Below, piece by piece: positions 1 through 64,000 of a stretch of 64,000 bases of DNA. Position 1 is the first letter of the stretch; the number at the start of each line of letters is the position of its first letter. A model generated the notes under the pieces. It had not been told where the DNA came from and ran no database searches. It saw only the letters and a program-made list of their open reading frames with translations. Location of the stretch: positions 3,144,691 to 3,208,690 of the forward strand of contig NZ_AP024563.1 of the NCBI RefSeq assembly GCF_018409545.1, in the 5' to 3' direction. The translations under genes and the position numbers were made by a program. The DNA comes from Allochromatium tepidum. GTDB taxonomy: Bacteria; Pseudomonadota; Gammaproteobacteria; Chromatiales; Chromatiaceae.

Positions 1-301
1 TGGTCAGGATCGGAAGTCCCTGTGGGTGCTCGGCCAGGGCCGTTTCCAGCGTGCTCGGCGACCAGTCGTCCCAGAAGGCGCCATAGAGCGGGTCGCGTGG
101 GAGTGCCTCGGGATACAGGCAGACGATGGGTGGCCGGCCGGGCGGGGTGGTGGCCGGAGACTCCAGCACGGCGGCACCGCTCGCGTCGAGCCGGCGGACC
201 AGCTCGGTCAGGAAACGCTGGAGCAGCGACTCCAGTTCGAGCGAGTCATCGATCGCCCGCGACAACTCGCCGAGCAGCTCGTAGGCATTGGAGGGGGTCA
301 T
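1..301 (-). CDS. GAF-type sensor protein, N-terminal part (runs off the left edge)
   Basis: A minus-strand reading frame opens at an ATG whose first base is 301 and stays open to the window edge, giving the first 100 residues. It begins MTPSNAYELLGELSRAIDD, then a helix with LESLLQRFLTELVRRLDASG, and a segment AAVLES that resembles the start of a GAF sensor domain as found in histidine kinases or diguanylate cyclases. The plus-strand frames over the same bases look like shadows. No catalytic domain is visible because the rest lies outside the window, so the output function is unknown. The GAF assignment is by pattern only. Confidence 0.5.
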   Translation of the reverse strand, partial: MTPSNAYELLGELSRAIDDSLELESLLQRFLTELVRRLDASGAAVLESPATTPPGRPPIVCLYPEALPRDPLYGAFWDDWSPSTLETALAEHPQGLPILT

Positions 302-462
302 GATCGTCGATGGTCCGAGCGGGCGTTGCGCGATGGTTCGGGTGGCGGCGAGGGGCGTCTGGAACGCCCTCCGTCGAGCCTATGCAGCGAATCACTATAA
401 TCGAGTCACCCGGCTTCGTCATCCCAGGGCGAGAGGGGACGGCGATCCCTCGCCGTCGGATC

Positions 463-1617
463 TCAGTCGACGTCCGTGTCCATGGCGGACGCGGGGTCCG
501 CTGCTTCTTCGTCGGTCGCGGGTGGCGCCGGCTCCTCCGAGTGCGTGGACTCAGGTTCGGCGTCGGTCGCCGGCTCGGGGGCCGGTTCGGGCTGGACGAG
601 GAGCTTGGAGCGCTCCAGATCGACCAATTCCATCAGGTCGTATTTCGAGAGCTTGAAGACTTGGGGACGGTCGGCGCTCCTGAGCACGGAGTCCTCGCTC
701 TCGGCGAGCTTGGCGATGCGGTAGGTGCGCGATTCGCCCTCGCTGAGTTCGATCTTCAGCTCCAGCACGGAGGCGGCCGGATCTTCGGCCGGCGCGTCCG
801 CCATGGCGAAGACATCGCGGTAGCTGAGGTTGGCCAGGGTACGCACCAGTTCACGCGCCTTGTCCTGATCCAGCGTTTCGCTCGCGTCGGCTCCGGCCAG
901 ACGCCAGTTCTCGCCGTCCTTCTCCAGCCGCCAGTCGGAGCCTTCGATGGCCGTGATCTTTTCCTGATCGATGCGCAGCTGTCCCTGGTCGAGCCAATCG
1001 ACGCGCCGGTTGGAGACATCGGCGATGGCTAGATCCAGTTCGTAGACGGCCGAGTCGTCCGCCGGGCGTCCGAACAGACGCCGGAAACGTGGTGTCTCGC
1101 CCAGGATCAGGGTCGCGATCTGTCCCTGTGCGCCTTCGAGCGTCAGGCGTCGGTTGAAGCCGGTGTCGGCGACCTTGAAGCGTGCGCGCGCTTCGGCGCT
1201 GGTGGCCGTGGGCAGCGGGCGCTTGAGTGCGGCCAGCGTGGTCAGGAGCTGATCGGCTTTGAAGCCGGCGGCGGGGAAATCGCCCAGTTCGCCGACCACC
1301 CAGGCGCCGCCGTCGCGCCGTTCGAGGTGCACCGGATCGGCGCCGTCCGAGCCTTCGATACGGATCGCCGTCACCTGCTCGGGCTTGAAATCGAGCAGGG
1401 GCGCTTGCGGGGCGAAGGCGCGGGTGCTCGGGGCGCTCAGGCTCTGGCCGAGCGCGATCAGCAGTTGCAGCGCTAGCAGACCGGCCAGTCCCATGACCAG
1501 GGGTGTGCGCAGATCCGGACGCCAGCCGAGATCGGCCTTGGGCACCTGAGCCTTGGTGTCGGCGGCGGTCGTTTCGCTCGCTGCCTTCGAGAGGGATGTC
1601 GAGTTGGTCGCTGTCAT
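463..1617 (-). CDS. DUF4340 domain protein of a GldFG-type ABC system
   Basis: A 384-residue protein with one membrane anchor near residues 35-55 (LVMGLAGLLALQLLIALGQ) and a large soluble part carrying the DUF4340 pattern: VTAIRIEG, an LERRDGGAWVV strand and later LILGETPRFRRLFGRPADD. The C-terminus is rich in Glu, Pro and Ala and low in complexity. It is the last gene of a three-gene operon, starting 3 nt after the stop of the fused permease/GldG gene. Families of this kind accompany GldF/GldG-like ABC exporters; the substrate is unknown. Likely an inner-membrane lipoprotein-like accessory facing the periplasm (inference). Confidence 0.8.
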   Translation of the reverse strand: MTATNSTSLSKAASETTAADTKAQVPKADLGWRPDLRTPLVMGLAGLLALQLLIALGQSLSAPSTRAFAPQAPLLDFKPEQVTAIRIEGSDGADPVHLERRDGGAWVVGELGDFPAAGFKADQLLTTLAALKRPLPTATSAEARARFKVADTGFNRRLTLEGAQGQIATLILGETPRFRRLFGRPADDSAVYELDLAIADVSNRRVDWLDQGQLRIDQEKITAIEGSDWRLEKDGENWRLAGADASETLDQDKARELVRTLANLSYRDVFAMADAPAEDPAASVLELKIELSEGESRTYRIAKLAESEDSVLRSADRPQVFKLSKYDLMELVDLERSKLLVQPEPAPEPATDAEPESTHSEEPAPPATDEEAADPASAMDTDVD

Positions 1618-1620
1618 GGT

Positions 1621-4530
1621 TCACTGACCTCCTTGACCCAGGATGGCGGCATGGTAGCGGGCGCGACGGGCGCGGGCGCGACGATGCAGCGCGTAGACGA
1701 GTGCCAGCCCGCCGAGTGCCAGCAGATAATTGAGCGTCTCCCAGAAGACGCGCGCCTCGCGCCCGATGGGATCGAGCAGACGTCCGAACTGGCCGTGGCC
1801 GCGCAGCGACAGCAGGCCGCGATCTTCCAGCGACCAGTCGACGGCGTTCTGGACCAGTTCGAGCGGCTTGAGATAGCGGCTCTGGGTGGCTTCGTTGGCG
1901 AGACGGATGGCGGTGTCGCTCAGGAAGCTGGACGAACCGATCAGGATCAGCCGTGCCGACTCGGGCGAGCTGTCGATGACGCTCGAGATCACCGGCGGCT
2001 TGGAGGCGTCCGGATGCTGCGCGTCCTCATCCTCTTTGCTGTCGGCTTCGGACTCGACCTCGTCCCTAGCGAGCAGCGGCGAGGGCTGACCGGCGAAGGG
2101 CGAGTCGAAGCGGCCCTCGACGGCGACCGCCAACAGCTTGCGTCCCCGATCCTCGCCACGCGGGAAGCCGAGCGCGCCATGCGCCTCGAAGTCGGGCTGC
2201 ATGTTCTCCGAGTCACTGCTCCAGGCCGCGTCCGAACTCTGGAGCAGGCGCGTGACCCGGCGTCCGGCGTTCTTCGTCGCGTCGAGCGTGATCGGCGATG
2301 ACCAGTTGAGCGTGATCTGACCCAGACCGGCGGTGATCGGGCTGTCCTCGGCCAGTCCCTCGCCCCGGATGTCGGGGAAATAAGGATAGTCGAGCGTCCG
2401 GATCTCCTGGACCGTGAAGCCGCCCAGATTGCGCTGGACCGGGATCGGGAAGGGCGTGTTGCGCGGGTCGAGCACCAGGCTGGATTCGAGCTTCAAACCA
2501 TGATGCGCGAGCCAGTCGCCCAAGCCGGTGTCGATCTTGCGCGCGCCGATGGCCCCGCCCGCCAGATCCAGATCGAAGCTGGACGCGGCCAGGATCACGG
2601 TTCCGCCCTGCATCAGGAATTGGTCGATGGCGAAGCGCTGTTTCTCGTCCAGCGACTCGGGACCGACGACCAGCAGCAGATCGGCGTCCTCCGGCGCCTG
2701 ACCCGAGGTGAGATCGGTCTCGCGCAGGTTGAAGCTGTCTTGGAGCGTCTGACGCAGCAGGCTGTAGTCGTCGCCCGTCGAGCCGCCCATGCCGAAGGGG
2801 TTGGGCTTGGGGGCGGGCGCGAAGAGTGCCACGGTGCGCAGTACGCCGGGTGCGAAACGCTTGATCGCCGATTCGATCGAACGGTTCAGCCCACTGCGGT
2901 CCAGCGATTCGGGCAGCGGCACCGGGATGCTCCGTGCGCCATCCTCCAGCACCAGATAGAAATAGAAGGGTGTGGGATCGAGCAGACTGACCACCAGCGG
3001 CTCGAAGCCATACTGCTCCCGGATCTTCTTGGCCAGGGCGCCGTCACCGGCCGCCGGGTCTTGAATCTCGAAGCTGAAACGTCCGTTCGACTTGGAGCGC
3101 AACTCGCCCAGGATGGACTCCAGATCGGTGCGCAAACCCGGAAGCGGCTCGGGCAGCGTGTCCGATGCCGAGACGAACGCCTTGAGCGTCAGCGGCTTGG
3201 ACAGGTTGGCGAACAGATCGCCGCCGCCCTGATAGCCCTGGAGCACCTTGCGGATGGTGCGCGTCAGGTCGTACTCGGGATGGCGCAGACGCACGTCGAG
3301 ATCCGTCTCGCTGCGGACCTTGACGTCGATCAGATCCCGGAAGCTCAGGGTCTCGTACTGATCGCCGTACTTGATCAGGATGTCGAAATAGGAATTGACC
3401 ACGGCGGCCTGATACTTGGTCGCGGTCTGGAAGGCGACCGGCCGGATGCCGTACTGCTCGCCGGCCTCGCGCTCCAGCTCGGGCGACTGCTGAGGATCGA
3501 CGATCTCCACGCGCACCCTGTCGCCGCCGGCGATCTGATATTCCTCCAGCAGGTCGCGCAGTTGCGGCACCAGGGGCGCGAGCAACGGATGGGTCTGGGC
3601 GCTGAAATAGCCCCGGATCAGCAGCGGTTCCTGGAGCTGGGACAGATAGGTTCGGGTCGCCTCGGAGAGACTGTAGAGCCGGCCCTCGGTCAGATCGGCG
3701 CGCGCGCCGGTCACGCCCTGTATCCAGAGATTGGCCGCAATCAGGTTGGCCACCGCCAGCCCCGTGACCAGGGTCCAGCGCCGATGATGGCGCGGGTTGG
3801 CTTCCGGCTCGGCCCAGCGCAGACGTTCGAGGCCGTGGATAGTGAGTGCCAGGAAGACGCCGGTCAGGCTCAGGTAGTAATAGAGATCGCGCACATCGAT
3901 CACCCCGCGCGTGATCGACTCGAAGCGCGCGCCGCTGCCGAGCAGCCGCAGGAGTTCACCGCCGCCGTGTCCGACCAGACTGGTGAGCGCCGGCGAGCCG
4001 ATGACATAGAAGGCCGCGCTGACCAGGGTCGCGCCGATCAGGGCCACGATCGGATTGTCGGTCCGCGCCGAGACGAAGAGTCCGATGGCGACATAGGCCG
4101 AGGCCAGCAGCAGCGCCGCCAGATAGGCGCCGACGACCGGACCCCAGTCGAGCGGCCCGAGCAGCGAGACCGTGATCGGTAGCGGCAGGGTCAGGGCCAG
4201 CGCCACGGCCACCAGACCCAGTGCGGCCAGGAACTTGCCGAGCACCAGCCTGGGTGTGGCCACCGGCAGGGTCAGCAGGTTTTCGAGCGTCCCGGCGCGC
4301 CGCTCCTCGCTCCACATCCGCATGGTGAGCGCGGCACAGAGGAAGATCAGCAGGATCGGCATCCACTCGAACAGCGGACGTGCGTCGGCGATGTTGCGGG
4401 CGAAGAAGGCATCCACCCAGAAGAAGACGAACAGCGACACCGCCAGGAAGGTGCCGATGAAGATATAGGCCACCGGCGAGCCGAAGAAGGCCGCCAGCTC
4501 GCGGCGGGCCACGCGCGTGATCTCAGCCAT
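1621..4530 (-). CDS. ABC-2 permease fused to a GldG-type substrate-binding domain
   Basis: A 969-residue fusion. Residues 1-240 are an ABC-2 permease with about six membrane segments (for example VAYIFIGTFLAVSLFVFFWV and TLPVATPRLVLGKFLAALG). A further membrane helix near 250-275 leads into the periplasmic GldG-like region (TYLSQLQEPLLIRGYFSAQT, later DADLLLVVGPESLDEKQRFA). A C-terminal helix (ALGGLALVYAL) re-anchors the chain. In many genomes GldF and GldG are separate genes; here they are one. The start overlaps the end of the ATPase gene by 8 nt, which suggests translational coupling. The role is membrane export or envelope biogenesis; the substrate is not predictable. Confidence 0.85.
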   Translation of the reverse strand: MAEITRVARRELAAFFGSPVAYIFIGTFLAVSLFVFFWVDAFFARNIADARPLFEWMPILLIFLCAALTMRMWSEERRAGTLENLLTLPVATPRLVLGKFLAALGLVAVALALTLPLPITVSLLGPLDWGPVVGAYLAALLLASAYVAIGLFVSARTDNPIVALIGATLVSAAFYVIGSPALTSLVGHGGGELLRLLGSGARFESITRGVIDVRDLYYYLSLTGVFLALTIHGLERLRWAEPEANPRHHRRWTLVTGLAVANLIAANLWIQGVTGARADLTEGRLYSLSEATRTYLSQLQEPLLIRGYFSAQTHPLLAPLVPQLRDLLEEYQIAGGDRVRVEIVDPQQSPELEREAGEQYGIRPVAFQTATKYQAAVVNSYFDILIKYGDQYETLSFRDLIDVKVRSETDLDVRLRHPEYDLTRTIRKVLQGYQGGGDLFANLSKPLTLKAFVSASDTLPEPLPGLRTDLESILGELRSKSNGRFSFEIQDPAAGDGALAKKIREQYGFEPLVVSLLDPTPFYFYLVLEDGARSIPVPLPESLDRSGLNRSIESAIKRFAPGVLRTVALFAPAPKPNPFGMGGSTGDDYSLLRQTLQDSFNLRETDLTSGQAPEDADLLLVVGPESLDEKQRFAIDQFLMQGGTVILAASSFDLDLAGGAIGARKIDTGLGDWLAHHGLKLESSLVLDPRNTPFPIPVQRNLGGFTVQEIRTLDYPYFPDIRGEGLAEDSPITAGLGQITLNWSSPITLDATKNAGRRVTRLLQSSDAAWSSDSENMQPDFEAHGALGFPRGEDRGRKLLAVAVEGRFDSPFAGQPSPLLARDEVESEADSKEDEDAQHPDASKPPVISSVIDSSPESARLILIGSSSFLSDTAIRLANEATQSRYLKPLELVQNAVDWSLEDRGLLSLRGHGQFGRLLDPIGREARVFWETLNYLLALGGLALVYALHRRARARRARYHAAILGQGGQ

Positions 4531-5461
4531 GGGGCGCCTCCATCCGTTCCAGGGTCACGGCGCCGAACAGCGCCTCCAGGTCTTGGCGTTCGGTCTCCAG
4601 ACCATGCAGCGACCAGCCGCGCTCGCAGACGGCGCGGGCGACGCCGGGGGCGGCCGATTGAGCGTCGTCGGTCTCCAGGGCGAAGCGCCGACGGGCGCCG
4701 TCTTCATCCAACAGGGCCGCCGAGCCGATGCCGTCCAGCGCCGAGAGCACCGGCAACGCCTCGTCCGGTTCGCGATCCAGCGTCACCACCAGACGCGGCC
4801 GGCGTCCGATGGCATCGAGCCGGCTGTCGAGCGCCAGTTGACCGCCGCGCATGATGAGCACCCGCCCGCAGACCGCTTCGACCTCTTGCAGGATGTGGGT
4901 CGAGATGATGAGCGTGGCCTCGCGTGCCAGCTCGCGCACCAGGGCGCGCATGTGCTGGATCTGGGCCGGGTCGAGTCCGTTGGTCGGTTCGTCGAGGATG
5001 AGAAAGCGCGGCTCGTGCAGGATGGCCTGGGCCACACCGACGCGCTGACGGTAGCCGCGCGACAGGGTGCCGATGGCGGCGGTCGCCTTGGCGCCGAGTT
5101 CGGTGCGCTCGACGGCGCGACGGATCGCCGCCGGACGTCGGTCGGGCGACAGCCCCAGCAGCGAGGCCTGATAGTCCAGTGAATCGAGCACCGTCATCTC
5201 GGGATAGAGCGGACAGTTCTCGGGCAGATAGCCGATGCGGCGTTGCGCCTCGCGGCGCTGTTCGGCGATGTCCAGTCCGTCGATCCGGATCGTTCCGGCG
5301 CTCGGTTCGAGATAGCCGGTCAGCATCTTCATGATGGTGGTCTTGCCCGCGCCATTGTGGCCGAGCAGACCCACGATCTCACCCGTGTCGATGCTGAACG
5401 AGACGTCCTGGACCGCCTTGAGTGCGCCATAACGGCGACTGAGGTGGCGAACCTCGATCAT
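4523..5461 (-). CDS. ABC transporter ATP-binding protein (GldA-like)
   Basis: A 312-residue nucleotide-binding subunit. Walker A is GHNGAGKTT, the signature is LSRGYRQRVGVAQA, and Walker B is FLILDEPTNGLDP followed by the H-loop region STHILQEVE. The frame extends upstream, but MIEVRHLSRRYGALKAV is the normal beginning of this family, so the ATG at 5461 is chosen. First gene of the operon with the fused permease/GldG and the DUF4340 protein. It powers that transporter at the cytoplasmic face of the inner membrane. Confidence 0.88.
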   Translation of the reverse strand: MIEVRHLSRRYGALKAVQDVSFSIDTGEIVGLLGHNGAGKTTIMKMLTGYLEPSAGTIRIDGLDIAEQRREAQRRIGYLPENCPLYPEMTVLDSLDYQASLLGLSPDRRPAAIRRAVERTELGAKATAAIGTLSRGYRQRVGVAQAILHEPRFLILDEPTNGLDPAQIQHMRALVRELAREATLIISTHILQEVEAVCGRVLIMRGGQLALDSRLDAIGRRPRLVVTLDREPDEALPVLSALDGIGSAALLDEDGARRRFALETDDAQSAAPGVARAVCERGWSLHGLETERQDLEALFGAVTLERMEAPHG

Positions 5462-5710
5462 TGAGTCTCTCCTGTCTCGATTGCTCGCGGTGTCTTGGAG
5501 GGCAGGGCGCAGCGGCCCCATACGGGCGCGGATTTCAACCAAGGCGGTTGAAGCGTGCAAGTGGGCCGTGGTGGCTGGACAGGCGCAGCATCTACGGATC
5601 AACAAAAAAGAAATTACAAATCAATATCTTGCGCCTATCGCTCACAGATGGGATCCAGAGTTAAATTTTGTTTAGCCCTTTGCCTGAGGCGCTTTGCACC
5701 CTCATTTATG

Positions 5711-5736
5711 TTATAAATTGCGTACGCAATTGATAA
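5711..5736. promoter_or_regulatory. 26-bp imperfect palindrome upstream of the Phd-type gene (probable operator)
   Basis: A perfect 16-bp palindrome AATTGCGTACGCAATT lies at 5716-5731. It extends outward through one mismatched pair (5715/5732) to TTAT at 5711-5714 and ATAA at 5733-5736. It ends 14 nt before the start codon of the antitoxin gene. Phd/YefM proteins bind such palindromes to repress their own operons, so autoregulation is the likely role; that is inference. Confidence 0.6.
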
Positions 5737-5750
5737 TCATCGAGGCCATT

Positions 5751-6011
5751 ATGAGTCTTCGAATCGGTATGCGCGAGCTGCGCGAAAAACTGTCCGAGTA
5801 TCTGGATTCATCGATCCCCATCGAGGTGACACGTCACGGCCAGACGATCGGTTTCTACATCCCGGTACCCAAATGCCCGAATCAGTCGGAGCGCGAGGCC
5901 ATGCTTGAGGCCGGTCGTCGTATGCGCGAGGAAATGGCCCGACTCGGCATCAGCGAAGAGGAGCTCATGGCGGACTTCCAGCATTGGCGCAAGCACCACG
6001 ATGCCGCCTAG
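5751..6011 (+). CDS. Phd/YefM-type antitoxin, apparently without a toxin partner
   Basis: An 86-residue protein. MSLRIGMRELREKLSEYLD and the strand IEVTRHGQTIGFYIPV match the Phd/YefM DNA-binding fold; the C-terminal half (RRMREEMARLGISEEELMAD) is helical, as in toxin-binding tails. The ATG at 5751 is preferred over upstream in-frame codons because it gives the family start and places the palindrome just upstream. No toxin follows: the next gene is on the opposite strand and begins 12 nt later with its stop codon. It may be a solitary autoregulator or the remnant of a toxin-antitoxin pair. Confidence 0.75.
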   Translation: MSLRIGMRELREKLSEYLDSSIPIEVTRHGQTIGFYIPVPKCPNQSEREAMLEAGRRMREEMARLGISEEELMADFQHWRKHHDAA

Positions 6012-6022
6012 TCGCGCACTGC

Positions 6023-7009
6023 TCAGAGTCGGACCAGGATTCGCCCATGCGTCCGGCCGGCGAGCACACGCTCGAACACCTCGGCCAGTCCATCCGGCGC
6101 GACGGTTTCGCTCAGCAGCGCATCCAGGTCCGTCGGTCGCCAGTCGTCGGCCAGATGTTGCCACAGCTCGGTACGCAGCGGGTTGGGGACATCCACCGAG
6201 TTGCAGCCGAGCAGACTTACGCCACGCAGGATGAAGGGCATGACCGTGGTGTGCAGCTCATGCCCGCCCGCCAGCCCGATGGCGGCGATGTTGCCGCCGG
6301 GGACCGTGGTACGGGTGATCCGGGCCAGCAGTTCGCCGCCGACGTTGTCGATGGCGCCGCCCCATTCGGCCTTCTCCAGCGGTCGGGTCGCGCCGGCCAG
6401 GGCCTCGCGGTCGATGATCCGCGCGGCGCCCAATCCTTTCAGCCAGTCGTGCAGATCCGGCTTGCCCGAGAGCGCTGCGACCTCATAGCCGAGCCGGGCG
6501 AGGATGGCCACCGCCATGGAGCCGACTCCGCCGCTGGCGCCTGTCACCAGGATCGGTCCCAGCTCGGGGCGCTGACCATTGACCTGCATTCGATGCACGG
6601 CCAGCGCGGCCGTGAATCCCGCTGTGCCCAGGATCATGGCCGCGCGTGCATCGAGTCCCGCCGGCATGGGCACCAGCCAGTCGCCGGGGACACAGAGGTA
6701 TTCGGCATAGGCGCCGTCGTGGTCGAAGCTCAATCCCCAGCCGGTGGCGATGACCGCATCCCCGGCCCGATACTTCGGATGTCGGGAGGCCTCGACCTCA
6801 CCGGCCGCATCGATGCCGCCGACCAGCGGAAAGGTCCGCAGAATCTTGCCGCGCCCCGTGCCGGCGAGTGCGTCCTTGTAGTTGACGCTGGAATAGCGGA
6901 CCCGGATCAACACCTCGCCCTCGGTCGGTTCCGGCTTGGGTAGCGGCTCGATGCCGGCGTGATGGCCCTGGGCGTCGTTGTGGATGCGGAAGGCGGAATA
7001 CAGATGCAT
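6023..7009 (-). CDS. acuI: YhdH/AcuI-type NADPH-dependent acryloyl-CoA reductase / quinone oxidoreductase
   Basis: A 328-residue zinc-independent medium-chain dehydrogenase/reductase. Features are the N-terminal GroES-like part (SSVNYKDALAGTGRG), the nucleotide-binding motif VTGASGGVGSMAVAIL near residues 155-170, and the family tail HGRILVRL. E. coli YhdH and Rhodobacter AcuI reduce acryloyl-CoA to propionyl-CoA with NADPH. It stands alone between the Phd-type gene and fumarase. Its codons 46-55 are the exact target of a spacer in the CRISPR array of this window. The symbol is given by family; the substrate has not been verified. Confidence 0.85.
   Translation of the reverse strand: MHLYSAFRIHNDAQGHHAGIEPLPKPEPTEGEVLIRVRYSSVNYKDALAGTGRGKILRTFPLVGGIDAAGEVEASRHPKYRAGDAVIATGWGLSFDHDGAYAEYLCVPGDWLVPMPAGLDARAAMILGTAGFTAALAVHRMQVNGQRPELGPILVTGASGGVGSMAVAILARLGYEVAALSGKPDLHDWLKGLGAARIIDREALAGATRPLEKAEWGGAIDNVGGELLARITRTTVPGGNIAAIGLAGGHELHTTVMPFILRGVSLLGCNSVDVPNPLRTELWQHLADDWRPTDLDALLSETVAPDGLAEVFERVLAGRTHGRILVRL
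6845..6875 (-). other. Protospacer inside acuI matched by the fifth CRISPR spacer
   Basis: These 31 bases are identical to spacer 5 of the array (22565-22595). The array reads on the plus strand and acuI is transcribed from the minus strand, so the crRNA would be perfectly antisense to the mRNA for residues DALAGTGRGK. On the plus strand the 8 bases before the protospacer are CGCAGAAT, against CTGGAAAC in the repeat tag. Only 3 of 8 positions agree, so tag-based self-recognition would be weak. Confidence 0.9.
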
Positions 7010-7135
7010 GGGGTATGACCTCGGGATGGTGTTTTTTGGAACCGCAAAGACGCGAAGACCGCAAAGCGTTCGAAATCTTCGACGCCCGTGATGGTTCTTG
7101 CGTCTCCGTGTGGTCGGTGTGGAGACCGACGCGGG

Positions 7136-8659
7136 TCAGGCCACCGTCACCGGAATCCCCGCGATCCGTCCGCGCCACTCGGCAGGTCCGATCTGGTGCA
7201 CCGATTCGCCCCGGCTGTCGACCGCGACCGTCACCGGCATGTCCTCGACCACGAACTCGCGGATCGCCTCCATGCCGAGATCCTCGAAGGCGACCAGCCG
7301 CGAGGACTTGATGGCCTTGGAGACCAGATAGGCCGCGCCGCCGACCGCCATCAGATAGACTGCGCCATGCTGCTTGATCGACTCGATCGCCGCCGGTCCG
7401 CGCTCGGCCTTGCCGATCATGCCGATCAGCCCGGTCCGGGCGAGCATGATCTCGGTGAACTTGTCCATGCGCGTGGCGGTGGTCGGTCCGGCCGGTCCCA
7501 CGATCTCGTCGCGTACCGGATCGACCGGGCCGACGTAATAGATGAAGCGATCGGTGAGATCCACGCCTGCCGGCAGGGATTCGCCGCGTGCGAGCAGATC
7601 GGCGATGCGCTTGTGCGCCGCATCGCGTCCGGTGAGCAGCCGGCCCGAGAGCAGCAGCCGCTCGCCCGGGCGCCAGCTCGCGATCTCGGCGCGCGTGAGT
7701 CCGTCGAGATTCACGCGCCGCGCCGTGCTGTCGGGCGCCCAGGTGATCGCCGGCCAATCCGCCAGACGCGGCGGTTCCAGCTGCACCGGGCCTGAGCCGT
7801 CGAGGACGAAGTCCAGATGTCGGGTCGCGGCACAGTTGGGGATCATGGCCACCGGCAGCGAGGCGGCATGGGTGGGGTAGGTGAGGATCTTGACGTCCAG
7901 CACCGTGGTCAGCCCGCCGAGTCCCTGAGCGCCGATGCCGAGCGCGTTGACCTTCTCGAACAGCTCCAGACGCAGTTCCTCGATCGGATCGGCTGGGCCG
8001 CGTGCCTGGAGTTCATGGACGTCGATGTGTCCGAGCAGGGCTTCCTTGGCCAGCAGCATCGCCTTCTCGGCCGAGCCGCCGATGCCGATGCCGAGCATTC
8101 CGGGCGGACACCAGCCTGCGCCCATGGTCGGCACCGTCTTCAGCACCCAATCGACCAGGTTGTCGCTCGGATTGAGGATGGCGAACTTGGCCTTGTTCTC
8201 CGAGCCGCCGCCCTTGGCCGCGAGCCGCACCTCGACCCGATCGCCGGGCACCAGCTCGACATGGACCACGGCCGGGGTGTTGTCGCCGGTATTCGTGCGC
8301 GCACCGATCGGTGGGGACACGATCGAGGCACGCAGCACATTGTCCGGGTGCAGATAGGCGCGGCGCACGCCCTCGTCGACCAGCGCCTGAAGGCTTTGCT
8401 GAGTATCCCAACGCACATCCATGCCGACCTTGAGGAAGACCACTACCGAGCCGGTATCCTGACAGATGGGCCGGTGCCCCTCGGCGCACAGCCGCGAGTT
8501 GTAGAGGATCTGGGCCATGGCATCGCGCGCGGCCGGCGACTGCTCGGCCTCATAGGCGGCACCCAGCGCCTGGATGTAGTCGCGCGGGTGATAGTAGGAG
8601 ATGAACTGGAGCGCGTCGGCAATGCTCCGGATGAAATCGGATTCGCGGATGGTGGTCAT
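7136..8659 (-). CDS. fumA: Fumarate hydratase, class I (iron-sulfur)
   Basis: A 507-residue class I fumarase, interconverting fumarate and malate in the cytoplasm for the TCA cycle. Visible are the N-terminal cluster region PICQDTGSVVVFLKVGMDV, the segment GIGGSAEKAMLLAKEALLG, a second conserved Cys in IPNCAATRHLDFVLDG, and the C-terminal beta domain with YYVGPVDPVRDEIVGPAGPT and RMDKFTEIML. The ATG at 8659 (MTTIRESDFIRSIADALQF) is chosen over a 29-residue longer frame because it matches the family. Class I enzymes carry a [4Fe-4S] cluster and are oxygen-sensitive, which fits an anaerobic or microaerobic lifestyle. Confidence 0.9.
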   Translation of the reverse strand: MTTIRESDFIRSIADALQFISYYHPRDYIQALGAAYEAEQSPAARDAMAQILYNSRLCAEGHRPICQDTGSVVVFLKVGMDVRWDTQQSLQALVDEGVRRAYLHPDNVLRASIVSPPIGARTNTGDNTPAVVHVELVPGDRVEVRLAAKGGGSENKAKFAILNPSDNLVDWVLKTVPTMGAGWCPPGMLGIGIGGSAEKAMLLAKEALLGHIDVHELQARGPADPIEELRLELFEKVNALGIGAQGLGGLTTVLDVKILTYPTHAASLPVAMIPNCAATRHLDFVLDGSGPVQLEPPRLADWPAITWAPDSTARRVNLDGLTRAEIASWRPGERLLLSGRLLTGRDAAHKRIADLLARGESLPAGVDLTDRFIYYVGPVDPVRDEIVGPAGPTTATRMDKFTEIMLARTGLIGMIGKAERGPAAIESIKQHGAVYLMAVGGAAYLVSKAIKSSRLVAFEDLGMEAIREFVVEDMPVTVAVDSRGESVHQIGPAEWRGRIAGIPVTVA

Positions 8660-8863
8660 GATGGCTCGGGTTTGCGGGAGATTCGAGGGTGTTTTGCGGC
8701 AGTGTATATCAGCGGCCCATCGAACCTGAAACGCAGACCGACTCATCAGTCGATCAGAATTTTCTGATAGTTTTCAAATGCGCGCGCCCTCGATCAGGGC
8801 GAGGGCGGTCATCGGAGTCGCACCCGTTCGCGGACCTCGATCACTGGTCGCTACAAAAAAGAC

Positions 8864-8892
8864 TTGCAGCCGTCGGCGTCGGCTTGTACTAT
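8864..8892 (+). promoter_or_regulatory. Sigma-70 type promoter of tRNA-Val
   Basis: A -35 box TTGCAG at 8864-8869 and a -10 box TACTAT at 8887-8892 are separated by 17 bp. Transcription would start near 8899, about 11 nt before the mature tRNA. Confidence 0.6.
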
Positions 8893-8909
8893 GGCCGTCT
8901 CTTGACGAC

Positions 8910-8986
8910 AGGCGCGTAGCTCAGTTGGTTAGAGCACCACCTTGACATGGTGGGGGTCGTTGGTTCGAGTCCAATCGCGCCTACCA
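8910..8986 (+). tRNA. tRNA-Val (anticodon GAC)
   Basis: A full cloverleaf. The acceptor AGGCGCG (8910-8916) pairs with CGCGCCT, followed by A and an encoded CCA. The D arm is GCTC-AGTTGGTTA-GAGC. The anticodon stem CCACC/GGTGG holds loop TTGACAT with anticodon GAC, and the T arm is GTTGG-TTCGAGT-CCAAT. It closely resembles E. coli tRNA-Val(GAC). Encoded CCA end. Confidence 0.95.
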
Positions 8987-9029
8987 ACACCGGCTGTCAG
9001 CCTTCAGCGATCAGCTTTCAGCATGAAAA

Positions 9030-9068
9030 CCGGCTGAGAGTCCTTCGCTGAGGGCCGGCGGCTTTTTT
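9030..9068 (+). terminator. Possible intrinsic terminator before thrS
   Basis: CCGGC at 9030-9034 can pair with GCCGG at 9054-9058; after CGGC comes a run of six T at 9063-9068. The loop is long, so this may be a weak terminator of the tRNA transcript or a thrS leader structure. Confidence 0.4.
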
Positions 9069-9178
9069 ATTGCCCGCATTTCGAGCCGCGCCAGTTTAGC
9101 ATCGATCCCCGATGCCGGGCGTCTCGAAAGACTCACGCGATCCCTCGTATCGATCGCCACTGAAACCCAGGATCCAAG

Positions 9179-11098
9179 ATGCCTCTGATTACGCTCCCCG
9201 ATGGCTCCCAGCGCTCCTTCGAGCAGCCCGTCAGCGTCCATGACGTCGCCGCCGCCATCGGCCCAGGTCTGGCCAAGGCCGCGCTCGCCGGTCGCGTCGA
9301 CGGTCGGCTCGTCGATACCTCCCATGTCATCGATCAGGACTCCGAACTCGCCATCGTCACCGGCAAGGACGAGGCGACCGCGCTCGAACTGCTGCGCCAC
9401 GACGCCGCCCATGTGATGGCGCAGGCCGTGCAGGAGCTCTATCCGGGCACCCAGGTCACCATCGGCCCGGCGATCGAAAACGGCTTCTATTACGACTTCG
9501 CCCGCGACGAGCCCTTCACGCCCGCCGATCTGGAGCGCATCGAAGAACGCATGCACGAGATCGTCAAGCGCGATCTGCCCATCGTGCGCGAGGTCATGGA
9601 TCGCGAGGAGGCCAAGCGCGTCTTCGCCGAGCTGGGCGAGCACTACAAGGTCGAGATCATCGACGACATCATCCCGGCGGGCGAAGAGGTTTCCATCTAC
9701 CGCCAGGGCGACTGGTTCGACGTCTGTCGCGGCCCGCATCTGCCGAGCACCGGCAAGCTCGGCAACGGCTTCAAGCTGACGAAGCTCGCCGGCGCCTACT
9801 GGCGCGGCGACTCGCGCAACGCCATGCTGCAACGCATCTACGGCACCGCCTGGCGCGACAAGAAGGAACTCAACGCCTACCTGCATCGCCTGGAAGAGGC
9901 CGAGAAGCGCGATCATCGCAAGCTCGGCAAGCAGCTCGACCTGTTCCACTTCCAGGACGAAGCCCCCGGCATGGCCTTCTGGCACGCCAAGGGCCGCGTG
10001 GTCTATCGGCTCGCCGAGACCTACATGCGCGAGAAGCTCGACGAATACGGCTATCAGGAAGTCGAGACCCCGCAGGTGCTCGACCGCTCGCTGTGGGAGC
10101 GTTCCGGCCACTGGGACAAGTTCGCCGGCGGCATGTTCACGACGCATCTGGATGATCGTGATTTCGCCATCAAGCCGATGAACTGCCCCGGTCACATCCA
10201 GCTCTACAACCAGGGGCTCAAGAGTTATCGCGACCTGCCGCTACGCATCGCCGAGTTCGGCGTGGTGCATCGCAACGAGCCGTCCGGCACCCTGCACGGC
10301 CTGATGCGCGCGCGTCGCTTCACTCAGGACGACGCCCACGTCTTCTGCACCGAGGATCAGCTCCAATCGGAAGTCGCGACCCTGATCGACATGGTGTTCG
10401 AGACCTATCGCGATTTCGGCTTCGACGACATCGAACTGGCCCTGTCGCTGCGTCCCGACCGGCGCGTCGGCGCCGACGAACTCTGGGACAAGGCCGAGGC
10501 GGCGCTCGCTCAGTCGCTCGACGACAAGGGGCTGACCTACCGCATCCAGCCGGGCGAGGGCGCCTTCTATGGCCCCAAGATCGAGTTCACCCTGCGCGAC
10601 AGCATCGGACGCGCCTGGCAGTGCGGTACCATCCAGGTCGATTTCTCGATGCCCGGTCGTCTCGGCGCGCACTACATCGCCGAGGACAACAGCAAGCAGA
10701 CGCCGGTGATGATCCATCGTGCCGTCCTCGGCTCGGTCGAGCGTTTCATCGGCATCCTGATCGAACACTATGCCGGTCTGCTGCCCGTCTGGCTCGCGCC
10801 GGTGCAGGCGGTGGCGCTCAATATCACCGACCGCCAGGCCGAGTATGTCAAGGAGGTCGTTAAGACCTTGCGCGACAAGGGCTTCCGCGCCGAGTTCGAC
10901 TTGAGAAACGAGAAGATCGGCTTTAAAATCCGCGAGCACACCCTGCAGCGGGTTCCCTATCTGCTCGTGGTCGGAGACCGCGAGGTCGAGGCCCGCTCAT
11001 TGTCGGTCCGCAACCGCCAGGGTCAGGATCTCGGCTCCTTCAGTCTCGATGCCTTCATCGAGCGCTTGAGCCAGGACGTCGCGAACCGCATCCATTGA
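9179..11098 (+). CDS. thrS: Threonyl-tRNA synthetase
   Basis: A 639-residue class II synthetase charging tRNA-Thr. Domains in order: TGS (about 1-60), editing domain with HDAAH and [10 protein letters not shown], catalytic core with zinc ligands in MNCPGH and the [20 protein letters not shown] region plus [13 protein letters not shown], and an anticodon-binding domain from about residue 540. Length and motifs match E. coli ThrS. It heads the usual thrS-infC-rpmI-rplT order. Confidence 0.97.
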
Positions 11099-11176
11099 TG
11101 GACGGTCAGAGGCGAATCGCGCCATCGGCCAATTCGCCCGGGCCGTGTTTATTCGAGTTTTTGGAGGATACCTGCT

Positions 11177-11695
11177 ATCGCTGCGCCAAAGAGAAACCGC
11201 GTCAACAGAGAGATCAACATCCCGGAAGTCCGGCTGATCGGCGCGGATGGAAATCAGGTTGGGGTCGTCAACACCCGTGAGGCCATCGCCATGGCCGAGG
11301 AGGCGGGCTTGGATCTCGTCGAGATCGTGCCGACCTCCGAGCCTCCCGTGTGTCGGTTGATGGATTTCGGTCGGTTTCTCTTCGATCAGAAGAAGAAGAA
11401 GAACGAGGCCAAGAAGAAGCAGAAGCAGGTCCAGATCAAGGAAATCAAGTTTCGCCCAGGGACGGACGAGGGAGACTATCAGGTCAAACTACGCAACCTG
11501 ACCCGTTTCCTCAATGAAGGGGACAAGGCCAAGGTCACCATGCGCTTTCGTGGGCGCGAACATGCCCACCGCGAACTCGGTCTGGAGCTGCTCCGGCGGA
11601 TCGAGAACGACCTGACCGAGGTGAGCATCGTCGAACAGCAGCCGCTCATGGAAGGCCGGCAGATGGTCATGGTGCTCGGTCCCAAGAAGAAATAG
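11177..11695 (+). CDS. infC: Translation initiation factor IF-3 with an AUC start codon
   Basis: 172 residues if translation begins at the ATC at 11177. This gives [21 protein letters not shown], aligning with normal IF-3 N-termini, and a strong ribosome-binding site GGAGG lies at 11163-11167, 9 nt upstream. The first ATG (11291) would remove 38 conserved residues. The C-terminal domain shows [20 protein letters not shown] and [14 protein letters not shown]-3 rejects non-canonical start codons, so such a start lets it repress its own synthesis, as known for E. coli infC (AUU). Confidence 0.93.
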
Positions 11696-11747
11696 CGACG
11701 CTCCGACACGCGAGCCGTCCTGATCTCCCAGGTCGAATCGAGTCAGT

Positions 11748-11774
11748 CATCGGGCGCCCAGGCGGCGCCCGATG
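11748..11774 (+). promoter_or_regulatory. Strong hairpin between infC and rpmI
   Basis: An 11-bp perfect stem, CATCGGGCGCC (11748-11758) with GGCGCCCGATG (11764-11774), around a 5-nt loop. No T-run follows. In many bacteria L20 autoregulates rpmI-rplT through structure in this interval; this hairpin is a candidate part of such a leader or an RNA-stability element. Confidence 0.45.
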
Positions 11775-11849
11775 CGTTCTCGATTTCGTCGGGTCTCGTG
11801 TTTGGGGTCGCCTCACAATCATCGGCAAATAGCGGAGTCATCCAGTCCC

Positions 11850-12047
11850 ATGCCCAAGATCAAGTCCAATCGAGGAGCCGCGAAGCGCTTCAAGCGCACG
11901 CCCTCCGGTGGTGTCAAGTGCAACGCCTCGCACCGTCGTCACATCCTGACCAAGAAGTCGACCAAGCGGAAGCGTCAACTGCGTGCGCCTCAGCGCATCC
12001 ACAATTCGGATCTGCGTGCCGCGCGCCGCATGATTCCGTACTGCTAG
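11850..12047 (+). CDS. rpmI: 50S ribosomal protein L35
   Basis: 65 residues beginning [20 protein letters not shown] and ending RRMIPYC; the basic composition, the NKGAAKRF-like start and [15 protein letters not shown] are diagnostic for L35. It lies between infC and rplT as usual. A longer upstream frame exists but the ATG at 11850 gives the standard length. Confidence 0.96.
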
Positions 12048-12080
12048 ATCGCACTGACCCCCCAGACCGGAGAGTAGAGA

Positions 12081-12437
12081 ATGCCAAGAGTCAAACGCGG
12101 CGTCACCGCCCACGCGCGGCACAAGAAGATCCTCGAAGAGGCCAAGGGCTATTATGGCGCCCGAAGCAAAGTCTTCCGGGTCGCCAAGCAAGCGGTCATC
12201 AAGGCCGGCCAGTACGCCTATCGTGACCGTCGTCAGAAAAAGCGCGAATTCCGCGCGCTCTGGATCGCCCGTATCAACGCCGCCGCGCGTGACAACGGTC
12301 TGTCCTACAGCCGTCTGATCGACGGGCTGAAGAAGGCCGGCGTCGAGGTCGACCGCAAGATGCTCGCCGACATCGCCTATCACGACAGCGTCGCCTTCGC
12401 GGCGCTGGCTGAGCAGGCGAAGGCCGCTCTGGCCTGA
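12081..12437 (+). CDS. rplT: 50S ribosomal protein L20
   Basis: 118 residues starting [20 protein letters not shown] and containing [19 protein letters not shown] and [16 protein letters not shown], all typical of L20. It binds 23S rRNA early in 50S assembly and in many bacteria represses its own rpmI-rplT mRNA. 33 nt separate it from rpmI. Confidence 0.97.
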
Positions 12438-12461
12438 TCCGGCGCCGGCCGCTGTCGACAT

Positions 12462-12491
12462 AGAGGGAAAGGCCCAGGTCTTTCCCTCTTT
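12462..12491 (+). terminator. Intrinsic terminator or pheST attenuator after rplT
   Basis: AGAGGGAAAG (12462-12471) pairs perfectly with CTTTCCCTCT (12480-12489) over an 8-nt loop and runs into a T-rich tail. It lies between rplT and pheS, where E. coli has the pheST attenuator; no Phe-rich leader peptide was identified here. Confidence 0.7.
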
Positions 12492-12498
12492 GCTTTGA

Positions 12499-13602
<1,104 letters not shown>

Positions 13603-13719
13603 GCGTGGCGTGACCGGCGAGCGGATCGAGCCGCGCCTGCGCCGTCCGTCGGGGTCAGACACCAATCATCGTTTCAATTTTACCCGAGGCCCGTCAGGCG
13701 TCGGGATGGGGAAGGGGAC

Positions 13720-16098
13720 ATGCGATTCAGTGAGGCATGGCTGCGCGAATGGGTGAACCCGCCGGTCGATACCCAGCGCCTGGTCGATCAACTCAGCATG
13801 GCGGGGCTGGAGGTCGACGCGGTCGAACCGGCGGCGCCCGTCTTCAGTGGGGTCCGGGTCGGGCATGTACTCAGCGTCGAGCCGCATCCGGACGCCGCCA
13901 AGCTGCGTGTCTGCTCGGTCGATGTCGGCGAGGACGCCCCGCTCCAGATCATCTGCGGCGCGGCCAATGTCGCGGCTGGGATGAAGGTGCCGGTGGCGAC
14001 CATCGGGGCCTGTCTGCCGGGGGATTTCAAGATCAAGCGCGCCAAGCTGCGCGGGGTCGAGTCGTTCGGCATGATCTGCTCGGCCGGCGAGCTGGGTCTG
14101 GCCGAGTCCTCCGACGGCATCCTGCCGCTGCCCGCCGATGCGCCCCTGGGTGAGGATTTCCGCGCCTGGCTGGCGCTCGACGATCAGTGCATCGAGGTCG
14201 ATCCGACGCCGGATCGCGGCGACTGTCTCGGGCTGGCGGGACTGGCGCGCGAGGTCGCGGTCATCAATCGCGTGCCTCTGACGCCGGTGGCCGGCGAGCC
14301 GGTCACGCCGACCATTGATGACCGTTTCCCGGTCCGGTTGCAGGCGCCCGAAGCCTGTCCGCGCTATGTCTGCCGCGTCATCCGTGGCATCGATCCCAGC
14401 GCGACCACGCCGCTGTGGATGCGCGAGCGGCTGCGGCGCGGCGGCATTCGCGCCATCAGCCCGGTGGTCGACGTCACCAACTATGTGCTGCTCGAACTCG
14501 GTCAGCCGATGCACGGCTTCGATCTGGCCAAGCTCACGGGCGAGATCCGGGTGCGGATGGCCGGCGAGGGCGAGACGCTGACGCTGCTCAACGGCGAACA
14601 GGCGACCTTGCGCGCCGACACGCTCGTCATCGCCGATGCCGAACGCCCGGTCGCGCTCGCCGGCATCATGGGCGGCGCCGAGTCGGGCGTCGGTGACGAG
14701 ACGCGCGACATCCTGCTCGAAAGCGCCTTCTTCGCGCCGCCGGCCGTCAGCGGCAAGGCGCGCAGTTACGGGCTGCACACCGATTCCTCGCACCGCTTCG
14801 AGCGTGGCGTCGATCCCGAACTCCAGGTGCGCGCCATCGAGCGTGCCACACGCCTGCTGCTCGACATCGTCGGCGGCGAGCCGGGGCCGGTGTGCGAAGT
14901 CAGCGCCGCCGAGCATCTGCCGCGCCCGACGCCGCTGCATCTGCGTTCCGAGCGGGTGGCGCGGATTCTGGGACTGCAACTGCCCAATGAGACCATCGAG
15001 GACATCCTCGAACGGCTCGGCATGGCCGTCGAGCGATGCGAGGACGGCTGGCAGGTCACGCCGCCGAGTGCGCGCTTCGATCTGGTGCAGGAGGTCGATC
15101 TGATCGCCGACATCGGGCGTATCCACGGCTATGACCTGATCCCGGTCAGTCATGCCGGCTCGGCCTCGGCCACCCAGTCAGACTCCGAGACTCGTTTCGA
15201 ACTCGACCGCGCGCGGCTGGCGCTGGTCGATCGCGGGTTCCAGGAGGTCATCACCTACAGCTTCGTCAGTCCCGAAATGCAGGAGCTGGTCGAGCCGGGT
15301 GTCGAGACGCTCAAGCTGGCCAATCCGATCAGCGCCGAACTCTCGGTCATGCGTACCAGTCTTTGGCCCGGACTGTTGCAAACCGCCGTCTACAACCAGG
15401 CGCGGCAGATGGAGCGCGTGCGCATCTTCGAGAGCGGACTGCGTTTTCGCTTTGGCCCCGAAGGTTTAACCCAGACGCCGGGGATCGCCGGTCTGGCGGT
15501 CGGCGATCGGCTGCCGGAGCAGTGGGGCCAAAAAGGGCAGGGCGTCGATTTCTTCGATCTCAAGGCCGATGTCGAGGCGCTGCTGACCCAGACCGGCGCG
15601 CCCGCGTCCTTCCGTTTCGTGCCTGCCGAACATCCGGCGCTGCATCCGGGGCAGACCGCGCGCATCGAGCGCGACGGTCGGACGGTCGGTTTGATCGGGA
15701 TGCTGCATCCGGCGCTCGCCGCGCGGCTCGACCTGACCGGTGATGTCTTCCTGTTCGAGCTCGATCTGGCCCCGCTGACGCCGGGCGTGCTGCCGCGCTA
15801 CGCCAAGATCTCGCGCTATCCCGGCATCCGGCGCGATCTGGCGATTCTGGTCGACCAAGGGGTCAGCTACGAAGCGGTCGAGCAGTGCATCCGTTCGGTC
15901 GCCTCCGACCTGCTGCGCGACCTGATCCTGTTCGATGTCTACACCGGACGGAACATCGAAACAGGTCGAAAAAGTCTCGCTTTAGGATTGATTTTACAGT
16001 CGTCTTCTCAGACACTTACGGACGAAGTCATAGATGCGACGGTGGGGCGGATCCTGGAGCGCCTGACCTCCGAACTCGATGCACGCTTGAGGGATTGA
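13720..16098 (+). CDS. pheT: Phenylalanyl-tRNA synthetase beta subunit
   Basis: 792 residues, the normal length. N-terminal EMAP-like tRNA-binding domain (GHVLSVEPHPDAAKLRVCSV), B3/B4 editing domain (LGQPMHGFDLAKLTGEIRVR), B5 domain and a C-terminal ferredoxin-like anticodon-binding domain (KISRYPGIRRDLAILVDQGV). Only 6 nt separate its stop from ihfA, the conserved pheST-ihfA operon. Confidence 0.97.
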   Translation: MRFSEAWLREWVNPPVDTQRLVDQLSMAGLEVDAVEPAAPVFSGVRVGHVLSVEPHPDAAKLRVCSVDVGEDAPLQIICGAANVAAGMKVPVATIGACLPGDFKIKRAKLRGVESFGMICSAGELGLAESSDGILPLPADAPLGEDFRAWLALDDQCIEVDPTPDRGDCLGLAGLAREVAVINRVPLTPVAGEPVTPTIDDRFPVRLQAPEACPRYVCRVIRGIDPSATTPLWMRERLRRGGIRAISPVVDVTNYVLLELGQPMHGFDLAKLTGEIRVRMAGEGETLTLLNGEQATLRADTLVIADAERPVALAGIMGGAESGVGDETRDILLESAFFAPPAVSGKARSYGLHTDSSHRFERGVDPELQVRAIERATRLLLDIVGGEPGPVCEVSAAEHLPRPTPLHLRSERVARILGLQLPNETIEDILERLGMAVERCEDGWQVTPPSARFDLVQEVDLIADIGRIHGYDLIPVSHAGSASATQSDSETRFELDRARLALVDRGFQEVITYSFVSPEMQELVEPGVETLKLANPISAELSVMRTSLWPGLLQTAVYNQARQMERVRIFESGLRFRFGPEGLTQTPGIAGLAVGDRLPEQWGQKGQGVDFFDLKADVEALLTQTGAPASFRFVPAEHPALHPGQTARIERDGRTVGLIGMLHPALAARLDLTGDVFLFELDLAPLTPGVLPRYAKISRYPGIRRDLAILVDQGVSYEAVEQCIRSVASDLLRDLILFDVYTGRNIETGRKSLALGLILQSSSQTLTDEVIDATVGRILERLTSELDARLRD

Positions 16099-16104
16099 AC
16101 CGGT

Positions 16105-16404
16105 ATGGCCTTGACCAAAGCCGACATGGCCGAGCATTTGTTCGAAGAGCTTGGTCTGAACAAACGCGAGGCCAAGGACATCGTCGAGATGTTCTTCGAG
16201 GAGATCCGCGCCGCCCTGGAGCGCGGCGAACAGGTCAAGCTGTCCGGGTTCGGCAACTTCGATCTGCGCGAGAAGAAAGAGCGCCCTGGGCGCAATCCCA
16301 AGACCGGCGAGGAGATCCCCATCACCGCCCGGCGTGTCGTGACCTTCCGTCCGGGCCAAAAGCTCAAATTGAGAGTGGAAGCCTATGCGGGAACCGAGCG
16401 ATAG
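16105..16404 (+). CDS. ihfA: Integration host factor alpha subunit
   Basis: 99 residues with the DNABII fold: [20 protein letters not shown], the beta-arm segment [20 protein letters not shown] and [11 protein letters not shown] bends DNA in replication, recombination and transcription, and in some systems assists CRISPR spacer integration at leaders. Second gene after pheT; its end overlaps the MerR-like gene by 20 nt. Confidence 0.97.
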
Positions 16405-16759
16405 CCTGATCGGAGCGAGCGACGGCGACCTGCCGCCGATCCCCGGCAAGCGCTATTTCACCATCGGCGAGGTCAGCGAGCTGTGCGGCGTCAAGCCGCA
16501 TGTACTGCGCTACTGGGAGCAGGAGTTCCCGCAGCTCAAGCCGGTCAAGCGGCGCGGCAATCGCCGGTACTATCAGCGCCATGACGTGCTCATGGTGCGC
16601 CGGATCCGCAATCTGCTCTATGAGCAGGGTTTCACCATCGGCGGTGCCCGTCAGCAGCTCAGCGGCGAGGGCGCCAAGCAGGATCTCAGTCAGACGCATC
16701 AAATTTTGAGGCAGATACGGCTCGAACTCGAAGAGATCCTGCATGTGCTTCGGCGTTGA
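16385..16759 (+). CDS. MerR-family transcriptional regulator
   Basis: 124 residues. The MerR HTH is clear: [20 protein letters not shown] followed by [20 protein letters not shown], then a wing and a short dimerisation helix ([20 protein letters not shown]). There is no C-terminal metal or drug sensor domain. A gene of this type follows ihfA in many gammaproteobacteria. It overlaps ihfA by 20 nt, indicating co-expression. Target genes unknown. Confidence 0.9.
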
Positions 16760-16799
16760 CGCCGGCCGTGCGACAGCGTATGATTCCGCTTCTTTCGAG

Positions 16800-16877
<78 letters not shown>

Positions 16878-16894
16878 TTTAAGCTGGAAATTAC

Positions 16895-16927
16895 AAGCGG
16901 TTACGTGACTCACGTTGCCGCTTTTTT
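16895..16927 (+). terminator. Intrinsic terminator of tRNA-Pro
   Basis: AAGCGG (16895-16900) pairs with CCGCTT, enclosing a second stem ACGTG/CACGT, followed by a run of T at 16922-16927. Confidence 0.75.
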
Positions 16928-17043
16928 CTTGTCACGCCGTCAACGCCCATGCACCCGGCAAGCCGGGCGTCCGACAGGGCTCCTGCGCCGTAGTTCGCCC
17001 AAGCCGGCATCCGACACGGCGCGGGCGAGACGGCGGTGCTTCG

Positions 17044-18393
17044 TCATTCCAGTACGGTCGGCGCGACTTCCGCCGCCCCGCACACCTGGCAGTCCATCCC
17101 CATCGACAGCCTTTCCCGCGCCAGGAGTGCGCCGGATTGCAGGTCGAGTTGCAGCAGGTCGCGCACCCCGAGTCCGGCGGTGCGGCGCTGGATCTCGGTG
17201 ACCAGCAGGCCGGCGGTCACGGCGTTGAGGCTCATCACCGCCGGGGCGGCGACATCCGGCACATAGCCCTCGCTCAAGGCACGTGCGGCGACCTCGCCCC
17301 CGGCATAGGCGCGCGCCTCGATGGACGCCTGTCCCGGCGAGAGCCGGCCGCTGCAGATCGGGCAATAGCGCCCGATCTCGGCGCCCGTCACCTCGGCGCG
17401 CAGACCGACGATCGCGCCATCCTCGGCCAGCGTGATGTCGGTTCCGGCCTGGAGATACTCGCGGCCATGCTCCAGCGCCAGTTGCAGCGCCAGGGTGCGG
17501 CTCAGGTCGTTGTCGGTCACCGCCAGGATCAGGTCACAGCGGGCCAGGGCGCGCTGGGCGGCGCTGGAGCGGTAGATGTCGTGGGGGAGGGCGGAGATCT
17601 GCGGCACCAGCCCCAGACTCAGCGACGCCTGACGAATCAGCCGTTTGGCCACGCGCACCTTGAGGCGCCCGAGATCGCGGCGGGTGACGCCCGGCAGACG
17701 GTTGAGGTTGGTCTCCTCGACGGTGTCCGGATCGATCAGCACGAAGCGCCGGAAGCCCGCGCGCGCCAACTGCTCGACGACCAGTAGGCCAAGTCCGCCG
17801 ACCCCGAGTACGCCGACCCGGATCTGATCCGCCGCCGCCCGCAGTCCGGGACCAAAGGCGCGCTGGCGGTCGAGCGCTGCCGACATGCCCTGGGCGGTTT
17901 CCGCCACCATCGGTGCCAGGCCGAGGAATAGCCGTCCCGGTTGCGTTTGACCCCGTGTCCACAGGCGGGCGCGCGGCACACCGCCGGTCGGCCACACCAG
18001 GCTCCAGTAGCTGGGCACGCCCTGTTCGGCCAGCCAGCGCGACAGGCGCGACTCAGCGTCGTCGTCCGTGGTGCTGAACTGGTCGACGCCGGGCGGATGG
18101 CTGTGCAGATGCACCGCCAGCCAACCGTTCTGTGCGACCCGGACCGCCCAGCGGTTGATCCGCGCCGAACTCTCCGGGTTCAGACTGAGCCCGCCCGTCG
18201 AGGTGTGGTCATAGTCCTCCGGTTCGAGGGTGAGCAGCTGCTCCACCAGCGCCGCCGGCGGCGCGCCGCGCTCGGTGCGCAACGGTCGGGCGACGGCAAA
18301 GGCGAAGCGTTCCTGGAAGGGTTCCGGGTGCAGGAGCGCCCGCAGGCGCTCCGAAAGCCCCCAGGGAACCCGCAGTACGGGTTCCGTCTTCAT
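17044..18393 (-). CDS. JAB (JAMM) deubiquitinase-like domain fused to an E1-like ThiF domain
   Basis: 449 residues from ATG 18393. Residues 1-170 are a JAB metalloprotease-like domain with the JAMM signature H97-S-H99-P and S107/D110 in HSHPPGVDQFSTTD. Residues 190-449 are an E1-like adenylating domain: GVLGVGGLGLLVVEQLA (GxGGxG at 197-202), LIDPDTVEETNLNR (D221, N229, R232), and two zinc-type CxxC pairs (C344/C347, C435/C438). The only other Cys is C286, so a thioester-forming Cys is not obvious. The TGATG overlap with the Ubl-E2 gene couples translation. Known bacterial JAB-E1 proteins process and activate ubiquitin-like proteins; targets here are unknown. Confidence 0.82.
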   Translation of the reverse strand: MKTEPVLRVPWGLSERLRALLHPEPFQERFAFAVARPLRTERGAPPAALVEQLLTLEPEDYDHTSTGGLSLNPESSARINRWAVRVAQNGWLAVHLHSHPPGVDQFSTTDDDAESRLSRWLAEQGVPSYWSLVWPTGGVPRARLWTRGQTQPGRLFLGLAPMVAETAQGMSAALDRQRAFGPGLRAAADQIRVGVLGVGGLGLLVVEQLARAGFRRFVLIDPDTVEETNLNRLPGVTRRDLGRLKVRVAKRLIRQASLSLGLVPQISALPHDIYRSSAAQRALARCDLILAVTDNDLSRTLALQLALEHGREYLQAGTDITLAEDGAIVGLRAEVTGAEIGRYCPICSGRLSPGQASIEARAYAGGEVAARALSEGYVPDVAAPAVMSLNAVTAGLLVTEIQRRTAGLGVRDLLQLDLQSGALLARERLSMGMDCQVCGAAEVAPTVLE

Positions 18394-19013
18394 CAGGCCA
18401 CCGCCCGATCCGCGAAGAAGGCCAGGGTCACGGTCAGGTAGCTGACCAGGGTGTGGTGTCCGGGCCGCCAAGTGTCGGCCACACCGCAGTACCAGTGCCA
18501 GCCCTCGCCGGAGAGGTCGGGTGCACCGTGGTAGGCACGGTCGTGGAACAGATGACTGCGGTCCAGCTGTGCACTGGCCGCGCCCGTGGCCAGGTAGAAG
18601 CCGATGGGCGCGGCCAGCGGATAGGTCTTGGGCAGCAGCACCAGGGCATCGGTGCGCACGCCGCCCGGCAGGGTCAGGCCGCGCAGTCGCAGCCGCCAGC
18701 CCTCCGGGCTCGGCTCGGGCTGACCGACGCCGCCGAAGCCGGAGCGGCGCAGGCCCTCCAGCTCGCGGCGCAGGGCCTCGGGCAGCGGTGCGCCGCCCTT
18801 GACCACGCGCGGACCGGCGGAGAAGGTGTCGCCCGGCTTGAGCGACACCTCGGTGTCCTTGACCACCTGCCCGGTGCGCACGCCCTGGTCGATGCCGGAG
18901 CGGTAGAGGCTCTCGTTCGGCCCCAGGCCCAGCAGGCCGGCGAGCTCGTCGCGGCGGATGCGCCCATAGCCGGTGGCGCGCACGAAGCCGAGTTCATCGC
19001 GTTTCAGTGCCAT
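18393..19013 (-). CDS. Ubiquitin-like domain fused to an E2-like (Prok-E2_E) domain
   Basis: 206 residues. Residues 100-200 fit the prokaryotic E2 family E: LVLLPKTYPLAAPIGFYLA, HLFHDRAYHGAPDLSGEGW and HWYCG, with C176 the candidate catalytic Cys, and a hydrophobic tail SYLTVTLAFF. Residues 18-68 (IRRDELAGLLGLGPNESLYR, later VSLKPGDTFSAGP) have the spacing of a multiubiquitin beta-grasp domain, followed by VVKGG, a possible Ubl C-terminus (G73-G74). The beta-grasp call is inference from pattern. It overlaps both neighbours by single-base TGATG junctions. Confidence 0.75.
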   Translation of the reverse strand: MALKRDELGFVRATGYGRIRRDELAGLLGLGPNESLYRSGIDQGVRTGQVVKDTEVSLKPGDTFSAGPRVVKGGAPLPEALRRELEGLRRSGFGGVGQPEPSPEGWRLRLRGLTLPGGVRTDALVLLPKTYPLAAPIGFYLATGAASAQLDRSHLFHDRAYHGAPDLSGEGWHWYCGVADTWRPGHHTLVSYLTVTLAFFADRAVA

Positions 19014-19540
19014 CAGTGGTGTCCTCCGATCTGGTTGAGGGCGTTGTCGAGGTCGATGACCGAGTAGGCGGCGCGGCGCAGGTCGCTGGCGACCATCTGC
19101 GGACGGGCGAGGATCTCGGTGCGGATGCCGGCGTCGCGCAAGGCCCACACCATCGGGGCGAAGTCGCCGTCGGCGGCGGCCAGCACCACGAAGTCGGGCC
19201 GCAGGCGCAGGGCCGACGACAGGGTGGCGATCACCAGCCGCTGGTCGTCGGACTGCTTGAACGCGCCGTCGGGCTGACGCTTGGCGGGGGCGGGGATGAC
19301 GCGCGCGCCGGCCTCCTCCAGCGCATGCTGGATGCGCGTGAAGTTGACCTTGTTGGCGGCGATCGACTCGGGGGTGTCGTCGGCGACGCGCTCGACCAGG
19401 GTCACGAGCGTCTCGATGAGGTCCACGCCGTCGCCGGCGATGAGCTCGCGCATGGCCTGCACCGGGAAGTGCGGGTGCCCGAGTTCGCGGGCGACGATGT
19501 CGCAGGGGGTGAGGTCGATGGCCAGGAGCTTCTTGATCAT
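19013..19540 (-). CDS. NYN/PIN-like domain protein
   Basis: 175 residues. The second half carries the NYN (LabA/DUF88) pattern: QSDDQRLVIATLSSALRLRP, then DFVVLAAADGDFAPMVWALR and DAGIRTEIL, with clustered acidic residues (D in SDD and DGDF) that coordinate metal in PIN-like RNases. The N-terminal AID motif may supply another acid. NYN proteins are RNases or RNA-binding remnants. Its stop overlaps the start of the Ubl-E2 gene, so it belongs to the ubiquitin-like operon. Whether it is a substrate, a toxin or an effector is unknown. Confidence 0.75.
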   Translation of the reverse strand: MIKKLLAIDLTPCDIVARELGHPHFPVQAMRELIAGDGVDLIETLVTLVERVADDTPESIAANKVNFTRIQHALEEAGARVIPAPAKRQPDGAFKQSDDQRLVIATLSSALRLRPDFVVLAAADGDFAPMVWALRDAGIRTEILARPQMVASDLRRAAYSVIDLDNALNQIGGHH

Positions 19541-19629
19541 AGGATGAGTACCGTGTTGAAACAGGATTAGAGGGTTGATGGATGTATCGGATGAGCCTCG
19601 CGCGGCCCATCGACGTGTTGGCTAGAGGG

Positions 19630-19869
19630 TCAGTGCGCCCGCTTGGCGGCGATCAGGCCCTCGCCGAGCTCGCCGAGCCGCCGGAGCTGCGCCCGCAGGT
19701 TGCGGGTGGCGCGGTAGTCGGAGGGGGAGACGGGGACCGGGACGAAGTCCAGGGTCCGCTCGCTGCGCAGGCGCCCGTGACGCCTGCTGCGCTCCCACTT
19801 GAGCCAGGGATACTGCCGCAAGGTCTGCGAGACGACAGCGCGGACATCGGGATTGGTCGAGATCATCAT
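19630..19869 (-). CDS. Small basic protein heading the ubiquitin-like operon
   Basis: 79 residues from ATG 19869, which has GAGGG 8 nt upstream; a 13-residue longer frame exists. The sequence is basic, with KWERSRRHGRLRSERTLDFV and SPSDYRATRNLRAQLRRLGE. I do not recognise the family; the strand-then-RNLRAQLRRL layout faintly recalls small HicA-type RNA-binding folds, which is weak. It lies 89 nt upstream of the NYN gene on the same strand, after two copies of the 51-bp motif. Overlapping frames on both strands are shadows. Confidence 0.5.
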   Translation of the reverse strand: MMISTNPDVRAVVSQTLRQYPWLKWERSRRHGRLRSERTLDFVPVPVSPSDYRATRNLRAQLRRLGELGEGLIAAKRAH

Positions 19870-19948
19870 GTCGAAAGCCCTCGGCGATATTTGTCTGGTG
19901 TGGGACACGCATGACCGCCCGGGCCGCGTCTGGGCGGTCCGGGTTTGG

Positions 19949-19999
19949 CGTTCACCCTGTCGTATTGAGAAAAACGGTGGTGCTCACCGAAAAACCGGT
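19949..19999 (-). repeat. 51-bp compound motif, copy A (upstream of the ubiquitin-like operon)
   Basis: Read on the minus strand: ACCGGTTTTTCGGTGA, 8 nt, GTTTTT, 6 nt, then ACGACAGGGTGAACG. It ends 79 nt before the start of the 79-residue gene. Matches copy B at 40 of 51 positions by hand count. Its first block can form a hairpin extended by flanking bases (GCTCACCG/CGGTGAGC). Confidence 0.75.
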
Positions 20000-20097
20000 G
20001 AGCGGCTGAACGGGGATGTGCGGTGTCGGGCGGAGGAAATGCGGTTGGATCGGCGCGGGAAGGCCTCCGGCCGGCCCGCGCCTTGTTGCTGTTATGT

Positions 20098-20148
20098 CTT
20101 TCACCCTGTCGTTTGGCAAAAAACGATGTTTTTCACCGCGAAACCGGT
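20098..20148 (-). repeat. 51-bp compound motif, copy B (between cas1 and the ubiquitin-like operon)
   Basis: Read on the minus strand: ACCGGTTTCGCGGTGA, 8 nt, GTTTTT, 6 nt, ACGACAGGGTGAAAG. It lies 8 nt beyond the cas1 stop codon, in tandem with copy A. Matches copy C at 35 of 51 positions. Confidence 0.75.
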
Positions 20149-20156
20149 CACGGCGT

Positions 20157-21131
20157 TTAGGCCGCTTCGGAGACGTCTTCCGGGTGTACGTCGTCCGGTC
20201 CGGCCTCGCCCAGCGCCTCCAGCAGTTGGGCCAGCAGGCGCTGCATGGGCTTGAGTGCCAGACGATGGCCCTCGCGGTACCAGGCCGCATAGAAGGCGGC
20301 GCGTCCCTCGGCATCGAGCCGCACGCCGTCGGTCGGGCTGTGGGTGAACTGCGCCGGCTTCAGCAGCGCCTGACGCACCAGCAGGTCATGCACCCAGTCA
20401 TCGAGCACCGCACGCGCCGGTTCGAGCAGATCCAGCGCCAGGGACTCGCGATCGGGATGCAGTGCGTGCAGAAAACCGATCTGGACATCGAGTCCGGCCT
20501 TGACCGCCAGCGGTGTCGCCTGTCCCTGAGCCAGGGTGTAGACCAGCGACATCAGGGCATTGACCGGATCGCGCGGCGGGCGGCGCGAGCGCCTGTGAAA
20601 GGCGAAGGCGCCGGTGCGCGCATAGCGCGTCTCCAGCGCGCCGAAATACTTGACGGTGGCCGCGCCCTCGACGCCCATCAGGGCGGCGAAATCAGGGGCT
20701 TGGGTCGCCGCATGCATGGCGCGGTAGAAGGCGTCTTCCATCTCCGGGGGCTGCTGACGCGCGCACTCGGCCATGCTTTCGAGCTTGGCGCAGACCACGC
20801 GCCGCGCCAGATCCAGCCGCTGTTCGGGATCGGCATAGGCCAGATGTTGCTGATGGCGCCGCCGTACATGCCGGTGCGGCAGGTGCGCCACGCCGACGGC
20901 CGGTGCGCGTCCGCGCTTGGGCAGTGTCGTGAAGGGCACGCCGTGGGCGGCCAGCGCCTGCAGGACGCCGGTGCTCAGTTGCACATCGCCGTGCAGCAGC
21001 ACCGAGCCGAGCGCGCGCAGTCCGATGCGCTCGCGCCGTCCGTCGGCGTGGGTGAGAACCAGCGTCTCGTGCGTCCCCGTTTCCAGGGCGGCACCGGCGC
21101 GATCGACGACCAGGGCCAGATGTCCGCTCAT
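20157..21131 (-). CDS. cas1: CRISPR-associated integrase Cas1
   Basis: 324 residues from ATG 21131. Cas1 features: the N-terminal domain SVLLHGDVQLSTGVLQALAA, the catalytic Glu region VEGAATVKYFGALETRY, DPVNALMSLVYTLAQGQA, and the His/Asp region GLDVQIGFLHALHPDRESLA followed by LDLLEPAR, plus FTHSPTDGVRLDAEGRAAFY. It forms the spacer-integration complex with Cas2. The cas2-like frame ends 5 nt upstream. No reverse transcriptase domain is fused. The gene itself looks intact although the first Cas2 domain upstream is broken. Confidence 0.93.
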   Translation of the reverse strand: MSGHLALVVDRAGAALETGTHETLVLTHADGRRERIGLRALGSVLLHGDVQLSTGVLQALAAHGVPFTTLPKRGRAPAVGVAHLPHRHVRRRHQQHLAYADPEQRLDLARRVVCAKLESMAECARQQPPEMEDAFYRAMHAATQAPDFAALMGVEGAATVKYFGALETRYARTGAFAFHRRSRRPPRDPVNALMSLVYTLAQGQATPLAVKAGLDVQIGFLHALHPDRESLALDLLEPARAVLDDWVHDLLVRQALLKPAQFTHSPTDGVRLDAEGRAAFYAAWYREGHRLALKPMQRLLAQLLEALGEAGPDDVHPEDVSEAA

Positions 21132-21136
21132 GTCGT

Positions 21137-21400
21137 TCACCAATGATGAGTGGCGATCGGGATCAGTGACGGGGCGGTGTCTTCGCCCATCCGCCACAGT
21201 GCGCGACTGGCACCGAGCGGATAGGCCCACAGACGATCGCCCGTCTCCAGGAAGGTGTTGCAGCGTTTCAGGAGGGCGGTCAGGTGCGTGACGGGAGCGC
21301 GTAGCCAATAGACCGAGCGCTGTACCATGGCGGTTTCCGCCGCGATCTCGGCGCTGACGGCGCGTAGCGCGGCGGCGTTGGAGATGTCGAAGCAGAGCAT
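21137..21400 (-). CDS. Cas2-like domain, second of a tandem pair
   Basis: 87 residues from ATG 21400, read in the same frame as the C-terminal part of the preceding broken Cas2 domain. Cas2 pattern: MLCFDISNAAALRAVSAEIA (strand-D-helix), MVQRSVYWLRAPVTHLTALL (QxSV strand) and RLWAYPLGASRALWRMGED. The ATG sits inside the predicted first strand (NIGNF-MLCFDIS), so the domain probably evolved as part of a longer Cas2-Cas2 chain; translation may now start here or at an upstream GTG. It ends 5 nt before cas1. The Cas2 assignment is by pattern. Confidence 0.65.
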   Translation of the reverse strand: MLCFDISNAAALRAVSAEIAAETAMVQRSVYWLRAPVTHLTALLKRCNTFLETGDRLWAYPLGASRALWRMGEDTAPSLIPIATHHW

Positions 21401-21987
21401 GAAATTGCCGATGTTGGCGTTCAGGTGTGCCGGTTGTCCGCAGGCGCTGCCGGCGTGCGCCTCGGTCTGTAAGCCGTTCCGGCCCCAGATCAGTCGCACG
21501 CCGCCCACGGGCCACCAGGCGGCCAGCCGATCCGATTGCAGATCGCAGCAGGCGCGCACCTCGGTCAGCACGCGGCGCAGTTCGCCGGGGCCGAGTAGGC
21601 TTCGTAGACTGAATACTGTTTGGCGTGGTTGACCCGGTGCGCGACAAGCCCCGCCGTTCAGGGCGGGGAAGGATAGCGCGGACGGCGGAGCCGTCCTATA
21701 ATTCCATTGTCGGCGATAACCACGCCGACCTACGGCGGGGCACGCCGGAAGTAACGCCTGTGGAGACACGAGCAGCGGTTGCGCACTCGGCCCAGGAACC
21801 CCCCGAAGCGACTCATGGGCGGCTCAATGCCGCGCCTCGTCGCCGTAGGAATCTCCGGCCTTCAGGCCGGGGAGGATGTCAAGGCGTCGAGTACCCGACG
21901 CACGGCGCGCGCTCGGCGGGAAGAGCCGATGTCATAGGCTACGACCGTCAACCGAGATGGCGGCAGGCCGGCAATCGTGATCAACAT
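21401..21987 (-). pseudogene. cas2: Cas2 first domain, split by a mobile element and a frameshift
   Basis: Translation starts at ATG 21987 behind AGGAGGT, giving MLITIAGLPPSRLTVVAYDI and RRARAVRRVLDA, a clear Cas2 N-terminus. It then hits the inserted element (21634-21882) and stops. Removing the element joins RRVLDA to VNHAKQYSVYE, the conserved Cas2 Q-x-SV motif, in frame. Directly after, near 21600, one base appears to be missing: the rest (LLGPGELRRVLTEVRACCDL, then SDRLAAWWPVGG) continues in the next frame and runs on into the second Cas2-like domain. Confidence 0.88.
21634..21882 (+). mobile_element. 249-bp TnpB-less IS200/IS605-type mini-element inside cas2
   Basis: Inserted 3' of the pentamer TTGAC (21629-21633) with no target duplication. 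The left end has the hairpin AGCCCCGCCGTTCAGGGCGG and an imperfect GGACGGCGGAGCCGTCC palindrome. The right end has CTCCGGCCTTCAGGCCGGGG and closes with GAGGATGTCAA. Between them lies a short in-frame piece resembling the C-terminal tail of TnpB proteins (LRRGTPEVTPVETRAA). Clean excision restores Cas2. The right-end region is where TnpB elements encode their omega RNA scaffold. It must be mobilised by a transposase encoded elsewhere. Confidence 0.8.
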
Positions 21988-22253
21988 GGAGCACCTCCTG
22001 ACGTTCGCTGGGTGGGTCGGGTAATGGGGCGTGATCGTTTTGCCGCCGTCACGCCTTGGGTGATAGGATTGAGGGAGCCGCGTCCAGGCGGCGCTCATGG
22101 AGTCCTTTCATCGTCTCGTAGGACAAAAACAGGCCGCTTTCACCGAAAATCCGGTAACTCGGGGAGTCGCCGATGCTGGGGATGATGCCCAGGCGCTCGA
22201 ATTGTCACGTTCAACCAACTGACTTGAAAGTGTTTTTGCGTCCATTGCGCGGG
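21988..22253 (+). promoter_or_regulatory. CRISPR leader / divergent region between cas2 and the array
   Basis: 266 bp without a supported gene, separating the minus-strand cas2 start from the first repeat. It holds the cas2 ribosome-binding site, motif copy C (22105-22155) and the leader-proximal stretch up to 22253. The degenerate last repeat at the far end of the array shows that this is the leader side. No convincing sigma-70 promoter toward the array was seen; TTGTCA at 22203 lacks a matching -10 box. Confidence 0.7.
22105..22155 (-). repeat. 51-bp compound motif, copy C (upstream of cas2, within the CRISPR leader)
   Basis: Read on the minus strand: ACCGGATTTTCGGTGA, 9 nt, GTTTTT, 5 nt, ACGAGACGATGAAAG. 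It lies 117 nt upstream of the cas2 start and in the same orientation relative to its operon as copies A and B. It could serve cas2-cas1, the array, or both. Confidence 0.75.
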
Positions 22254-23919
22254 ACTCTTCATTTCGACGTGCAGAGACACGCTGGAAACCGATGATAAGA
22301 TCCTACACAGTGCTGCATATAGACTCTTCATTTCGACGTGCAGAGACACGCTGGAAACTAAAGTAACTCCCATGCTTTTCTAAACTTAACAACTCTTCAT
22401 TTCGACGTGCAGAGACACGCTGGAAACAAACTATTTTGCATATTGACTTTAGCTAACTGACTCTTCATTTCGACGTGCAGAGACACGCTGGAAACTAATT
22501 TTGCTGGAATAATTAAAATTAGCTGGAGACTCTTCATTTCGACGTGCAGAGACACGCTGGAAACCTTGCCGCGCCCCGTGCCGGCGAGTGCGTCCGACTC
22601 TTCATTTCGACGTGCAGAGACACGCTGGAAACACGCAGCGCGCACTCATCGCGCGGCTGCTGAGACTCTTCATTTCGACGTGCAGAGACACGCTGGAAAC
22701 CCTTGCCAGGGCTATCGGTATTACCCTAGACTCTTCATTTCGACGTGCAGAGACACGCTGGAAACTTATTTACCCTATGTTACTGATGGAGGTATAAACT
22801 CTTCATTTCGACGTGCAGAGACACGCTGGAAACGCATCTTGTCTTCATATTTCACGACGACATAGGACTCTTCATTTCGACGTGCAGAGACACGCTGGAA
22901 ACTAACTCCCACGCCTTCTTGAATCTAACAATATACTCTTCATTTCGACGTGCAGAGACACGCTGGAAACGCGAGCGCCGAAATGTCCGCATCAGAATAT
23001 GACTCTTCATTTCGACGTGCAGAGACACGCTGGAAACCCATCCGACAAGTAATCTTTTTCCACACATAAGACTCTTCATTTCGACGTGCAGAGACACGCT
23101 GGAAACTATTAGAACTACCGATATTACGGGCAATAGGACTCTTCATTTCGACGTGCAGAGACACGCTGGAAACGCCCCATTCTTAAGGGTATGAATCTTC
23201 ATAACGACTCTTCATTTCGACGTGCAGAGACACGCTGGAAACCATTAGCACTAGTAGCTCCAGTGCCACCATCAGACTCTTCATTTCGACGTGCAGAGAC
23301 ACGCTGGAAACACAAATAATTCGTCACCGCTGCCTATATGGGACTCTTCATTTCGACGTGCAGAGACACGCTGGAAACATGTATTCTTTCAAATAAATCA
23401 TTTAAAGTGACTCTTCATTTCGACGTGCAGAGACACGCTGGAAACAAATATTCAACATACTGTTCCGGATAATGGACTCTTCATTTCGACGTGCAGAGAC
23501 ACGCTGGAAACGCTGGAAATCTCCAGCATTTCATTAGCTACCGGACTCTTCATTTCGACGTGCAGAGACACGCTGGAAACATGAAGAGGAGCATAGTAAA
23601 CTCTGCAATGGGACTCTTCATTTCGACGTGCAGAGACACGCTGGAAACCGAAGTAAGCGCTCTTTCCATCCATGGAAAGGACTCTTCATTTCGACGTGCA
23701 GAGACACGCTGGAAACAACCTAGCCTTGGTGGTGAATGTGGCCCTCCACTCTTCATTTCGACGTGCAGAGACACGCTGGAAACCTCCCCAATGAAAAACA
23801 TTTTCGCCTCCCGCGACTCTTCATTTCGACGTGCAGAGACACGCTGGAAACCAAAGCACCTAAAGCCATTAATAGCTATGGTGACTCTTCATTTCGACGT
23901 GCAGAGACACGCTGGTGAT
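22254..23919 (+). CRISPR. CRISPR array, 25 repeats and 24 spacers
   Basis: A 36-nt repeat beginning ACTCTTCATTTCGACGTGCA and ending GAGACACGCTGGAAAC recurs with a period of 65-69 nt. Most copies are preceded by G. Spacers are 29-33 nt. The final repeat (23884-23919) loses the terminal AAAC, marking the leader-distal end, so transcription is rightward. The 3' end CTGGAAAC would be the 8-nt crRNA tag of a type III system. Spacers are mostly AT-rich compared with the host, as expected of phage or plasmid DNA. Spacer 5 matches acuI, and spacers 2 and 10 target homologous coding sequences. Confidence 0.98.
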
Positions 23920-23951
23920 TTTTCGATCAGTAATTCCCTGGAAAAGGCTTT

Positions 23952-23984
23952 GATCCAATGGCCAGTGATCTGCCCCCTTGGATC
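23952..23984. promoter_or_regulatory. Inverted repeat upstream of the RNA polymerase gene
   Basis: GATCCAA at 23952-23958 is mirrored by TTGGATC at 23978-23984 with 19 bp between. It lies 90 nt before the polymerase start, between the array end and the operon. A possible operator for the adjacent HTH regulator or an array terminator stem; no T-run follows. Confidence 0.35.
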
Positions 23985-24073
23985 CTGATGAAGTTCGTGC
24001 TAGCCTCCCCATCTACGTATGATTGACCGGCGCCTCCTTGGGACATAACGCGGATATGGATTGGGAGAGCACG

Positions 24074-27000
24074 ATGGCTCTGTCGCTTTGGATTTCCCCG
24101 GACTCGCAGTACGGCCTGCTCGCCCCCGGCGAGGCACGGACAAACACCTACCAGCGCGCTGTGGAGCAGGCACTCAAGCAGCATTTGTTCAAGGATCAGG
24201 ACGCCGGAGCTCCCACGGCAGCCGCGCCGCCCTACGACGATGGGCTGCGCCAGTTCAACGCCGCCCTGACATCACCGCCGAGCTTCGGGCGCGACCGCCG
24301 GAACGCTGCGCGCCTGTGGCAGGCACTGTTGGCGAGCGACACCCCACAGGAACACCCTGACGCCATAGTTGACGAGCGCATCGAGGGTCTGTTCTGTCTC
24401 GCGCTGCATAGCCTGTGCGCGGCACTGGCCGAACAGACAGTGCGCCAAAACAGCATCGACACGTCCGATGAGGACGAGGAGGAAGATGCAGGCGAGGACG
24501 ACATGGACGAGGACAAACGACCCGGCGTCGAATATGCCGAAACGGTCAGGGTGCTGGCCGAGCAACTGCGCCGACGCGCAGCCCGCTGGCTGCGCTCACA
24601 GCCAGAGCACGAACGCCCCGAGAACGACGATTGGAATCTCGTAGCCCGGCTTCTGCTCGAACCGCTGCTGGTGGCCTTCAAGACCCAGTTCGTGGTGCGC
24701 ACACTCGATCAGAAACGCCGGCGCGACGGCCGACCCCACACCGAAAAGCGCATCGAAATCGCCCAGCCCGAACTCGCACAGCGCATCGAACGCCTGCTCG
24801 AAACCCTGCCGCTGAGTTTCTCGCCCCAACCGCTCAGGCACCCGCCGGCCTACTATCTCGATGATCCCGGTCCGTCGAACGACGAAGCCGACATGTGCAT
24901 CCGTGTCGATCTGATCGGCTACCGTCAGACCAACGCCTTTCTACGCACCGTCCATCACGAACTCCAGTGCCCCGAACATCGCTCACCGGACTTCCCGCGT
25001 TATGTCGCCGCGATCAATGTGCAGCAGGCCGTCCACTGGCGCATCAACCGCCCCCTGCTGCACTGGACGCACCGCCTGATCGACCTGGTCAACGCCTCAA
25101 CCGAGGACGCCGGCACCAAGTCCGTGCGGGACTGGATCAAAAAGACCCTGTATCGCCCCACCAAAGGCCCACGCAAACGCTTCAAGCTATCGGCAGAGTT
25201 TCTCGACAGTCCGCTCGCCCGCCGCGCGCTCGACGAACTCTGTCCCAGCGATCCGCAGATCGCGCCGCCCCCGTTCTATCTGCCGTGGAAGGCCGATCAT
25301 CGCGGACGCATCTATGCCGAGACGCCCTGGTTGACGCCGCAGGGCGGCGATCTGCAACGGGGCTTGCTGGAATTTGCGCGGGGTCAGGTGCTCGATGAAT
25401 CCGGCGTGCGCGCCCTGCGTCGGCATGGAGCCAATCTGGTCGGCACCAAACGGATCATGGCTGATTTGGGCATCACGGAGCGCGTGCGTCCGGTCGTCAC
25501 GCTCGACGAGCGCGAACGCTGGACGCTCGACCACGAAGCCGACATCCTGGCCAGCGCCGCCGACCCGCTCGCCGAATCCTTCTGGCGTGACGTGGCCGAT
25601 GAGCCGATGCAGTTTCTCGCCTTCTGTCTGGCCTACCGGCAATGGAAGCGGCATCCGGACACACCCATCCATCTGCCGGTGCAGATCGACGGCACCTGCA
25701 ACGGCATCCAGCACATCGCCGCCTTGACCGGGGATCCGGTGCTCGCCGAGGCGGTCAACGTGCTGCCGCGCGCGGATGGTCTGCCGGCGGATATCTACAG
25801 CGAATTGGCCGAGGCGGCACTGACGACCCTGGGGCGGTTGCCCATCCCCACGGGACAGGCCATCCATCGTGATGGACTGGAGTGGGCCGATGCCTGGCTG
25901 GCGGCCGAGGACGAACCCAGTGCCTGGCTCGCCCGCAAGACCGCCAAACGGGTGGTGATGACCATCCCCTACGGAGCCGGCCGCAGCGCACAGGCGGGCG
26001 CGGTGCTGGAGGCGATCGAGGAGCAACTCACCAAGGTTTGGGATGAACGCCCACCGGATGAATCCGAGCTCACCGCACTGGTGGAGTGGAAAAACGCCTC
26101 GAAAGAGCGCAGGGATTTCGTGCGCAAGTGCACCAAGGGTTTATTCGCCAAACAGCGCGAGGCCGCGTTTCCCAAACAGGACGAGCACACCGCGATCCCG
26201 ATTCAGATGATCCAGTCGGGCGAGAAGACACCTAAGCGCACGCGCACCAAGTCGGACACCGACGAACCCCGGACCCCGGAGCGTGCCGAGTGGGAGCGTC
26301 TGCGCACCTTTGGCGCCTATGTGGCGCGCGCCCTGGTCGAGCATCTGCGCGGCGCACTCGATCGGAACTACCCCAAGGTCGGCGAATTTTCCAACTGGCT
26401 CGGCCGGAGTGCCGCTGCCTGCGCGGGAACCGGAAAAGCGCGGAAGGGCGAAACCGAGAAGGATATCGGTCTGCCGCTACTGTGGCTGACCCCACTGGGA
26501 TTTCCGGTGGTTCAGAACAAGTTCGCATCCGCGAGATCGAGCGTCAGCGCCCGGATCGGCGGGCAGTTGGTCAAGTTCGATGTGCAGCGCCTGACCGAAA
26601 CGGTCGATCCACAAAAACAACGCGATGCCCTGCTGCCCAACCTGATTCACAGTCTGGATGCAACCCATCTGATGATGACCCTGCTGGAGGCCAAGGCACG
26701 CGGGGTGCATGACATCGGCACTATCCACGATTGCCTGTTGTGCCATCCGAATCAGGCCGACACCCTGGCACGGGCGGTGCGTCGGACCTTTGCCGAACTC
26801 TATGCGCCGGATACGTCGTCAGGGTGGTCCGGGCCGCTGAGTACCTGGTACACATGGATGAAGCAGGTGACGACGTTACGAACCTTGCCGAACGCCTATG
26901 CGAACCTGGTCAAGGGCGCTTTTGAACACCCGGGCAAGGAGGGCGAGCGCCGTCTCGATGCCGCCCGGGACGCCGGTGAAGAGGACGCGATCCACGCGCG

Positions 27001-27178
27001 CAACGTCCTGGACGATCTGCGTGGCTTTTCCGCCTCCGAGCGCCTGCTGCTGGGGCTGTTGCTGAAACGTGTCGTCGAGCACGCAGTGCCGAAAACCTCG
27101 CCGACCCTGGAGCCGCCGCTCTGGGCCGACGACCTGGATTTGACCGAAGACCGTATCTCCACATACTTCTTCTCCTGA
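24074..27178 (+). CDS. T7-like single-subunit DNA-directed RNA polymerase in a CRISPR operon
   Basis: 1034 residues from ATG 24074, chosen for GGGAG 6 nt upstream; longer in-frame starts exist at 24056 and at a TTG at 24023. All polymerase motifs are present: YLPWKADHRGRIYAETPWL with PQGGDLQRGLLEFA (T7 DWRGRVY region); motif A QIDGTCNGIQH with catalytic D539; motif B RKTAKRVVMTIPYGAG with R621, K625, Y633 at the T7 spacing; motif C HSLDATH and GTIHDCLL with H885, D886. About 70 extra residues lie between B and C, and residues after C end in STYFFS. An acidic stretch (SDEDEEEDAGEDDMDED) lies in the N-terminal third. No phage genes surround it; it opens the type III cas operon, 9 nt before the CARF-AAA-HTH gene. 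Likely an active RNA polymerase; its promoters are unknown. Confidence 0.93.
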   Translation: MALSLWISPDSQYGLLAPGEARTNTYQRAVEQALKQHLFKDQDAGAPTAAAPPYDDGLRQFNAALTSPPSFGRDRRNAARLWQALLASDTPQEHPDAIVDERIEGLFCLALHSLCAALAEQTVRQNSIDTSDEDEEEDAGEDDMDEDKRPGVEYAETVRVLAEQLRRRAARWLRSQPEHERPENDDWNLVARLLLEPLLVAFKTQFVVRTLDQKRRRDGRPHTEKRIEIAQPELAQRIERLLETLPLSFSPQPLRHPPAYYLDDPGPSNDEADMCIRVDLIGYRQTNAFLRTVHHELQCPEHRSPDFPRYVAAINVQQAVHWRINRPLLHWTHRLIDLVNASTEDAGTKSVRDWIKKTLYRPTKGPRKRFKLSAEFLDSPLARRALDELCPSDPQIAPPPFYLPWKADHRGRIYAETPWLTPQGGDLQRGLLEFARGQVLDESGVRALRRHGANLVGTKRIMADLGITERVRPVVTLDERERWTLDHEADILASAADPLAESFWRDVADEPMQFLAFCLAYRQWKRHPDTPIHLPVQIDGTCNGIQHIAALTGDPVLAEAVNVLPRADGLPADIYSELAEAALTTLGRLPIPTGQAIHRDGLEWADAWLAAEDEPSAWLARKTAKRVVMTIPYGAGRSAQAGAVLEAIEEQLTKVWDERPPDESELTALVEWKNASKERRDFVRKCTKGLFAKQREAAFPKQDEHTAIPIQMIQSGEKTPKRTRTKSDTDEPRTPERAEWERLRTFGAYVARALVEHLRGALDRNYPKVGEFSNWLGRSAAACAGTGKARKGETEKDIGLPLLWLTPLGFPVVQNKFASARSSVSARIGGQLVKFDVQRLTETVDPQKQRDALLPNLIHSLDATHLMMTLLEAKARGVHDIGTIHDCLLCHPNQADTLARAVRRTFAELYAPDTSSGWSGPLSTWYTWMKQVTTLRTLPNAYANLVKGAFEHPGKEGERRLDAARDAGEEDAIHARNVLDDLRGFSASERLLLGLLLKRVVEHAVPKTSPTLEPPLWADDLDLTEDRISTYFFS

Positions 27179-27187
27179 AGGTCGACC

Positions 27188-28654
27188 ATGGCGCACCCCA
27201 AACGACGGCTCATCATCTCCTTCATTGGCAATACCGATCTGAAGGCGCTGGGCTTCAATCCGCCCAGACCCGATCAGCCCGGCCCGGATCAGAGTCCGAT
27301 CCAGCGTCTCCTGGGCGGCTTGCCGTCTGACCGCCAGGCGGTTCGTCTGGTGCTGCTTGACGATGACCCGACTGGTTCTGATCTGCGCGCCCGTTTCTGT
27401 GACCGGCTGCGCGAGCAGCTGCCGGAACTGGGCATCGATGGGGTGCAGGTTGAGCGCTTTCCCGTGACCCTGCCCGACGGCCCGACCGATCTATCCGCCC
27501 TCTATGAGCAGGTCTGGAAAGCGATTCCCACCTCGGGGCCGGATAGTGCCGATGAGGTCGTGTTCCACCTGACCTCGGGCACGCCCGCGATGCAGCTGAC
27601 GCTGATGCTGGCATCGCAGAGTTTGCGCCTGGACGAGGCGCGACTGTTCGAGACGTCGCGCGAACAAGGGGTACGCGAACTCAAGCCGCCCTATGCCTTG
27701 GCGCTGCGCCGCAGACGCGAGCGCGAGCGCGAGCGCATGGCCTATCAAAGCCCGGGGTCGCTGTCCGACGCGGAACGCAAGGGACTGCTCAAGGGAACCG
27801 TGGTCGATGACACACTGGCCGAAAGCGCCTATGCCGCGCTCTACAAGGCGGCAACCAATCGCAAGCAACCGCAACGTGTGCTGATCAGCGGCCCGACCGG
27901 CAGCGGCAAATGGCACGCCTGCCGGCAGTTTGCCCGGTGGCGCAAGTGCCAAGACCCCGCGATCTGGACGGATCCCGCACACTGTCCTGAACTGCCCGAG
28001 GGCACGACCCTCCTGATCCGCCGGCTCGATACCTGGCCGGAATCGGCCTGGCGAACGCTTGCCCAGTTGGCCGATGAACGCCGCGATCTGGCCATGGCCG
28101 CGACCTTTTGCATCGATCGCCGACCGAATGACGCGCTCGTTGGTCTCCTGCCCGTACAGATTCGCTTGCCTGCGCTGGGTGCGCGCACAGACGTGGTGGC
28201 GCTGGCCGAGTCCTTGGCTTGCGAGCTCGGCCTCCTCGACGGCAAGCTCAAGGAGCGGCTGCAGCATGATCTTTTCACCAACCTCTACCCACGCAGTCTG
28301 CACGAGCTCAAGGCGTTTCTGGCCACCGCCAACGCCTACAGTCCAGGCGCACATCCCGAGCGCAAGGCGTATCTGCAAGCCCGTGATCTTCACGAGGCAC
28401 GGCGGCTGCTCGATGAGGCCTGTCAGGTGCTCACGGACATGGATTTTGGGGTGGGGCGGCATCGGCTCGATGATGTTCTTGATGTGATCCGCTGGGCGAT
28501 TGTGCAGCGGGCGCGAGCCGAGGGGCGCAGTCAGGAGGAGACCGGCGCCTTGCTTGGCCTCAGCCAATCGACCATATCAGATATCATCCTCAAGACCGAA
28601 TCGGATCCGCAACTTTGGCAAAGCCTGGGCGAAAGTGACCATGGGACGCCCTGA
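27188..28654 (+). CDS. CARF-AAA-HTH regulator resembling RtcR
   Basis: 488 residues. Residues 1-175 resemble the CARF domain of RtcR, with a ligand-site motif VVFHLTSGTPAMQLTLMLAS and the start RLIISFIGNTDLKALGF. Residues 225-400 are an AAA-like domain with Walker A LISGPTGSGKW but a degenerate Walker B (TTLLIRRLDTW) and no GAFTGA loop, so sigma-54 activation is unlikely. The C-terminus has an HTH (GRSQEETGALLGLSQSTISD). CARF domains bind cyclic oligoadenylates, so this looks like a cOA-responsive transcription factor. It starts 9 nt after the polymerase gene and overlaps the Cas6-like gene by 14 nt. Confidence 0.78.
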   Translation: MAHPKRRLIISFIGNTDLKALGFNPPRPDQPGPDQSPIQRLLGGLPSDRQAVRLVLLDDDPTGSDLRARFCDRLREQLPELGIDGVQVERFPVTLPDGPTDLSALYEQVWKAIPTSGPDSADEVVFHLTSGTPAMQLTLMLASQSLRLDEARLFETSREQGVRELKPPYALALRRRRERERERMAYQSPGSLSDAERKGLLKGTVVDDTLAESAYAALYKAATNRKQPQRVLISGPTGSGKWHACRQFARWRKCQDPAIWTDPAHCPELPEGTTLLIRRLDTWPESAWRTLAQLADERRDLAMAATFCIDRRPNDALVGLLPVQIRLPALGARTDVVALAESLACELGLLDGKLKERLQHDLFTNLYPRSLHELKAFLATANAYSPGAHPERKAYLQARDLHEARRLLDEACQVLTDMDFGVGRHRLDDVLDVIRWAIVQRARAEGRSQEETGALLGLSQSTISDIILKTESDPQLWQSLGESDHGTP

Positions 28655-29540
28655 ACACCGGCCCGAGGTGCGCGGCGCGCGCGATCTGACCAATCTTTGG
28701 CGCGAGCTGCCTGCGGCTGTGCTGGCGTATCCCGCCTCGGCCTGGTCGCCCGAGCGGGGCCTGGCCACGCTCATCGACACCCTGCGCGCGCGTGCCTGGC
28801 GCGAGCACTGCGCGGCGGCCACCGTGCAGAGTTGCGCCGAACGCGGCCAAAACTGTGAACGCCCCGGACACTGTCGCGCCGATGCGCTCTTCCCGATGAA
28901 CATCGGCGGCGGCGCACCGTCCTGGCGTCAGGCAACCTTGTTCGTGCAGTGGCGTCCGGCACTCGATCAATGGCACCTGATTGCCCTGGGCGCCCAGGCC
29001 GGCGACTCACTCGGCTGGGCGGCGCGTTGTTTGCGCGAGCGTCATGGCCTGGAGGGGTCGACACCTCTGCCCGTGTCGACACTGGCCGACCTGGAATTGG
29101 CGGGAGCGACACGTTGGCGGCTGATGTTCGTCACGCCCTGGCTGGTCGGCAAGGGGCGGACGGAAACCTCTCCCTCCCCGGATACCGAAACCGTGGCGCA
29201 TGAACTGCGCAAGGCGATGCGCCTGCGCGCCCACAAGCTGACGGCGTTATGTTTCGACGATGCCCGCGCCCAGCGTCTGGCCTCACATCTGGCGCATCAT
29301 GTGGCCGAGGCACGGCTGCCGGACGGGCTGCGTGTCGAACAGGCACAGGTCGCGACCCATCCCCTGGCGCTGGCCAGCCGCGGCAATGGGGCGAGCTTTG
29401 TGGCGCTCACCTGGAGCGGGCAGGCGATGCTGCGAGTGGAACCGGACATCCTGCCCTGGCTGAGTCTGATTGCACTCAGCGGCGGGGGCGAGAATGCGGA
29501 CAAGGGGTTTGGCGGTATCGAGTTGACCCCGCTGGATTGA
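28641..29540 (+). CDS. cas6: Cas6-like CRISPR RNA endoribonuclease (RAMP)
   Basis: 299 residues from ATG 28641. The C-terminal glycine-rich stretch LSGGGENADKGFGGIEL is the RAMP/Cas6 signature. The N-terminal part has a Cys cluster (SCAERGQNCERPGHCRADAL) before LFPMNIGGG, as in Cas6 proteins of the PF10040 group. Cas6 cuts pre-crRNA inside the repeat and leaves the 8-nt tag. It is the only candidate for that step here. The catalytic residues cannot be fixed from the sequence alone. Confidence 0.65.
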   Translation: MGRPEHRPEVRGARDLTNLWRELPAAVLAYPASAWSPERGLATLIDTLRARAWREHCAAATVQSCAERGQNCERPGHCRADALFPMNIGGGAPSWRQATLFVQWRPALDQWHLIALGAQAGDSLGWAARCLRERHGLEGSTPLPVSTLADLELAGATRWRLMFVTPWLVGKGRTETSPSPDTETVAHELRKAMRLRAHKLTALCFDDARAQRLASHLAHHVAEARLPDGLRVEQAQVATHPLALASRGNGASFVALTWSGQAMLRVEPDILPWLSLIALSGGGENADKGFGGIELTPLD

Positions 29541-29567
29541 ATCGATTGAAGCGGAGGAAGAGCCGGT

Positions 29568-31259
29568 ATGCGTTGGCTATGGTTGGTCTCGGTCGGTGTG
29601 ACCGATGTGCAGTGTCCGGTTTGGACGAAGGACGACAATGGACTCTGGCAAGGACCGCAGCGCTTCCAGCTCGGGCGTGGCGGGGTACGCAAGACTCACG
29701 AGGGACTCCTGACACTTCTGCGTCGCGAGCGGATTCGCTTCGATCCTGAAATTCCGCCCCTGATCGAGCGTGAACCGGCCGACCGCCTGCGCTTCGAGTT
29801 CGAGCACGATCCCGCCGACGACGAATTTCTGGCCGCGCTGCACCCGGCGGACTATCGCCTGTCGCCGCAGGCGGACACCATCCCCAACGACCAAGAGGAA
29901 CGGCTGCCGCTCTACTGTCCCAAGGTCGCGCCGCTGGCCGATAAGGTGCACGAGATCATCGGTCGCGACACAGTGTCGGTACTGGTGCTCAACACACGCC
30001 GCGCCGAGGATTTCGGCCCCGAAGCGCGAGACGAACCCATCGCTTCCGGTCCCCTGGTCGCACGCTATCTGGCCGAACGTCTGGGACTGACCTGGCTCGA
30101 CAGCGACGGTCGGCTGCCCGAAACCTTCGCGTCGGGAAGCGCCACCTGGATCGACATCCTGACCGAGCGCGAGGCGATGGAAGAGTCCGAAGCACAGGGG
30201 CGCGTGGTCGAGCGTCTGAATGCGGCCCTGTCACTCTGGAGCGGCACGGGATCGGACGAGCGGCGCGTGCTGGTCACCACCAGCGGCGGAATGCCGCCGC
30301 TCAAGCCGCTCATCGAGCGTGTGCCGGCGATTCATGTCGGGCAGCCGCATGTCACGCTGCTCGATCAATCCGAGCGGCGAGGCCGGGATGCCCCTGTCGC
30401 CGCTTCGGTCCTGAACTACGGGGAGCGCGTCGCCGAGCGCGAGACGCTGCGTTTTCACTGTACCGAGGCGCTGCGGGCCGGTGATTATGCCGGCGCCTAT
30501 GGATTGGCACGGCGCGCCGGTCAGTGCTCATGGGCTGACGCGGTGTGCAACCGTCTGGGGTCGCTGCTGGAGCTGCCGGGGCAACCGCTGCACATCAAGG
30601 GGCGCGTGGTCGAGCCCTTCGTCCTGCATGCCGTTCAGGTCGAGACACGCCTATGCATGGGCGATCTGACGGGCGCGCTGTTGCGGATGGGGCCGTTCGT
30701 CGAATCCGCCACCTGGAAACTCATGGCGAGCGATGCCCGGATCCGTGCGCTGGGACTGAAGTTCGATCGGGCCAATGAGAGCCTGTTGGGGACCATTCCC
30801 CAGGATCATCCATTGCTGTCCGACGAGGCCGGCTATTTACGCCGTTTCGAGGACAAAGCCCCCGCACCATCGCATTCGGACGGCCTCGATCGGCATCGCA
30901 TCAATGGGTTGACCTGGGAGTGGCCCAAGTGGATGGCCGAGCCGGATGGCGGACAGCGGACGGCGGCCCTGGCGCTCATCCAGGTCTGTATGTCCTATAA
31001 CAGCGATCAGTGGGGAACGAGTCCTCGACAGTATCGCAATCTGCTGGCGCATGGCGCGGATCAGGCCGTGTCCTTGGGCGAGATCGAGACCTGTCTGAAA
31101 AAACGCGGCCTGATCGTCGGTGCGGCACGACCGTTCGGGGACGGATTCCTGGCAACCGAGCGCATCGCCACGCTGCTGGACGAGCTGGGCATGCCCGATC
31201 TGGTGGACATCATGCGCACCTATCTGGCGGATCTTCTCAACCGCGTCATCAGGGGCTGA
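29568..31259 (+). CDS. CARF-HEPN ribonuclease (Csm6/Csx1-like)
   Basis: 563 residues. The N-terminal half contains a CARF-type ligand motif VLVTTSGGMPPLKPLIERVP, preceded by SVLVLNTRRAEDFG. The C-terminal part carries the HEPN catalytic motif RNLLAH (R-x4-H) in QYRNLLAHGADQAV. Proteins of this design are non-specific RNases switched on by cyclic oligoadenylate from Cas10. It lies 27 nt after cas6 and 6 nt before cas10. The middle (LRAGDYAGAYGLARRAG) looks helical. Exact subfamily not certain. Confidence 0.82.
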   Translation: MRWLWLVSVGVTDVQCPVWTKDDNGLWQGPQRFQLGRGGVRKTHEGLLTLLRRERIRFDPEIPPLIEREPADRLRFEFEHDPADDEFLAALHPADYRLSPQADTIPNDQEERLPLYCPKVAPLADKVHEIIGRDTVSVLVLNTRRAEDFGPEARDEPIASGPLVARYLAERLGLTWLDSDGRLPETFASGSATWIDILTEREAMEESEAQGRVVERLNAALSLWSGTGSDERRVLVTTSGGMPPLKPLIERVPAIHVGQPHVTLLDQSERRGRDAPVAASVLNYGERVAERETLRFHCTEALRAGDYAGAYGLARRAGQCSWADAVCNRLGSLLELPGQPLHIKGRVVEPFVLHAVQVETRLCMGDLTGALLRMGPFVESATWKLMASDARIRALGLKFDRANESLLGTIPQDHPLLSDEAGYLRRFEDKAPAPSHSDGLDRHRINGLTWEWPKWMAEPDGGQRTAALALIQVCMSYNSDQWGTSPRQYRNLLAHGADQAVSLGEIETCLKKRGLIVGAARPFGDGFLATERIATLLDELGMPDLVDIMRTYLADLLNRVIRG

Positions 31260-31265
31260 CCGGCG

Positions 31266-32939
31266 ATGGGTACTCCAACCGTTAAACTCACCCTCGAACT
31301 CAAGCGCGTTCAGACCTTCATCTTCGAGGTGCCGCGCCTCAAGGCCATGCTCGGCGCCAATGCCCTGATCGGGCAGACCATGCGGCATGAGCTGCCGGCG
31401 TTGCCGGCGAATCAGGGCAGCCGGCTCGACTGGCCGAAGGAGATCAGGCTTCAGGGCACAGCGGATGATCCGCTGGATCGGCCCGAAACCGACGCTTCCG
31501 ACCGCGACGACCCGGCGGCCCTCTATCAGCGCGGCATTCTGGCGCGCGATGGCGGGCATTTCATCGTATTGTTCGATGATGAATCAGCCGCCGAGCGCTT
31601 TCTGGAACAGGCTGAGGCGGTGCTGGCCGAGCGGTTGCCGGGGGTGCTCTACGAGGCACGGATCGATCCGTTTCCCGAGCCGAAGGAACCGCCCCCGCGT
31701 CAGCCACGCGATCCGCATGAAACCGCCCTCCTGGATCTGCCGGTGTTGCAGGTGTGCCAGGAGACGGGGCAAGGGCCGGCGTCGGTGCGCAACGACAAGG
31801 GCTACTGGCAAGGCGAATCGGTACGCTATCGCCTGGAGTGGGGCGACTGGTTTTATAAAGGATGCACGCAAGACATCATCGGCCTGTTGCGTCCCACGCT
31901 CTATCCCGACCGCGCCATGGACTGGCAGGAGCCCGACGATCTGGCGCAACTGGCGGCAGGCGGCTATCTGGCACTGATCCACGCCGACGGCAACGGCATC
32001 GGCAAACGCTACAAGTCGTGGCGCGACCAAGCCAAGTCTCAAAATGAGGTCGTCAAGGAGGCGCACGGCGAGGCGTTCTTTCACAGCATGCGCGTTGCGG
32101 TGCGGCGAGCGGTCGTCACAGCGCTGACAAAGACGTTCACCGAACCGGGCGGCGTGCGCCCCTACGAAATCCTGATGCTCGGCGGCGATGATCTGCTGCT
32201 GGCCTGCCGTGCTGACCGAGCACTCGATTTCGCGCGCCACTATGCCGAGGAACTGACCCGCTATACCCTCGCCGACGGCCAACCGCTTACCGTTGCCATC
32301 GGTGCGGCCATCGCCCGGAAGAGCTACCCGTTGCATCGGCTGCATGAGCTGGCTGAGGATCTGGCCTCCAGCGCCAAGCGGCTCTATCGCGCCCTGCTGT
32401 CCACTGGCGAAACATCCTCGGTCATCGACTGGCAGGTCGTCACCCAGTCCTGGTTTGCCGATGTCGCCGAGGCACGACGCCAGACCGAGCGCATTCAGTA
32501 TCAGGTCAATGGGCAAGTCGACACCCTGTTGCTGACCGGGCGGCCTTATCGCGTGTTGGGTGCGGAAGGACTCGATGAATTGCTCAGGGACGCACAGCAA
32601 CTCGACGCCCCGCGAAAGCCTGGCGAGTCCGGTGACACTCAAGATGAGAGCAAAGCGGCTCGCTCGTCACTGCGCGCCTTGCGTGCGGCCTGCGAGCAGG
32701 GGCGCCTGATGGCGGAGATGGCCTTTGCCCGGCTGCCCGAATCCGTGCGCGCCCGATTGGCCTGGAACGATGGCGCACTCTGGAAGCCCACTGCCCAGGG
32801 GGACCAGACCTTCTATCTCACCCGCGCGCTCGACATCATCGGCCTCCGCGAGATCGAACACCTGGGCAAACGGCAGGACCAAAGCCCCTCTTCCTCCGGG
32901 AGAGAGGTTGAGGTGAGGGTTCATAACAGATACTTTTAA
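31266..32939 (+). CDS. cas10: Cas10-like subunit with GGDD cyclase site and no HD domain
   Basis: 557 residues. Palm 1 has YLALIHADGNGIGKRYKSW; palm 2 has ILMLGGDDLLLAC with the GGDD motif at residues 306-309, required for cyclic oligoadenylate synthesis. The N-terminus (LTLELKRVQTFIFEVPRLKA) begins directly with the palm-type fold, so the HD DNase domain of typical Cas10 is missing. The last residues (SPSSSGREVEVRVHNRYF) come from a REP-like palindrome and from the IS607 edge. It is the large subunit of the type III effector. Confidence 0.9.
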   Translation: MGTPTVKLTLELKRVQTFIFEVPRLKAMLGANALIGQTMRHELPALPANQGSRLDWPKEIRLQGTADDPLDRPETDASDRDDPAALYQRGILARDGGHFIVLFDDESAAERFLEQAEAVLAERLPGVLYEARIDPFPEPKEPPPRQPRDPHETALLDLPVLQVCQETGQGPASVRNDKGYWQGESVRYRLEWGDWFYKGCTQDIIGLLRPTLYPDRAMDWQEPDDLAQLAAGGYLALIHADGNGIGKRYKSWRDQAKSQNEVVKEAHGEAFFHSMRVAVRRAVVTALTKTFTEPGGVRPYEILMLGGDDLLLACRADRALDFARHYAEELTRYTLADGQPLTVAIGAAIARKSYPLHRLHELAEDLASSAKRLYRALLSTGETSSVIDWQVVTQSWFADVAEARRQTERIQYQVNGQVDTLLLTGRPYRVLGAEGLDELLRDAQQLDAPRKPGESGDTQDESKAARSSLRALRAACEQGRLMAEMAFARLPESVRARLAWNDGALWKPTAQGDQTFYLTRALDIIGLREIEHLGKRQDQSPSSSGREVEVRVHNRYF

Positions 32940-32968
32940 TCTACAATAATGTGCTGTAATCTAGCACT

Positions 32969-33622
32969 ATGGAACGGAGATTAGTCAAGATCGGCGAAGC
33001 CGCGTCCCTTATCGGATCAACTCCGGCAACCTTGCGCAAATGGGAGAAGACCGGAGAACTGCTGCCGGCTCGCAAAACCAAAGGCGGCACCCGCTACTAC
33101 GCGGTAGCGGACCTGCTCGCCCTCGGTGATACCGACGCTCCGACCGTCTGCTACGCCCGCGCTTCGGGCCATGACCGGAAAGCGGACTTAGATCGCCAGC
33201 ACGAGATGCTGGAAACCTACTGCGCCGCGAAAGGTTGGCGCACTGAGGTCATCCGGGATCTCGGCTCAGGCATGAACTACCGCAAGAAAGGACTGCAACG
33301 CCTGCTCGAAATGATCCTGCGCCGCCGGATGCGGCGGCTGGTCATCACTCACAAGGATCGGCTGCTACGCTTCGGCTCGGAGCTTGTCTTTGCCTTGTGT
33401 GAGATTCAGGGCATTGAGATCGTCATCATCCACAAGGGAGATCAGCCGTCTTTCGAGGAAGATTTGGCCCAAGACGTTCTGGAAATCATCACGGTCTTTT
33501 CCGCTCGGCTCTACGGTAGCCGCTCCAAGAAACACCGCAAGCTGCTGCACGACCTGCAAGCCTCGGCGGACATGATGGCCGAAGATCTGGGAATTTACGA
33601 TGCGGCGCGCCCACAAGATTAA
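32969..33622 (+). CDS. tnpA: IS607-family serine recombinase TnpA
   Basis: 217 residues. An N-terminal MerR-like HTH (LVKIGEAASLIGSTPATLRK) is followed by a resolvase catalytic domain with the active Ser in CYARASGHDRKADLDRQ, and LGSGMNYRKKGLQRLLEMI plus THKDRLLRFGSELV. The C-terminal helix runs to KKHRKLLHDL. This order (HTH first) is characteristic of IS607 transposases. Overlaps tnpB by 23 nt. Confidence 0.93.
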   Translation: MERRLVKIGEAASLIGSTPATLRKWEKTGELLPARKTKGGTRYYAVADLLALGDTDAPTVCYARASGHDRKADLDRQHEMLETYCAAKGWRTEVIRDLGSGMNYRKKGLQRLLEMILRRRMRRLVITHKDRLLRFGSELVFALCEIQGIEIVIIHKGDQPSFEEDLAQDVLEIITVFSARLYGSRSKKHRKLLHDLQASADMMAEDLGIYDAARPQD

Positions 33623-34763
33623 GCTCGACCCCAACCAGGAACAGGCGACCTATTTCGCCAAGGCGTGCGGCGTCGCCCGCCATGCCTACAACTGGGCATT
33701 AGCGGAATGGAAGGCGCAGTACGAGGCCGGCCTGAAACCTAATGAGGCGGCGCTGCGCAAGCAATACAACGCCATCAAGCCCGTCGAGTTCCCGTGGGCA
33801 CTGGACGTCACCAAGAACGCGCCGCAGCAGGCCATCAAGAACGCTGGAACGGCGTTCTCCAACTTCTTCCGTAAGGTGAAGGCGGGTAAAAAAGGCAAGG
33901 ACTGCGGCTATCCGAAGTTCAAGCAGAAAGGCCTCCACGACGCTTTCCGCGCGGACAACGGCCCACCCAAGAAAGGCGTGTCGGCCGTGCAGGTCGACGG
34001 CAAGCGGGTGAAGCTGCCGATCATCGGCTGGATCAGGATGCGCGAGGAATTGCGCTTCCCCGGCTGCATCCAGTCCGCCACGGTCAGCCGCCTGGCTGAT
34101 GGCTGGTACATCTCCATCCTGGTCGAGACCGATGAGCGGCTCCACCAGGAATCCACCGGCGTGGTCGGCGTAGATTTCGGCCTGAAGGCGCCGGCGACGC
34201 TCTCCACGGGCGAATCCATCCCAGGACCAAAACCGCACCGCAGACTGGACGGGCGTCTGCGCCGACTCAATCGTTCCCTGGCCCGCAAGCGCAAAGGCCG
34301 TGCGAACTGGAAGAAAGCGAAAACCAAGCTCTCCAGACTGCACAAGCGCCTGGCTGACATCCGCGAAGATGCCTTGCACAAGCTCAGTCACCATCTGACC
34401 ACGCAGTTCGATGTCATCGGCATTGAAGATCTGAACGTCAAAGGCATGGCCGCGAACAGGCGTCTTGCCCGCTCGGTCAGCGATGCGGGCCTTCGTTCGC
34501 TGCGCACCAAGATCGAGTACAAGGCGGCCATGACCGGCGCAACGGTCGTGGTGGCAGACCGCTGGTTTCCATCCAGTAAGACCTGCTCGCAGTGCGGCCG
34601 GCACCACCCTGAGATCGTTCTCGGTGTCGAGACCCTGCGCTGCGAATGCGGCCTAACCATCGACCGAGACCTGAATGCGGCGATTAACCTCGCCAATTAC
34701 GCGGTAAGCTCTACCGTGTCAGCCTGTGGAGAGGACGGCTCTGGCGTTGCCTCGGCAGCGTGA
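33600..34763 (+). CDS. tnpB: RNA-guided nuclease TnpB of the IS607 element
   Basis: 387 residues with all RuvC residues: D in GVVGVDFGLKAPATL, E in VIGIEDLNVKGM, D in TIDRDLNAAINLAN, plus a four-Cys zinc knuckle (CSQCGRHH and LRCECG). TnpB is the ancestor of Cas12 and cuts DNA guided by an omega RNA encoded at its 3' end. It appears intact. Its presence beside a CRISPR operon is an insertion event, not part of the type III machinery. Confidence 0.94.
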   Translation: MRRAHKIKLDPNQEQATYFAKACGVARHAYNWALAEWKAQYEAGLKPNEAALRKQYNAIKPVEFPWALDVTKNAPQQAIKNAGTAFSNFFRKVKAGKKGKDCGYPKFKQKGLHDAFRADNGPPKKGVSAVQVDGKRVKLPIIGWIRMREELRFPGCIQSATVSRLADGWYISILVETDERLHQESTGVVGVDFGLKAPATLSTGESIPGPKPHRRLDGRLRRLNRSLARKRKGRANWKKAKTKLSRLHKRLADIREDALHKLSHHLTTQFDVIGIEDLNVKGMAANRRLARSVSDAGLRSLRTKIEYKAAMTGATVVVADRWFPSSKTCSQCGRHHPEIVLGVETLRCECGLTIDRDLNAAINLANYAVSSTVSACGEDGSGVASAA

Positions 34764-34837
34764 AACCAGCCTCGATGAAGCAGGAAGAAAATAACAGATA
34801 GTTGAGATTATCTGAGACTTTTCGGAGCGGAAAGCGC

Positions 34838-36826
34838 ATGACCGATACCACAACGGCTCCGGCATTCAGCCGACTCCGCGTCGAAACACTGGAAGACCTG
34901 CACACCGGCTCCGGCACCGGCGGCGGCGACATCGACGCCCTGGTGCAACGCGACCGCCGCGGGCAGCCGGTGATTCGCGCCAGTCATCTCAAGGGATTGC
35001 TGCGCGAGGCCGGTGAGGAACTTATCGCCTTTGGCGCACTGACAACCGACGACCTGCACGCGCTGCTCGGCACACAGGGTACAGGGCGCGGCGCCCTGCG
35101 TCTGACCTCGCTGTACGTGCCTGATGGAGCAGAGGGGAAGACGCTGATCTGGGGTTCGACCCAGCGCGTCGAGAACGGCCGCGCGCCCCAGCCGGATACC
35201 CTGCGCTTCATCGAGCATGTGGCGGCGGGGACGCGCTTCGAGGCGACCTTGCGACTGGCCGATGCCCGACTGCAACCGCTGCTCGCACGACTCCTGAAGC
35301 GCGTCGACCGCCTCGGTGGGGCACGCAATCGCGGCGGTGGGCTGGTGAAACTCGATTGGGATCCGATCACCTTCGCCCCCGGCCCGCTCCCAATGGAATC
35401 GATGCGATCCGTGCGCTTGGTTTTGCGCAATCTGGAGCCTCTGTGTCTGCCGGCGACCGGACATCCGGGCAACCTGATCAAGAGCCACTCCTTCATTCGC
35501 GGCCAGACCCTGCGCGGCGCGCTCATGGCTTGGGCGATTCACAACGGGCAGGCTGATCGGCTCAAACTGTTCGAGCGTCTCTCCGTCGGCGATGCGCGGC
35601 CGCTGCCCGAAGGGTGTGACGGCGCCGAGCAGGTCATTCCCATCCCGCTGTCGCTCCTGACCGATAAACCGCGTGGCGGCGATCCGGCGCTTCCCTGGTG
35701 GGCCGGTGGTACGGCAAGCGCCGCTACCTTCGATGCGTTGGGCAACATGCCTGAGGCCGAGGAAAAGCGCAAACGCCCCGGTGCGCACGAGTATCTGTGC
35801 CGCATGGCGAATGGCACGAATTGGCAACGCTACAGTCCTGCCATGCGGGTGCGGCTGCGCAATGCCACGCCCAAGCGGGAGTCCGACGAAGACGCCCGGC
35901 TCTTCAGCCTGGAGGAGATCGCCGAGAGCACCTGTTTTCAGGTCGATGTGCAGGGCGTCGACGCCGACGCCGTCAAGGACTTTCTCGACGTCTTCGCCCC
36001 CGTACTTGCCGGCACGGACTGGCTGGCGATCGGGCGCGGCGGACAGCCGACCTGTATCGTGTCGGTGCAGCCGACACCGACGCCACCCCAACCGCCTGTG
36101 CTTGGGGATGACTGGACCCTGACTCTGACGAGCGAGGCCATCGTGCGCGGCGAACGGCTGGGGTTTCTCGATAACCTCAGGCTGGAGCATCTGTGTCGAC
36201 TGGTGGAGATCGACGTTCAGGACCACTGGAGGATCCTCACCGAGGTGGTCGAGACCACACCCGTGCACGGCTTCAATGCCGTCACCGGCCTGACCCGTGC
36301 CCCGGCTCTGGCACTGCGGCGTGGCTCCTGCTGGCGTATCACGGGAACGGGGAGTGGCGCACTGGCCCGCGCGCTGATCCGGATGGGGACCCTCGGCGAG
36401 CGCACCGACGAGGGATTCGGGCAGTTTCTGATCGGGCTTCAGCCGATCCCTTCGGACCGGCTGGGCAAGCCGCCGGGCAAACCGGAAGTGCTGAAGACGA
36501 ATCGCAACGAGGAACTGTTGGTCCGAGCGCGGGAACTTGCGGATCGGATCAGCGATGCTGGCGGCCCGAGTCTGAGCCAGTTGCAGTGGCTACGCTCGCA
36601 AGCTGGAGCGGTGGAAACGGAGCCGCAATTGCAAGCGTTACTGGATGAAATCGAGCAGGCGCCAACCCGTCGTCCGCAGGGAGGTAAACCCTGGGCGAAG
36701 GAAACCTTCCCGCTGCCGGCGCTGAAGGAGGCGCTGGCACACTGCCGCACGCTGACCGAAAAACGCCAACTGATCGCCTATCTGGTGCAATGGCGCGTTC
36801 TAAAGGCGAAGGAGGGACGCTCATGA
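34838..36826 (+). CDS. Cas7-Csx10 (Cas5-like) fusion RAMP protein
   Basis: 662 residues from ATG 34838. Residues 1-170 are a Csm3-type Cas7: ETLEDLHTGSGTGGGDIDAL, VQRDRRGQPVIRASHLKGLL, with an Asp-rich loop that may hold a target-RNA cleavage residue, and GGARNRGGGLVKLDW. From about 190 a second RAMP unit follows (SHSFIRGQTLRGALMAWAI, later TLGERTDEGFGQFLIG) resembling Csx10, the Cas5-like subunit of type III-D. The C-terminal 130 residues are helical. It follows cas10 after removal of the IS607 insertion and overlaps the next gene by 4 nt. Confidence 0.72.
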   Translation: MTDTTTAPAFSRLRVETLEDLHTGSGTGGGDIDALVQRDRRGQPVIRASHLKGLLREAGEELIAFGALTTDDLHALLGTQGTGRGALRLTSLYVPDGAEGKTLIWGSTQRVENGRAPQPDTLRFIEHVAAGTRFEATLRLADARLQPLLARLLKRVDRLGGARNRGGGLVKLDWDPITFAPGPLPMESMRSVRLVLRNLEPLCLPATGHPGNLIKSHSFIRGQTLRGALMAWAIHNGQADRLKLFERLSVGDARPLPEGCDGAEQVIPIPLSLLTDKPRGGDPALPWWAGGTASAATFDALGNMPEAEEKRKRPGAHEYLCRMANGTNWQRYSPAMRVRLRNATPKRESDEDARLFSLEEIAESTCFQVDVQGVDADAVKDFLDVFAPVLAGTDWLAIGRGGQPTCIVSVQPTPTPPQPPVLGDDWTLTLTSEAIVRGERLGFLDNLRLEHLCRLVEIDVQDHWRILTEVVETTPVHGFNAVTGLTRAPALALRRGSCWRITGTGSGALARALIRMGTLGERTDEGFGQFLIGLQPIPSDRLGKPPGKPEVLKTNRNEELLVRARELADRISDAGGPSLSQLQWLRSQAGAVETEPQLQALLDEIEQAPTRRPQGGKPWAKETFPLPALKEALAHCRTLTEKRQLIAYLVQWRVLKAKEGRS

Positions 36827-38175
36827 GTCAGCCCTATCGCACACTTTTCATGGGAACCCTGGTGCAGGACTCATTCCTGAGCGTCGGTGGCCGCGACGAC
36901 CCGACCGCCAGCGTGGACAGCCCCTTTTGTCTGGACGGATCGAATCGTCCGACGCTGCGCGGCAGCGGACTGGCGGGGGCGCTGGTGGCGACCCTGCGCC
37001 GGATGCGGCGCGATGAGCCTGAACCTGTGCCTAAAACGATCTCGGGCAGTGTTGACGGCCGTCAGCCCTCGGTCTGGCGCTGCTTCAACAGCCATCCGCG
37101 CGCCGAGACTCGTCCGGTCGTGCGCCAGCATGTGGCCATCGATCCCCGCACCGGCGCCGCGGCAACCGGCATGCTGTTCGATGTCGAGACCCTGCCGCCC
37201 GGCATCCGCTGGCCGTTTTTGCTGGAAGTCGATACTTCCCGCGATGCGCAAGCCGCTGACTTGGCGCGTCAGGTACTTGGTCACTGGGCCGCCGGGCGCT
37301 GTCTGCTCGGGCGCGAGGTGGCGCGCGGCCTGGGCTGGCTGCGGCTGGAGAACGGTCGGGAATATGTCCTGACGAGCGAACACCTGGAGCAGTGGCCGTG
37401 CGCCTGTGATGCCAATGACTATCCGGGCTATATCGCGGCGCAGTTTCAGGCGCTGGCCCGGCCGATCAAGCCGGCCGCCACGCCATTGCCGGACTGGTGC
37501 GAAATCAGCGGCACACTGACGGCGGGTGATTACAGGCCGGCTTGGCATGGGGATGGGGAAAGCGTCTGGGGGTTGGACAGCCTGTCCATCGGTGGTCATG
37601 CCGGCGACGAACTCATCGCCCATTGGAACGACCGCTTCATGGCGCCCGATGGTTTAGCGGAAGAGGCCCGCGACAGCCTGTTCGATCCTGATTTCACCGT
37701 CGTCACCTGTGTCAGGGAAGGCGATGACCAGCGTCTACCCTACATTCCCGGCTCCAGTCTGCGCGGACCGCTGCGTCATGCATTGGCGCGACGGCGGCGA
37801 ACCAGGGGAGAGGGCACGGAGGATGTCGACACGCTGTTCGGCACAACTCAGCAGAGCGCGAAACTGTTGATCCAGGATGCCTTCCCCGATCCGGACGCGG
37901 AGCTACGCCTGGCATGGTTCCAGCATCATGCCGAGGACGAATTCACCGCCAGTACCTATGGGTCCGGCAAGTTCGACCGTGTGGCAGTGATGCAGGGACG
38001 CTTCCGCTGGCGGATGGTGCTCGAAGGGGCGCGTCCGGAGCAACGGCAGGCGCTCCGGGAACTGTTGGCGCTGGCGGAACATGGCCAGATCGGCATAGGC
38101 GGCGGTCAGTGGCGCGGGCATGGTTGGCTGCGCTGGCAGATCGACCGTTTTGACGGCGAGGAGGACGGAGTATGA
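36823..38175 (+). CDS. Tandem Cas7 (Csm3-like) RAMP protein
   Basis: 450 residues with two RAMP units. The first shows LVQDSFLSVGGRDDPTASVD and RPTLRGSGLAGALVATLRRM; the second shows SLSIGGHAGDELIAHWNDRF and LPYIPGSSLRGPLRHALARR, ending with GQIGIGGGQWRGHGWLRW. Duplicated Cas7 units form the backbone of the type III effector that contacts crRNA and target. ATGA overlaps with both neighbours indicate a single transcript. Confidence 0.78.
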   Translation: MSQPYRTLFMGTLVQDSFLSVGGRDDPTASVDSPFCLDGSNRPTLRGSGLAGALVATLRRMRRDEPEPVPKTISGSVDGRQPSVWRCFNSHPRAETRPVVRQHVAIDPRTGAAATGMLFDVETLPPGIRWPFLLEVDTSRDAQAADLARQVLGHWAAGRCLLGREVARGLGWLRLENGREYVLTSEHLEQWPCACDANDYPGYIAAQFQALARPIKPAATPLPDWCEISGTLTAGDYRPAWHGDGESVWGLDSLSIGGHAGDELIAHWNDRFMAPDGLAEEARDSLFDPDFTVVTCVREGDDQRLPYIPGSSLRGPLRHALARRRRTRGEGTEDVDTLFGTTQQSAKLLIQDAFPDPDAELRLAWFQHHAEDEFTASTYGSGKFDRVAVMQGRFRWRMVLEGARPEQRQALRELLALAEHGQIGIGGGQWRGHGWLRWQIDRFDGEEDGV

Positions 38176-38645
38176 CGGGCAACACCTGTGGATTGCGCAT
38201 CCAAACGCAACAAGAAACGCGCACGGTGATGGAGATCATCGCCGATGAGGCCGGCAAAGCACCGCCGCTGCTGGCCTGGGCCGATCCGGATCCCCGACAT
38301 GTAGCACTGACCAATGACAGTGGACGCCGTCAGGATTTCGAACCACTCGTACAGGGAGTGCCGTCCTGGCCGGCTGACCTGCGACTCAACGAGGCCCGGT
38401 TGTTCTGGCCCGATGCGGCACTGCATGTCGTGGCGCGCGACGCGGGCGGTTCGATCTGGACGCGGATCGAGGAGACATCCGGCACCGAGTTCAGACGCGA
38501 GGCGTTTCCGGTACATCCCATTCGTGATCGCCAGCGATTCGGGTTGCCGGATGAATCCTTGAATACGGATCTGTGGGCCATTGGCTACCGGCAGTTCGGG
38601 CGTCTGGTGGCGTGGCGGTTGAGCATTAAGGAGGCAAAGGCATGA
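38172..38645 (+). CDS. Csx19-like CRISPR-associated protein
   Basis: 157 residues, no membrane segment or known catalytic motif. The C-terminus (ESLNTDLWAIGYRQFGRLVA, then WRLSIKEAKA) and the position between the double Cas7 and the TIGR03986-type RAMP fit Csx19, a small protein restricted to type III-D loci. The assignment rests on context and length. Overlaps both neighbours by 4 nt (ATGA). Confidence 0.55.
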   Translation: MTGNTCGLRIQTQQETRTVMEIIADEAGKAPPLLAWADPDPRHVALTNDSGRRQDFEPLVQGVPSWPADLRLNEARLFWPDAALHVVARDAGGSIWTRIEETSGTEFRREAFPVHPIRDRQRFGLPDESLNTDLWAIGYRQFGRLVAWRLSIKEAKA

Positions 38646-40789
38646 GGATTGAAACTGAAATCAAGGGAAAATTTACGAGCAAGAATGAAACCGAGATGGT
38701 TTCCTTTGTCGCGAAAAAAGAAGATGGTCGTAACTGGGCTGCTCCGCTGAAATTGGTCAGCAAGGGAACGGGGGGTGATATATCAGTTGGATTGGCAGTA
38801 TGTCTTGAAATTAGCGGAGATTTCATCAAAAGCGTGCAAAAAAATCGGCACCAACCAGTAAAAGCCGATAGTGTACCGAATACGCATCCTACCGTATTGC
38901 CCTACGGCTTCGTGCCAATCGATATCAAGCATGCAGTCACGGACGAACCGGTCTGGCATGACGGATCCGGCAACGGTGATCTGCTGTCGGGCGAGATTCT
39001 CTGCGAGCTCGAAGCCCTGACTCCGGTGCTTCCCGGCAATGTGCGCTATCAGGCACAAAACGCCAATCAGCCGGACTTGCAGCGCTGGGGCTTTGGCGAG
39101 ATTTCGCCGGAAAAACAGATCGCCGAGCCGCTGCGCTTGCCCGATGGCCGTGTCGTGATTGCGGGCAGTGCGTTGAAGGGCATGATTCGCCAGAGTCTGG
39201 GTGCCTTGACCTCGGCGCCGATGGAGCGGGTCGGGGAACGGCATTTCACCTATCGACCGAATCTCGATTTCAACAAATTCGGCATCAAGGAACGCTATGT
39301 CGTGCGACCGGCGCGCGTCGTGGCGGCCCGCGATGGCGGTTGGGATATCGAAGTCTTCGACGATGCACGACGCGCGGTGCAGTTTGTGCGACAGGGCGAC
39401 AATCCCCCGTCTCAAACGACGTACCGTCGCGTCACTTACAAAGGTGGCATCGACGGAGAGGGTTTATTGGCCGAGGCGTTCAATCCGCGCAGCCGGACTT
39501 ATCCGGACGCATTCGTGCCGCAGAAAGCCGGTCTGCAATTACATCTTCCTGCCGAGTTGTATCAACGCTATCTGGACGATCAGCGCAAGGTTTTGTCCGA
39601 TGACGAAATCGGTCATCTGACGGCGCACCCGAATAGCAAAAACTTCAAGGTCGGGGTCGGTGAGGTCGCCGCCGCGATTCGCCAGCACGCCGACTTCTCG
39701 CCTAATCAACTGATCTACGTCGAATTGACCACCGATTCCCAGAGCAGGGTCACGCAGCAATCCAAGGTCGTCTCCTGCGGCCATCACTTCCGCTACCGCT
39801 GGGCCTATACCTCATCCATCCGCGAACAAAACGGCCAGCTCCGCGCCTGTCTGACGCCGCTCGCCGACGAACGAACCGCCGGCAAACCCGAACGTCTCAC
39901 CGGCGCCCGTCTGCTGTTCGGCTATGTGCGCGACGATAAGACCAACCCCGTTGGCAAGGATGTCTTTGAGCGTCTGGCCGGACGCATCGCCATCAACCAT
40001 GCCGTCAGCGACGGAACGCCGCGTTTTCTCGGCGACCCGGCGCGCGGCTACTGCATCCCGCTGAAGATTCTCGGTCAGCCCAAGCCCTCGGCCTGGGAGT
40101 TCTATCTTCAGCAACCCACGGATTCCAAAAATCCGCTCAACACCTACGGCGACCTGCCGGGCGATTCGGGCGGCGAATTGGCCGGGCGCAAGTTCTATCG
40201 CCATCAGCCAAGCACAAAACAGTCCGACATTACAGCCAGCGACACAGACATCATCAATTCCGATCAGGCGACACTGGCTAGATTTGTCTGTGATTCTGGA
40301 ACCCGTTTTCGCTTTTCCATTCGCTTCGCCCGACTTCGTCTCTGGGAACTAGGTGCCTTGCTTGCCGTGCTGGAACCGCACCTGCTTGCGGATGGCGGAA
40401 AGGAGGACGACTATGCCCACAAACTCGGCCTAGGGCGACCGCTAGGTATGGGCAGCGTGCGTATTACGCGGAAAGCAGTTCGGATACGGACAGAAAAAGA
40501 AGGTGCATTTCTAGACGATTCCGCTCAGGACAGCCTACTCAAAGAGGCGTTGCAAGTGCTGCAAGAGCGGCTCAATGACGATCAGGTGCAGCCGTGGCTG
40601 TCCGCTCATCGGATCGTGAAGGGCCAGCGCTTAGGCTATCCGCTGGCTGAGACTAAAGTGGATGGCAAGAGGGTTCAAACTATTTATGCCTGGCATACAA
40701 ACGAAGTGCGACGCCCATACAGTCAGCTGAGACGTCAGCAATCCCCCGATTGGTCAGATTTGGCCGGTAAAATCCGCTCCAAAAGATAA
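38642..40789 (+). CDS. TIGR03986-type CRISPR RAMP protein
   Basis: 715 residues, last gene of the effector operon. RAMP features: LTPVLPGNVRYQAQN, IAGSALKGMIRQSLGALTSA, HFRYRWAYTSS, and the glycine-rich ending LGLGRPLGMGSVRITR. Large proteins of this family occur in type III-D-like loci. The first 80 residues are more AT-rich and lysine-rich than the rest. After its stop no further cas gene is seen. Confidence 0.75.
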   Translation: MRIETEIKGKFTSKNETEMVSFVAKKEDGRNWAAPLKLVSKGTGGDISVGLAVCLEISGDFIKSVQKNRHQPVKADSVPNTHPTVLPYGFVPIDIKHAVTDEPVWHDGSGNGDLLSGEILCELEALTPVLPGNVRYQAQNANQPDLQRWGFGEISPEKQIAEPLRLPDGRVVIAGSALKGMIRQSLGALTSAPMERVGERHFTYRPNLDFNKFGIKERYVVRPARVVAARDGGWDIEVFDDARRAVQFVRQGDNPPSQTTYRRVTYKGGIDGEGLLAEAFNPRSRTYPDAFVPQKAGLQLHLPAELYQRYLDDQRKVLSDDEIGHLTAHPNSKNFKVGVGEVAAAIRQHADFSPNQLIYVELTTDSQSRVTQQSKVVSCGHHFRYRWAYTSSIREQNGQLRACLTPLADERTAGKPERLTGARLLFGYVRDDKTNPVGKDVFERLAGRIAINHAVSDGTPRFLGDPARGYCIPLKILGQPKPSAWEFYLQQPTDSKNPLNTYGDLPGDSGGELAGRKFYRHQPSTKQSDITASDTDIINSDQATLARFVCDSGTRFRFSIRFARLRLWELGALLAVLEPHLLADGGKEDDYAHKLGLGRPLGMGSVRITRKAVRIRTEKEGAFLDDSAQDSLLKEALQVLQERLNDDQVQPWLSAHRIVKGQRLGYPLAETKVDGKRVQTIYAWHTNEVRRPYSQLRRQQSPDWSDLAGKIRSKR

Positions 40790-41103
40790 ATGCCGTCCCC
40801 GCGATCCTATTCGTGACCAAGCGGTCGCTGAGGCGTGAAACGACAGCCTGTCACGAAGCCCCTTCTGATCATTCTTCGGCTCGATAATCAGCGGGGACTT
40901 GACATCGCATCCAGGCGCGATCATCACCAGCCAAGGGTGCGGAATAGCTCGGAATGCTCGCTATTCGACGCAGAAGCTAGCGAACGGGCGCGAAGCCGCG
41001 CCGTTGCCTCGCAAAACAAAGGCCAAACCGTGAGAACAAACATGGGAACACTTCGAGTCAGCATCGAAGGGCGGCGGCGACTCGTAAAGCGCAGTCACCT
41101 CGC
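40790..41103. other. 314-bp convergent intergenic region
   Basis: Lies between the end of the plus-strand cas operon and the end of the minus-strand WYL gene. I see no supported gene, no clear terminator with a T-run and no repeat; open frames here lack a ribosome-binding site and family resemblance. Confidence 0.6.
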
Positions 41104-42081
41104 TCACTGCTCCTCTGGCTCTCCTACCGGCGCCATCTCGATATCGCTCACCGCCTCGCCCCAGCCGCGCAGCCAGCGGTGCAGGAGCGCGGTTTCCTCC
41201 ACCGTGGCGGTGACCGCCAGCCGGCCATCGCGCTCGGCCACCGTCTGGTCCATGGACAAGGGGGACTCGACCAGATGTTGTCCCACGGCCTTGTCGATGA
41301 GGAACGACAAACGCACCTGCCGCCCCTGGCTCAAGCCGAAGTGCCCGGCGGCGCAGTAGCGTTCGAGGTCGAAGCCCTTGGGCCAGGGGAAGGTTTCTGT
41401 CAGCGCCCTGGCTTGCTGGATGCGCGGCAGCGCCAGGATGCGTTCGTTGTCATAGCCCTCGAAGCGGCAGACCAGATACAGCCGCACGCCTTGCTGCACC
41501 AGCCCCAGCGGCCAGACGATGGCGCGTTTGCGCTGGTTACGCGCGTTGCGGTAGGCAAGGTCGAGCTTGCGTTCCTCGTAGAGCGCTTCGTTTACCACCT
41601 CGAACACATCCGGGGCGATGCGCGGCGGCAACAGCGGCTGGCTTTCCGGCAGGCGTTTGACCTTGCCCAGCCAGCGGCGGGCGGCTGAGGGCGTTGGACT
41701 ATCCTCCAGCGTCTGGCGGGCGGTGGCAAACAGCGGCGCCAGGGTCTTGACGGTGCGGGCGGGCAAGAGGCTGGCAATCTCCTGCCGCGCCAGTTGCATG
41801 GTCAGCGCTTCGGATGGAGTGAGAAGCGGCAGATGCAGACCCTCAACGCCTTCCCGCCAGCGGTAGCCAAAGGGTTTGCTGCGCGTGTCGCACTCGATGG
41901 GGAAACGGCTGCACAGGGCGTCCAGATGTCGCTGCATGGTGCGCAGGCTCAGGTCGAACCCGGCGGCGACCAGCTGGTTATGCAGGTGCACGCTCGTGGT
42001 GTAGCGCTGGCGCGGAATGCGCCGCAGGATTTCGAGCAACAGCAGCGCGCCATCCAGGGCGGGGGTGGGCGGGGCGGTCAT
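41104..42081 (-). CDS. HTH-WYL domain transcriptional regulator
   Basis: 325 residues. An N-terminal winged HTH (VHLHNQLVAAGFDLSLRTMQ, RHLDALCSRFPIECD) is followed by a WYL domain (LDLAYRNARNQRKRAIVWPL and GVRLYLVCRFEGYDNERILA) and a WCX extension. WYL regulators such as BrxR and CapW repress defence operons and sense nucleic-acid ligands. It is the last gene of the AAA-DUF4276-WYL operon, overlapping the DUF4276 gene by 4 nt, and probably regulates that cluster. Confidence 0.82.
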   Translation of the reverse strand: MTAPPTPALDGALLLLEILRRIPRQRYTTSVHLHNQLVAAGFDLSLRTMQRHLDALCSRFPIECDTRSKPFGYRWREGVEGLHLPLLTPSEALTMQLARQEIASLLPARTVKTLAPLFATARQTLEDSPTPSAARRWLGKVKRLPESQPLLPPRIAPDVFEVVNEALYEERKLDLAYRNARNQRKRAIVWPLGLVQQGVRLYLVCRFEGYDNERILALPRIQQARALTETFPWPKGFDLERYCAAGHFGLSQGRQVRLSFLIDKAVGQHLVESPLSMDQTVAERDGRLAVTATVEETALLHRWLRGWGEAVSDIEMAPVGEPEEQ

Positions 42082-42731
42082 GGACGATCTTTCCCGTCAT
42101 TGCCCCATGCCCGCAAATCTTCGATCCAGCGGTTAAAGCGCGGACACTCCTGGCGCATCCTTTCGATGCCGATTGCTTCGGCGATGATTGGCCCATGTTC
42201 TGGTTTGGAGTAGCTGCGCAAAATCTGCTCTATTCGCTTCGAAGGTGCCGTCTCTGGGCGGTCGTTGATCTCTTCCGGTGTATTAAAGCCTTGCCTGACT
42301 GCCAGTAGGCGCTGGTAGGCCTTCTCGTTCCATTCGTCAAGGACCCACTCAAACGCACTCGGGTCAGAGAACAGCAAGGCCTCGAATTCATGAACCTGCA
42401 AATAAGGAAGAACCAGTCGCTGCGCGTCTTCGCCGATTTTTTCGACCAATGCTTGCCGAATTGCCGTCTCCAGTTCCTCAGGATTTCTGCCGCTGCGGTC
42501 TTCAAAGCCGTAGAAGTCAACCAGCGTCGTAAGTCTTTCAGCGTCGTGGTATTCGTGCGCAATGAAGTTAACCAGCCGTTCAATCGAGACCCGTCCGCCC
42601 CGGTGCCTTCCCGATGGAGCCCGTAAAATCGAAGGATGGACCCAAATACCATGAGAGGAAAAATAGGGGGCGAGGGTCGTCTTGACAAACTCCACCTCCG
42701 TTTGCCCCTCGCAGACCACACAGATGCGCAC
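42078..42731 (-). CDS. DUF4276 family protein (TOPRIM-like)
   Basis: 217 residues if started at the GTG at 42731, 5 nt after the AAA ATPase stop; the longer frame overlaps the ATPase. Family marks: VRICVVCEGQTEVEFVKTTL, TTLVDFYGFED, and VLPYLQVHEFEALLFSDPSA. The acidic motifs EGQTE and DFYG resemble a TOPRIM-like nuclease core. DUF4276 proteins sit beside AAA ATPases in defence islands; the pair recalls the ATPase-TOPRIM logic of PARIS, OLD and similar systems (inference). Confidence 0.78.
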   Translation of the reverse strand: MRICVVCEGQTEVEFVKTTLAPYFSSHGIWVHPSILRAPSGRHRGGRVSIERLVNFIAHEYHDAERLTTLVDFYGFEDRSGRNPEELETAIRQALVEKIGEDAQRLVLPYLQVHEFEALLFSDPSAFEWVLDEWNEKAYQRLLAVRQGFNTPEEINDRPETAPSKRIEQILRSYSKPEHGPIIAEAIGIERMRQECPRFNRWIEDLRAWGNDGKDRP

Positions 42732-42736
42732 GACGG

Positions 42737-43888
42737 TTACCCTCCCACACTCTCTTTGAGCCAGATATCGGAGGGAAGGTAATCGTCCTCCAGCCACGAC
42801 TGGTACTCCTTGCGAGACAACTTGTGGAATTGCGACTCGCCGTTGGGGGCGCGCACGATGATGATGTTGTCGAGGTCAAAACAGTCCACCAGGTAGGGCG
42901 ACTGGGTGGCGACAATCACCTGCCGGTAGCGTGCAACCCGCTTGAACATTGCGGCAATCAGCGTCATGGCGTGCGGGTGTAGCCCGAGTTCAGGCTCATC
43001 GAACAGCAGCACGTTGGGCAGGCGCTCGATCGGAAGGTTGAGCAGCGTGATCAGACAAAAGAGACGCAGCGAGCCATCGGAAGTGAGGTGCGAACCAAAG
43101 ACCTTGTCGCTGTATTGCCCCACCCAGCGCAACAGCACCTTGCCGTGAACCGGTTCGAGGATGAAATCTTTGAAGGTCGGCAGCACACGGCGAATCTGCG
43201 CGACGATGAGATCGTAGCGCTTGCGGTCATTTTCGCGAAGGTCGAGCAGGACTGCCGCGAGATTCCCCCCGTCATCGCGCAGATGGACACAATCGGTGAT
43301 GTCCCAGCTCATGTGGATGGGCGCCTTCAGCGACGTTTCGTGGAAGTGGTAGGTGCTACATGAGCGGAGCAGAGAAAGGATGGTCCTCGCGGTTCTGTTC
43401 TGTTGCTCCGGCAGGCTCGACTCTTTGCCGATAGCATCGAGCCCGGTCCAGTGGGCAGGATCGGGATGGTTGAAATCCGAGAAGCGGTAGGCCTCGTGTG
43501 TGACCACAAGGGTGTCGTTCGCGACATGAACAAGATCGAAGCTGTAGTCGTTACAGCCCTGTTGGGTTTCGATGCTGACTTCCGCATGAAGGCGCGGCGT
43601 TGTCCGTGCGCCCATGAACAGCAGGTCGTCACCGCCGCCATACCTGGCCACAAAGCCTTGGAGATTTTTCGCTGTGAGCATGAAGCTCACCATTTCGAAA
43701 AAGCGGATCAGGTTTGATTTACCGGTGCCATTACCGCCGATCAACACGCCAAGCTGCGGCAGCTCCAGCCTGGCGACATTCTTGATGCTGCGAAAACCTT
43801 CGATCGTCACCGTTTTGATGCGATTTGCCGCGGCGGGTGCAGGCGGGGTGGGGCTCGATGGAGATGGGGCGGTGTTGTTCGTCATCAC
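42737..43888 (-). CDS. AAA/SMC-type ATPase partner of the DUF4276 protein
   Basis: 383 residues with an ABC/SMC-like ATPase fold (AAA_21 type): Walker A GVLIGGNGTGKSNLIRFFEM, signature LTSDGSLRLFCL, Walker B NVLLFDEPELGLHPHA, and a switch His region ATQSPYLVDCF. The N-terminal 25 residues are a Pro/Ala/Ser linker. It is encoded directly upstream of the DUF4276 gene. Likely senses an invader cue and controls the TOPRIM-like partner. Confidence 0.85.
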   Translation of the reverse strand: MMTNNTAPSPSSPTPPAPAAANRIKTVTIEGFRSIKNVARLELPQLGVLIGGNGTGKSNLIRFFEMVSFMLTAKNLQGFVARYGGGDDLLFMGARTTPRLHAEVSIETQQGCNDYSFDLVHVANDTLVVTHEAYRFSDFNHPDPAHWTGLDAIGKESSLPEQQNRTARTILSLLRSCSTYHFHETSLKAPIHMSWDITDCVHLRDDGGNLAAVLLDLRENDRKRYDLIVAQIRRVLPTFKDFILEPVHGKVLLRWVGQYSDKVFGSHLTSDGSLRLFCLITLLNLPIERLPNVLLFDEPELGLHPHAMTLIAAMFKRVARYRQVIVATQSPYLVDCFDLDNIIIVRAPNGESQFHKLSRKEYQSWLEDDYLPSDIWLKESVGG

Positions 43889-43903
43889 GTTGAGCTCATT
43901 TCT

Positions 43904-44125
43904 TCAGTGACGGTTGTCAAAAAAAGTGCCCAACCGCCCCAGCAACCCGCCAACAAGCGCGCCCACGCCGCGCAGCGGGTGCAGGTCGAGCGCCTCGTTG
44001 CCGCAGCGTGGGCATTGGCTGGGGGGAAGGTCCTTGGCCGTCAAGGCATCCGAGCGCGGCTGCCAGCGGGTGTGCCAGCCGCAGCGCGGGCAGTGGATGT
44101 TGAGGGGTTGTGGCGGGATGGGCAT
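43904..44125 (-). CDS. Small zinc-ribbon protein
   Basis: 73 residues with two CxxC pairs (HCPRCGWHTRW and QCPRCGNEALDL) forming a zinc ribbon, then a glycine-rich hydrophobic stretch GVGALVGGLLGRLGTFF. It lies 15 nt before the AAA gene and 22 nt after the HEPN gene, on the same strand, so all may be one operon. Function unknown. Confidence 0.65.
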   Translation of the reverse strand: MPIPPQPLNIHCPRCGWHTRWQPRSDALTAKDLPPSQCPRCGNEALDLHPLRGVGALVGGLLGRLGTFFDNRH

Positions 44126-44147
44126 GGCGGCGTCTTGGGCGAAGGGT

Positions 44148-44810
44148 TCAGGCGTCTTGCTCCACCACCGGGTAGCAGGCGGCGCCCCAGTCGACTTCCG
44201 GGTGGTCGAGCATCAGTTCCAGCATCAGCGGCACGAACTTGCCGAGGAGGTTGCCGCAGTCGCGCAGTTGCTTGCGGTTGACCCGGCTGCCCCAGGTGGC
44301 GCCGCCGTGAACGAGCTGGTTGCGCAGCGTGTAGAGGCGTGTGAACACCAGCCCCAAAATCTCCGGCGTCTTGCCACGCGCCAGCGCCTGCTGGGCCAGT
44401 TGTTTGCCTTTGGCGAAGCGGCTTTCCCATTCGGCCTGCGAGATGCGGCCGGCGTGCCAGTCCCAGAACGCCTGAAAGACGTAGGGCGTATCCAGCAGCA
44501 CGCGGATGCCGCCGGAGAACTCGCGCCAGACCAGGTCATCCAGCCGCCCGTGGTCGATGGCGCAGAGCTGCTCCAGAAAGTCGATGAAGGTGGCCTGCTC
44601 GGAAAGCCCCTGCCGCTCGTCGATGTCGCGGGCGTAAGCGGCGTTGAAGGCGATCCACAGGAAGATGAAGCGGCCATCGAGGTCGCCCGCCTGCTCCGCC
44701 GCCTCGGCCCGTGCCAGCCAGCTCAAGGCCCGATGCAGGCGCAGGTTGAGGTTGGGCGGGTAGCCGTCGCGCACCGCGCGGTGGCGGGATTTGAGGGTGG
44801 CGTGGGTCAT
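44148..44810 (-). CDS. HEPN-domain protein
   Basis: 220 residues, mostly helical. The HEPN RNase motif R-x4-H is seen in LYTLRNQLVHGGATW, near residue 165-170. The N-terminus has FIFLWIAFNAAYARD, typical of ApeA-like HEPN proteins. Its ATG overlaps the original stop codon of the upstream dynamin-like gene (now separated by IS66), so it was translationally coupled to that GTPase. Likely an RNase effector or RNA-binding partner. Confidence 0.7.
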   Translation of the reverse strand: MTHATLKSRHRAVRDGYPPNLNLRLHRALSWLARAEAAEQAGDLDGRFIFLWIAFNAAYARDIDERQGLSEQATFIDFLEQLCAIDHGRLDDLVWREFSGGIRVLLDTPYVFQAFWDWHAGRISQAEWESRFAKGKQLAQQALARGKTPEILGLVFTRLYTLRNQLVHGGATWGSRVNRKQLRDCGNLLGKFVPLMLELMLDHPEVDWGAACYPVVEQDA

Positions 44811-44850
44811 GGGGTAGCGGCCAATTGCGGGGTGATGGTGTCGATGAGTG

Positions 44851-46591
44851 GTAACTTCTCAATAACTCACGGCACGCCCTTGGCGGCTAAAGCCCGTTGG
44901 CGCACGATCTCGGGCAACGGTGGGATAGCGCCCACCTGCCCAATCCGGTCGTTGAGGTAGTCCCAGAAGGAGATCCCGAGCTTACGACAGGTCTTCTTCA
45001 GGCTGGCAAAGGTGTCGCGGCAGCGGCGTCCCAGATCACTGCGGGTTCCGCCACTGATCTTGCGCCATTTGACGTAGCTGCGGATGTCGTTCTCGCTACC
45101 GTTGGTGTGTAGCGGGATGTCGGGGCGCAGGAGCACGAGAAGGAGTTCTTGCTGATGGGCCTTGAGGCGCTTGAGGAGCGCATTGAGCGTGGCCCAAGAG
45201 GTTTTCTGGGTGAACAGGGCCTTGAAGCGGGCGCGTAGGCCGGCGATGGCGTCGGGATCGGGGTCGCACCGGTACGCCTTGAGGTCGGCGTAGAGCGCCC
45301 AGAGTTGGGCGCGCACCCGCTGCTGATCCTGGCGGTGGCGCTCATTGAGTGGGATGAGCGTATGAATCCGGCGTTCGGCGTGCACCCAGCACAGGGCATG
45401 GAGCAGGATGGCGAACTGTCCGGCGCCATCGCTGACGATGACCAACTCGCGTGAGAGCCCTTTGGCCAGGACGCCGCCGAGCAAGGCCCCTTCTGTAGCG
45501 ATGCGCTGATGGCGCTCCTGGGTGATACCCAGGGTCTGAAGATGGGCCTCCCAAGCGGTGGTCGTCGTCAGTTCCAGGATCGGCGGTGCCATCAGCGCCC
45601 GGCACATGGCCTGAGGCAGACCTTGGGCGCGCCAATAGGCCAGGGCCTCGTCATTGAGGCTGTAGAACGGCTCACCGGCTTGCAGCAGGCGCCGGAAATT
45701 GATCCGGCTCTTGCTTTCGCTGCTGGAGAACCAGGCGAAGAAGTCATTGCCGATGTGGGTGACGTAGCCGTTGCGCCCCTGATGGCGCGCCCCGGAGTCA
45801 TCGACCGTGACGTAGGAGCTGACCTCCAGCCCCACCTCCAGGAGCTGGTCCTTTTCGGCGAAGAAGACGTCGTTGCGACCGCTGAGCAGGGCGTCGATCT
45901 GACCGACGGAGATGTCGATTCCCCACTCCAGGAGTTGCTCGCGCAACAACGGCTGGGTGACATGGCACTGATGGTATTGGTAGAGTACATAGGCGCGCAA
46001 ACCCGCCCCGAAATGACTCCCCTGCACCGTGGCCGGGAGCTCTCCGCACAACCACTCTCCCTCCGGCGTCTGCCACACTTCCAAACGATAGCGCGTGTTG
46101 TGCGCCCCAATGTGCAGATCCTGAACGATGAAATCCCGGTAGCCCTTGAAGCGCGCCGTCGCCGGCACCTCTTCGCGCGGCGCGATCGGACAGTCTTCGT
46201 GAATGATCAGCTCTTGGGTCTTGGCCCGTTTGCTCGAACCGGCCCGACGTGGCTTCTCCTCACCGCCCTCTTCGCCTCCCCCCGCGCCCTGGCCTGACCC
46301 CTCCATCCCACTGGGCTTGAATACGGGACGCGCCTTCTCTCCCTTCAGGATCGCGATCTCATCGCGCAACTGTTGGATCTGCTCCGCTTGCCGCTGGTTG
46401 GCTTCCATCAGCGCTTCGATCAGACTCAACAACTGCTCCACCAGCGGCGTGCGCTCCGCTTCCGGGATGTCAGGCAGTTGAATCGGTATCGGCATGGGGC
46501 GGTGGGTGATGGTTGGTCGCTGGATCAGGGGATGACGCCTACTGTAACGGATCTCGTCAGACAACGCCGCCATGACTTATTGAGAAGTTAC
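44851..46591 (-). mobile_element. IS66-family element, copy 1
   Basis: 1741 bp with inverted ends beginning GTAACTTCTCAATAA. Flanked by the 8-bp direct repeat GATGAGTG (44843-44850 and 46592-46599), the duplication length of IS66 elements. It carries one transposase gene and no tnpA/tnpB, like the ISBst12 group. Its insertion replaced the last codons of the dynamin-like gene at 46577-48652. Confidence 0.9.
44867..46495 (-). CDS. IS66-family transposase (copy 1)
   Basis: 542 residues from MPIPIQLPDIPEAER; a longer frame adds 26 residues that read through the IS end. Leucine-zipper-like coiled coil (LIEALMEANQRQAEQIQQL), then the DDE core with SYVTVDDSGARHQGRNGY, ELVIVSDGAGQFAILLHALC, and the final Glu in LHTNGSENDIRSYVKWRK. 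The same-frame protein is identical to that of copy 2. Intact. Confidence 0.92.
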   Translation of the reverse strand: MPIPIQLPDIPEAERTPLVEQLLSLIEALMEANQRQAEQIQQLRDEIAILKGEKARPVFKPSGMEGSGQGAGGGEEGGEEKPRRAGSSKRAKTQELIIHEDCPIAPREEVPATARFKGYRDFIVQDLHIGAHNTRYRLEVWQTPEGEWLCGELPATVQGSHFGAGLRAYVLYQYHQCHVTQPLLREQLLEWGIDISVGQIDALLSGRNDVFFAEKDQLLEVGLEVSSYVTVDDSGARHQGRNGYVTHIGNDFFAWFSSSESKSRINFRRLLQAGEPFYSLNDEALAYWRAQGLPQAMCRALMAPPILELTTTTAWEAHLQTLGITQERHQRIATEGALLGGVLAKGLSRELVIVSDGAGQFAILLHALCWVHAERRIHTLIPLNERHRQDQQRVRAQLWALYADLKAYRCDPDPDAIAGLRARFKALFTQKTSWATLNALLKRLKAHQQELLLVLLRPDIPLHTNGSENDIRSYVKWRKISGGTRSDLGRRCRDTFASLKKTCRKLGISFWDYLNDRIGQVGAIPPLPEIVRQRALAAKGVP

Positions 46592-48652
46592 GATGAGTGT
46601 CTGCATACGCTCGATTTCATGGGCTTTGTTCTGCATCTGGGCGCGCAGGTGGTCAAGTTCCTCTTGCAGGTTGCGCGACAGCGTGGCTTGCAGCTCCCGG
46701 GCCAGGGTGTCGAGCTGGGCGCAGGTGGCGGCGACGGCGGATTCCACCTGCTGCACCAAGGCATCGCGGCTTTGGGCGACCGCTTCCTCCAGCTGCGCGC
46801 GCAGCCGCGCCATTTCGCTGTAACTGGTGATTTTGCTGGAGAACCCTTCAAAGAGGGCGTGCGCGTTGGGTGCCGGCACGTCCATTTTGGGCAGGTCGAG
46901 CTGTGCAATGGCGGTTTCGATCAGCGCGCGCAGCGCCCGTGGGTCGAAGTCGCTGCGCTGGGTGTCGATGGCCTGCAGCAGCTCGCGGCGCAAGCCGGCG
47001 GAGATCGCCGCCGGGGCGATCAGGTCATCAAACAGTGCCAGCAGATTGCGGCGCATCTGGCCGAAATACTGGTTGAGGTTTTCCACCGCGTCGGCGACAA
47101 GCAGGTAGGAGGTGGTTTCGGTTTCGGTGTAGTGCTCGGTGTGGGAACTGAACCAGGTCCAGGGTTTGTACCAGACGGCATCGCTCACCTCTACGGCGCG
47201 ACGATGTTTTGTGACCTCGGTGCGCTCGTCAAGCCGCTGGGCGCGTTGGGCGGCCTCTTCCGCTTCGCGCAAAAGGTTGCGGGATTTTTTGCGGGCCTGG
47301 TCGGTTTGGGCGTGTACGTAGCGTTGCAGCGCCTCGGCAATGGCATCGAGCCGCTTTTGGGTGCGTGCGGCGTGCTGCTCCAGGTCGCCAAGTTCGTTGT
47401 TTTTCAGGAAGTTCAAGCGCTCTTCGGCCTGCGCGTGCAGGTTTTCCAGATGTTCGCGCAGGGTTTTGGCGAGTTCGGCTTCCAGGTTTTCGCGCTGCGC
47501 GGCGAGGATTGCCTCTTTGTCGGCGCGGGCCTGGGCAAAGGCGGCGTGCAGTTCGTCAAAACCGGCGATTCGCCGCCAGTCGTCGGCGCTTGGGCGCACG
47601 CCGCCCCAGGCGTCTTGCGCGAGATCCTCGAACAGTTGCCAGGTGTGGCGCTGTTCGGCGCTCCAGCGCGCTTCCGGCTGGGTGGCAAAGACGTAGGCGT
47701 AGCTGCTGGCGAAGACGGGTTCAATGCCACGCAGGAGTGTGGCCACCTCAGGGTAGCCCTGCTGCTCGCGCCGGGCAGCCAGACGCTCGAGGTTATCGGC
47801 GATGTGCTGCCGCAGGCGCGCCCGCTGGCGGTTTTCGCACTCGGCGAAACTGGCGTGGTTGTAACCTTCGTCAAGGAACACGCTGTCAAACTGCGAGGCC
47901 ACGAAAATGAGCCGCTTCACCCCTTTGGCGGGGAGTTGCTTGGCCACCAGCGCCTGGTCGCTGGCGTCGAAGTTTTGCGAGGCGCGGGAGAGCAGAAACA
48001 CCACGTCGCATTGGGCGAGGTAGTCACGGGTCTTTTCGGTGCGGCTCAGCACCGGGTCGTTGAGGCCGGGGGTGTCGACGATCTCGATGCCTTCGAGCTG
48101 CGGCAGCGGCAGGGTGATTTCGCTGTCGGCCACCAGCGCCGTGTAGCGCCCCTTGGCAGCGACGTAGTCGGGCAGGATGGCGAGCAGTTCTTCCAGCGTC
48201 GCCGCCGTGCGGGTGACGCTGCCCTGCGCCAGCAGCGCCGCCACGTCCAGCCCGTGCGCACGGGCGTCTTGCACCAGCCCCCGCGCCGCTGCGGCACCGT
48301 CGCCTGCGTCTGGCGTGGCGGCGAGCTGCTCGATCTCGCGCCAATCTTCCGGGGCGTAGAAACGGGCGGTAAAGGCCGGGGTGGCGCCAAAGCGGATGCG
48401 GGTGAGGTTGGCGGTCTGCGGCGTGGCGGCTTCCGGCAGCAGCGGCTCGCCTTTGAACAGAAGTTGATTGAGAAAGCTGCTCTTGCCCGCTTTGACTTGG
48501 CCGATGACGCCGATCGACAGCGGCGTTTCCGCCAGCGACAACCGCCGGCGGCGGGTTTCGGCGTCTTTTTGCCATGCGTCGAGCGCGGCAAAGAGGGCGG
48601 GGAAGTCGGTGCGGTAACCGACAAATTGGGTAGAAAAATGAGGCTTGATCAT
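46577..48652 (-). CDS. Dynamin-like GTPase, C-terminus altered by IS66
   Basis: 691 residues. GTPase motifs: P-loop GVIGQVKAGKSSFLNQLLF, G3 IEIVDTPGLNDPVLSRTEK, and VASQFD as possible G4. Long coiled-coil stalks follow (residues 390-480 and 600-690), with a hydrophobic WYKPWTWFSS segment near 510 that could touch membrane. The last five residues (VTSQ and the preceding junction) come from IS66; without it the chain would end DTITPQLAATP and overlap the HEPN gene by ATGA. Bacterial dynamins remodel membranes, and several act in phage defence. Confidence 0.85.
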   Translation of the reverse strand: MIKPHFSTQFVGYRTDFPALFAALDAWQKDAETRRRRLSLAETPLSIGVIGQVKAGKSSFLNQLLFKGEPLLPEAATPQTANLTRIRFGATPAFTARFYAPEDWREIEQLAATPDAGDGAAAARGLVQDARAHGLDVAALLAQGSVTRTAATLEELLAILPDYVAAKGRYTALVADSEITLPLPQLEGIEIVDTPGLNDPVLSRTEKTRDYLAQCDVVFLLSRASQNFDASDQALVAKQLPAKGVKRLIFVASQFDSVFLDEGYNHASFAECENRQRARLRQHIADNLERLAARREQQGYPEVATLLRGIEPVFASSYAYVFATQPEARWSAEQRHTWQLFEDLAQDAWGGVRPSADDWRRIAGFDELHAAFAQARADKEAILAAQRENLEAELAKTLREHLENLHAQAEERLNFLKNNELGDLEQHAARTQKRLDAIAEALQRYVHAQTDQARKKSRNLLREAEEAAQRAQRLDERTEVTKHRRAVEVSDAVWYKPWTWFSSHTEHYTETETTSYLLVADAVENLNQYFGQMRRNLLALFDDLIAPAAISAGLRRELLQAIDTQRSDFDPRALRALIETAIAQLDLPKMDVPAPNAHALFEGFSSKITSYSEMARLRAQLEEAVAQSRDALVQQVESAVAATCAQLDTLARELQATLSRNLQEELDHLRAQMQNKAHEIERMQTLIVTSQ

Positions 48653-48672
48653 GATGGTTTGTCAAGCATGGT

Positions 48673-48933
48673 CTATGGCTTGAACCAAGATGGTGAAATC
48701 TTGCGATATGTATTGGCGAAAGCTGTTAACTCTTCAACCTTTTTAAGTGCCTCTTCCCTTGTTGGCACTTCAAAAACAAAATTCTTCCTGCCATCGTCAT
48801 AAACAATGACTCGATTGCCAACCACATCAATTCCAGAAAATACAGATATAGGTGTTTTACGGGACTCACCGTCGCAGGCAAGTATCCTATTGTTGTTCGG
48901 ATCGAGTTCAAAGTGGTCAAATTTATTTTCCAT
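48673..48933 (-). CDS. Small hypothetical protein
   Basis: 86 residues, acidic to neutral, predicted beta-rich: HFELDPNNNRILACDGESRK, GIDVVGNRVIVYDDGRKN, ending with a helix TREEALKKVEELTAFANTY. I do not recognise it. Lower GC than its neighbours, as is the XRE gene upstream. It lies 20 nt before the dynamin-like gene on the same strand and is probably co-transcribed. Confidence 0.5.
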   Translation of the reverse strand: MENKFDHFELDPNNNRILACDGESRKTPISVFSGIDVVGNRVIVYDDGRKNFVFEVPTREEALKKVEELTAFANTYRKISPSWFKP

Positions 48934-48959
48934 GAGGTCACTCCGTTAAAAACCAAAAA

Positions 48960-49508
48960 TCATCTCTGAGCAGAGGATGTCGGTCTTGGTTGCTGGCAAA
49001 ATTCTCGGAATGACGGGTCGAGAGCAAATTGAAATACAGGTGCGATACTGATACTGCCGTCGGAGTTATAAATCGGCCCATTTAGAATGGAATAAGGCCA
49101 TGGAATGTTTGCTGGTTGATTCATTCCTTCCAGCGAAGTCCAGTACTTATTTGCCGCCATCAGTAAGTCATCTCTTTCAACGGTGTCCGACTCTGGAAAA
49201 AGAACCAGCCAGCGATTTTGGTTAAACAGAAATGCGTAGCGTTCGGCGGTTGCCATGACTACCGAGGGCGTGACTTGTAACAGGTTACACACCCTTAAAA
49301 ATAACGAAAGTGTCAGGCGGTCATTTCCCGTTTCAACCTTGATCCAAGCATTGAGTGGCTTGTTAAGCCAGTCTGCTATTTGAGCCTGATGAATCCCGCG
49401 CTCCATGCGTACCTCACGTAAAAGAATTACGCAGATGCTTGAAAAAGTGGTTATTTTTGTTTCAATTTTTGTCATGATTCTGCTCGTTTTAGTGGTAGTG
49501 GTATCCAT
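48960..49508 (-). CDS. XRE-type helix-turn-helix protein
   Basis: 182 residues. An HTH lies at about 30-90: LLREVRMERGIHQAQIADWL, NKPLNAWIKVETGNDRLTLS, LFLRVCNLLQV. The C-terminal 90 residues (PWPYSILNGPIYNSDGSISI) are not recognised and may bind a ligand. Low GC compared with the surroundings suggests separate acquisition. It sits between two dynamin-like genes and is a candidate regulator of the cluster. Confidence 0.65.
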   Translation of the reverse strand: MDTTTTKTSRIMTKIETKITTFSSICVILLREVRMERGIHQAQIADWLNKPLNAWIKVETGNDRLTLSLFLRVCNLLQVTPSVVMATAERYAFLFNQNRWLVLFPESDTVERDDLLMAANKYWTSLEGMNQPANIPWPYSILNGPIYNSDGSISIAPVFQFALDPSFREFCQQPRPTSSAQR

Positions 49509-49669
49509 AAGCTGCTATCCACGTATTGCATTAAATTGGTGGTAATTTTGATCTCAATTGTTACCCCTGTTCTTCATATCTGCTCTTCCACCAACGAGGT
49601 GGAGGGCGTCGCTCCTGCTTTTGATCCTGCTTACTCTGTAATTTAGTCTTGATTTTATTAAATCTTATT

Positions 49670-51531
49670 TCATTTTCTAAAAGCTTCTCTAAAAAGTTTT
49701 TCATATTCATATTTAAATCTTTCGCGCTCCAATTCAAGATATGTTTTCGGTTTTTGTGTGCTATCCATTTCTTTAAGTTTTTCTTCGGCCTGCTTGTGAC
49801 CTAGTTTGACGGCCTTTTTGTACCATTCCCTTGCCTTGTCAATGTCCTTCCGTCTACCTTTGCCAAGCCTACACACTTCCCCGAGGAAATAGCACGATGC
49901 GGCATCCCCTGCTTTCGCTCCTTTTATGTAGTAATCCCACGCTTGGTCGTAATTATGTTTTAGCGAGAAAAGATGCCCCATTAGCAAAATTGCTAACGTT
50001 TGGCCTGCATCGGCCAGCTGATTAAGAATCAAGCGTAATGTCTCATTATATTCTTCAAGAGGGTAAATACGGTTGATGGCAAATTTATATATCTCACATA
50101 TTGCTCTTTCATCTCCCGCCCATGCAGCCCTTCTGATCCACTCAACGTATTTCTCCTTTGAATCGGATCGCAAAGCCAATCTAGCCATCTCAAACAGTGC
50201 CTCGGCATGACCCAATTCCGCCGCCCTGCGAAACCACTTGGCTGCTTCTGTGAAATCCTCCTGCTCCTTGGCCTCCAACCCACGTTCATAACAAGTCTGA
50301 CTGTCCAGAAATTCGATTTCATCGGGCTCTTGCAAGCTCATGGCGATGATATTTCCAACCCGCTTGAGCTCGCTAAAGAAGCGGCCGCGTAGCTCGGTCA
50401 GCTGGTCGTCGATCGTCTTGATGCGCTCGGTGCGTTCCTGAATCACCTGCTGGAGCTCTTCGGCGTCGCGGCGGGTTTCGCCGTCGGCGAGGGTGGCCAG
50501 GCGGTTGGCGCGGTGGAGCTGCCAGCGGGCGTCGCGCAGTTCGCGCTCCAGCCCCCGCTGGTAGCGGACAAACAGCGCTTTGAAACGGTGGGCGAAGCGC
50601 TGTTCGCGGGCGCTCTGGTTCCACGCGTCGAGTTGCTGGCGCAGTGGTTCCAACAGCGCCGCCTCCCGCGGCCGCGCCGAGACGGGGATGACGTCCACGA
50701 CCGGCAGGTTGTGGGTGGTGAGTGTGTTGCGAATCTGCGCGACCACCTTTTGGCGGCTCTCTTCCGTGACGAGGTCGGCGCGGGTGACGGCGACGATGCG
50801 CGGAATCGCGGGGTCGAGGCTGCTTAAAAAGTGCAGGTCGGTTTCGGTGAGGTCGCCCTGTTTGATCGAGACGGTCCAGACGATGGCGTGGGCGCCGGCG
50901 AGTTGCGCCTGGGCGATGCGGGCGTCGCTGCGCGCGCCCCGTCGGCCTGGTCGGTGTAGCCGGGGGTGTCGATAAAAGCGAGGTTGCCCCACGGGAAGTC
51001 GCGGCGGGTGACGAAGGCGGCGGTGAGCGCGCGGGCGACTTCGCTGCCGTACTGCTTGGGTTCGTCGTGGGTGAGGCTCAAGAACTCGTCGTCGGTAAGC
51101 GGAACCCGCAGACCGTGGAGGTTGAGCGCGTGGATCGCGTCGGCATCATCCGCAAAGAGGTAGGCGGGCAGCGCCGTGGTGGGGTCGACTTCGGTGACCA
51201 TCAGCCGCTGGCCGACAAGGGCGTTGATGAGGCTCGATTTGCCGGCCGAGAAGGCGCCGCCGAAGGCGACGATGGTTTTGTTGGCGAGCCGGGGTTCGGT
51301 GCAGAACTCGCGAAAGCGCCGCAGCTCTTCGGTAAAGCCGAGGTAGATGTCGGCAAAGTCGTCCGGGCTGCCTTGGCGGGCAAGCTCAAGCAGCGCTTCG
51401 TGCACCAGTTGCTCGAGCTTACCGAGCCGGTCGGCGACGGCCCATTGCGGGTCGTCGGCGTTTGGGGTCGCTTGGAGTGCCCGGCAAAGGAGCGGGTAGC
51501 GTTGCAGGATTGTGGCGTCGTCGGGAATCAT
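49670..51531 (-). pseudogene. Dynamin-like GTPase with Sel1 repeats, one frameshift
   Basis: Two frames make one protein. The first (from ATG 51531) gives IVAFGGAFSAGKSSLINALV (P-loop) and NLAFIDTPGYTDQADGAR, then loses frame; the second resumes at SDARIAQAQLAGAHAIVWTV and IVAVTRADLVTEE (G4). The break lies in a GC-dinucleotide run near 50929-50937. After the coiled-coil region, the C-terminus has Sel1-like repeats (AAKWFRRAAELGHAEALFEM, AWDYYIKGAKAGDAASCYFL, KAREWYKKAVKLGHKQAEEK). The start overlaps the next dynamin gene by 4 nt. May be a real lesion, slippage-based switching or a sequencing error. Confidence 0.78.
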
Positions 51532-53216
51532 GCGGCGGCTCCTGGGGTGGATTGGGCGATTTCGCCGAGCCAGACTTGCAGTTGTTCGAGATCGGCGCGG
51601 GCGCGCTCGCGCAGGGCTGCCGTTTCGGCTTCGCCCTGTTGCAGCGCATTGATGAGGGTTTCGAGGTTCTTGCGGACTTCGGCCTGTTCGCTTTCCACCT
51701 GCCGTTTGATTTCGCTTTGCGCGCGCTGCACCTGCTCTTCGAGCACGGGGCGAAGGCTCGCTTCGATTTCTTTGACGGCGCGGGAAAGGGCGCTGTGGAT
51801 CTGCCCCTTCACCGCTTCGCGCTGGCGCGCGGCTTCGAGCGCGCGCCGCTCCTGGTCGGCGCGGCTGTCCAAGAGGTGGCCGAGAATCGGCAGAAGCGGG
51901 GCGACGATCTTGGCCAGCGGGTAGGGGATTTTCATGACCACTGCCGCCAGCGTGGCGCCGAGCGATTTCCAGCGGAATTCGCCGGTCGAGTCGCTGTCCG
52001 TGAGTTTGATGTTTTCGAGCCCGGGCAAATCCAGGCGGCTGGGGAGCGCATCCACCAGCCGGTCGAGGTAGCGCTGCAGTGCCGGGGCAAATTCCTGCCG
52101 CAGGTTGTCGGCCACGACCAGCCGGGCGGTGCCGAGGATGTCGTCGCTGATGTCATCCCCATTCATGGCGCGGCTGGCCAGACTGTCGAGGCGGGAGAGC
52201 AGCGCGTTTTCTACCCGCAGGCGGATCGCGCCGAGGATGGGGCCGACTTGCTCCTGGAGTGCGGCAGTGTCGCGCTCAAGGCGTGCCTCGAACGCTTTGA
52301 GCTCGTTCTCCAGCGCGTCGATCTGCGCTTGTAGCTTCGGCGCGTCGTGGTTCTCCTGGTTGGCGAGCACCTCCAGTTGCTGCGCGGCGTGAAGGAGTGC
52401 GCCGCGGTAGGGGACTACGACGCGGTCGGTAAAGATGCGCTCGCTCATGCCCGTGAGGGTGTCGAGCGCGGCGGCCAGTTCGGTGGTTTGCGATGCACGC
52501 GGCGACGCGGAGGTGACGGCCACCGCAAGCGGCGGGCGGCCCATGAGCTCGGCGACTTCTTCCTGAACCTGGCTGGCGACGGCGGCAACCGTGTCCGCTG
52601 GCTTTTTGTCGGCTTTGGTCAGCACCAGCACCACCGGCATGTCCTGAATGGCCAGCTCCCGTAGCGCAGGGCGCAAGCTGGCGCGCAGCGTCCCTTCGTC
52701 GACGCTCACCGCCACGCAGTAGGCAACGCTCTTGGGCGCGTAGTGGTCGATGACCTTCTCGTGTGCGGCAATGCCCGAATCCCAGCCGGGCAGGTCAACC
52801 AGAATCAGCCGCCGCCGGGTGGCGAGCGCTGCGGCCGGCCATTCGATCTCGATCCAACCTTCAGGGGCAAGGGGCGGGAGGCGGTTGTCGCGCACCGCCT
52901 CTTCTGTGAGCGGTTCGCGGTGGCCGTCGGCAAAGCAGGCGGTGAGGCGCGGTTCGGTGCCGTAGGCGATTTCGGTGGGAACGGCGGTCTTCGGGGTGGT
53001 GTCGGTGGCTAAGAGCCGTGTGCCGATGAGCGCGTTGATGAGGCTCGATTTGCCGCTACTGAAGGCGCCGACGAGCGGCACGCGCAGGCGAAAGTCGGCA
53101 ATAAGCGGCGCGAGCGCCTCAAGCGGTGCCGCGTCGAAGCTGTGGCGAGCGAAAAGCGCCTGCGCTTCCGGGAGTTGCTGTGAGAGGTTCTGCTGGATGT
53201 TGTTGACTGGTGTCAC
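51528..53216 (-). CDS. Dynamin-like GTPase
   Basis: 562 residues from the GTG at 53216, chosen because GGAGG lies 5 nt upstream; ATG starts further up lack such a site. P-loop VPLVGAFSSGKSSLINALIG, G3 LILVDLPGWDSGIAAHEK, G4 VVLVLTKADKKPADTV. Long helical stalks (residues 320-400 and 480-560) and a hydrophobic stretch MKIPYPLAKIVAPLLPILGH that may insert in membrane. Paired with the downstream GTPase by an ATGA overlap; bacterial dynamins often work as pairs. Confidence 0.87.
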   Translation of the reverse strand: MTPVNNIQQNLSQQLPEAQALFARHSFDAAPLEALAPLIADFRLRVPLVGAFSSGKSSLINALIGTRLLATDTTPKTAVPTEIAYGTEPRLTACFADGHREPLTEEAVRDNRLPPLAPEGWIEIEWPAAALATRRRLILVDLPGWDSGIAAHEKVIDHYAPKSVAYCVAVSVDEGTLRASLRPALRELAIQDMPVVLVLTKADKKPADTVAAVASQVQEEVAELMGRPPLAVAVTSASPRASQTTELAAALDTLTGMSERIFTDRVVVPYRGALLHAAQQLEVLANQENHDAPKLQAQIDALENELKAFEARLERDTAALQEQVGPILGAIRLRVENALLSRLDSLASRAMNGDDISDDILGTARLVVADNLRQEFAPALQRYLDRLVDALPSRLDLPGLENIKLTDSDSTGEFRWKSLGATLAAVVMKIPYPLAKIVAPLLPILGHLLDSRADQERRALEAARQREAVKGQIHSALSRAVKEIEASLRPVLEEQVQRAQSEIKRQVESEQAEVRKNLETLINALQQGEAETAALRERARADLEQLQVWLGEIAQSTPGAAA

Positions 53217-53384
53217 GATTTCCTCCTTCGGTTTGTTCAGTGGTGTGGCCGCCTGACGAATCTTCATGATTCTGCCATCCCTACGATCCACATGGAATAA
53301 AGCAAAGCCCTTCATTCCTGGTTTTGTGCCAGTTTCAAAAAGTCGGCGCTGGCAGGACGGCGGCACGCCAGCGCCGGGATGGCC

Positions 53385-54272
53385 TCAATCGCCGTTCATG
53401 GCCACGTCGTTGATGTAGCCGTACAGGCACATGGTCGCCTGATCCAGGGGTTTGTCGTTGAGGCAGTCGTAGTGGTGTGCGGTGAGACTGCGGCAGGTGT
53501 TGAGCGCATAGCGCTGGGCATCAGCGGCTTTCATGCCGCCCTGGGTTTGCGCCGTGGCTGTTTCGCTTGTGAGGCACTCCTGCCAGAACCTCGGCGGGTC
53601 GGTGAGGTAATCGGTGAAGTGCTTGGTCCACACCGGATCGATCTTGAGCCGCATGAGCTGCGCCATGAGGTCTGTGGCCTCAAAGCGCATGCGCGGCATG
53701 GGGTAGGGACTCTCCGAACGCGTGGGTTTGGCCGGTGGCTCGGCTGCGGGCGTGGGGTCGGAGAAGTCCCTGTCGCGCGTGGCGACAGGGCGATCTTTCG
53801 GGGTGCGCTTCATGTGGTCTTCCATCGCGCCGAGGCCGATGCCGAGCACGAGCGCGACGGCGATCACGATCCAGCCGGCCAGGTTCCATTTGCGCTGCAC
53901 CTGCTCGAAGTGCTCCACGCTTTGCCAGCGTCCGCTCTTCCAGGCCCATTCCCGACCCTTGAAGCCGAGCACGAAGGCCATGACGATGTTGACCAGGGGG
54001 ATCAGGGCCAGCAGGCCAATCCACACACGGTTGAAGATGGCCCAGATCCAGTTGAGCCAGAAAGCGCCCCAGGACCAGCGAGCCACGCCCGGCGGCAGTG
54101 GCACGGCAGCCGTGCTGGCAGGCGGCACGGCCGGCGAGGCGGCGGGTGTGGCGGCGGTGGCGCTGTGAGGCGCGGCAACGTCAGGCTGCGTTCGCCAGCC
54201 GCCGCAGTGAGGACAGAATTGGACATCCGCGGCGATTTTCTGGCCGCAGTGCATGCAGTAAACGAGTTCCAT
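53385..54272 (-). CDS. Zinc-ribbon membrane protein
   Basis: 295 residues. The N-terminal zinc ribbon YCMHCGQKIAADVQFCPHCG is followed by a Pro/Ala-rich linker, membrane segments (GAFWLNWIWAIFNRVWIGLL, ALIPLVNIVMAFVLGF, AGWIVIAVALVLGIGLGAM) and a soluble C-terminal domain with several Cys (ECLTSE, NTCRSL, YDCLND, TMCLYG). Encoded 168 nt upstream of the dynamin-like pair. A membrane partner for the GTPases is plausible; function unknown. Confidence 0.65.
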   Translation of the reverse strand: MELVYCMHCGQKIAADVQFCPHCGGWRTQPDVAAPHSATAATPAASPAVPPASTAAVPLPPGVARWSWGAFWLNWIWAIFNRVWIGLLALIPLVNIVMAFVLGFKGREWAWKSGRWQSVEHFEQVQRKWNLAGWIVIAVALVLGIGLGAMEDHMKRTPKDRPVATRDRDFSDPTPAAEPPAKPTRSESPYPMPRMRFEATDLMAQLMRLKIDPVWTKHFTDYLTDPPRFWQECLTSETATAQTQGGMKAADAQRYALNTCRSLTAHHYDCLNDKPLDQATMCLYGYINDVAMNGD

Positions 54273-54283
54273 GACCAGGTTCC

Positions 54284-54721
54284 TTATTGGGCAAGGCCGA
54301 ACAGGCCGAGGATGAGCAAGAGATTGATGGCGGAAATGACGACAGCGGCGATGGCCATGCCGCGCCCGCCGCGCTTTTGCGCCAGGCTGATGACGCCGAA
54401 GATGCCACCGGGCAGCGCCAGCACGAGACCGCCCACGGCACTGTCCGCCGCGCTTTCGGCGAGTTTTCTTTTGAGGCTGTGGCCGCCAAAGGCGGATTCG
54501 AGTTCGCTGAGCTTGCTCAGGGTGTCCATGTCACCGGCGGTAGACAGGAGAATCAGCAAGGCGAGGATGGAGAGCGTCAGCGCGGTGATGGCCATCCACA
54601 AAGAACCGGAAGGCGCCGCAGGCGTTGCCGGCAGCGTCGGCGCGGCGAAGCTGTAGCCGCATTGAGGACAGAACGGCGCGGACTCGTGCAACGGCTTTCC
54701 GCAGGATCGGCAGTACATCAT
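54284..54721 (-). CDS. Small zinc-ribbon membrane protein
   Basis: 145 residues: zinc ribbon YCRSCGKPLHESAPFCPQCG, then membrane helices (LWMAITALTLSILALLILLS, GGLVLALPGGIFGVISLA, GMAIAAVVISAINLLLILG). Same architecture as its larger neighbour 11 nt downstream. Overlaps the preceding gene by 4 nt. Function unknown. Confidence 0.65.
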   Translation of the reverse strand: MMYCRSCGKPLHESAPFCPQCGYSFAAPTLPATPAAPSGSLWMAITALTLSILALLILLSTAGDMDTLSKLSELESAFGGHSLKRKLAESAADSAVGGLVLALPGGIFGVISLAQKRGGRGMAIAAVVISAINLLLILGLFGLAQ

Positions 54722-55374
54722 CGAGCCTCCTCCGCCGCGAGATCAGCCTCGGCCACCCCGCCGCCCAGTCGGGCCAGTACGTCGTCGAGCCAGCGGCCAT
54801 AGGCAATCCGGCCGGACTGTATGACGGTTTCGGTTTCTTGCCGGATGAGGGCAGTGAGCGGGGCGCGCAGCGCCTGCAGCTTCTCGCGCACGCGGCGGGC
54901 GTCGTCGGCGATTTCGCGGTCCCAGGCGTCGGAGCAGGGGTCGGCGGCAAAGAGGGCGCGCAAGATGCCGGGCCTGGCGGCGTCGATGGCTTTGCCGATC
55001 ATCTCATCGGCGCGAAAGTAGAGCTTGATGCCCTTGCGCAAGCCCTTCAAGTCGATGCTGGCGCCTTCTTCAAAGCCGGCGACGTCCGGCGCGGCTTCGT
55101 GCAGGGCGCCCTCCAGTGTGGCGAAGAGCTTGGAGACATGGCGCTCGAAGGCGTCGTCGTAGGCGCTGGAGAGCGTCGCGCTCAGGCCCATCTTGGTGCT
55201 GGCGGCAAAGTCGAAATAGAAGCCGTCCTCGGTGTATTCGTCGATCTCGCGCTCGAAGCGGTCCCAAACCTCGTCGGCCACGATGCCGGCGATGTCTGGC
55301 GCGTCCTCGCGCAAGTCGCGCAGGCGTTGCTGTTGGCGCTCGATGAGCGGGGTGAGTGTGGCAGCTGTGTTCAT
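54718..55374 (-). CDS. Hypothetical helical protein of the dynamin cluster
   Basis: 218 residues from ATG 55374, which has GGAGG 5 nt upstream; an upstream in-frame start adds 10 residues. Almost entirely helical (LTPLIERQQQRLRDLREDAP, DEVWDRFEREIDEYTEDGF, ARRVREKLQALRAPLTALIR). No recognised domain. The resemblance to dynamin stalk helices is only general. It is translationally coupled (ATGA) to the zinc-ribbon gene downstream. Confidence 0.6.
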   Translation of the reverse strand: MNTAATLTPLIERQQQRLRDLREDAPDIAGIVADEVWDRFEREIDEYTEDGFYFDFAASTKMGLSATLSSAYDDAFERHVSKLFATLEGALHEAAPDVAGFEEGASIDLKGLRKGIKLYFRADEMIGKAIDAARPGILRALFAADPCSDAWDREIADDARRVREKLQALRAPLTALIRQETETVIQSGRIAYGRWLDDVLARLGGGVAEADLAAEEAR

Positions 55375-55442
55375 GTTGTCCTCCGTGGTGGTTTCCCGGC
55401 CCATTCGCCGGCGGAGGTCAGCATGCCTGAGTCATGCGTCAG

Positions 55443-55772
55443 TCAGTGACGTATGGTGACGAGGCGCCGGTCTGGTCCGCAAGGGGTCAAGAGACTTGGT
55501 ACGAACTCCGGCAGGCTCATGTAATACAGGGGCCTTCCCCGTTTCTTTTTGCTCACTTCCACTACCCGCATGTTGGGATTGCTCAATAGCGCCCGCAACA
55601 CGACAGGGTCGAGTTCGTTTTCCACATCGATCGAGACCAGATAGCCCTCGGTGTGAGCAAGCAATGCGGCCACCTCGGCGTCAGGCGGCACGTCACGAAT
55701 GTAGAGGCTTGTTTCGTGATCGTGCAGACGCAGCACACTGGCGACTTCGGCATTGAGAGAGGGCAGCGACAA
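55443..55772 (-). CDS. Hypothetical protein at the head of the dynamin cluster
   Basis: 109 residues. Alternating strands and helices: VLRLHDHETSLYIRDVPPDA, AALLAHTEGYLVSIDVENEL, RPLYYMSLPEFVPSLLTPCG. Not recognised; the layout would fit a small PIN- or MTH538-like fold but no catalytic motif stands out. IS66 copy 2 sits 24 bp upstream of its start, so its promoter has probably been displaced. Confidence 0.45.
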   Translation of the reverse strand: MSLPSLNAEVASVLRLHDHETSLYIRDVPPDAEVAALLAHTEGYLVSIDVENELDPVVLRALLSNPNMRVVEVSKKKRGRPLYYMSLPEFVPSLLTPCGPDRRLVTIRH

Positions 55773-55795
55773 AGAGAGTATTAGACTTGTACCGT

Positions 55796-57536
55796 GTAAC
55801 TTCTCAATAAGTCATGGCGGCGTTGTCTGACGAGATCCGTTACAGTAGGCGTCATCCCCTGATCCAGCGACCAACCATCACCCACCGCCCCATGCCGATA
55901 CCGATTCAACTGCCTGACATCCCGGAAGCGGAGCGCACGCCGCTGGTGGAGCAGTTGTTGAGTCTGATCGAAGCGCTGATGGAAGCCAACCAGCGGCAAG
56001 CGGAGCAGATCCAACAGTTGCGCGATGAGATCGCGATCCTGAAGGGAGAGAAGGCGCGTCCCGTATTCAAGCCCAGTGGGATGGAGGGGTCAGGCCAGGG
56101 CGCGGGGGGAGGCGAAGAGGGCGGTGAGGAGAAGCCACGTCGGGCCGGTTCGAGCAAACGGGCCAAGACCCAAGAGCTGATCATTCACGAAGACTGTCCG
56201 ATCGCGCCGCGCGAAGAGGTGCCGGCGACGGCGCGCTTCAAGGGCTACCGGGATTTCATCGTTCAGGATCTGCACATTGGGGCGCACAACACGCGCTATC
56301 GTTTGGAAGTGTGGCAGACGCCGGAGGGAGAGTGGTTGTGCGGAGAGCTCCCGGCCACGGTGCAGGGGAGTCATTTCGGGGCGGGTTTGCGCGCCTATGT
56401 ACTCTACCAATACCATCAGTGCCATGTCACCCAGCCGTTGTTGCGCGAGCAACTCCTGGAGTGGGGAATCGACATCTCCGTCGGTCAGATCGACGCCCTG
56501 CTCAGCGGTCGCAACGACGTCTTCTTCGCCGAAAAGGACCAGCTCCTGGAGGTGGGGCTGGAGGTCAGCTCCTACGTCACGGTCGATGACTCCGGGGCGC
56601 GCCATCAGGGGCGCAACGGCTACGTCACCCACATCGGCAATGACTTCTTCGCCTGGTTCTCCAGCAGCGAAAGCAAGAGCCGGATCAATTTCCGGCGCCT
56701 GCTGCAAGCCGGTGAGCCGTTCTACAGCCTCAATGACGAGGCCCTGGCCTATTGGCGCGCCCAAGGTCTGCCTCAGGCCATGTGCCGGGCGCTGATGGCA
56801 CCGCCGATCCTGGAACTGACGACGACCACCGCTTGGGAGGCCCATCTTCAGACCCTGGGTATCACCCAGGAGCGCCATCAGCGCATCGCTACAGAAGGGG
56901 CCTTGCTCGGCGGCGTCCTGGCCAAAGGGCTCTCACGCGAGTTGGTCATCGTCAGCGATGGCGCCGGACAGTTCGCCATCCTGCTCCATGCCCTGTGCTG
57001 GGTGCACGCCGAACGCCGGATTCATACGCTCATCCCACTCAATGAGCGCCACCGCCAGGATCAGCAGCGGGTGCGCGCCCAACTCTGGGCGCTCTACGCC
57101 GACCTCAAGGCGTACCGGTGCGACCCCGATCCCGACGCCATCGCCGGCCTACGCGCCCGCTTCAAGGCCCTGTTCACCCAGAAAACCTCTTGGGCCACGC
57201 TCAATGCGCTCCTCAAGCGCCTCAAGGCCCATCAGCAAGAACTCCTTCTCGTACTCCTGCGCCCCGACATCCCGCTACACACCAACGGTAGCGAGAACGA
57301 CATCCGCAGCTACGTCAAATGGCGCAAGATCAGTGGCGGAACCCGCAGTGATCTGGGACGCCGCTGCCGCGACACCTTTGCCAGCCTGAAGAAGACCTGT
57401 CGTAAGCTCGGGATCTCCTTCTGGGACTACCTCAACGACCGGATTGGGCAGGTGGGCGCTATCCCGCCGTTGCCCGAGATCGTGCGCCAACGGGCTTTAG
57501 CCGCCAAGGGCGTGCCGTGAGTTATTGAGAAGTTAC
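55796..57536 (+). mobile_element. IS66-family element, copy 2
   Basis: 1741 bp, same length and ends as copy 1 but in the opposite orientation. Flanked by its own 8-bp direct repeat TGTACCGT (55788-55795 and 57537-57544), so it inserted independently. Confidence 0.9.
55892..57520 (+). CDS. IS66-family transposase (copy 2)
   Basis: 542 residues, identical in sequence to the copy 1 transposase where compared. Same DDE residues (VDDSGAR, IVSDGAG, SENDIR). Near-identity of the two copies implies recent transposition and provides a 1.7-kb inverted repeat that could invert the 9-kb dynamin segment between them by recombination. Confidence 0.92.
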   Translation: MPIPIQLPDIPEAERTPLVEQLLSLIEALMEANQRQAEQIQQLRDEIAILKGEKARPVFKPSGMEGSGQGAGGGEEGGEEKPRRAGSSKRAKTQELIIHEDCPIAPREEVPATARFKGYRDFIVQDLHIGAHNTRYRLEVWQTPEGEWLCGELPATVQGSHFGAGLRAYVLYQYHQCHVTQPLLREQLLEWGIDISVGQIDALLSGRNDVFFAEKDQLLEVGLEVSSYVTVDDSGARHQGRNGYVTHIGNDFFAWFSSSESKSRINFRRLLQAGEPFYSLNDEALAYWRAQGLPQAMCRALMAPPILELTTTTAWEAHLQTLGITQERHQRIATEGALLGGVLAKGLSRELVIVSDGAGQFAILLHALCWVHAERRIHTLIPLNERHRQDQQRVRAQLWALYADLKAYRCDPDPDAIAGLRARFKALFTQKTSWATLNALLKRLKAHQQELLLVLLRPDIPLHTNGSENDIRSYVKWRKISGGTRSDLGRRCRDTFASLKKTCRKLGISFWDYLNDRIGQVGAIPPLPEIVRQRALAAKGVP

Positions 57537-57733
57537 TGTACCGTGCTCTAACTTATTGATTTTAGGCTATTTTGAAGTTCCAGAGCCCGGCTCCAAGTCC
57601 CAAAAATTGTAACCGTTTACCCCCCACCCTTTGCTGCCCGACGTTTCGTGCCGATCGGAGCGTGACGAGGATGTCGAGATTTGCTGCAACAGCGCCATTG
57701 CACCGGTTTGCGGTTTGAGAGCGACCGGCCACG

Positions 57734-59287
57734 ATGTACCTGAAGGATAACGATCTACGCCAACTCGACGAGGCGCGTCTTGACGGACTGCCGCGCGAGG
57801 TGTTGCGCGCGTTATCGAAGCGGTTGCTGTCGGATCTGAAGGAGGCGCGCGAGCGGCTGAACCGGAGTCCGGAGAACAGTTCGCGTCCGCCGAGCAGCCG
57901 GGCGCCGTGGGAACGAGGCGGAGAGAGTCTGGCGCTGGGAGTGGAGGAGGAGGATGACGCGAGCGCGGGGAGCGCGACGGATAGGGTGTCGGAGTCGGCC
58001 CCAGAATCGGAGAGGCCCAAACGGGAAGCGAGCGTGGGGGGTGATTCAAAGGCGGGGGTGAAGCCGAAAGGTCGCCCGGGTCGCCGGCCCGGTCATCCGG
58101 GGGTGAGCCGTCGCCGGGTGTTGCCGATCGATCAGGAACAGTCCCACGCGCCGAGTCATTGCGCCGGTTGCGGGGCGGCGTTGGAGGGTCTGGAGGCGGT
58201 GGCCTATACCGGGCGCTATGAACTGGAACTGGAGCGTCCCGAGTCGGGGAACGCCGGTGTAGTCGTCACCCAGACCAAGCACACCTATTTCGAGGGGCGC
58301 TGTGGGTGTGGGCATCGCACGCGCGCCGAACCGGGACGCGCGCTCGCCGAGGCGGACTGGACGGTGGAGCTGACCGAACGGCATCTGGTCGGACCACGTT
58401 TGTCGAGCTTTATCGTGGCGCTGTCGTTGCGTCTGGGCGGCTCACACCGACGGATTCAAGAGTTTCTCGCCGACCGGTTCGGGCTGTCGCTGTCGACGGC
58501 GCTCATCAGTCAGTGCCGCCATGAACTCGGGCGCGCGCTGGAACCGGTGGTCGAGGAGGCGTTGCGCGCGGCGTTGAGCGACGCCGAACCGGTGCCTGTG
58601 GATGAAACCGGCCGGCCGCAGCACGATCAGGCGTTGTGGTTGTGGGCGTTCGTGACCGCCAACACCCTCCTCTATGTGATCGGTCGGCGCACCCGGGAGC
58701 TGTTGCACTCCATCCTCGGTCCCACCCCCAGCCCGTGGATCATGAGCGATGGTTACTCGGTCTACCGCGCCTACGGACACCGGCTACGCTGTTGGGCGCC
58801 CATCCTGCGCAAGGCCCGCGGCCCGGCCGAGCGCCTCCACACCCCGACCCAAGCCTTTGGCCGGGAGCTTCCGAGCACCTTCGAGACGCTGATGCAGGCC
58901 GTCTACGCCGCGCGCGCCGCCCCCGGCCCCCACGGCCTGCGACAGACTTACAGTCAGAGGCTCCAGGCCCTCCGGCAGTGCTGTGTGCGCGTGGCCGCCG
59001 GCCCCTATCCCGACAAGGCCCAGGTGCTTGCGCGCGAGTTGCGCAACGACTGGGACGGCTTCCGGGTCGTGCTGGAGCATCCGCACCTGCCGCTGACCAA
59101 CAACGAGGCCGAGCGCGCCTTGCGCCCCTGGGTGATTCTGCGTCGGGTCAGTCAAGGCCCGCGCACCGAGCAGGGCTCGCGCGCCTTCTGCGCCTTGGCC
59201 CTATCTGACCGACGCCTTGCGTCAGCGTCGCCAAGGATTGCCCGCCCCAGCCTTGCCGCTCGCGGCTTAACCTTCACGGCGTTTTGA
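57734..59287 (+). CDS. Second type of IS66-family transposase, C-terminus frameshifted
   Basis: 517 residues. N-terminal coiled coil, Ser/Glu-rich linker, zinc-binding HCAGCGAALEGL and GRCGCGHRTRAEPG, then the DDE core: VPVDETGRPQHDQALWLWAF, WIMSDGYSVYRAYGHRLRC and LTNNEAERALRPWVILRRVS. After FCALAL the frame is shifted near 59204; the alternative frame reads YLTDALRQRRQGLPAPALPL and stops at 59270, the expected family ending. GTAACCGTTTACC at 57609 may be the left end; no matching right end is seen, so the element looks truncated against the integrase remnant. Confidence 0.75.
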   Translation: MYLKDNDLRQLDEARLDGLPREVLRALSKRLLSDLKEARERLNRSPENSSRPPSSRAPWERGGESLALGVEEEDDASAGSATDRVSESAPESERPKREASVGGDSKAGVKPKGRPGRRPGHPGVSRRRVLPIDQEQSHAPSHCAGCGAALEGLEAVAYTGRYELELERPESGNAGVVVTQTKHTYFEGRCGCGHRTRAEPGRALAEADWTVELTERHLVGPRLSSFIVALSLRLGGSHRRIQEFLADRFGLSLSTALISQCRHELGRALEPVVEEALRAALSDAEPVPVDETGRPQHDQALWLWAFVTANTLLYVIGRRTRELLHSILGPTPSPWIMSDGYSVYRAYGHRLRCWAPILRKARGPAERLHTPTQAFGRELPSTFETLMQAVYAARAAPGPHGLRQTYSQRLQALRQCCVRVAAGPYPDKAQVLARELRNDWDGFRVVLEHPHLPLTNNEAERALRPWVILRRVSQGPRTEQGSRAFCALALSDRRLASASPRIARPSLAARGLTFTAF

Positions 59288-59716
59288 GCACGAGATGCGG
59301 GCTGATGAGAGGGGGGGATAAACCGCTACGTCGGCTTCCTTTTCTGCCTCTTCCTTGATCTTGGCTTTCTCGCGGGTTTTCAAACACCATTCGCGGATGA
59401 AGGATTGCGCCATTTCCTTGACGGCGGGGGCGGCATCCTCGGGGATCGGATCGCCACGTTTCAAGGCCATCGGGGATAGGCCACGCCCGGCCAGTATTTT
59501 GCAATCGTCCCGCCATGATCGGGCTTCGGCAAGGGAATAGGTGGGGTAGCCCCCCAGCGTAACCTTTTCCTGCTTCCCGGCCAGCCGATAACGCAGCCGC
59601 CAGACCTTCGCGCCGCCGGGCATGACTTCCACGAATAGCCCGCCCTCATCCGCTTTCTGATATGCCTTGTCAGCAGGTTTCAGGTTCCGCAGCTTGGTAT
59701 CCGATAGCGCCATCAC
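59267..59716 (-). pseudogene. Tyrosine integrase N-terminal fragment (DUF4102 arm-binding domain)
   Basis: 149 residues: MMALSDTKLRNLKPADKAYQ, DEGGLFVEVMPGGAKVWRLR, YRLAGKQEKVTLGGYPTYSL and AEARSWRDDCKILAGRG are the arm-binding domain of P4-type integrases. After EAEKEAD the sequence departs from the family and ends within 20 residues; the core-binding and catalytic domains (R-H-R-Y) are missing. The IS66-type element abuts the break. It marks the former right edge of an integrated island next to mnmE. Confidence 0.8.
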
Positions 59717-59735
59717 TTACCCCTTCGCCGTAGCG

Positions 59736-59934
59736 TGTGCCCATGAAAACCGGCCTCATCTTGGGCACACTGTTTAGCCTTGGGCACACGGCCTGAAAGC
59801 CTTTACTGGTGGGGAATTCAGTCCATTTACCCGCCTTATGTGCCCATGAAAAAGTGATTTCTCCACACTCTGGAAAGGGGCCCAGGGAACACCGCCGCTT
59901 CATCATGGGAACACCGCTTTCCATCTTGGGCACA
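59736..59934. repeat. Five copies of a 9-bp motif near the integrase remnant
   Basis: The 343-bp gap between the integrase fragment and mnmE holds TTGGGCACA at 59761, 59780 and 59926, and the reverse form TGTGCCCAT at 59736 and 59839. A near-copy ATGGGAACA lies between. The layout, direct and inverted copies just upstream of an integrase gene, is that of arm-type binding sites. Nothing else is recognised in the gap except the mnmE terminator. Confidence 0.6.
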
Positions 59935-59990
59935 ATCTTGGGAAGACATTTAAGCGGATTTGTGCGGAACATGCAAGCCGATAACGGAAC

Positions 59991-60014
59991 AAAAAGCCCG
60001 CATTTACGCGGGCT
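59991..60014 (-). terminator. Intrinsic terminator of the mnmE transcript
   Basis: On the minus strand AGCCCGC (60014-60008) pairs with GCGGGCT (60001-59995) around a 6-nt loop, followed by TTTTT. It lies 45 nt beyond the mnmE stop. Confidence 0.8.
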
Positions 60015-60059
60015 ATCAATGGGTTAAGCGGTATTTTGCGGAACACTCAGGAAGGCTTG

Positions 60060-61403
60060 TCATTTTCCAATGCAAAAACTGGAAAAGATCCGTCCCAGTA
60101 GATCATCGGACGTGAATTCGCCGGTGATCTCGCCGAGCGCGCGTTGGGCCAGATGCAGTTCCTCGGCGACCAGTTCGGCGCCGAGTCTCTGCTCCAGGTT
60201 GGTCGCAGCCGTTTGCAAGGCACCGCGCGCGCGTTCCAACGCATCGAGATGACGACGCCGCGCGATGAAAGCACCTTCAGGATGCGCACTCAGGCCGGCA
60301 CACGCTTTGATATGTTCCTTGAGCAGATCGAGACCTTCGCCGGTCGCGACCGAAAGCGCGATCTCGACCTCGCCGTCCTGCTCGATGATACGTGCCGGTT
60401 CGCCAATTAGATCGATCTTGTTGCGGATCCGGGTGACCGGACAGCCGGCGGGGAAGGTGGCGCGGATCGACTCGTCCGGCTCATGATCGACGGCCTGGAC
60501 CCAGAGCACCAGATCAGCGTCGTTCAGGGCTGCCTGAGCGCGACGCACCCCTTCCTGCTCGACCGGGTCATGGGTGTGGCGCAGACCGGCCGTATCGACG
60601 ATGCGGATCGGCAGTCCATCGACCTGGATGTCGAACTTGAGCAGATCGCGCGTGGTGCCTGGGATGTCGGTGACGATGGCGACCTCCGAGCCGCAGAGCG
60701 CATTGAGCAGGCTCGACTTGCCGACATTGGGCGCGCCGGCGATGACGACTGCCAAGCCTTCGCGAATGATCCGGCCCTGATGGGCGTCGGCCAGGAGCCG
60801 GTCGACGGCTTCCAGAACCGCGCTTAGATCAGCCGCGACGGTCGGCTCGTCGGCCAGATCGATCTCCTCGTCCGGAAAGTCGAGCGTGGCCTCGACATGC
60901 AACCGCACCTGGATCAGACCCTCGACCAGCTCGTTGATCCGTTGTGAGAAGACGCCTTGCAGACTGCGCCCGGCCAGCCGCACGGCGAGCGCGGTCGAGC
61001 TTTCGATCAGATCGGCGACCGCCTCGGCCTGGACCAGATCGAGCTTGCCGTTGAGAAAGGCGCGTTCGCTGAATTCGCCCGGACGCGCCAACCGCGCGCC
61101 CAGCTCCAGACAGCGGCGCAGCAGCAGATCCATGACAATCGGGCCGCCGTGCCCCTGAAGTTCGAGCACGTCCTCGCCGGTGAAGGAGCGGGGCGCCTGG
61201 AAATAGAGCGCCAGCCCCTCGTCGATGAAGGCGCCGTCGCCCTCGCGAAAGACGCCGAAGGCCGCGCGACGCGGTTCGGGAATACGCCCAAGGATGGCTT
61301 CAGCGATGGAGCGCACACGCGGCCCGCTGATCCGCACGATACCCACGCCGCCCATACCGGGCGGCGTGGCGATGGCGGCGATGGTCTCGCCGGTCGTCGT
61401 CAT
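60060..61403 (-). CDS. mnmE: tRNA modification GTPase MnmE
   Basis: 447 residues. N-terminal folate-binding domain (TIAAIATPPGMGGVGIVRIS), helical domain with an embedded G domain: GAPNVGKSSLLNALCGSEVA, TDIPGTTRDLL, VDTAGLRHTHDPVEQEGVRR, and the C-terminal FCIGK motif. With MnmG it modifies U34 of several tRNAs. Its gene starts 19 nt after yidC in the conserved rpmH-rnpA-yidD-yidC-mnmE order. Confidence 0.97.
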   Translation of the reverse strand: MTTTGETIAAIATPPGMGGVGIVRISGPRVRSIAEAILGRIPEPRRAAFGVFREGDGAFIDEGLALYFQAPRSFTGEDVLELQGHGGPIVMDLLLRRCLELGARLARPGEFSERAFLNGKLDLVQAEAVADLIESSTALAVRLAGRSLQGVFSQRINELVEGLIQVRLHVEATLDFPDEEIDLADEPTVAADLSAVLEAVDRLLADAHQGRIIREGLAVVIAGAPNVGKSSLLNALCGSEVAIVTDIPGTTRDLLKFDIQVDGLPIRIVDTAGLRHTHDPVEQEGVRRAQAALNDADLVLWVQAVDHEPDESIRATFPAGCPVTRIRNKIDLIGEPARIIEQDGEVEIALSVATGEGLDLLKEHIKACAGLSAHPEGAFIARRRHLDALERARGALQTAATNLEQRLGAELVAEELHLAQRALGEITGEFTSDDLLGRIFSSFCIGK

Positions 61404-61422
61404 CTCAGCGGCGCGCCGCGTC

Positions 61423-63087
61423 TCAGCGCCGACGCTTGGCGGTCTCCAGCTCCAGGTCGCGCGTGATCTTCCACTGCTGCGCGATCGAGAGCAGGTTGTT
61501 GACCGTCCAGTAGAGCACCAGACCCGACGGGAAGAAGGCGAAGAACACGGTGAACACGAACGGCAGGCTCATCATGATCTTGGCTTGGAGCGGGTCCGGC
61601 GGCGCAGGATTGAGCTTCTGCTGCACGAACATGGACACGCCCATGATCAGCGGCAGGATGAAGTACGGATCCGGCGCCGAGAGGTTGTTGAGCCAGAGCA
61701 CGAAGGGCGCCTGACGCATCTCGACGCTCTCCAGCAGCACCCAGTAGAGCGCGATGAACACCGGAATCTGCACCAGGATCGGCAGACAGCCGCCGAGCGG
61801 ATTGATCTTCTCGGTCTTGTACAGCTCCATCATCGCCTGATTCAGACGCTGCTTGTCGTCGCCGTAGCGATCCTTGAGCGCCTGGAGCCGGGGTGTGATC
61901 TGGCGCATGTGCGCCATCGAACGATAGCTGGTCTCGGAGAGCTTGTAGAACGCCAGCTTGATCAGGATGGTCAGCACGATGATCGCCCAGCCCCAGTTGC
62001 CCACCACGGCATGGATCCAGCTCAACAGCCAGTAGATCGGCTTGGCGATGACGGTCAGCCAGCCGTAGTCGACCGCCAGCTCCAGCCCGGGGGCGATGTC
62101 CTCCAGCGTGCTCAGGAGCTTGGGACCGATGAAGAGCCGGTTCTCGAACGTATGCGCGGTGCCGGGCGAGATGCTGACCGGCTGCGAATACTTGCCGATG
62201 ATGTAGCGCGAGTTGTTCAGCACGTTGGTGTAGAAGGTCTCGGCCACGGCACGCGGCGGAACCCAGGCCGCGAGGAAATAATGCTGCATCATGGCGATCC
62301 AGCCATCCGTCACGGTCAGGTCGAGCTTGCCCTTGGCCATGTCCTCCAGCGAAACCTTCTTGTACTTTTCTTCGGGGCTGTAATAGACACCGCCGGTGAA
62401 GGTTTTGATGAAGCGGGTTTCGTTGGGATCGTGCAGCTCGGTGCGTTGGAGCTGATTGTAGGCGCGCGCGATCAGGGGCGCGCCGGTCTGATTCTCGACC
62501 ACCTGACGCGACTCGATCAGATAGCTTCCGCGCGTGAAGGTATAGATCTTCTTGACCCGGACGCCGGCGTCATTGGTCCATTCGAGCGTCACGTCGAGTC
62601 GGTCGGCGCCGGGTTGCAGCTCATACTGACTCTGGGCGCTGGTGAAGACGGCCTCGTGCGTCGGCAGCAGATCCGGTTTCTCGCCCAGCAGTCCCGACTG
62701 GACGACGAACATGTTCGGCGGCACCGGCTTGAGGAGCTGGAACTTGTCGTCCGGACGCTCGGGGACGACGGCATAGTCGAGCAGCCAGGCGCCGGCGATG
62801 GTCGCGCCGCGCGGCGAGATCTCGAGACGCAGCACATCGGTCTCGACCCGGATCGGTGCCTCGTCGGGTGCGGCCGACAGGGCCGCACCGTCCGGCACCG
62901 CGCCGGGCGTGGTCGAAACGCTCGGGATCTCATTGGCCGAAGGCACCGGAACGCCGGGGGCGCCCTGGATCTGCTCCTGTGCGACCGGGAGCTGGGCGGG
63001 ACGGCCATAGTCCTGCATCCAAGACTCGTAGATCAGAAACAGCACCGCAGCCAGTGCAAGGAAGAGGAACAAGCGCTGGTTATCCAT
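61423..63087 (-). CDS. yidC: Membrane protein insertase YidC
   Basis: 554 residues from ATG 63087 ([20 protein letters not shown]). An N-terminal membrane helix, a large periplasmic domain (residues 60-330), and five C-terminal helices with [40 protein letters not shown] and [20 protein letters not shown]. It inserts and folds inner-membrane proteins with or without SecYEG. The longer upstream frame overlaps yidD and is rejected. Confidence 0.97.
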
Positions 63088-63316
63088 GAATCGTGGTCTG
63101 CCTTTTTTCAGGGACGGGATCGATACCGCCTGGATGCCAGGGGTGACAACGCAACACGCGACGCAGGGCCAGATAGCTCCCGCGCGCGACACCGTGGACC
63201 TCGATGGCCTCCACGGCATAGTGGGAGCAGGTGGGGTAGAAGCGGCAACGCGGACCGAGCAGCGGACTGATCAGGTATTGGTAGACCCGGATCAGCCCGA
63301 TCAGGATTCGACGCAT
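63080..63316 (-). CDS. yidD: Membrane protein insertion efficiency factor YidD
   Basis: 78 residues: [37 protein letters not shown] and [17 protein letters not shown], with the conserved Cys residues. Overlaps rnpA upstream by 16 nt and yidC downstream by 8 nt. Confidence 0.95.
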
Positions 63317-63687
63317 GATGATTTCTCGATGTGCGCCCAGGCTCGCTCCAGGACGTCGAACAGTCGCCGGTTCGACTCATGTGGCGCACCCTGGGCACAG
63401 AGCACCACGATGTCGACTCCCGGAAGCCGCCGACCGGATCGCCGAAAGCTCTCGCGCGCGATCCGCTTGAGTCGATTGCGATCGACCGCACGGCGGGCGC
63501 ATTTCTTGGCGATGGCCAGACCGAGACGCGCCCGGTCGAGGTCGTTGGGCCGATAGAGCACGACGAAGCCCTGACGACCGGCTCGGTTCGCGTCGGCGAA
63601 GACGCGCTCGAACTGACTCGACTGAGTCAGGCGGCGTTCGCGTCCGAATCCCTCTCCGGGGTCGCCGGTTCGTTCCAGGGTGCTCAG
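63301..63687 (-). CDS. rnpA: Ribonuclease P protein component (non-ATG start)
   Basis: The RNR region is clear: [20 protein letters not shown] followed by ESFRR, then [11 protein letters not shown]. The only conventional start (GTG 63561) would lose the conserved [20 protein letters not shown] segment, which is encoded upstream in frame. No ATG, GTG or TTG exists between that segment and the rpmH coding region; CTG at 63687 ([13 protein letters not shown]) gives 128 residues and overlaps the rpmH stop by 4 nt. I use it as the best guess. The protein assists the RNA subunit in 5' tRNA maturation. Confidence 0.8.
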
Positions 63688-63818
63688 GGGATCAGGCGGG
63701 CACGGCCCTTGGCGCGACGCGCGCTCAGAACCTTGCGGCCATTGCGGGTGGCGCTGCGGGCGCGGAAACCATGGGTACGAGCCCGCTTCAGGCGGCTGGG
63801 CTGGAAGGTGCGCTTCAT
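63684..63818 (-). CDS. rpmH: 50S ribosomal protein L34
   Basis: 44 residues: [20 protein letters not shown], then [20 protein letters not shown] and RLIP. Too short for most ORF callers but unmistakable. First gene of the rpmH-rnpA-yidD-yidC-mnmE run. Confidence 0.97.
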
Positions 63819-63865
63819 GAACGGTACTCCGGGAATTCGGTGGTGGGGCAGGGCCTGATGACCCA

Positions 63866-63893
63866 GCTATAAAAGGGCCGGAAATTTAGGCAA
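63866..63893 (-). promoter_or_regulatory. Probable rpmH promoter
   Basis: On the minus strand a -35 box TTGCCT (63893-63888) and a -10 box TATAGC (63871-63866) are 16 bp apart, about 48 nt upstream of rpmH. Confidence 0.5.
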
Positions 63894-63939
63894 TTTTTCA
63901 TCCGAAGTCAATCGAAACGCGCGTCCGATCGGTTCGGGC

Positions 63940-63948
63940 TGTGGATAA
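63940..63948. other. DnaA box in the rpmH-dnaA intergenic region
   Basis: TGTGGATAA is the reverse complement of the consensus DnaA box TTATCCACA. Its place upstream of rpmH suggests that dnaA and possibly oriC lie just beyond the right edge. Confidence 0.7.
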
Positions 63949-64000
63949 GTCCGCGCAAGGACGCTAGACTTGCACGCCGGCTCAGGAAACGTGCCGCGTC

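Follow-up and report, generated by a model that had tools for sequence, protein, structure and literature searches.

Single-subunit RNA polymerases of the T7 type are known mainly in viruses and mitochondria. The window analysed here, a stretch of 64,000 nucleotides from Allochromatium tepidum, carries a gene for such an enzyme next to a CRISPR array, which raises the question of whether the polymerase belongs to the CRISPR system and, if so, what it transcribes there.

The polymerase gene and its surrounding operon

The reading frame is intact, begins with an ATG at 24074, and encodes a protein with a strong match to Pfam RNA_pol (PF00940, 223 bits; cut-off 22) and to the PHROGs family phrog_414, “RNA polymerase” (E 2e-110). 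Its 17 sequence matches in the PDB are T7 and mitochondrial RNA polymerases, together with one weak match to a phage RNAP2, and it is the only PF00940 match in the genome at E 0.001. A first-pass annotation, made from the sequence alone, had assigned catalytic residues to motifs A, B, and C and had recognised a DWRGRVY-like block. The alignment to the annotated T7 gene bears out both assignments: T7 D537, R627, K631, Y639, H811, and D812 correspond to D539, R621, K625, Y633, H885, and D886, and within the DWRGRVY block T7 R425 corresponds to R412. The six catalytic residues do not vary in any of the 42 rows of our alignment. The structural comparison with T7 that the same annotation had proposed also agrees, since the right-hand polymerase fold spans the whole chain, and a specificity-loop hairpin, which aligns with that of T7 and is present in the model, and an aromatic C-terminal end are common to both enzymes.

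The features of the locus are as follows.

19946..20001, + strand: leader element, third copy, weaker
20095..20150, + strand: leader element, second copy, directly beyond the cas1 3’ end
20157..21137, - strand: Cas1, start approximate (PF01867 E 1e-57; TIGR00287 over its cut-off)
22102..22157, + strand: conserved element of the array leader, with its core TTTCACCGAAAATCCGGTAA spanning 22138-22157; putative operator or promoter for the polymerase
22253..23916, + strand: CRISPR array of 25 repeats (limits approximate), 3’ block CGTGCAGAGACACGCTGGAAAC, last repeat degenerate
24074..27178, + strand: T7-type single-subunit RNA polymerase, 1034 aa (Pfam, PHROGs, PDB, alignment, model)
27188..28654, + strand: CARF-AAA-HTH protein, RtcR/NtrC-like, lacking GAFTGA and the Walker B DE (PADLOC RtcR_PspF2 CARF_AAA_HTH, E 3e-17)
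28641..29540, + strand: candidate Cas6 with a glycine-rich C-terminal loop (synteny; inferred assignment)
29568..31259, + strand: CARF-HEPN effector (CARF_m10; PADLOC E 1e-107), with an RNLLAH (RxxxxH) motif found by eye
31266..32939, + strand: Cas10 (PADLOC E 6e-80), with the GGDD cyclase motif in its sequence
34802..36826, + strand: Cas7-Cas5 (Csx10-like) fusion, type III-D (profile matches)
36790..38175, + strand: tandem Cas7 protein (profile matches)
38172..38645, + strand: Csx19 (PADLOC E 2e-56)
38642..40789, + strand: Cas7-like RAMP protein (TIGR03986; profile matches)

The polymerase gene thus lies between the array and the CARF-AAA-HTH gene, which begins 9 bases past the polymerase stop, as had been described. 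The type III-D character of the locus is indicated by Cas10 with its cyclase motif and by Csx19; the putative Csx10-type Cas5 scores 49.8 bits with TIGR02674, under the cut-off of 177.3, and matches PADLOC Cas5_IIId at E 1.5e-15. The protein encoded at 28641..29540 was named by no profile library searched, and we consider it a candidate Cas6 from conserved synteny and its glycine-rich C-terminal loop.

The CARF-AAA-HTH protein appears to derive from the RtcR/NtrC-type activators of sigma54, with only 24.5 bits against the NCBIfam RtcR equivalog, whose cut-off is 650. The sigma54-contact motif GAFTGA is absent from all 59 members of its family and present in the four NtrC-type outgroup proteins. 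Walker A is retained throughout (59/59), and the Walker B DE is replaced: in the 39-row alignment, columns 278-279 are mostly R, H, or W, and no row has DE.

Conservation across genomes and relation to phage enzymes

The order CRISPR repeats, polymerase, CARF-AAA-HTH, Cas6-like, CARF-HEPN, Cas10, Cas5/7, Cas7 is common to the window, Thiorhodococcus drewsii (T. drewsii; records G406 and G426, counted once), G550, and G068, among which polymerase identity is 48-62%; this synteny spans two taxonomic orders. In G752, from another class, the polymerase is again followed by the CARF-AAA-HTH gene, so that the two genes adjoin in all five genomes read that have a close relative. The spacing is variable, with about 2.1 kb between repeats and polymerase in G550 and just two repeats beside the polymerase in T. 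drewsii. The search for PF00940 across genomes and for its co-occurrence with type III-D loci, which the first-pass annotation had suggested, yields shared synteny in four genomes and CARF adjacency in a fifth. Among 210 genomes of the order, the polymerase and CARF-AAA-HTH families occur in the same three, apart from a distant polymerase homologue in G464 (L022), which was excluded from the synteny counts.

On a broader scale, a contig fingerprint, the exact length of the longest contig, was common to 37 of 73 polymerases and a CARF-AAA-HTH or listed Cas10 match, against means of 0.12 and 0.20, and at most 2, in shifted controls. This method undercounts, and its exceptions, which may still be real, comprise 13 of the 43 polymerases on contigs of at least 15 kb (neither partner matched) and 6 of the 18 contigs with CARF-AAA-HTH and Cas10 (no polymerase matched). 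Evolutionary distances are correlated between polymerase and CARF protein (0.924) and between polymerase and Cas10 (0.838), and none of 2000 permutations reached these values; the shared descent of the hosts could also give rise to correlated distances.

The phage relatives listed are distant. None of the 2561 phage records matching the polymerase covers 80% of the query, and the viral and phage relatives listed have 25-32% identity (8 IMG/VR loci at 25-30%; 15 of the 2561 phage records). Viral-contig scans with two divergent members of the polymerase family found no relative. In a quick tree, rooted at its midpoint and containing several long branches, the CRISPR polymerases form one group apart from the sampled phage enzymes (SH-aLRT 100). 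The nearest outgroup sampled is the G464 polymerase, whose neighbours are mobile-element-like (DUF927 primase/helicase-like, H-NS) and whose contig has no cas matches within the 20 kb read. Around the gene in the window, the absence of phage genes noted at first held for the 14 other ORFs scanned, which match only PHROGs families of “unknown function” or none.

Taken together, the synteny, the CARF adjacency, the restriction to the same three genomes, the correlated distances, and the separate tree group support the original proposal that the polymerase was recruited by the CRISPR system, and also its long co-inheritance with that system. Two outcomes that would have spoken against that proposal were not encountered: the close relatives read lie outside prophages, and the gene is present at further CRISPR loci.

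The array leader and a possible role for the polymerase

A single candidate cis element emerged, the leader element, which is present in array leaders and beside cas1. It ends 110-113 bases ahead of the first repeat block in all four leaders, and in G068 it contains the near-palindrome TTACC-N8-GGTAA, with similar forms in the other leaders. All four zero-mismatch sites across 8 genomes are in a leader or at cas1, an enrichment that is partly circular because the search pattern was built from these same sites. With up to two mismatches, 49 matches were found in the 8 genomes, against 31 with the reversed pattern. A wider regulon was considered and set aside: with CRISPR loci excluded, the four polymerase genomes read have 24 matches (17 reversed) and the other four have 17 (14 reversed), which shows no clear concentration in the former.

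Given its near-palindromic form and its constant spacing to the first repeat, the element could be an operator, or a signal for spacer integration, and not a promoter. The copies beyond cas1 also count against a promoter reading. The element might also act on leftward transcription as an intrinsic terminator, terminator-like matches being present at 19989 and 20139 on the - strand (6 in the region, 3.7 expected). No sigma70-type match was found in the leaders scanned, where the expected number is low anyway (0.2 to 5.4), or directly upstream of the polymerase gene. The four repeats, folded in isolation, formed weak hairpins (z -2.05 to +0.34), which leaves the conserved repeat block as the sole basis for the proposed Cas6 hairpin. 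The array spacers have no match among 50,697 phage records.

How might these parts work together? We think it quite possible, if still short of probable, that the polymerase and its CARF partner form a transcription unit built into the type III-D effector operon, switched by cyclic oligoadenylate and likely transcribing the CRISPR array. Upon pairing of a crRNA with invader RNA, Cas10, which has the GGDD motif, would produce cyclic oligoadenylate, and this would be bound by the CARF-AAA-HTH protein. Because this protein appears to be RtcR/NtrC-derived and has neither the motif that contacts sigma54 nor the acidic Walker B residues, we infer that it may act on the adjacent phage-type polymerase and not on sigma54-RNA polymerase. 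The polymerase would then start at the conserved leader element and increase crRNA output, and read-through from the array could perhaps increase the output of the cas operon as well. The supply of crRNA would continue even where an invading phage had inactivated the host polymerase or taken it over. This complete chain, in which the ligand switches a CARF protein whose target has changed from sigma54 to the phage-type enzyme and thereby fires crRNA synthesis immune to attack on the host polymerase, is put forward somewhat more tentatively.

Other roles can be weighed against the same evidence. The polymerase could be a constitutive, shut-off-proof transcriber of the array, the cas operon, or both, with the CARF-AAA-HTH protein as a separate regulator of the locus that binds an operator at the palindrome and makes no contact with the polymerase. 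The near-palindrome of the leaders fits a dimeric HTH protein, and the retention of Walker A without GAFTGA accords with such a regulator; yet the closest co-inheritance is precisely that of polymerase and CARF gene, and in none of the 210 genomes was either the close polymerase or the CARF protein found without the other, which makes this division of labour unlikely. We find it more doubtful still that the polymerase is itself an effector which, after CARF activation, transcribes invader DNA to provide type III target RNA or drains NTPs and halts the cell. Type III CRISPR requires transcription of its target, and the operon shared with the CARF-HEPN effector is the usual site of type III effectors, but the polymerase has no fused sensor, and the conserved leader element suggests, not strongly, a local target.

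T7-type polymerases can also use RNA as a template, and copying of crRNA or target RNA could amplify guides or signal; this is very unlikely for an enzyme whose specificity-loop hairpin, typical of promoter-reading polymerases, is both aligned and modelled. Last, the mobile-element-like neighbours of the nearest sampled outgroup would suit a phage or plasmid passenger with no immune role, which we regard as highly improbable given the invariant active site, a synteny kept across two orders, and the correlated distances. A prophage or passenger origin is likewise disfavoured by the lack of phage genes among the ORFs scanned and of close relatives among the phage records searched, and by the conserved synteny.

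Host RNA polymerase is needed for CRISPR immunity and is often inhibited or seized by phages. A captured phage-type polymerase within a CRISPR system would answer this weakness directly, a phage tool being used against phages. Because the pair is predicted to make immune RNA without the usual cell polymerase, CRISPR immunity may own a transcription machine; to our knowledge, the enzyme would then have no precedent among single-subunit RNA polymerases, either in being dedicated to CRISPR or in being gated by a nucleotide second messenger. It also suggests a route by which a lineage of sigma54 activators could swap its polymerase partner, and it could yield a ligand-switchable orthogonal polymerase. 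A CRISPR-associated T7-type RNA polymerase was not found among the matches listed in our literature searches, and the term “RNA polymerase” had no match in the main text of PMC12669027.

Comparison with known systems

The enzyme shares with phage T7-type and mitochondrial RNA polymerases the catalytic residues of motifs A, B, and C, the whole-length fold, the specificity-loop hairpin, and the aromatic C-terminal end, and it differs from them in its place in a CRISPR operon, its own tree group, and its 25-32% identity to the listed viral and phage rows. The residues of its specificity loop, at about 817-844, diverge from those of T7, and a different promoter is therefore expected.

The partner protein has the CARF, AAA, HTH order of the RtcR-like sigma54 activators and similarity to RtcR and the NtrC family; unlike them, it lacks GAFTGA (0/59) and the Walker B DE and is encoded beside a phage-type polymerase. 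In PMC4012209, the RtcR-like family is described as an exception to the linkage between CARF proteins and cas genes.

With other type III-D systems, the locus has Cas10, Cas5/Cas7, Cas7, Csx19, and an array in common, and it adds the polymerase and CARF-AAA-HTH genes, both of which are absent from three loci of the same taxonomic order with a Cas10 identity of 40-43%. Csa3 is a CARF-wHTH protein without an AAA domain, and we know of no polymerase of its own. It resembles the partner protein as a CARF protein tied to the regulation of CRISPR genes, being described in PMC8844856 and PMC8699464 as a CARF transcription factor that regulates these genes, presumably under cyclic oligoadenylate control.

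Organization and distribution of the polymerase-bearing CRISPR loci

In the Allochromatium tepidum window, Cas1, a leader, and a 25-repeat array lie on the 5' side of the gene for the T7-type polymerase, and the CARF-AAA-HTH gene begins 9 bases past its stop. The series continues in the 3' direction with a Cas6-like gene, a CARF-HEPN effector, Cas10 with GGDD, an IS607-type insertion, Cas5/Cas7, Cas7, Csx19, and a Cas7-like gene. From this gene content, the locus is taken as a type III-D module, in which the Csx10-type Cas5 match scores under the curated cut-off.

Features of the locus in the window:
22102..22157 (+), leader element, with copies at 20095..20150 and 19946..20001
24074..27178 (+), T7-type RNA polymerase
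27188..28654 (+), CARF-AAA-HTH protein
28641-29540, candidate Cas6, kept in 4/4 syntenic loci
32969-34763, IS607-type element (MerR-resolvase and TnpB), between cas10 and cas5

The candidate Cas6 has no matches in Pfam, PADLOC, or NCBIfam; judging by where it lies and by its glycine-rich end, it may be a Cas6 that has escaped recognition. The cas10/cas5 junction is free of the insertion in Thiorhodococcus drewsii and in two further compared genomes, G068 and G550. By eye, a cas2-like frame adjoining cas1 (~21640-21990, minus strand) seems to be broken by an insert of ~240 bases with hairpin-like ends, while the frame at this place in G068 seems unbroken. Further defence-like genes lie at 41104-53366: a WYL protein, a HEC-01 A/B pair, a dynamin-like GTPase, and a LeoA-like protein.

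Five draws of genomes contained close relatives of the polymerase: 2 of 369 for the class, 3 of 210 for the window's order (where G464 adds a distant homologue), 1 of 40 for the order of G068, 2 of 398 for the phylum, and 1 of 48 for the order of G752, a genome of another class; these five samples overlap, and three of them include the window itself. Five distinct genomes are positive: the window, T. drewsii, G550, G068, and G752, the last through no more than a 3-kb contig, where CARF-AAA-HTH comes after the polymerase. The other four share the repeat block CGTGCAGAGACACGCTG and the same order of CRISPR repeats, polymerase, CARF-AAA-HTH, Cas6-like, CARF-HEPN, Cas10, Cas5/7, and Cas7; the G068 contig stops within Cas7, and any Csx19 and last Cas7-like gene would lie beyond its end. 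The first-pass annotation had made its proposal of recruitment by CRISPR depend on the enzyme occurring in other CRISPR loci, and it does so, in synteny, in T. drewsii, G550, and G068.

T. drewsii has 2 repeats at the polymerase locus. A second locus (L016, 16354-19258), ~11 kb past the end of its cas operon, holds cas1, the leader element, and an array with 6 copies of the repeat block. In G550, ~2.1 kb separate the repeats from the polymerase, and ahead of the repeats stands a duplicate of the 5' part of the polymerase gene together with the region upstream of it (L021, 1-420); the Cas10 gene of G550 has one internal TGA.

Within the 210-genome order, CARF-AAA-HTH occurs in exactly the three genomes with a close polymerase. 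Cas10 occurs in seven, of which the window, T. drewsii (Cas10 73%), and G550 (Cas10 66%) bear the polymerase. The enzyme was not found in the 84%-complete genome G587 (Cas10 75%), whose 3.5-kb Cas10 contig is too short to tell, and the polymerase, CARF-AAA-HTH, and repeat block are all absent from the stretches read of G553, G574, and G598 (Cas10 40-43%).

A conserved element in the array leaders

A block of ~55 bases, with the core TTTCACC(R)-GAAAT-TCGGTAA and then a G-rich stretch, is common to the array leaders of the three genomes compared: the window, T. drewsii (in two arrays), and G068. The shared block ends at distances of 110, 113, 111, and 110 bases from the first repeat block. Each of these genomes has further copies beyond cas1, and the eight copies all run in the direction of the array. 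Eight genomes hold four zero-mismatch sites, every one in these CRISPR loci, and shuffled loci give none; because the eight copies share a common descent and the search pattern was built from these very sites, the enrichment does not count as independent proof.

The element could be a promoter for the polymerase, as the GG downstream of it resembles phage-type start sites, or, being nearly palindromic, an operator for the HTH protein, or both at once. The constant distance to the repeats also fits a spacer-integration signal. Scans for sigma70 gave no match in the leaders, which is weak evidence. That a phage-type polymerase, switched by cyclic oligoadenylate and under CARF control, transcribes the array is a tentative model, to which we give slightly less than an even chance.

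Linkage and origin of the polymerase

The protein database carries no gene context, and the exact length of each cluster's longest contig was therefore compared between proteins. Among the 73 close polymerases, 25 share this length with one of 59 CARF-AAA-HTH matches, at least 24 with one of the 119 Cas10 matches listed (120 of 463, the window's own set aside), and at least 37 with either; when lengths were moved 1 to 60 bases up or down, the means were 0.12 and 0.20, with a maximum of 2. The matches include Nitrosomonas sp. Nm51, Thiocapsa, and an Acidobacteria-labelled contig. Pairwise distances of the polymerase correlate with those of CARF-AAA-HTH (0.924, 25 pairs) and Cas10 (0.838, 24 pairs), with none of 2000 permutations as high in either case; common ancestry of the hosts may account for part of this. 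Against linkage, of the 43 polymerases whose contigs reach 15 kb, 13 have a match with neither partner, and no polymerase match was found for 31 of 53 Cas10 contigs of that size (among the matches listed) or for 6 of 18 contigs carrying both CARF-AAA-HTH and Cas10. The matches are lower bounds because each cluster holds many contigs, and the unmatched cases may partly be true exceptions. The polymerase almost certainly belongs to this CRISPR variant as a genuine component.

All sequence and fold tests made place the enzyme in the T7-type family. In a quick tree of 40 proteins, the 25 members sampled from the 74 of the polymerase family, for only part of which CRISPR context is known or fingerprinted, form a single group (SH-aLRT 100) separate from T7, other phage, plasmid, and mitochondrial enzymes. 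The phage proteins listed are 28-32% identical to the polymerase, and none of 2561 matching phage records covers 80% of it. The nearest outgroup sampled is the distant single-subunit polymerase of G464 (L022, 16605-19838, minus strand), near a DUF927 primase/helicase-like gene and an H-NS gene, apparently in a mobile element. Recruitment from a mobile element is likely.

The CARF-AAA-HTH partner and known systems

The CARF-AAA-HTH family comprises 59 matches, the last at E 8e-56; the matches after these, from E 6e-7 upward, are NtrC-type sigma54 activators. All 59 keep Walker A, and none has GAFTGA, which is present in 4/4 NtrC-type outgroup proteins; the Walker B DE is substituted (39-row alignment). 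A weak FlrC match of the family profile (E 0.004) extends to either side of a gap, at which 3 profile positions face 42 FlrC residues. With GAFTGA absent and the Walker B DE replaced, the protein is not expected to work with sigma54 in the established manner, and we do not class it as a sigma54 activator, defining features having been looked for and not found. Since its closest co-inherited neighbour is the polymerase, a switch of polymerase partner would be the simplest reading.

No T7-type polymerase in a CRISPR locus is reported in the titles and abstract openings searched, whose coverage leaves out most subscription papers, and a term search for "RNA polymerase" in the main text of the 2025 classification paper (PMC12669027) gave no matches. 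PADLOC and NCBIfam both report similarity of CARF-AAA-HTH to RtcR, the NCBIfam score being far under the RtcR cut-off; the RtcR-like family is itself described in PMC4012209 as an exception to the link between CARF proteins and cas genes.
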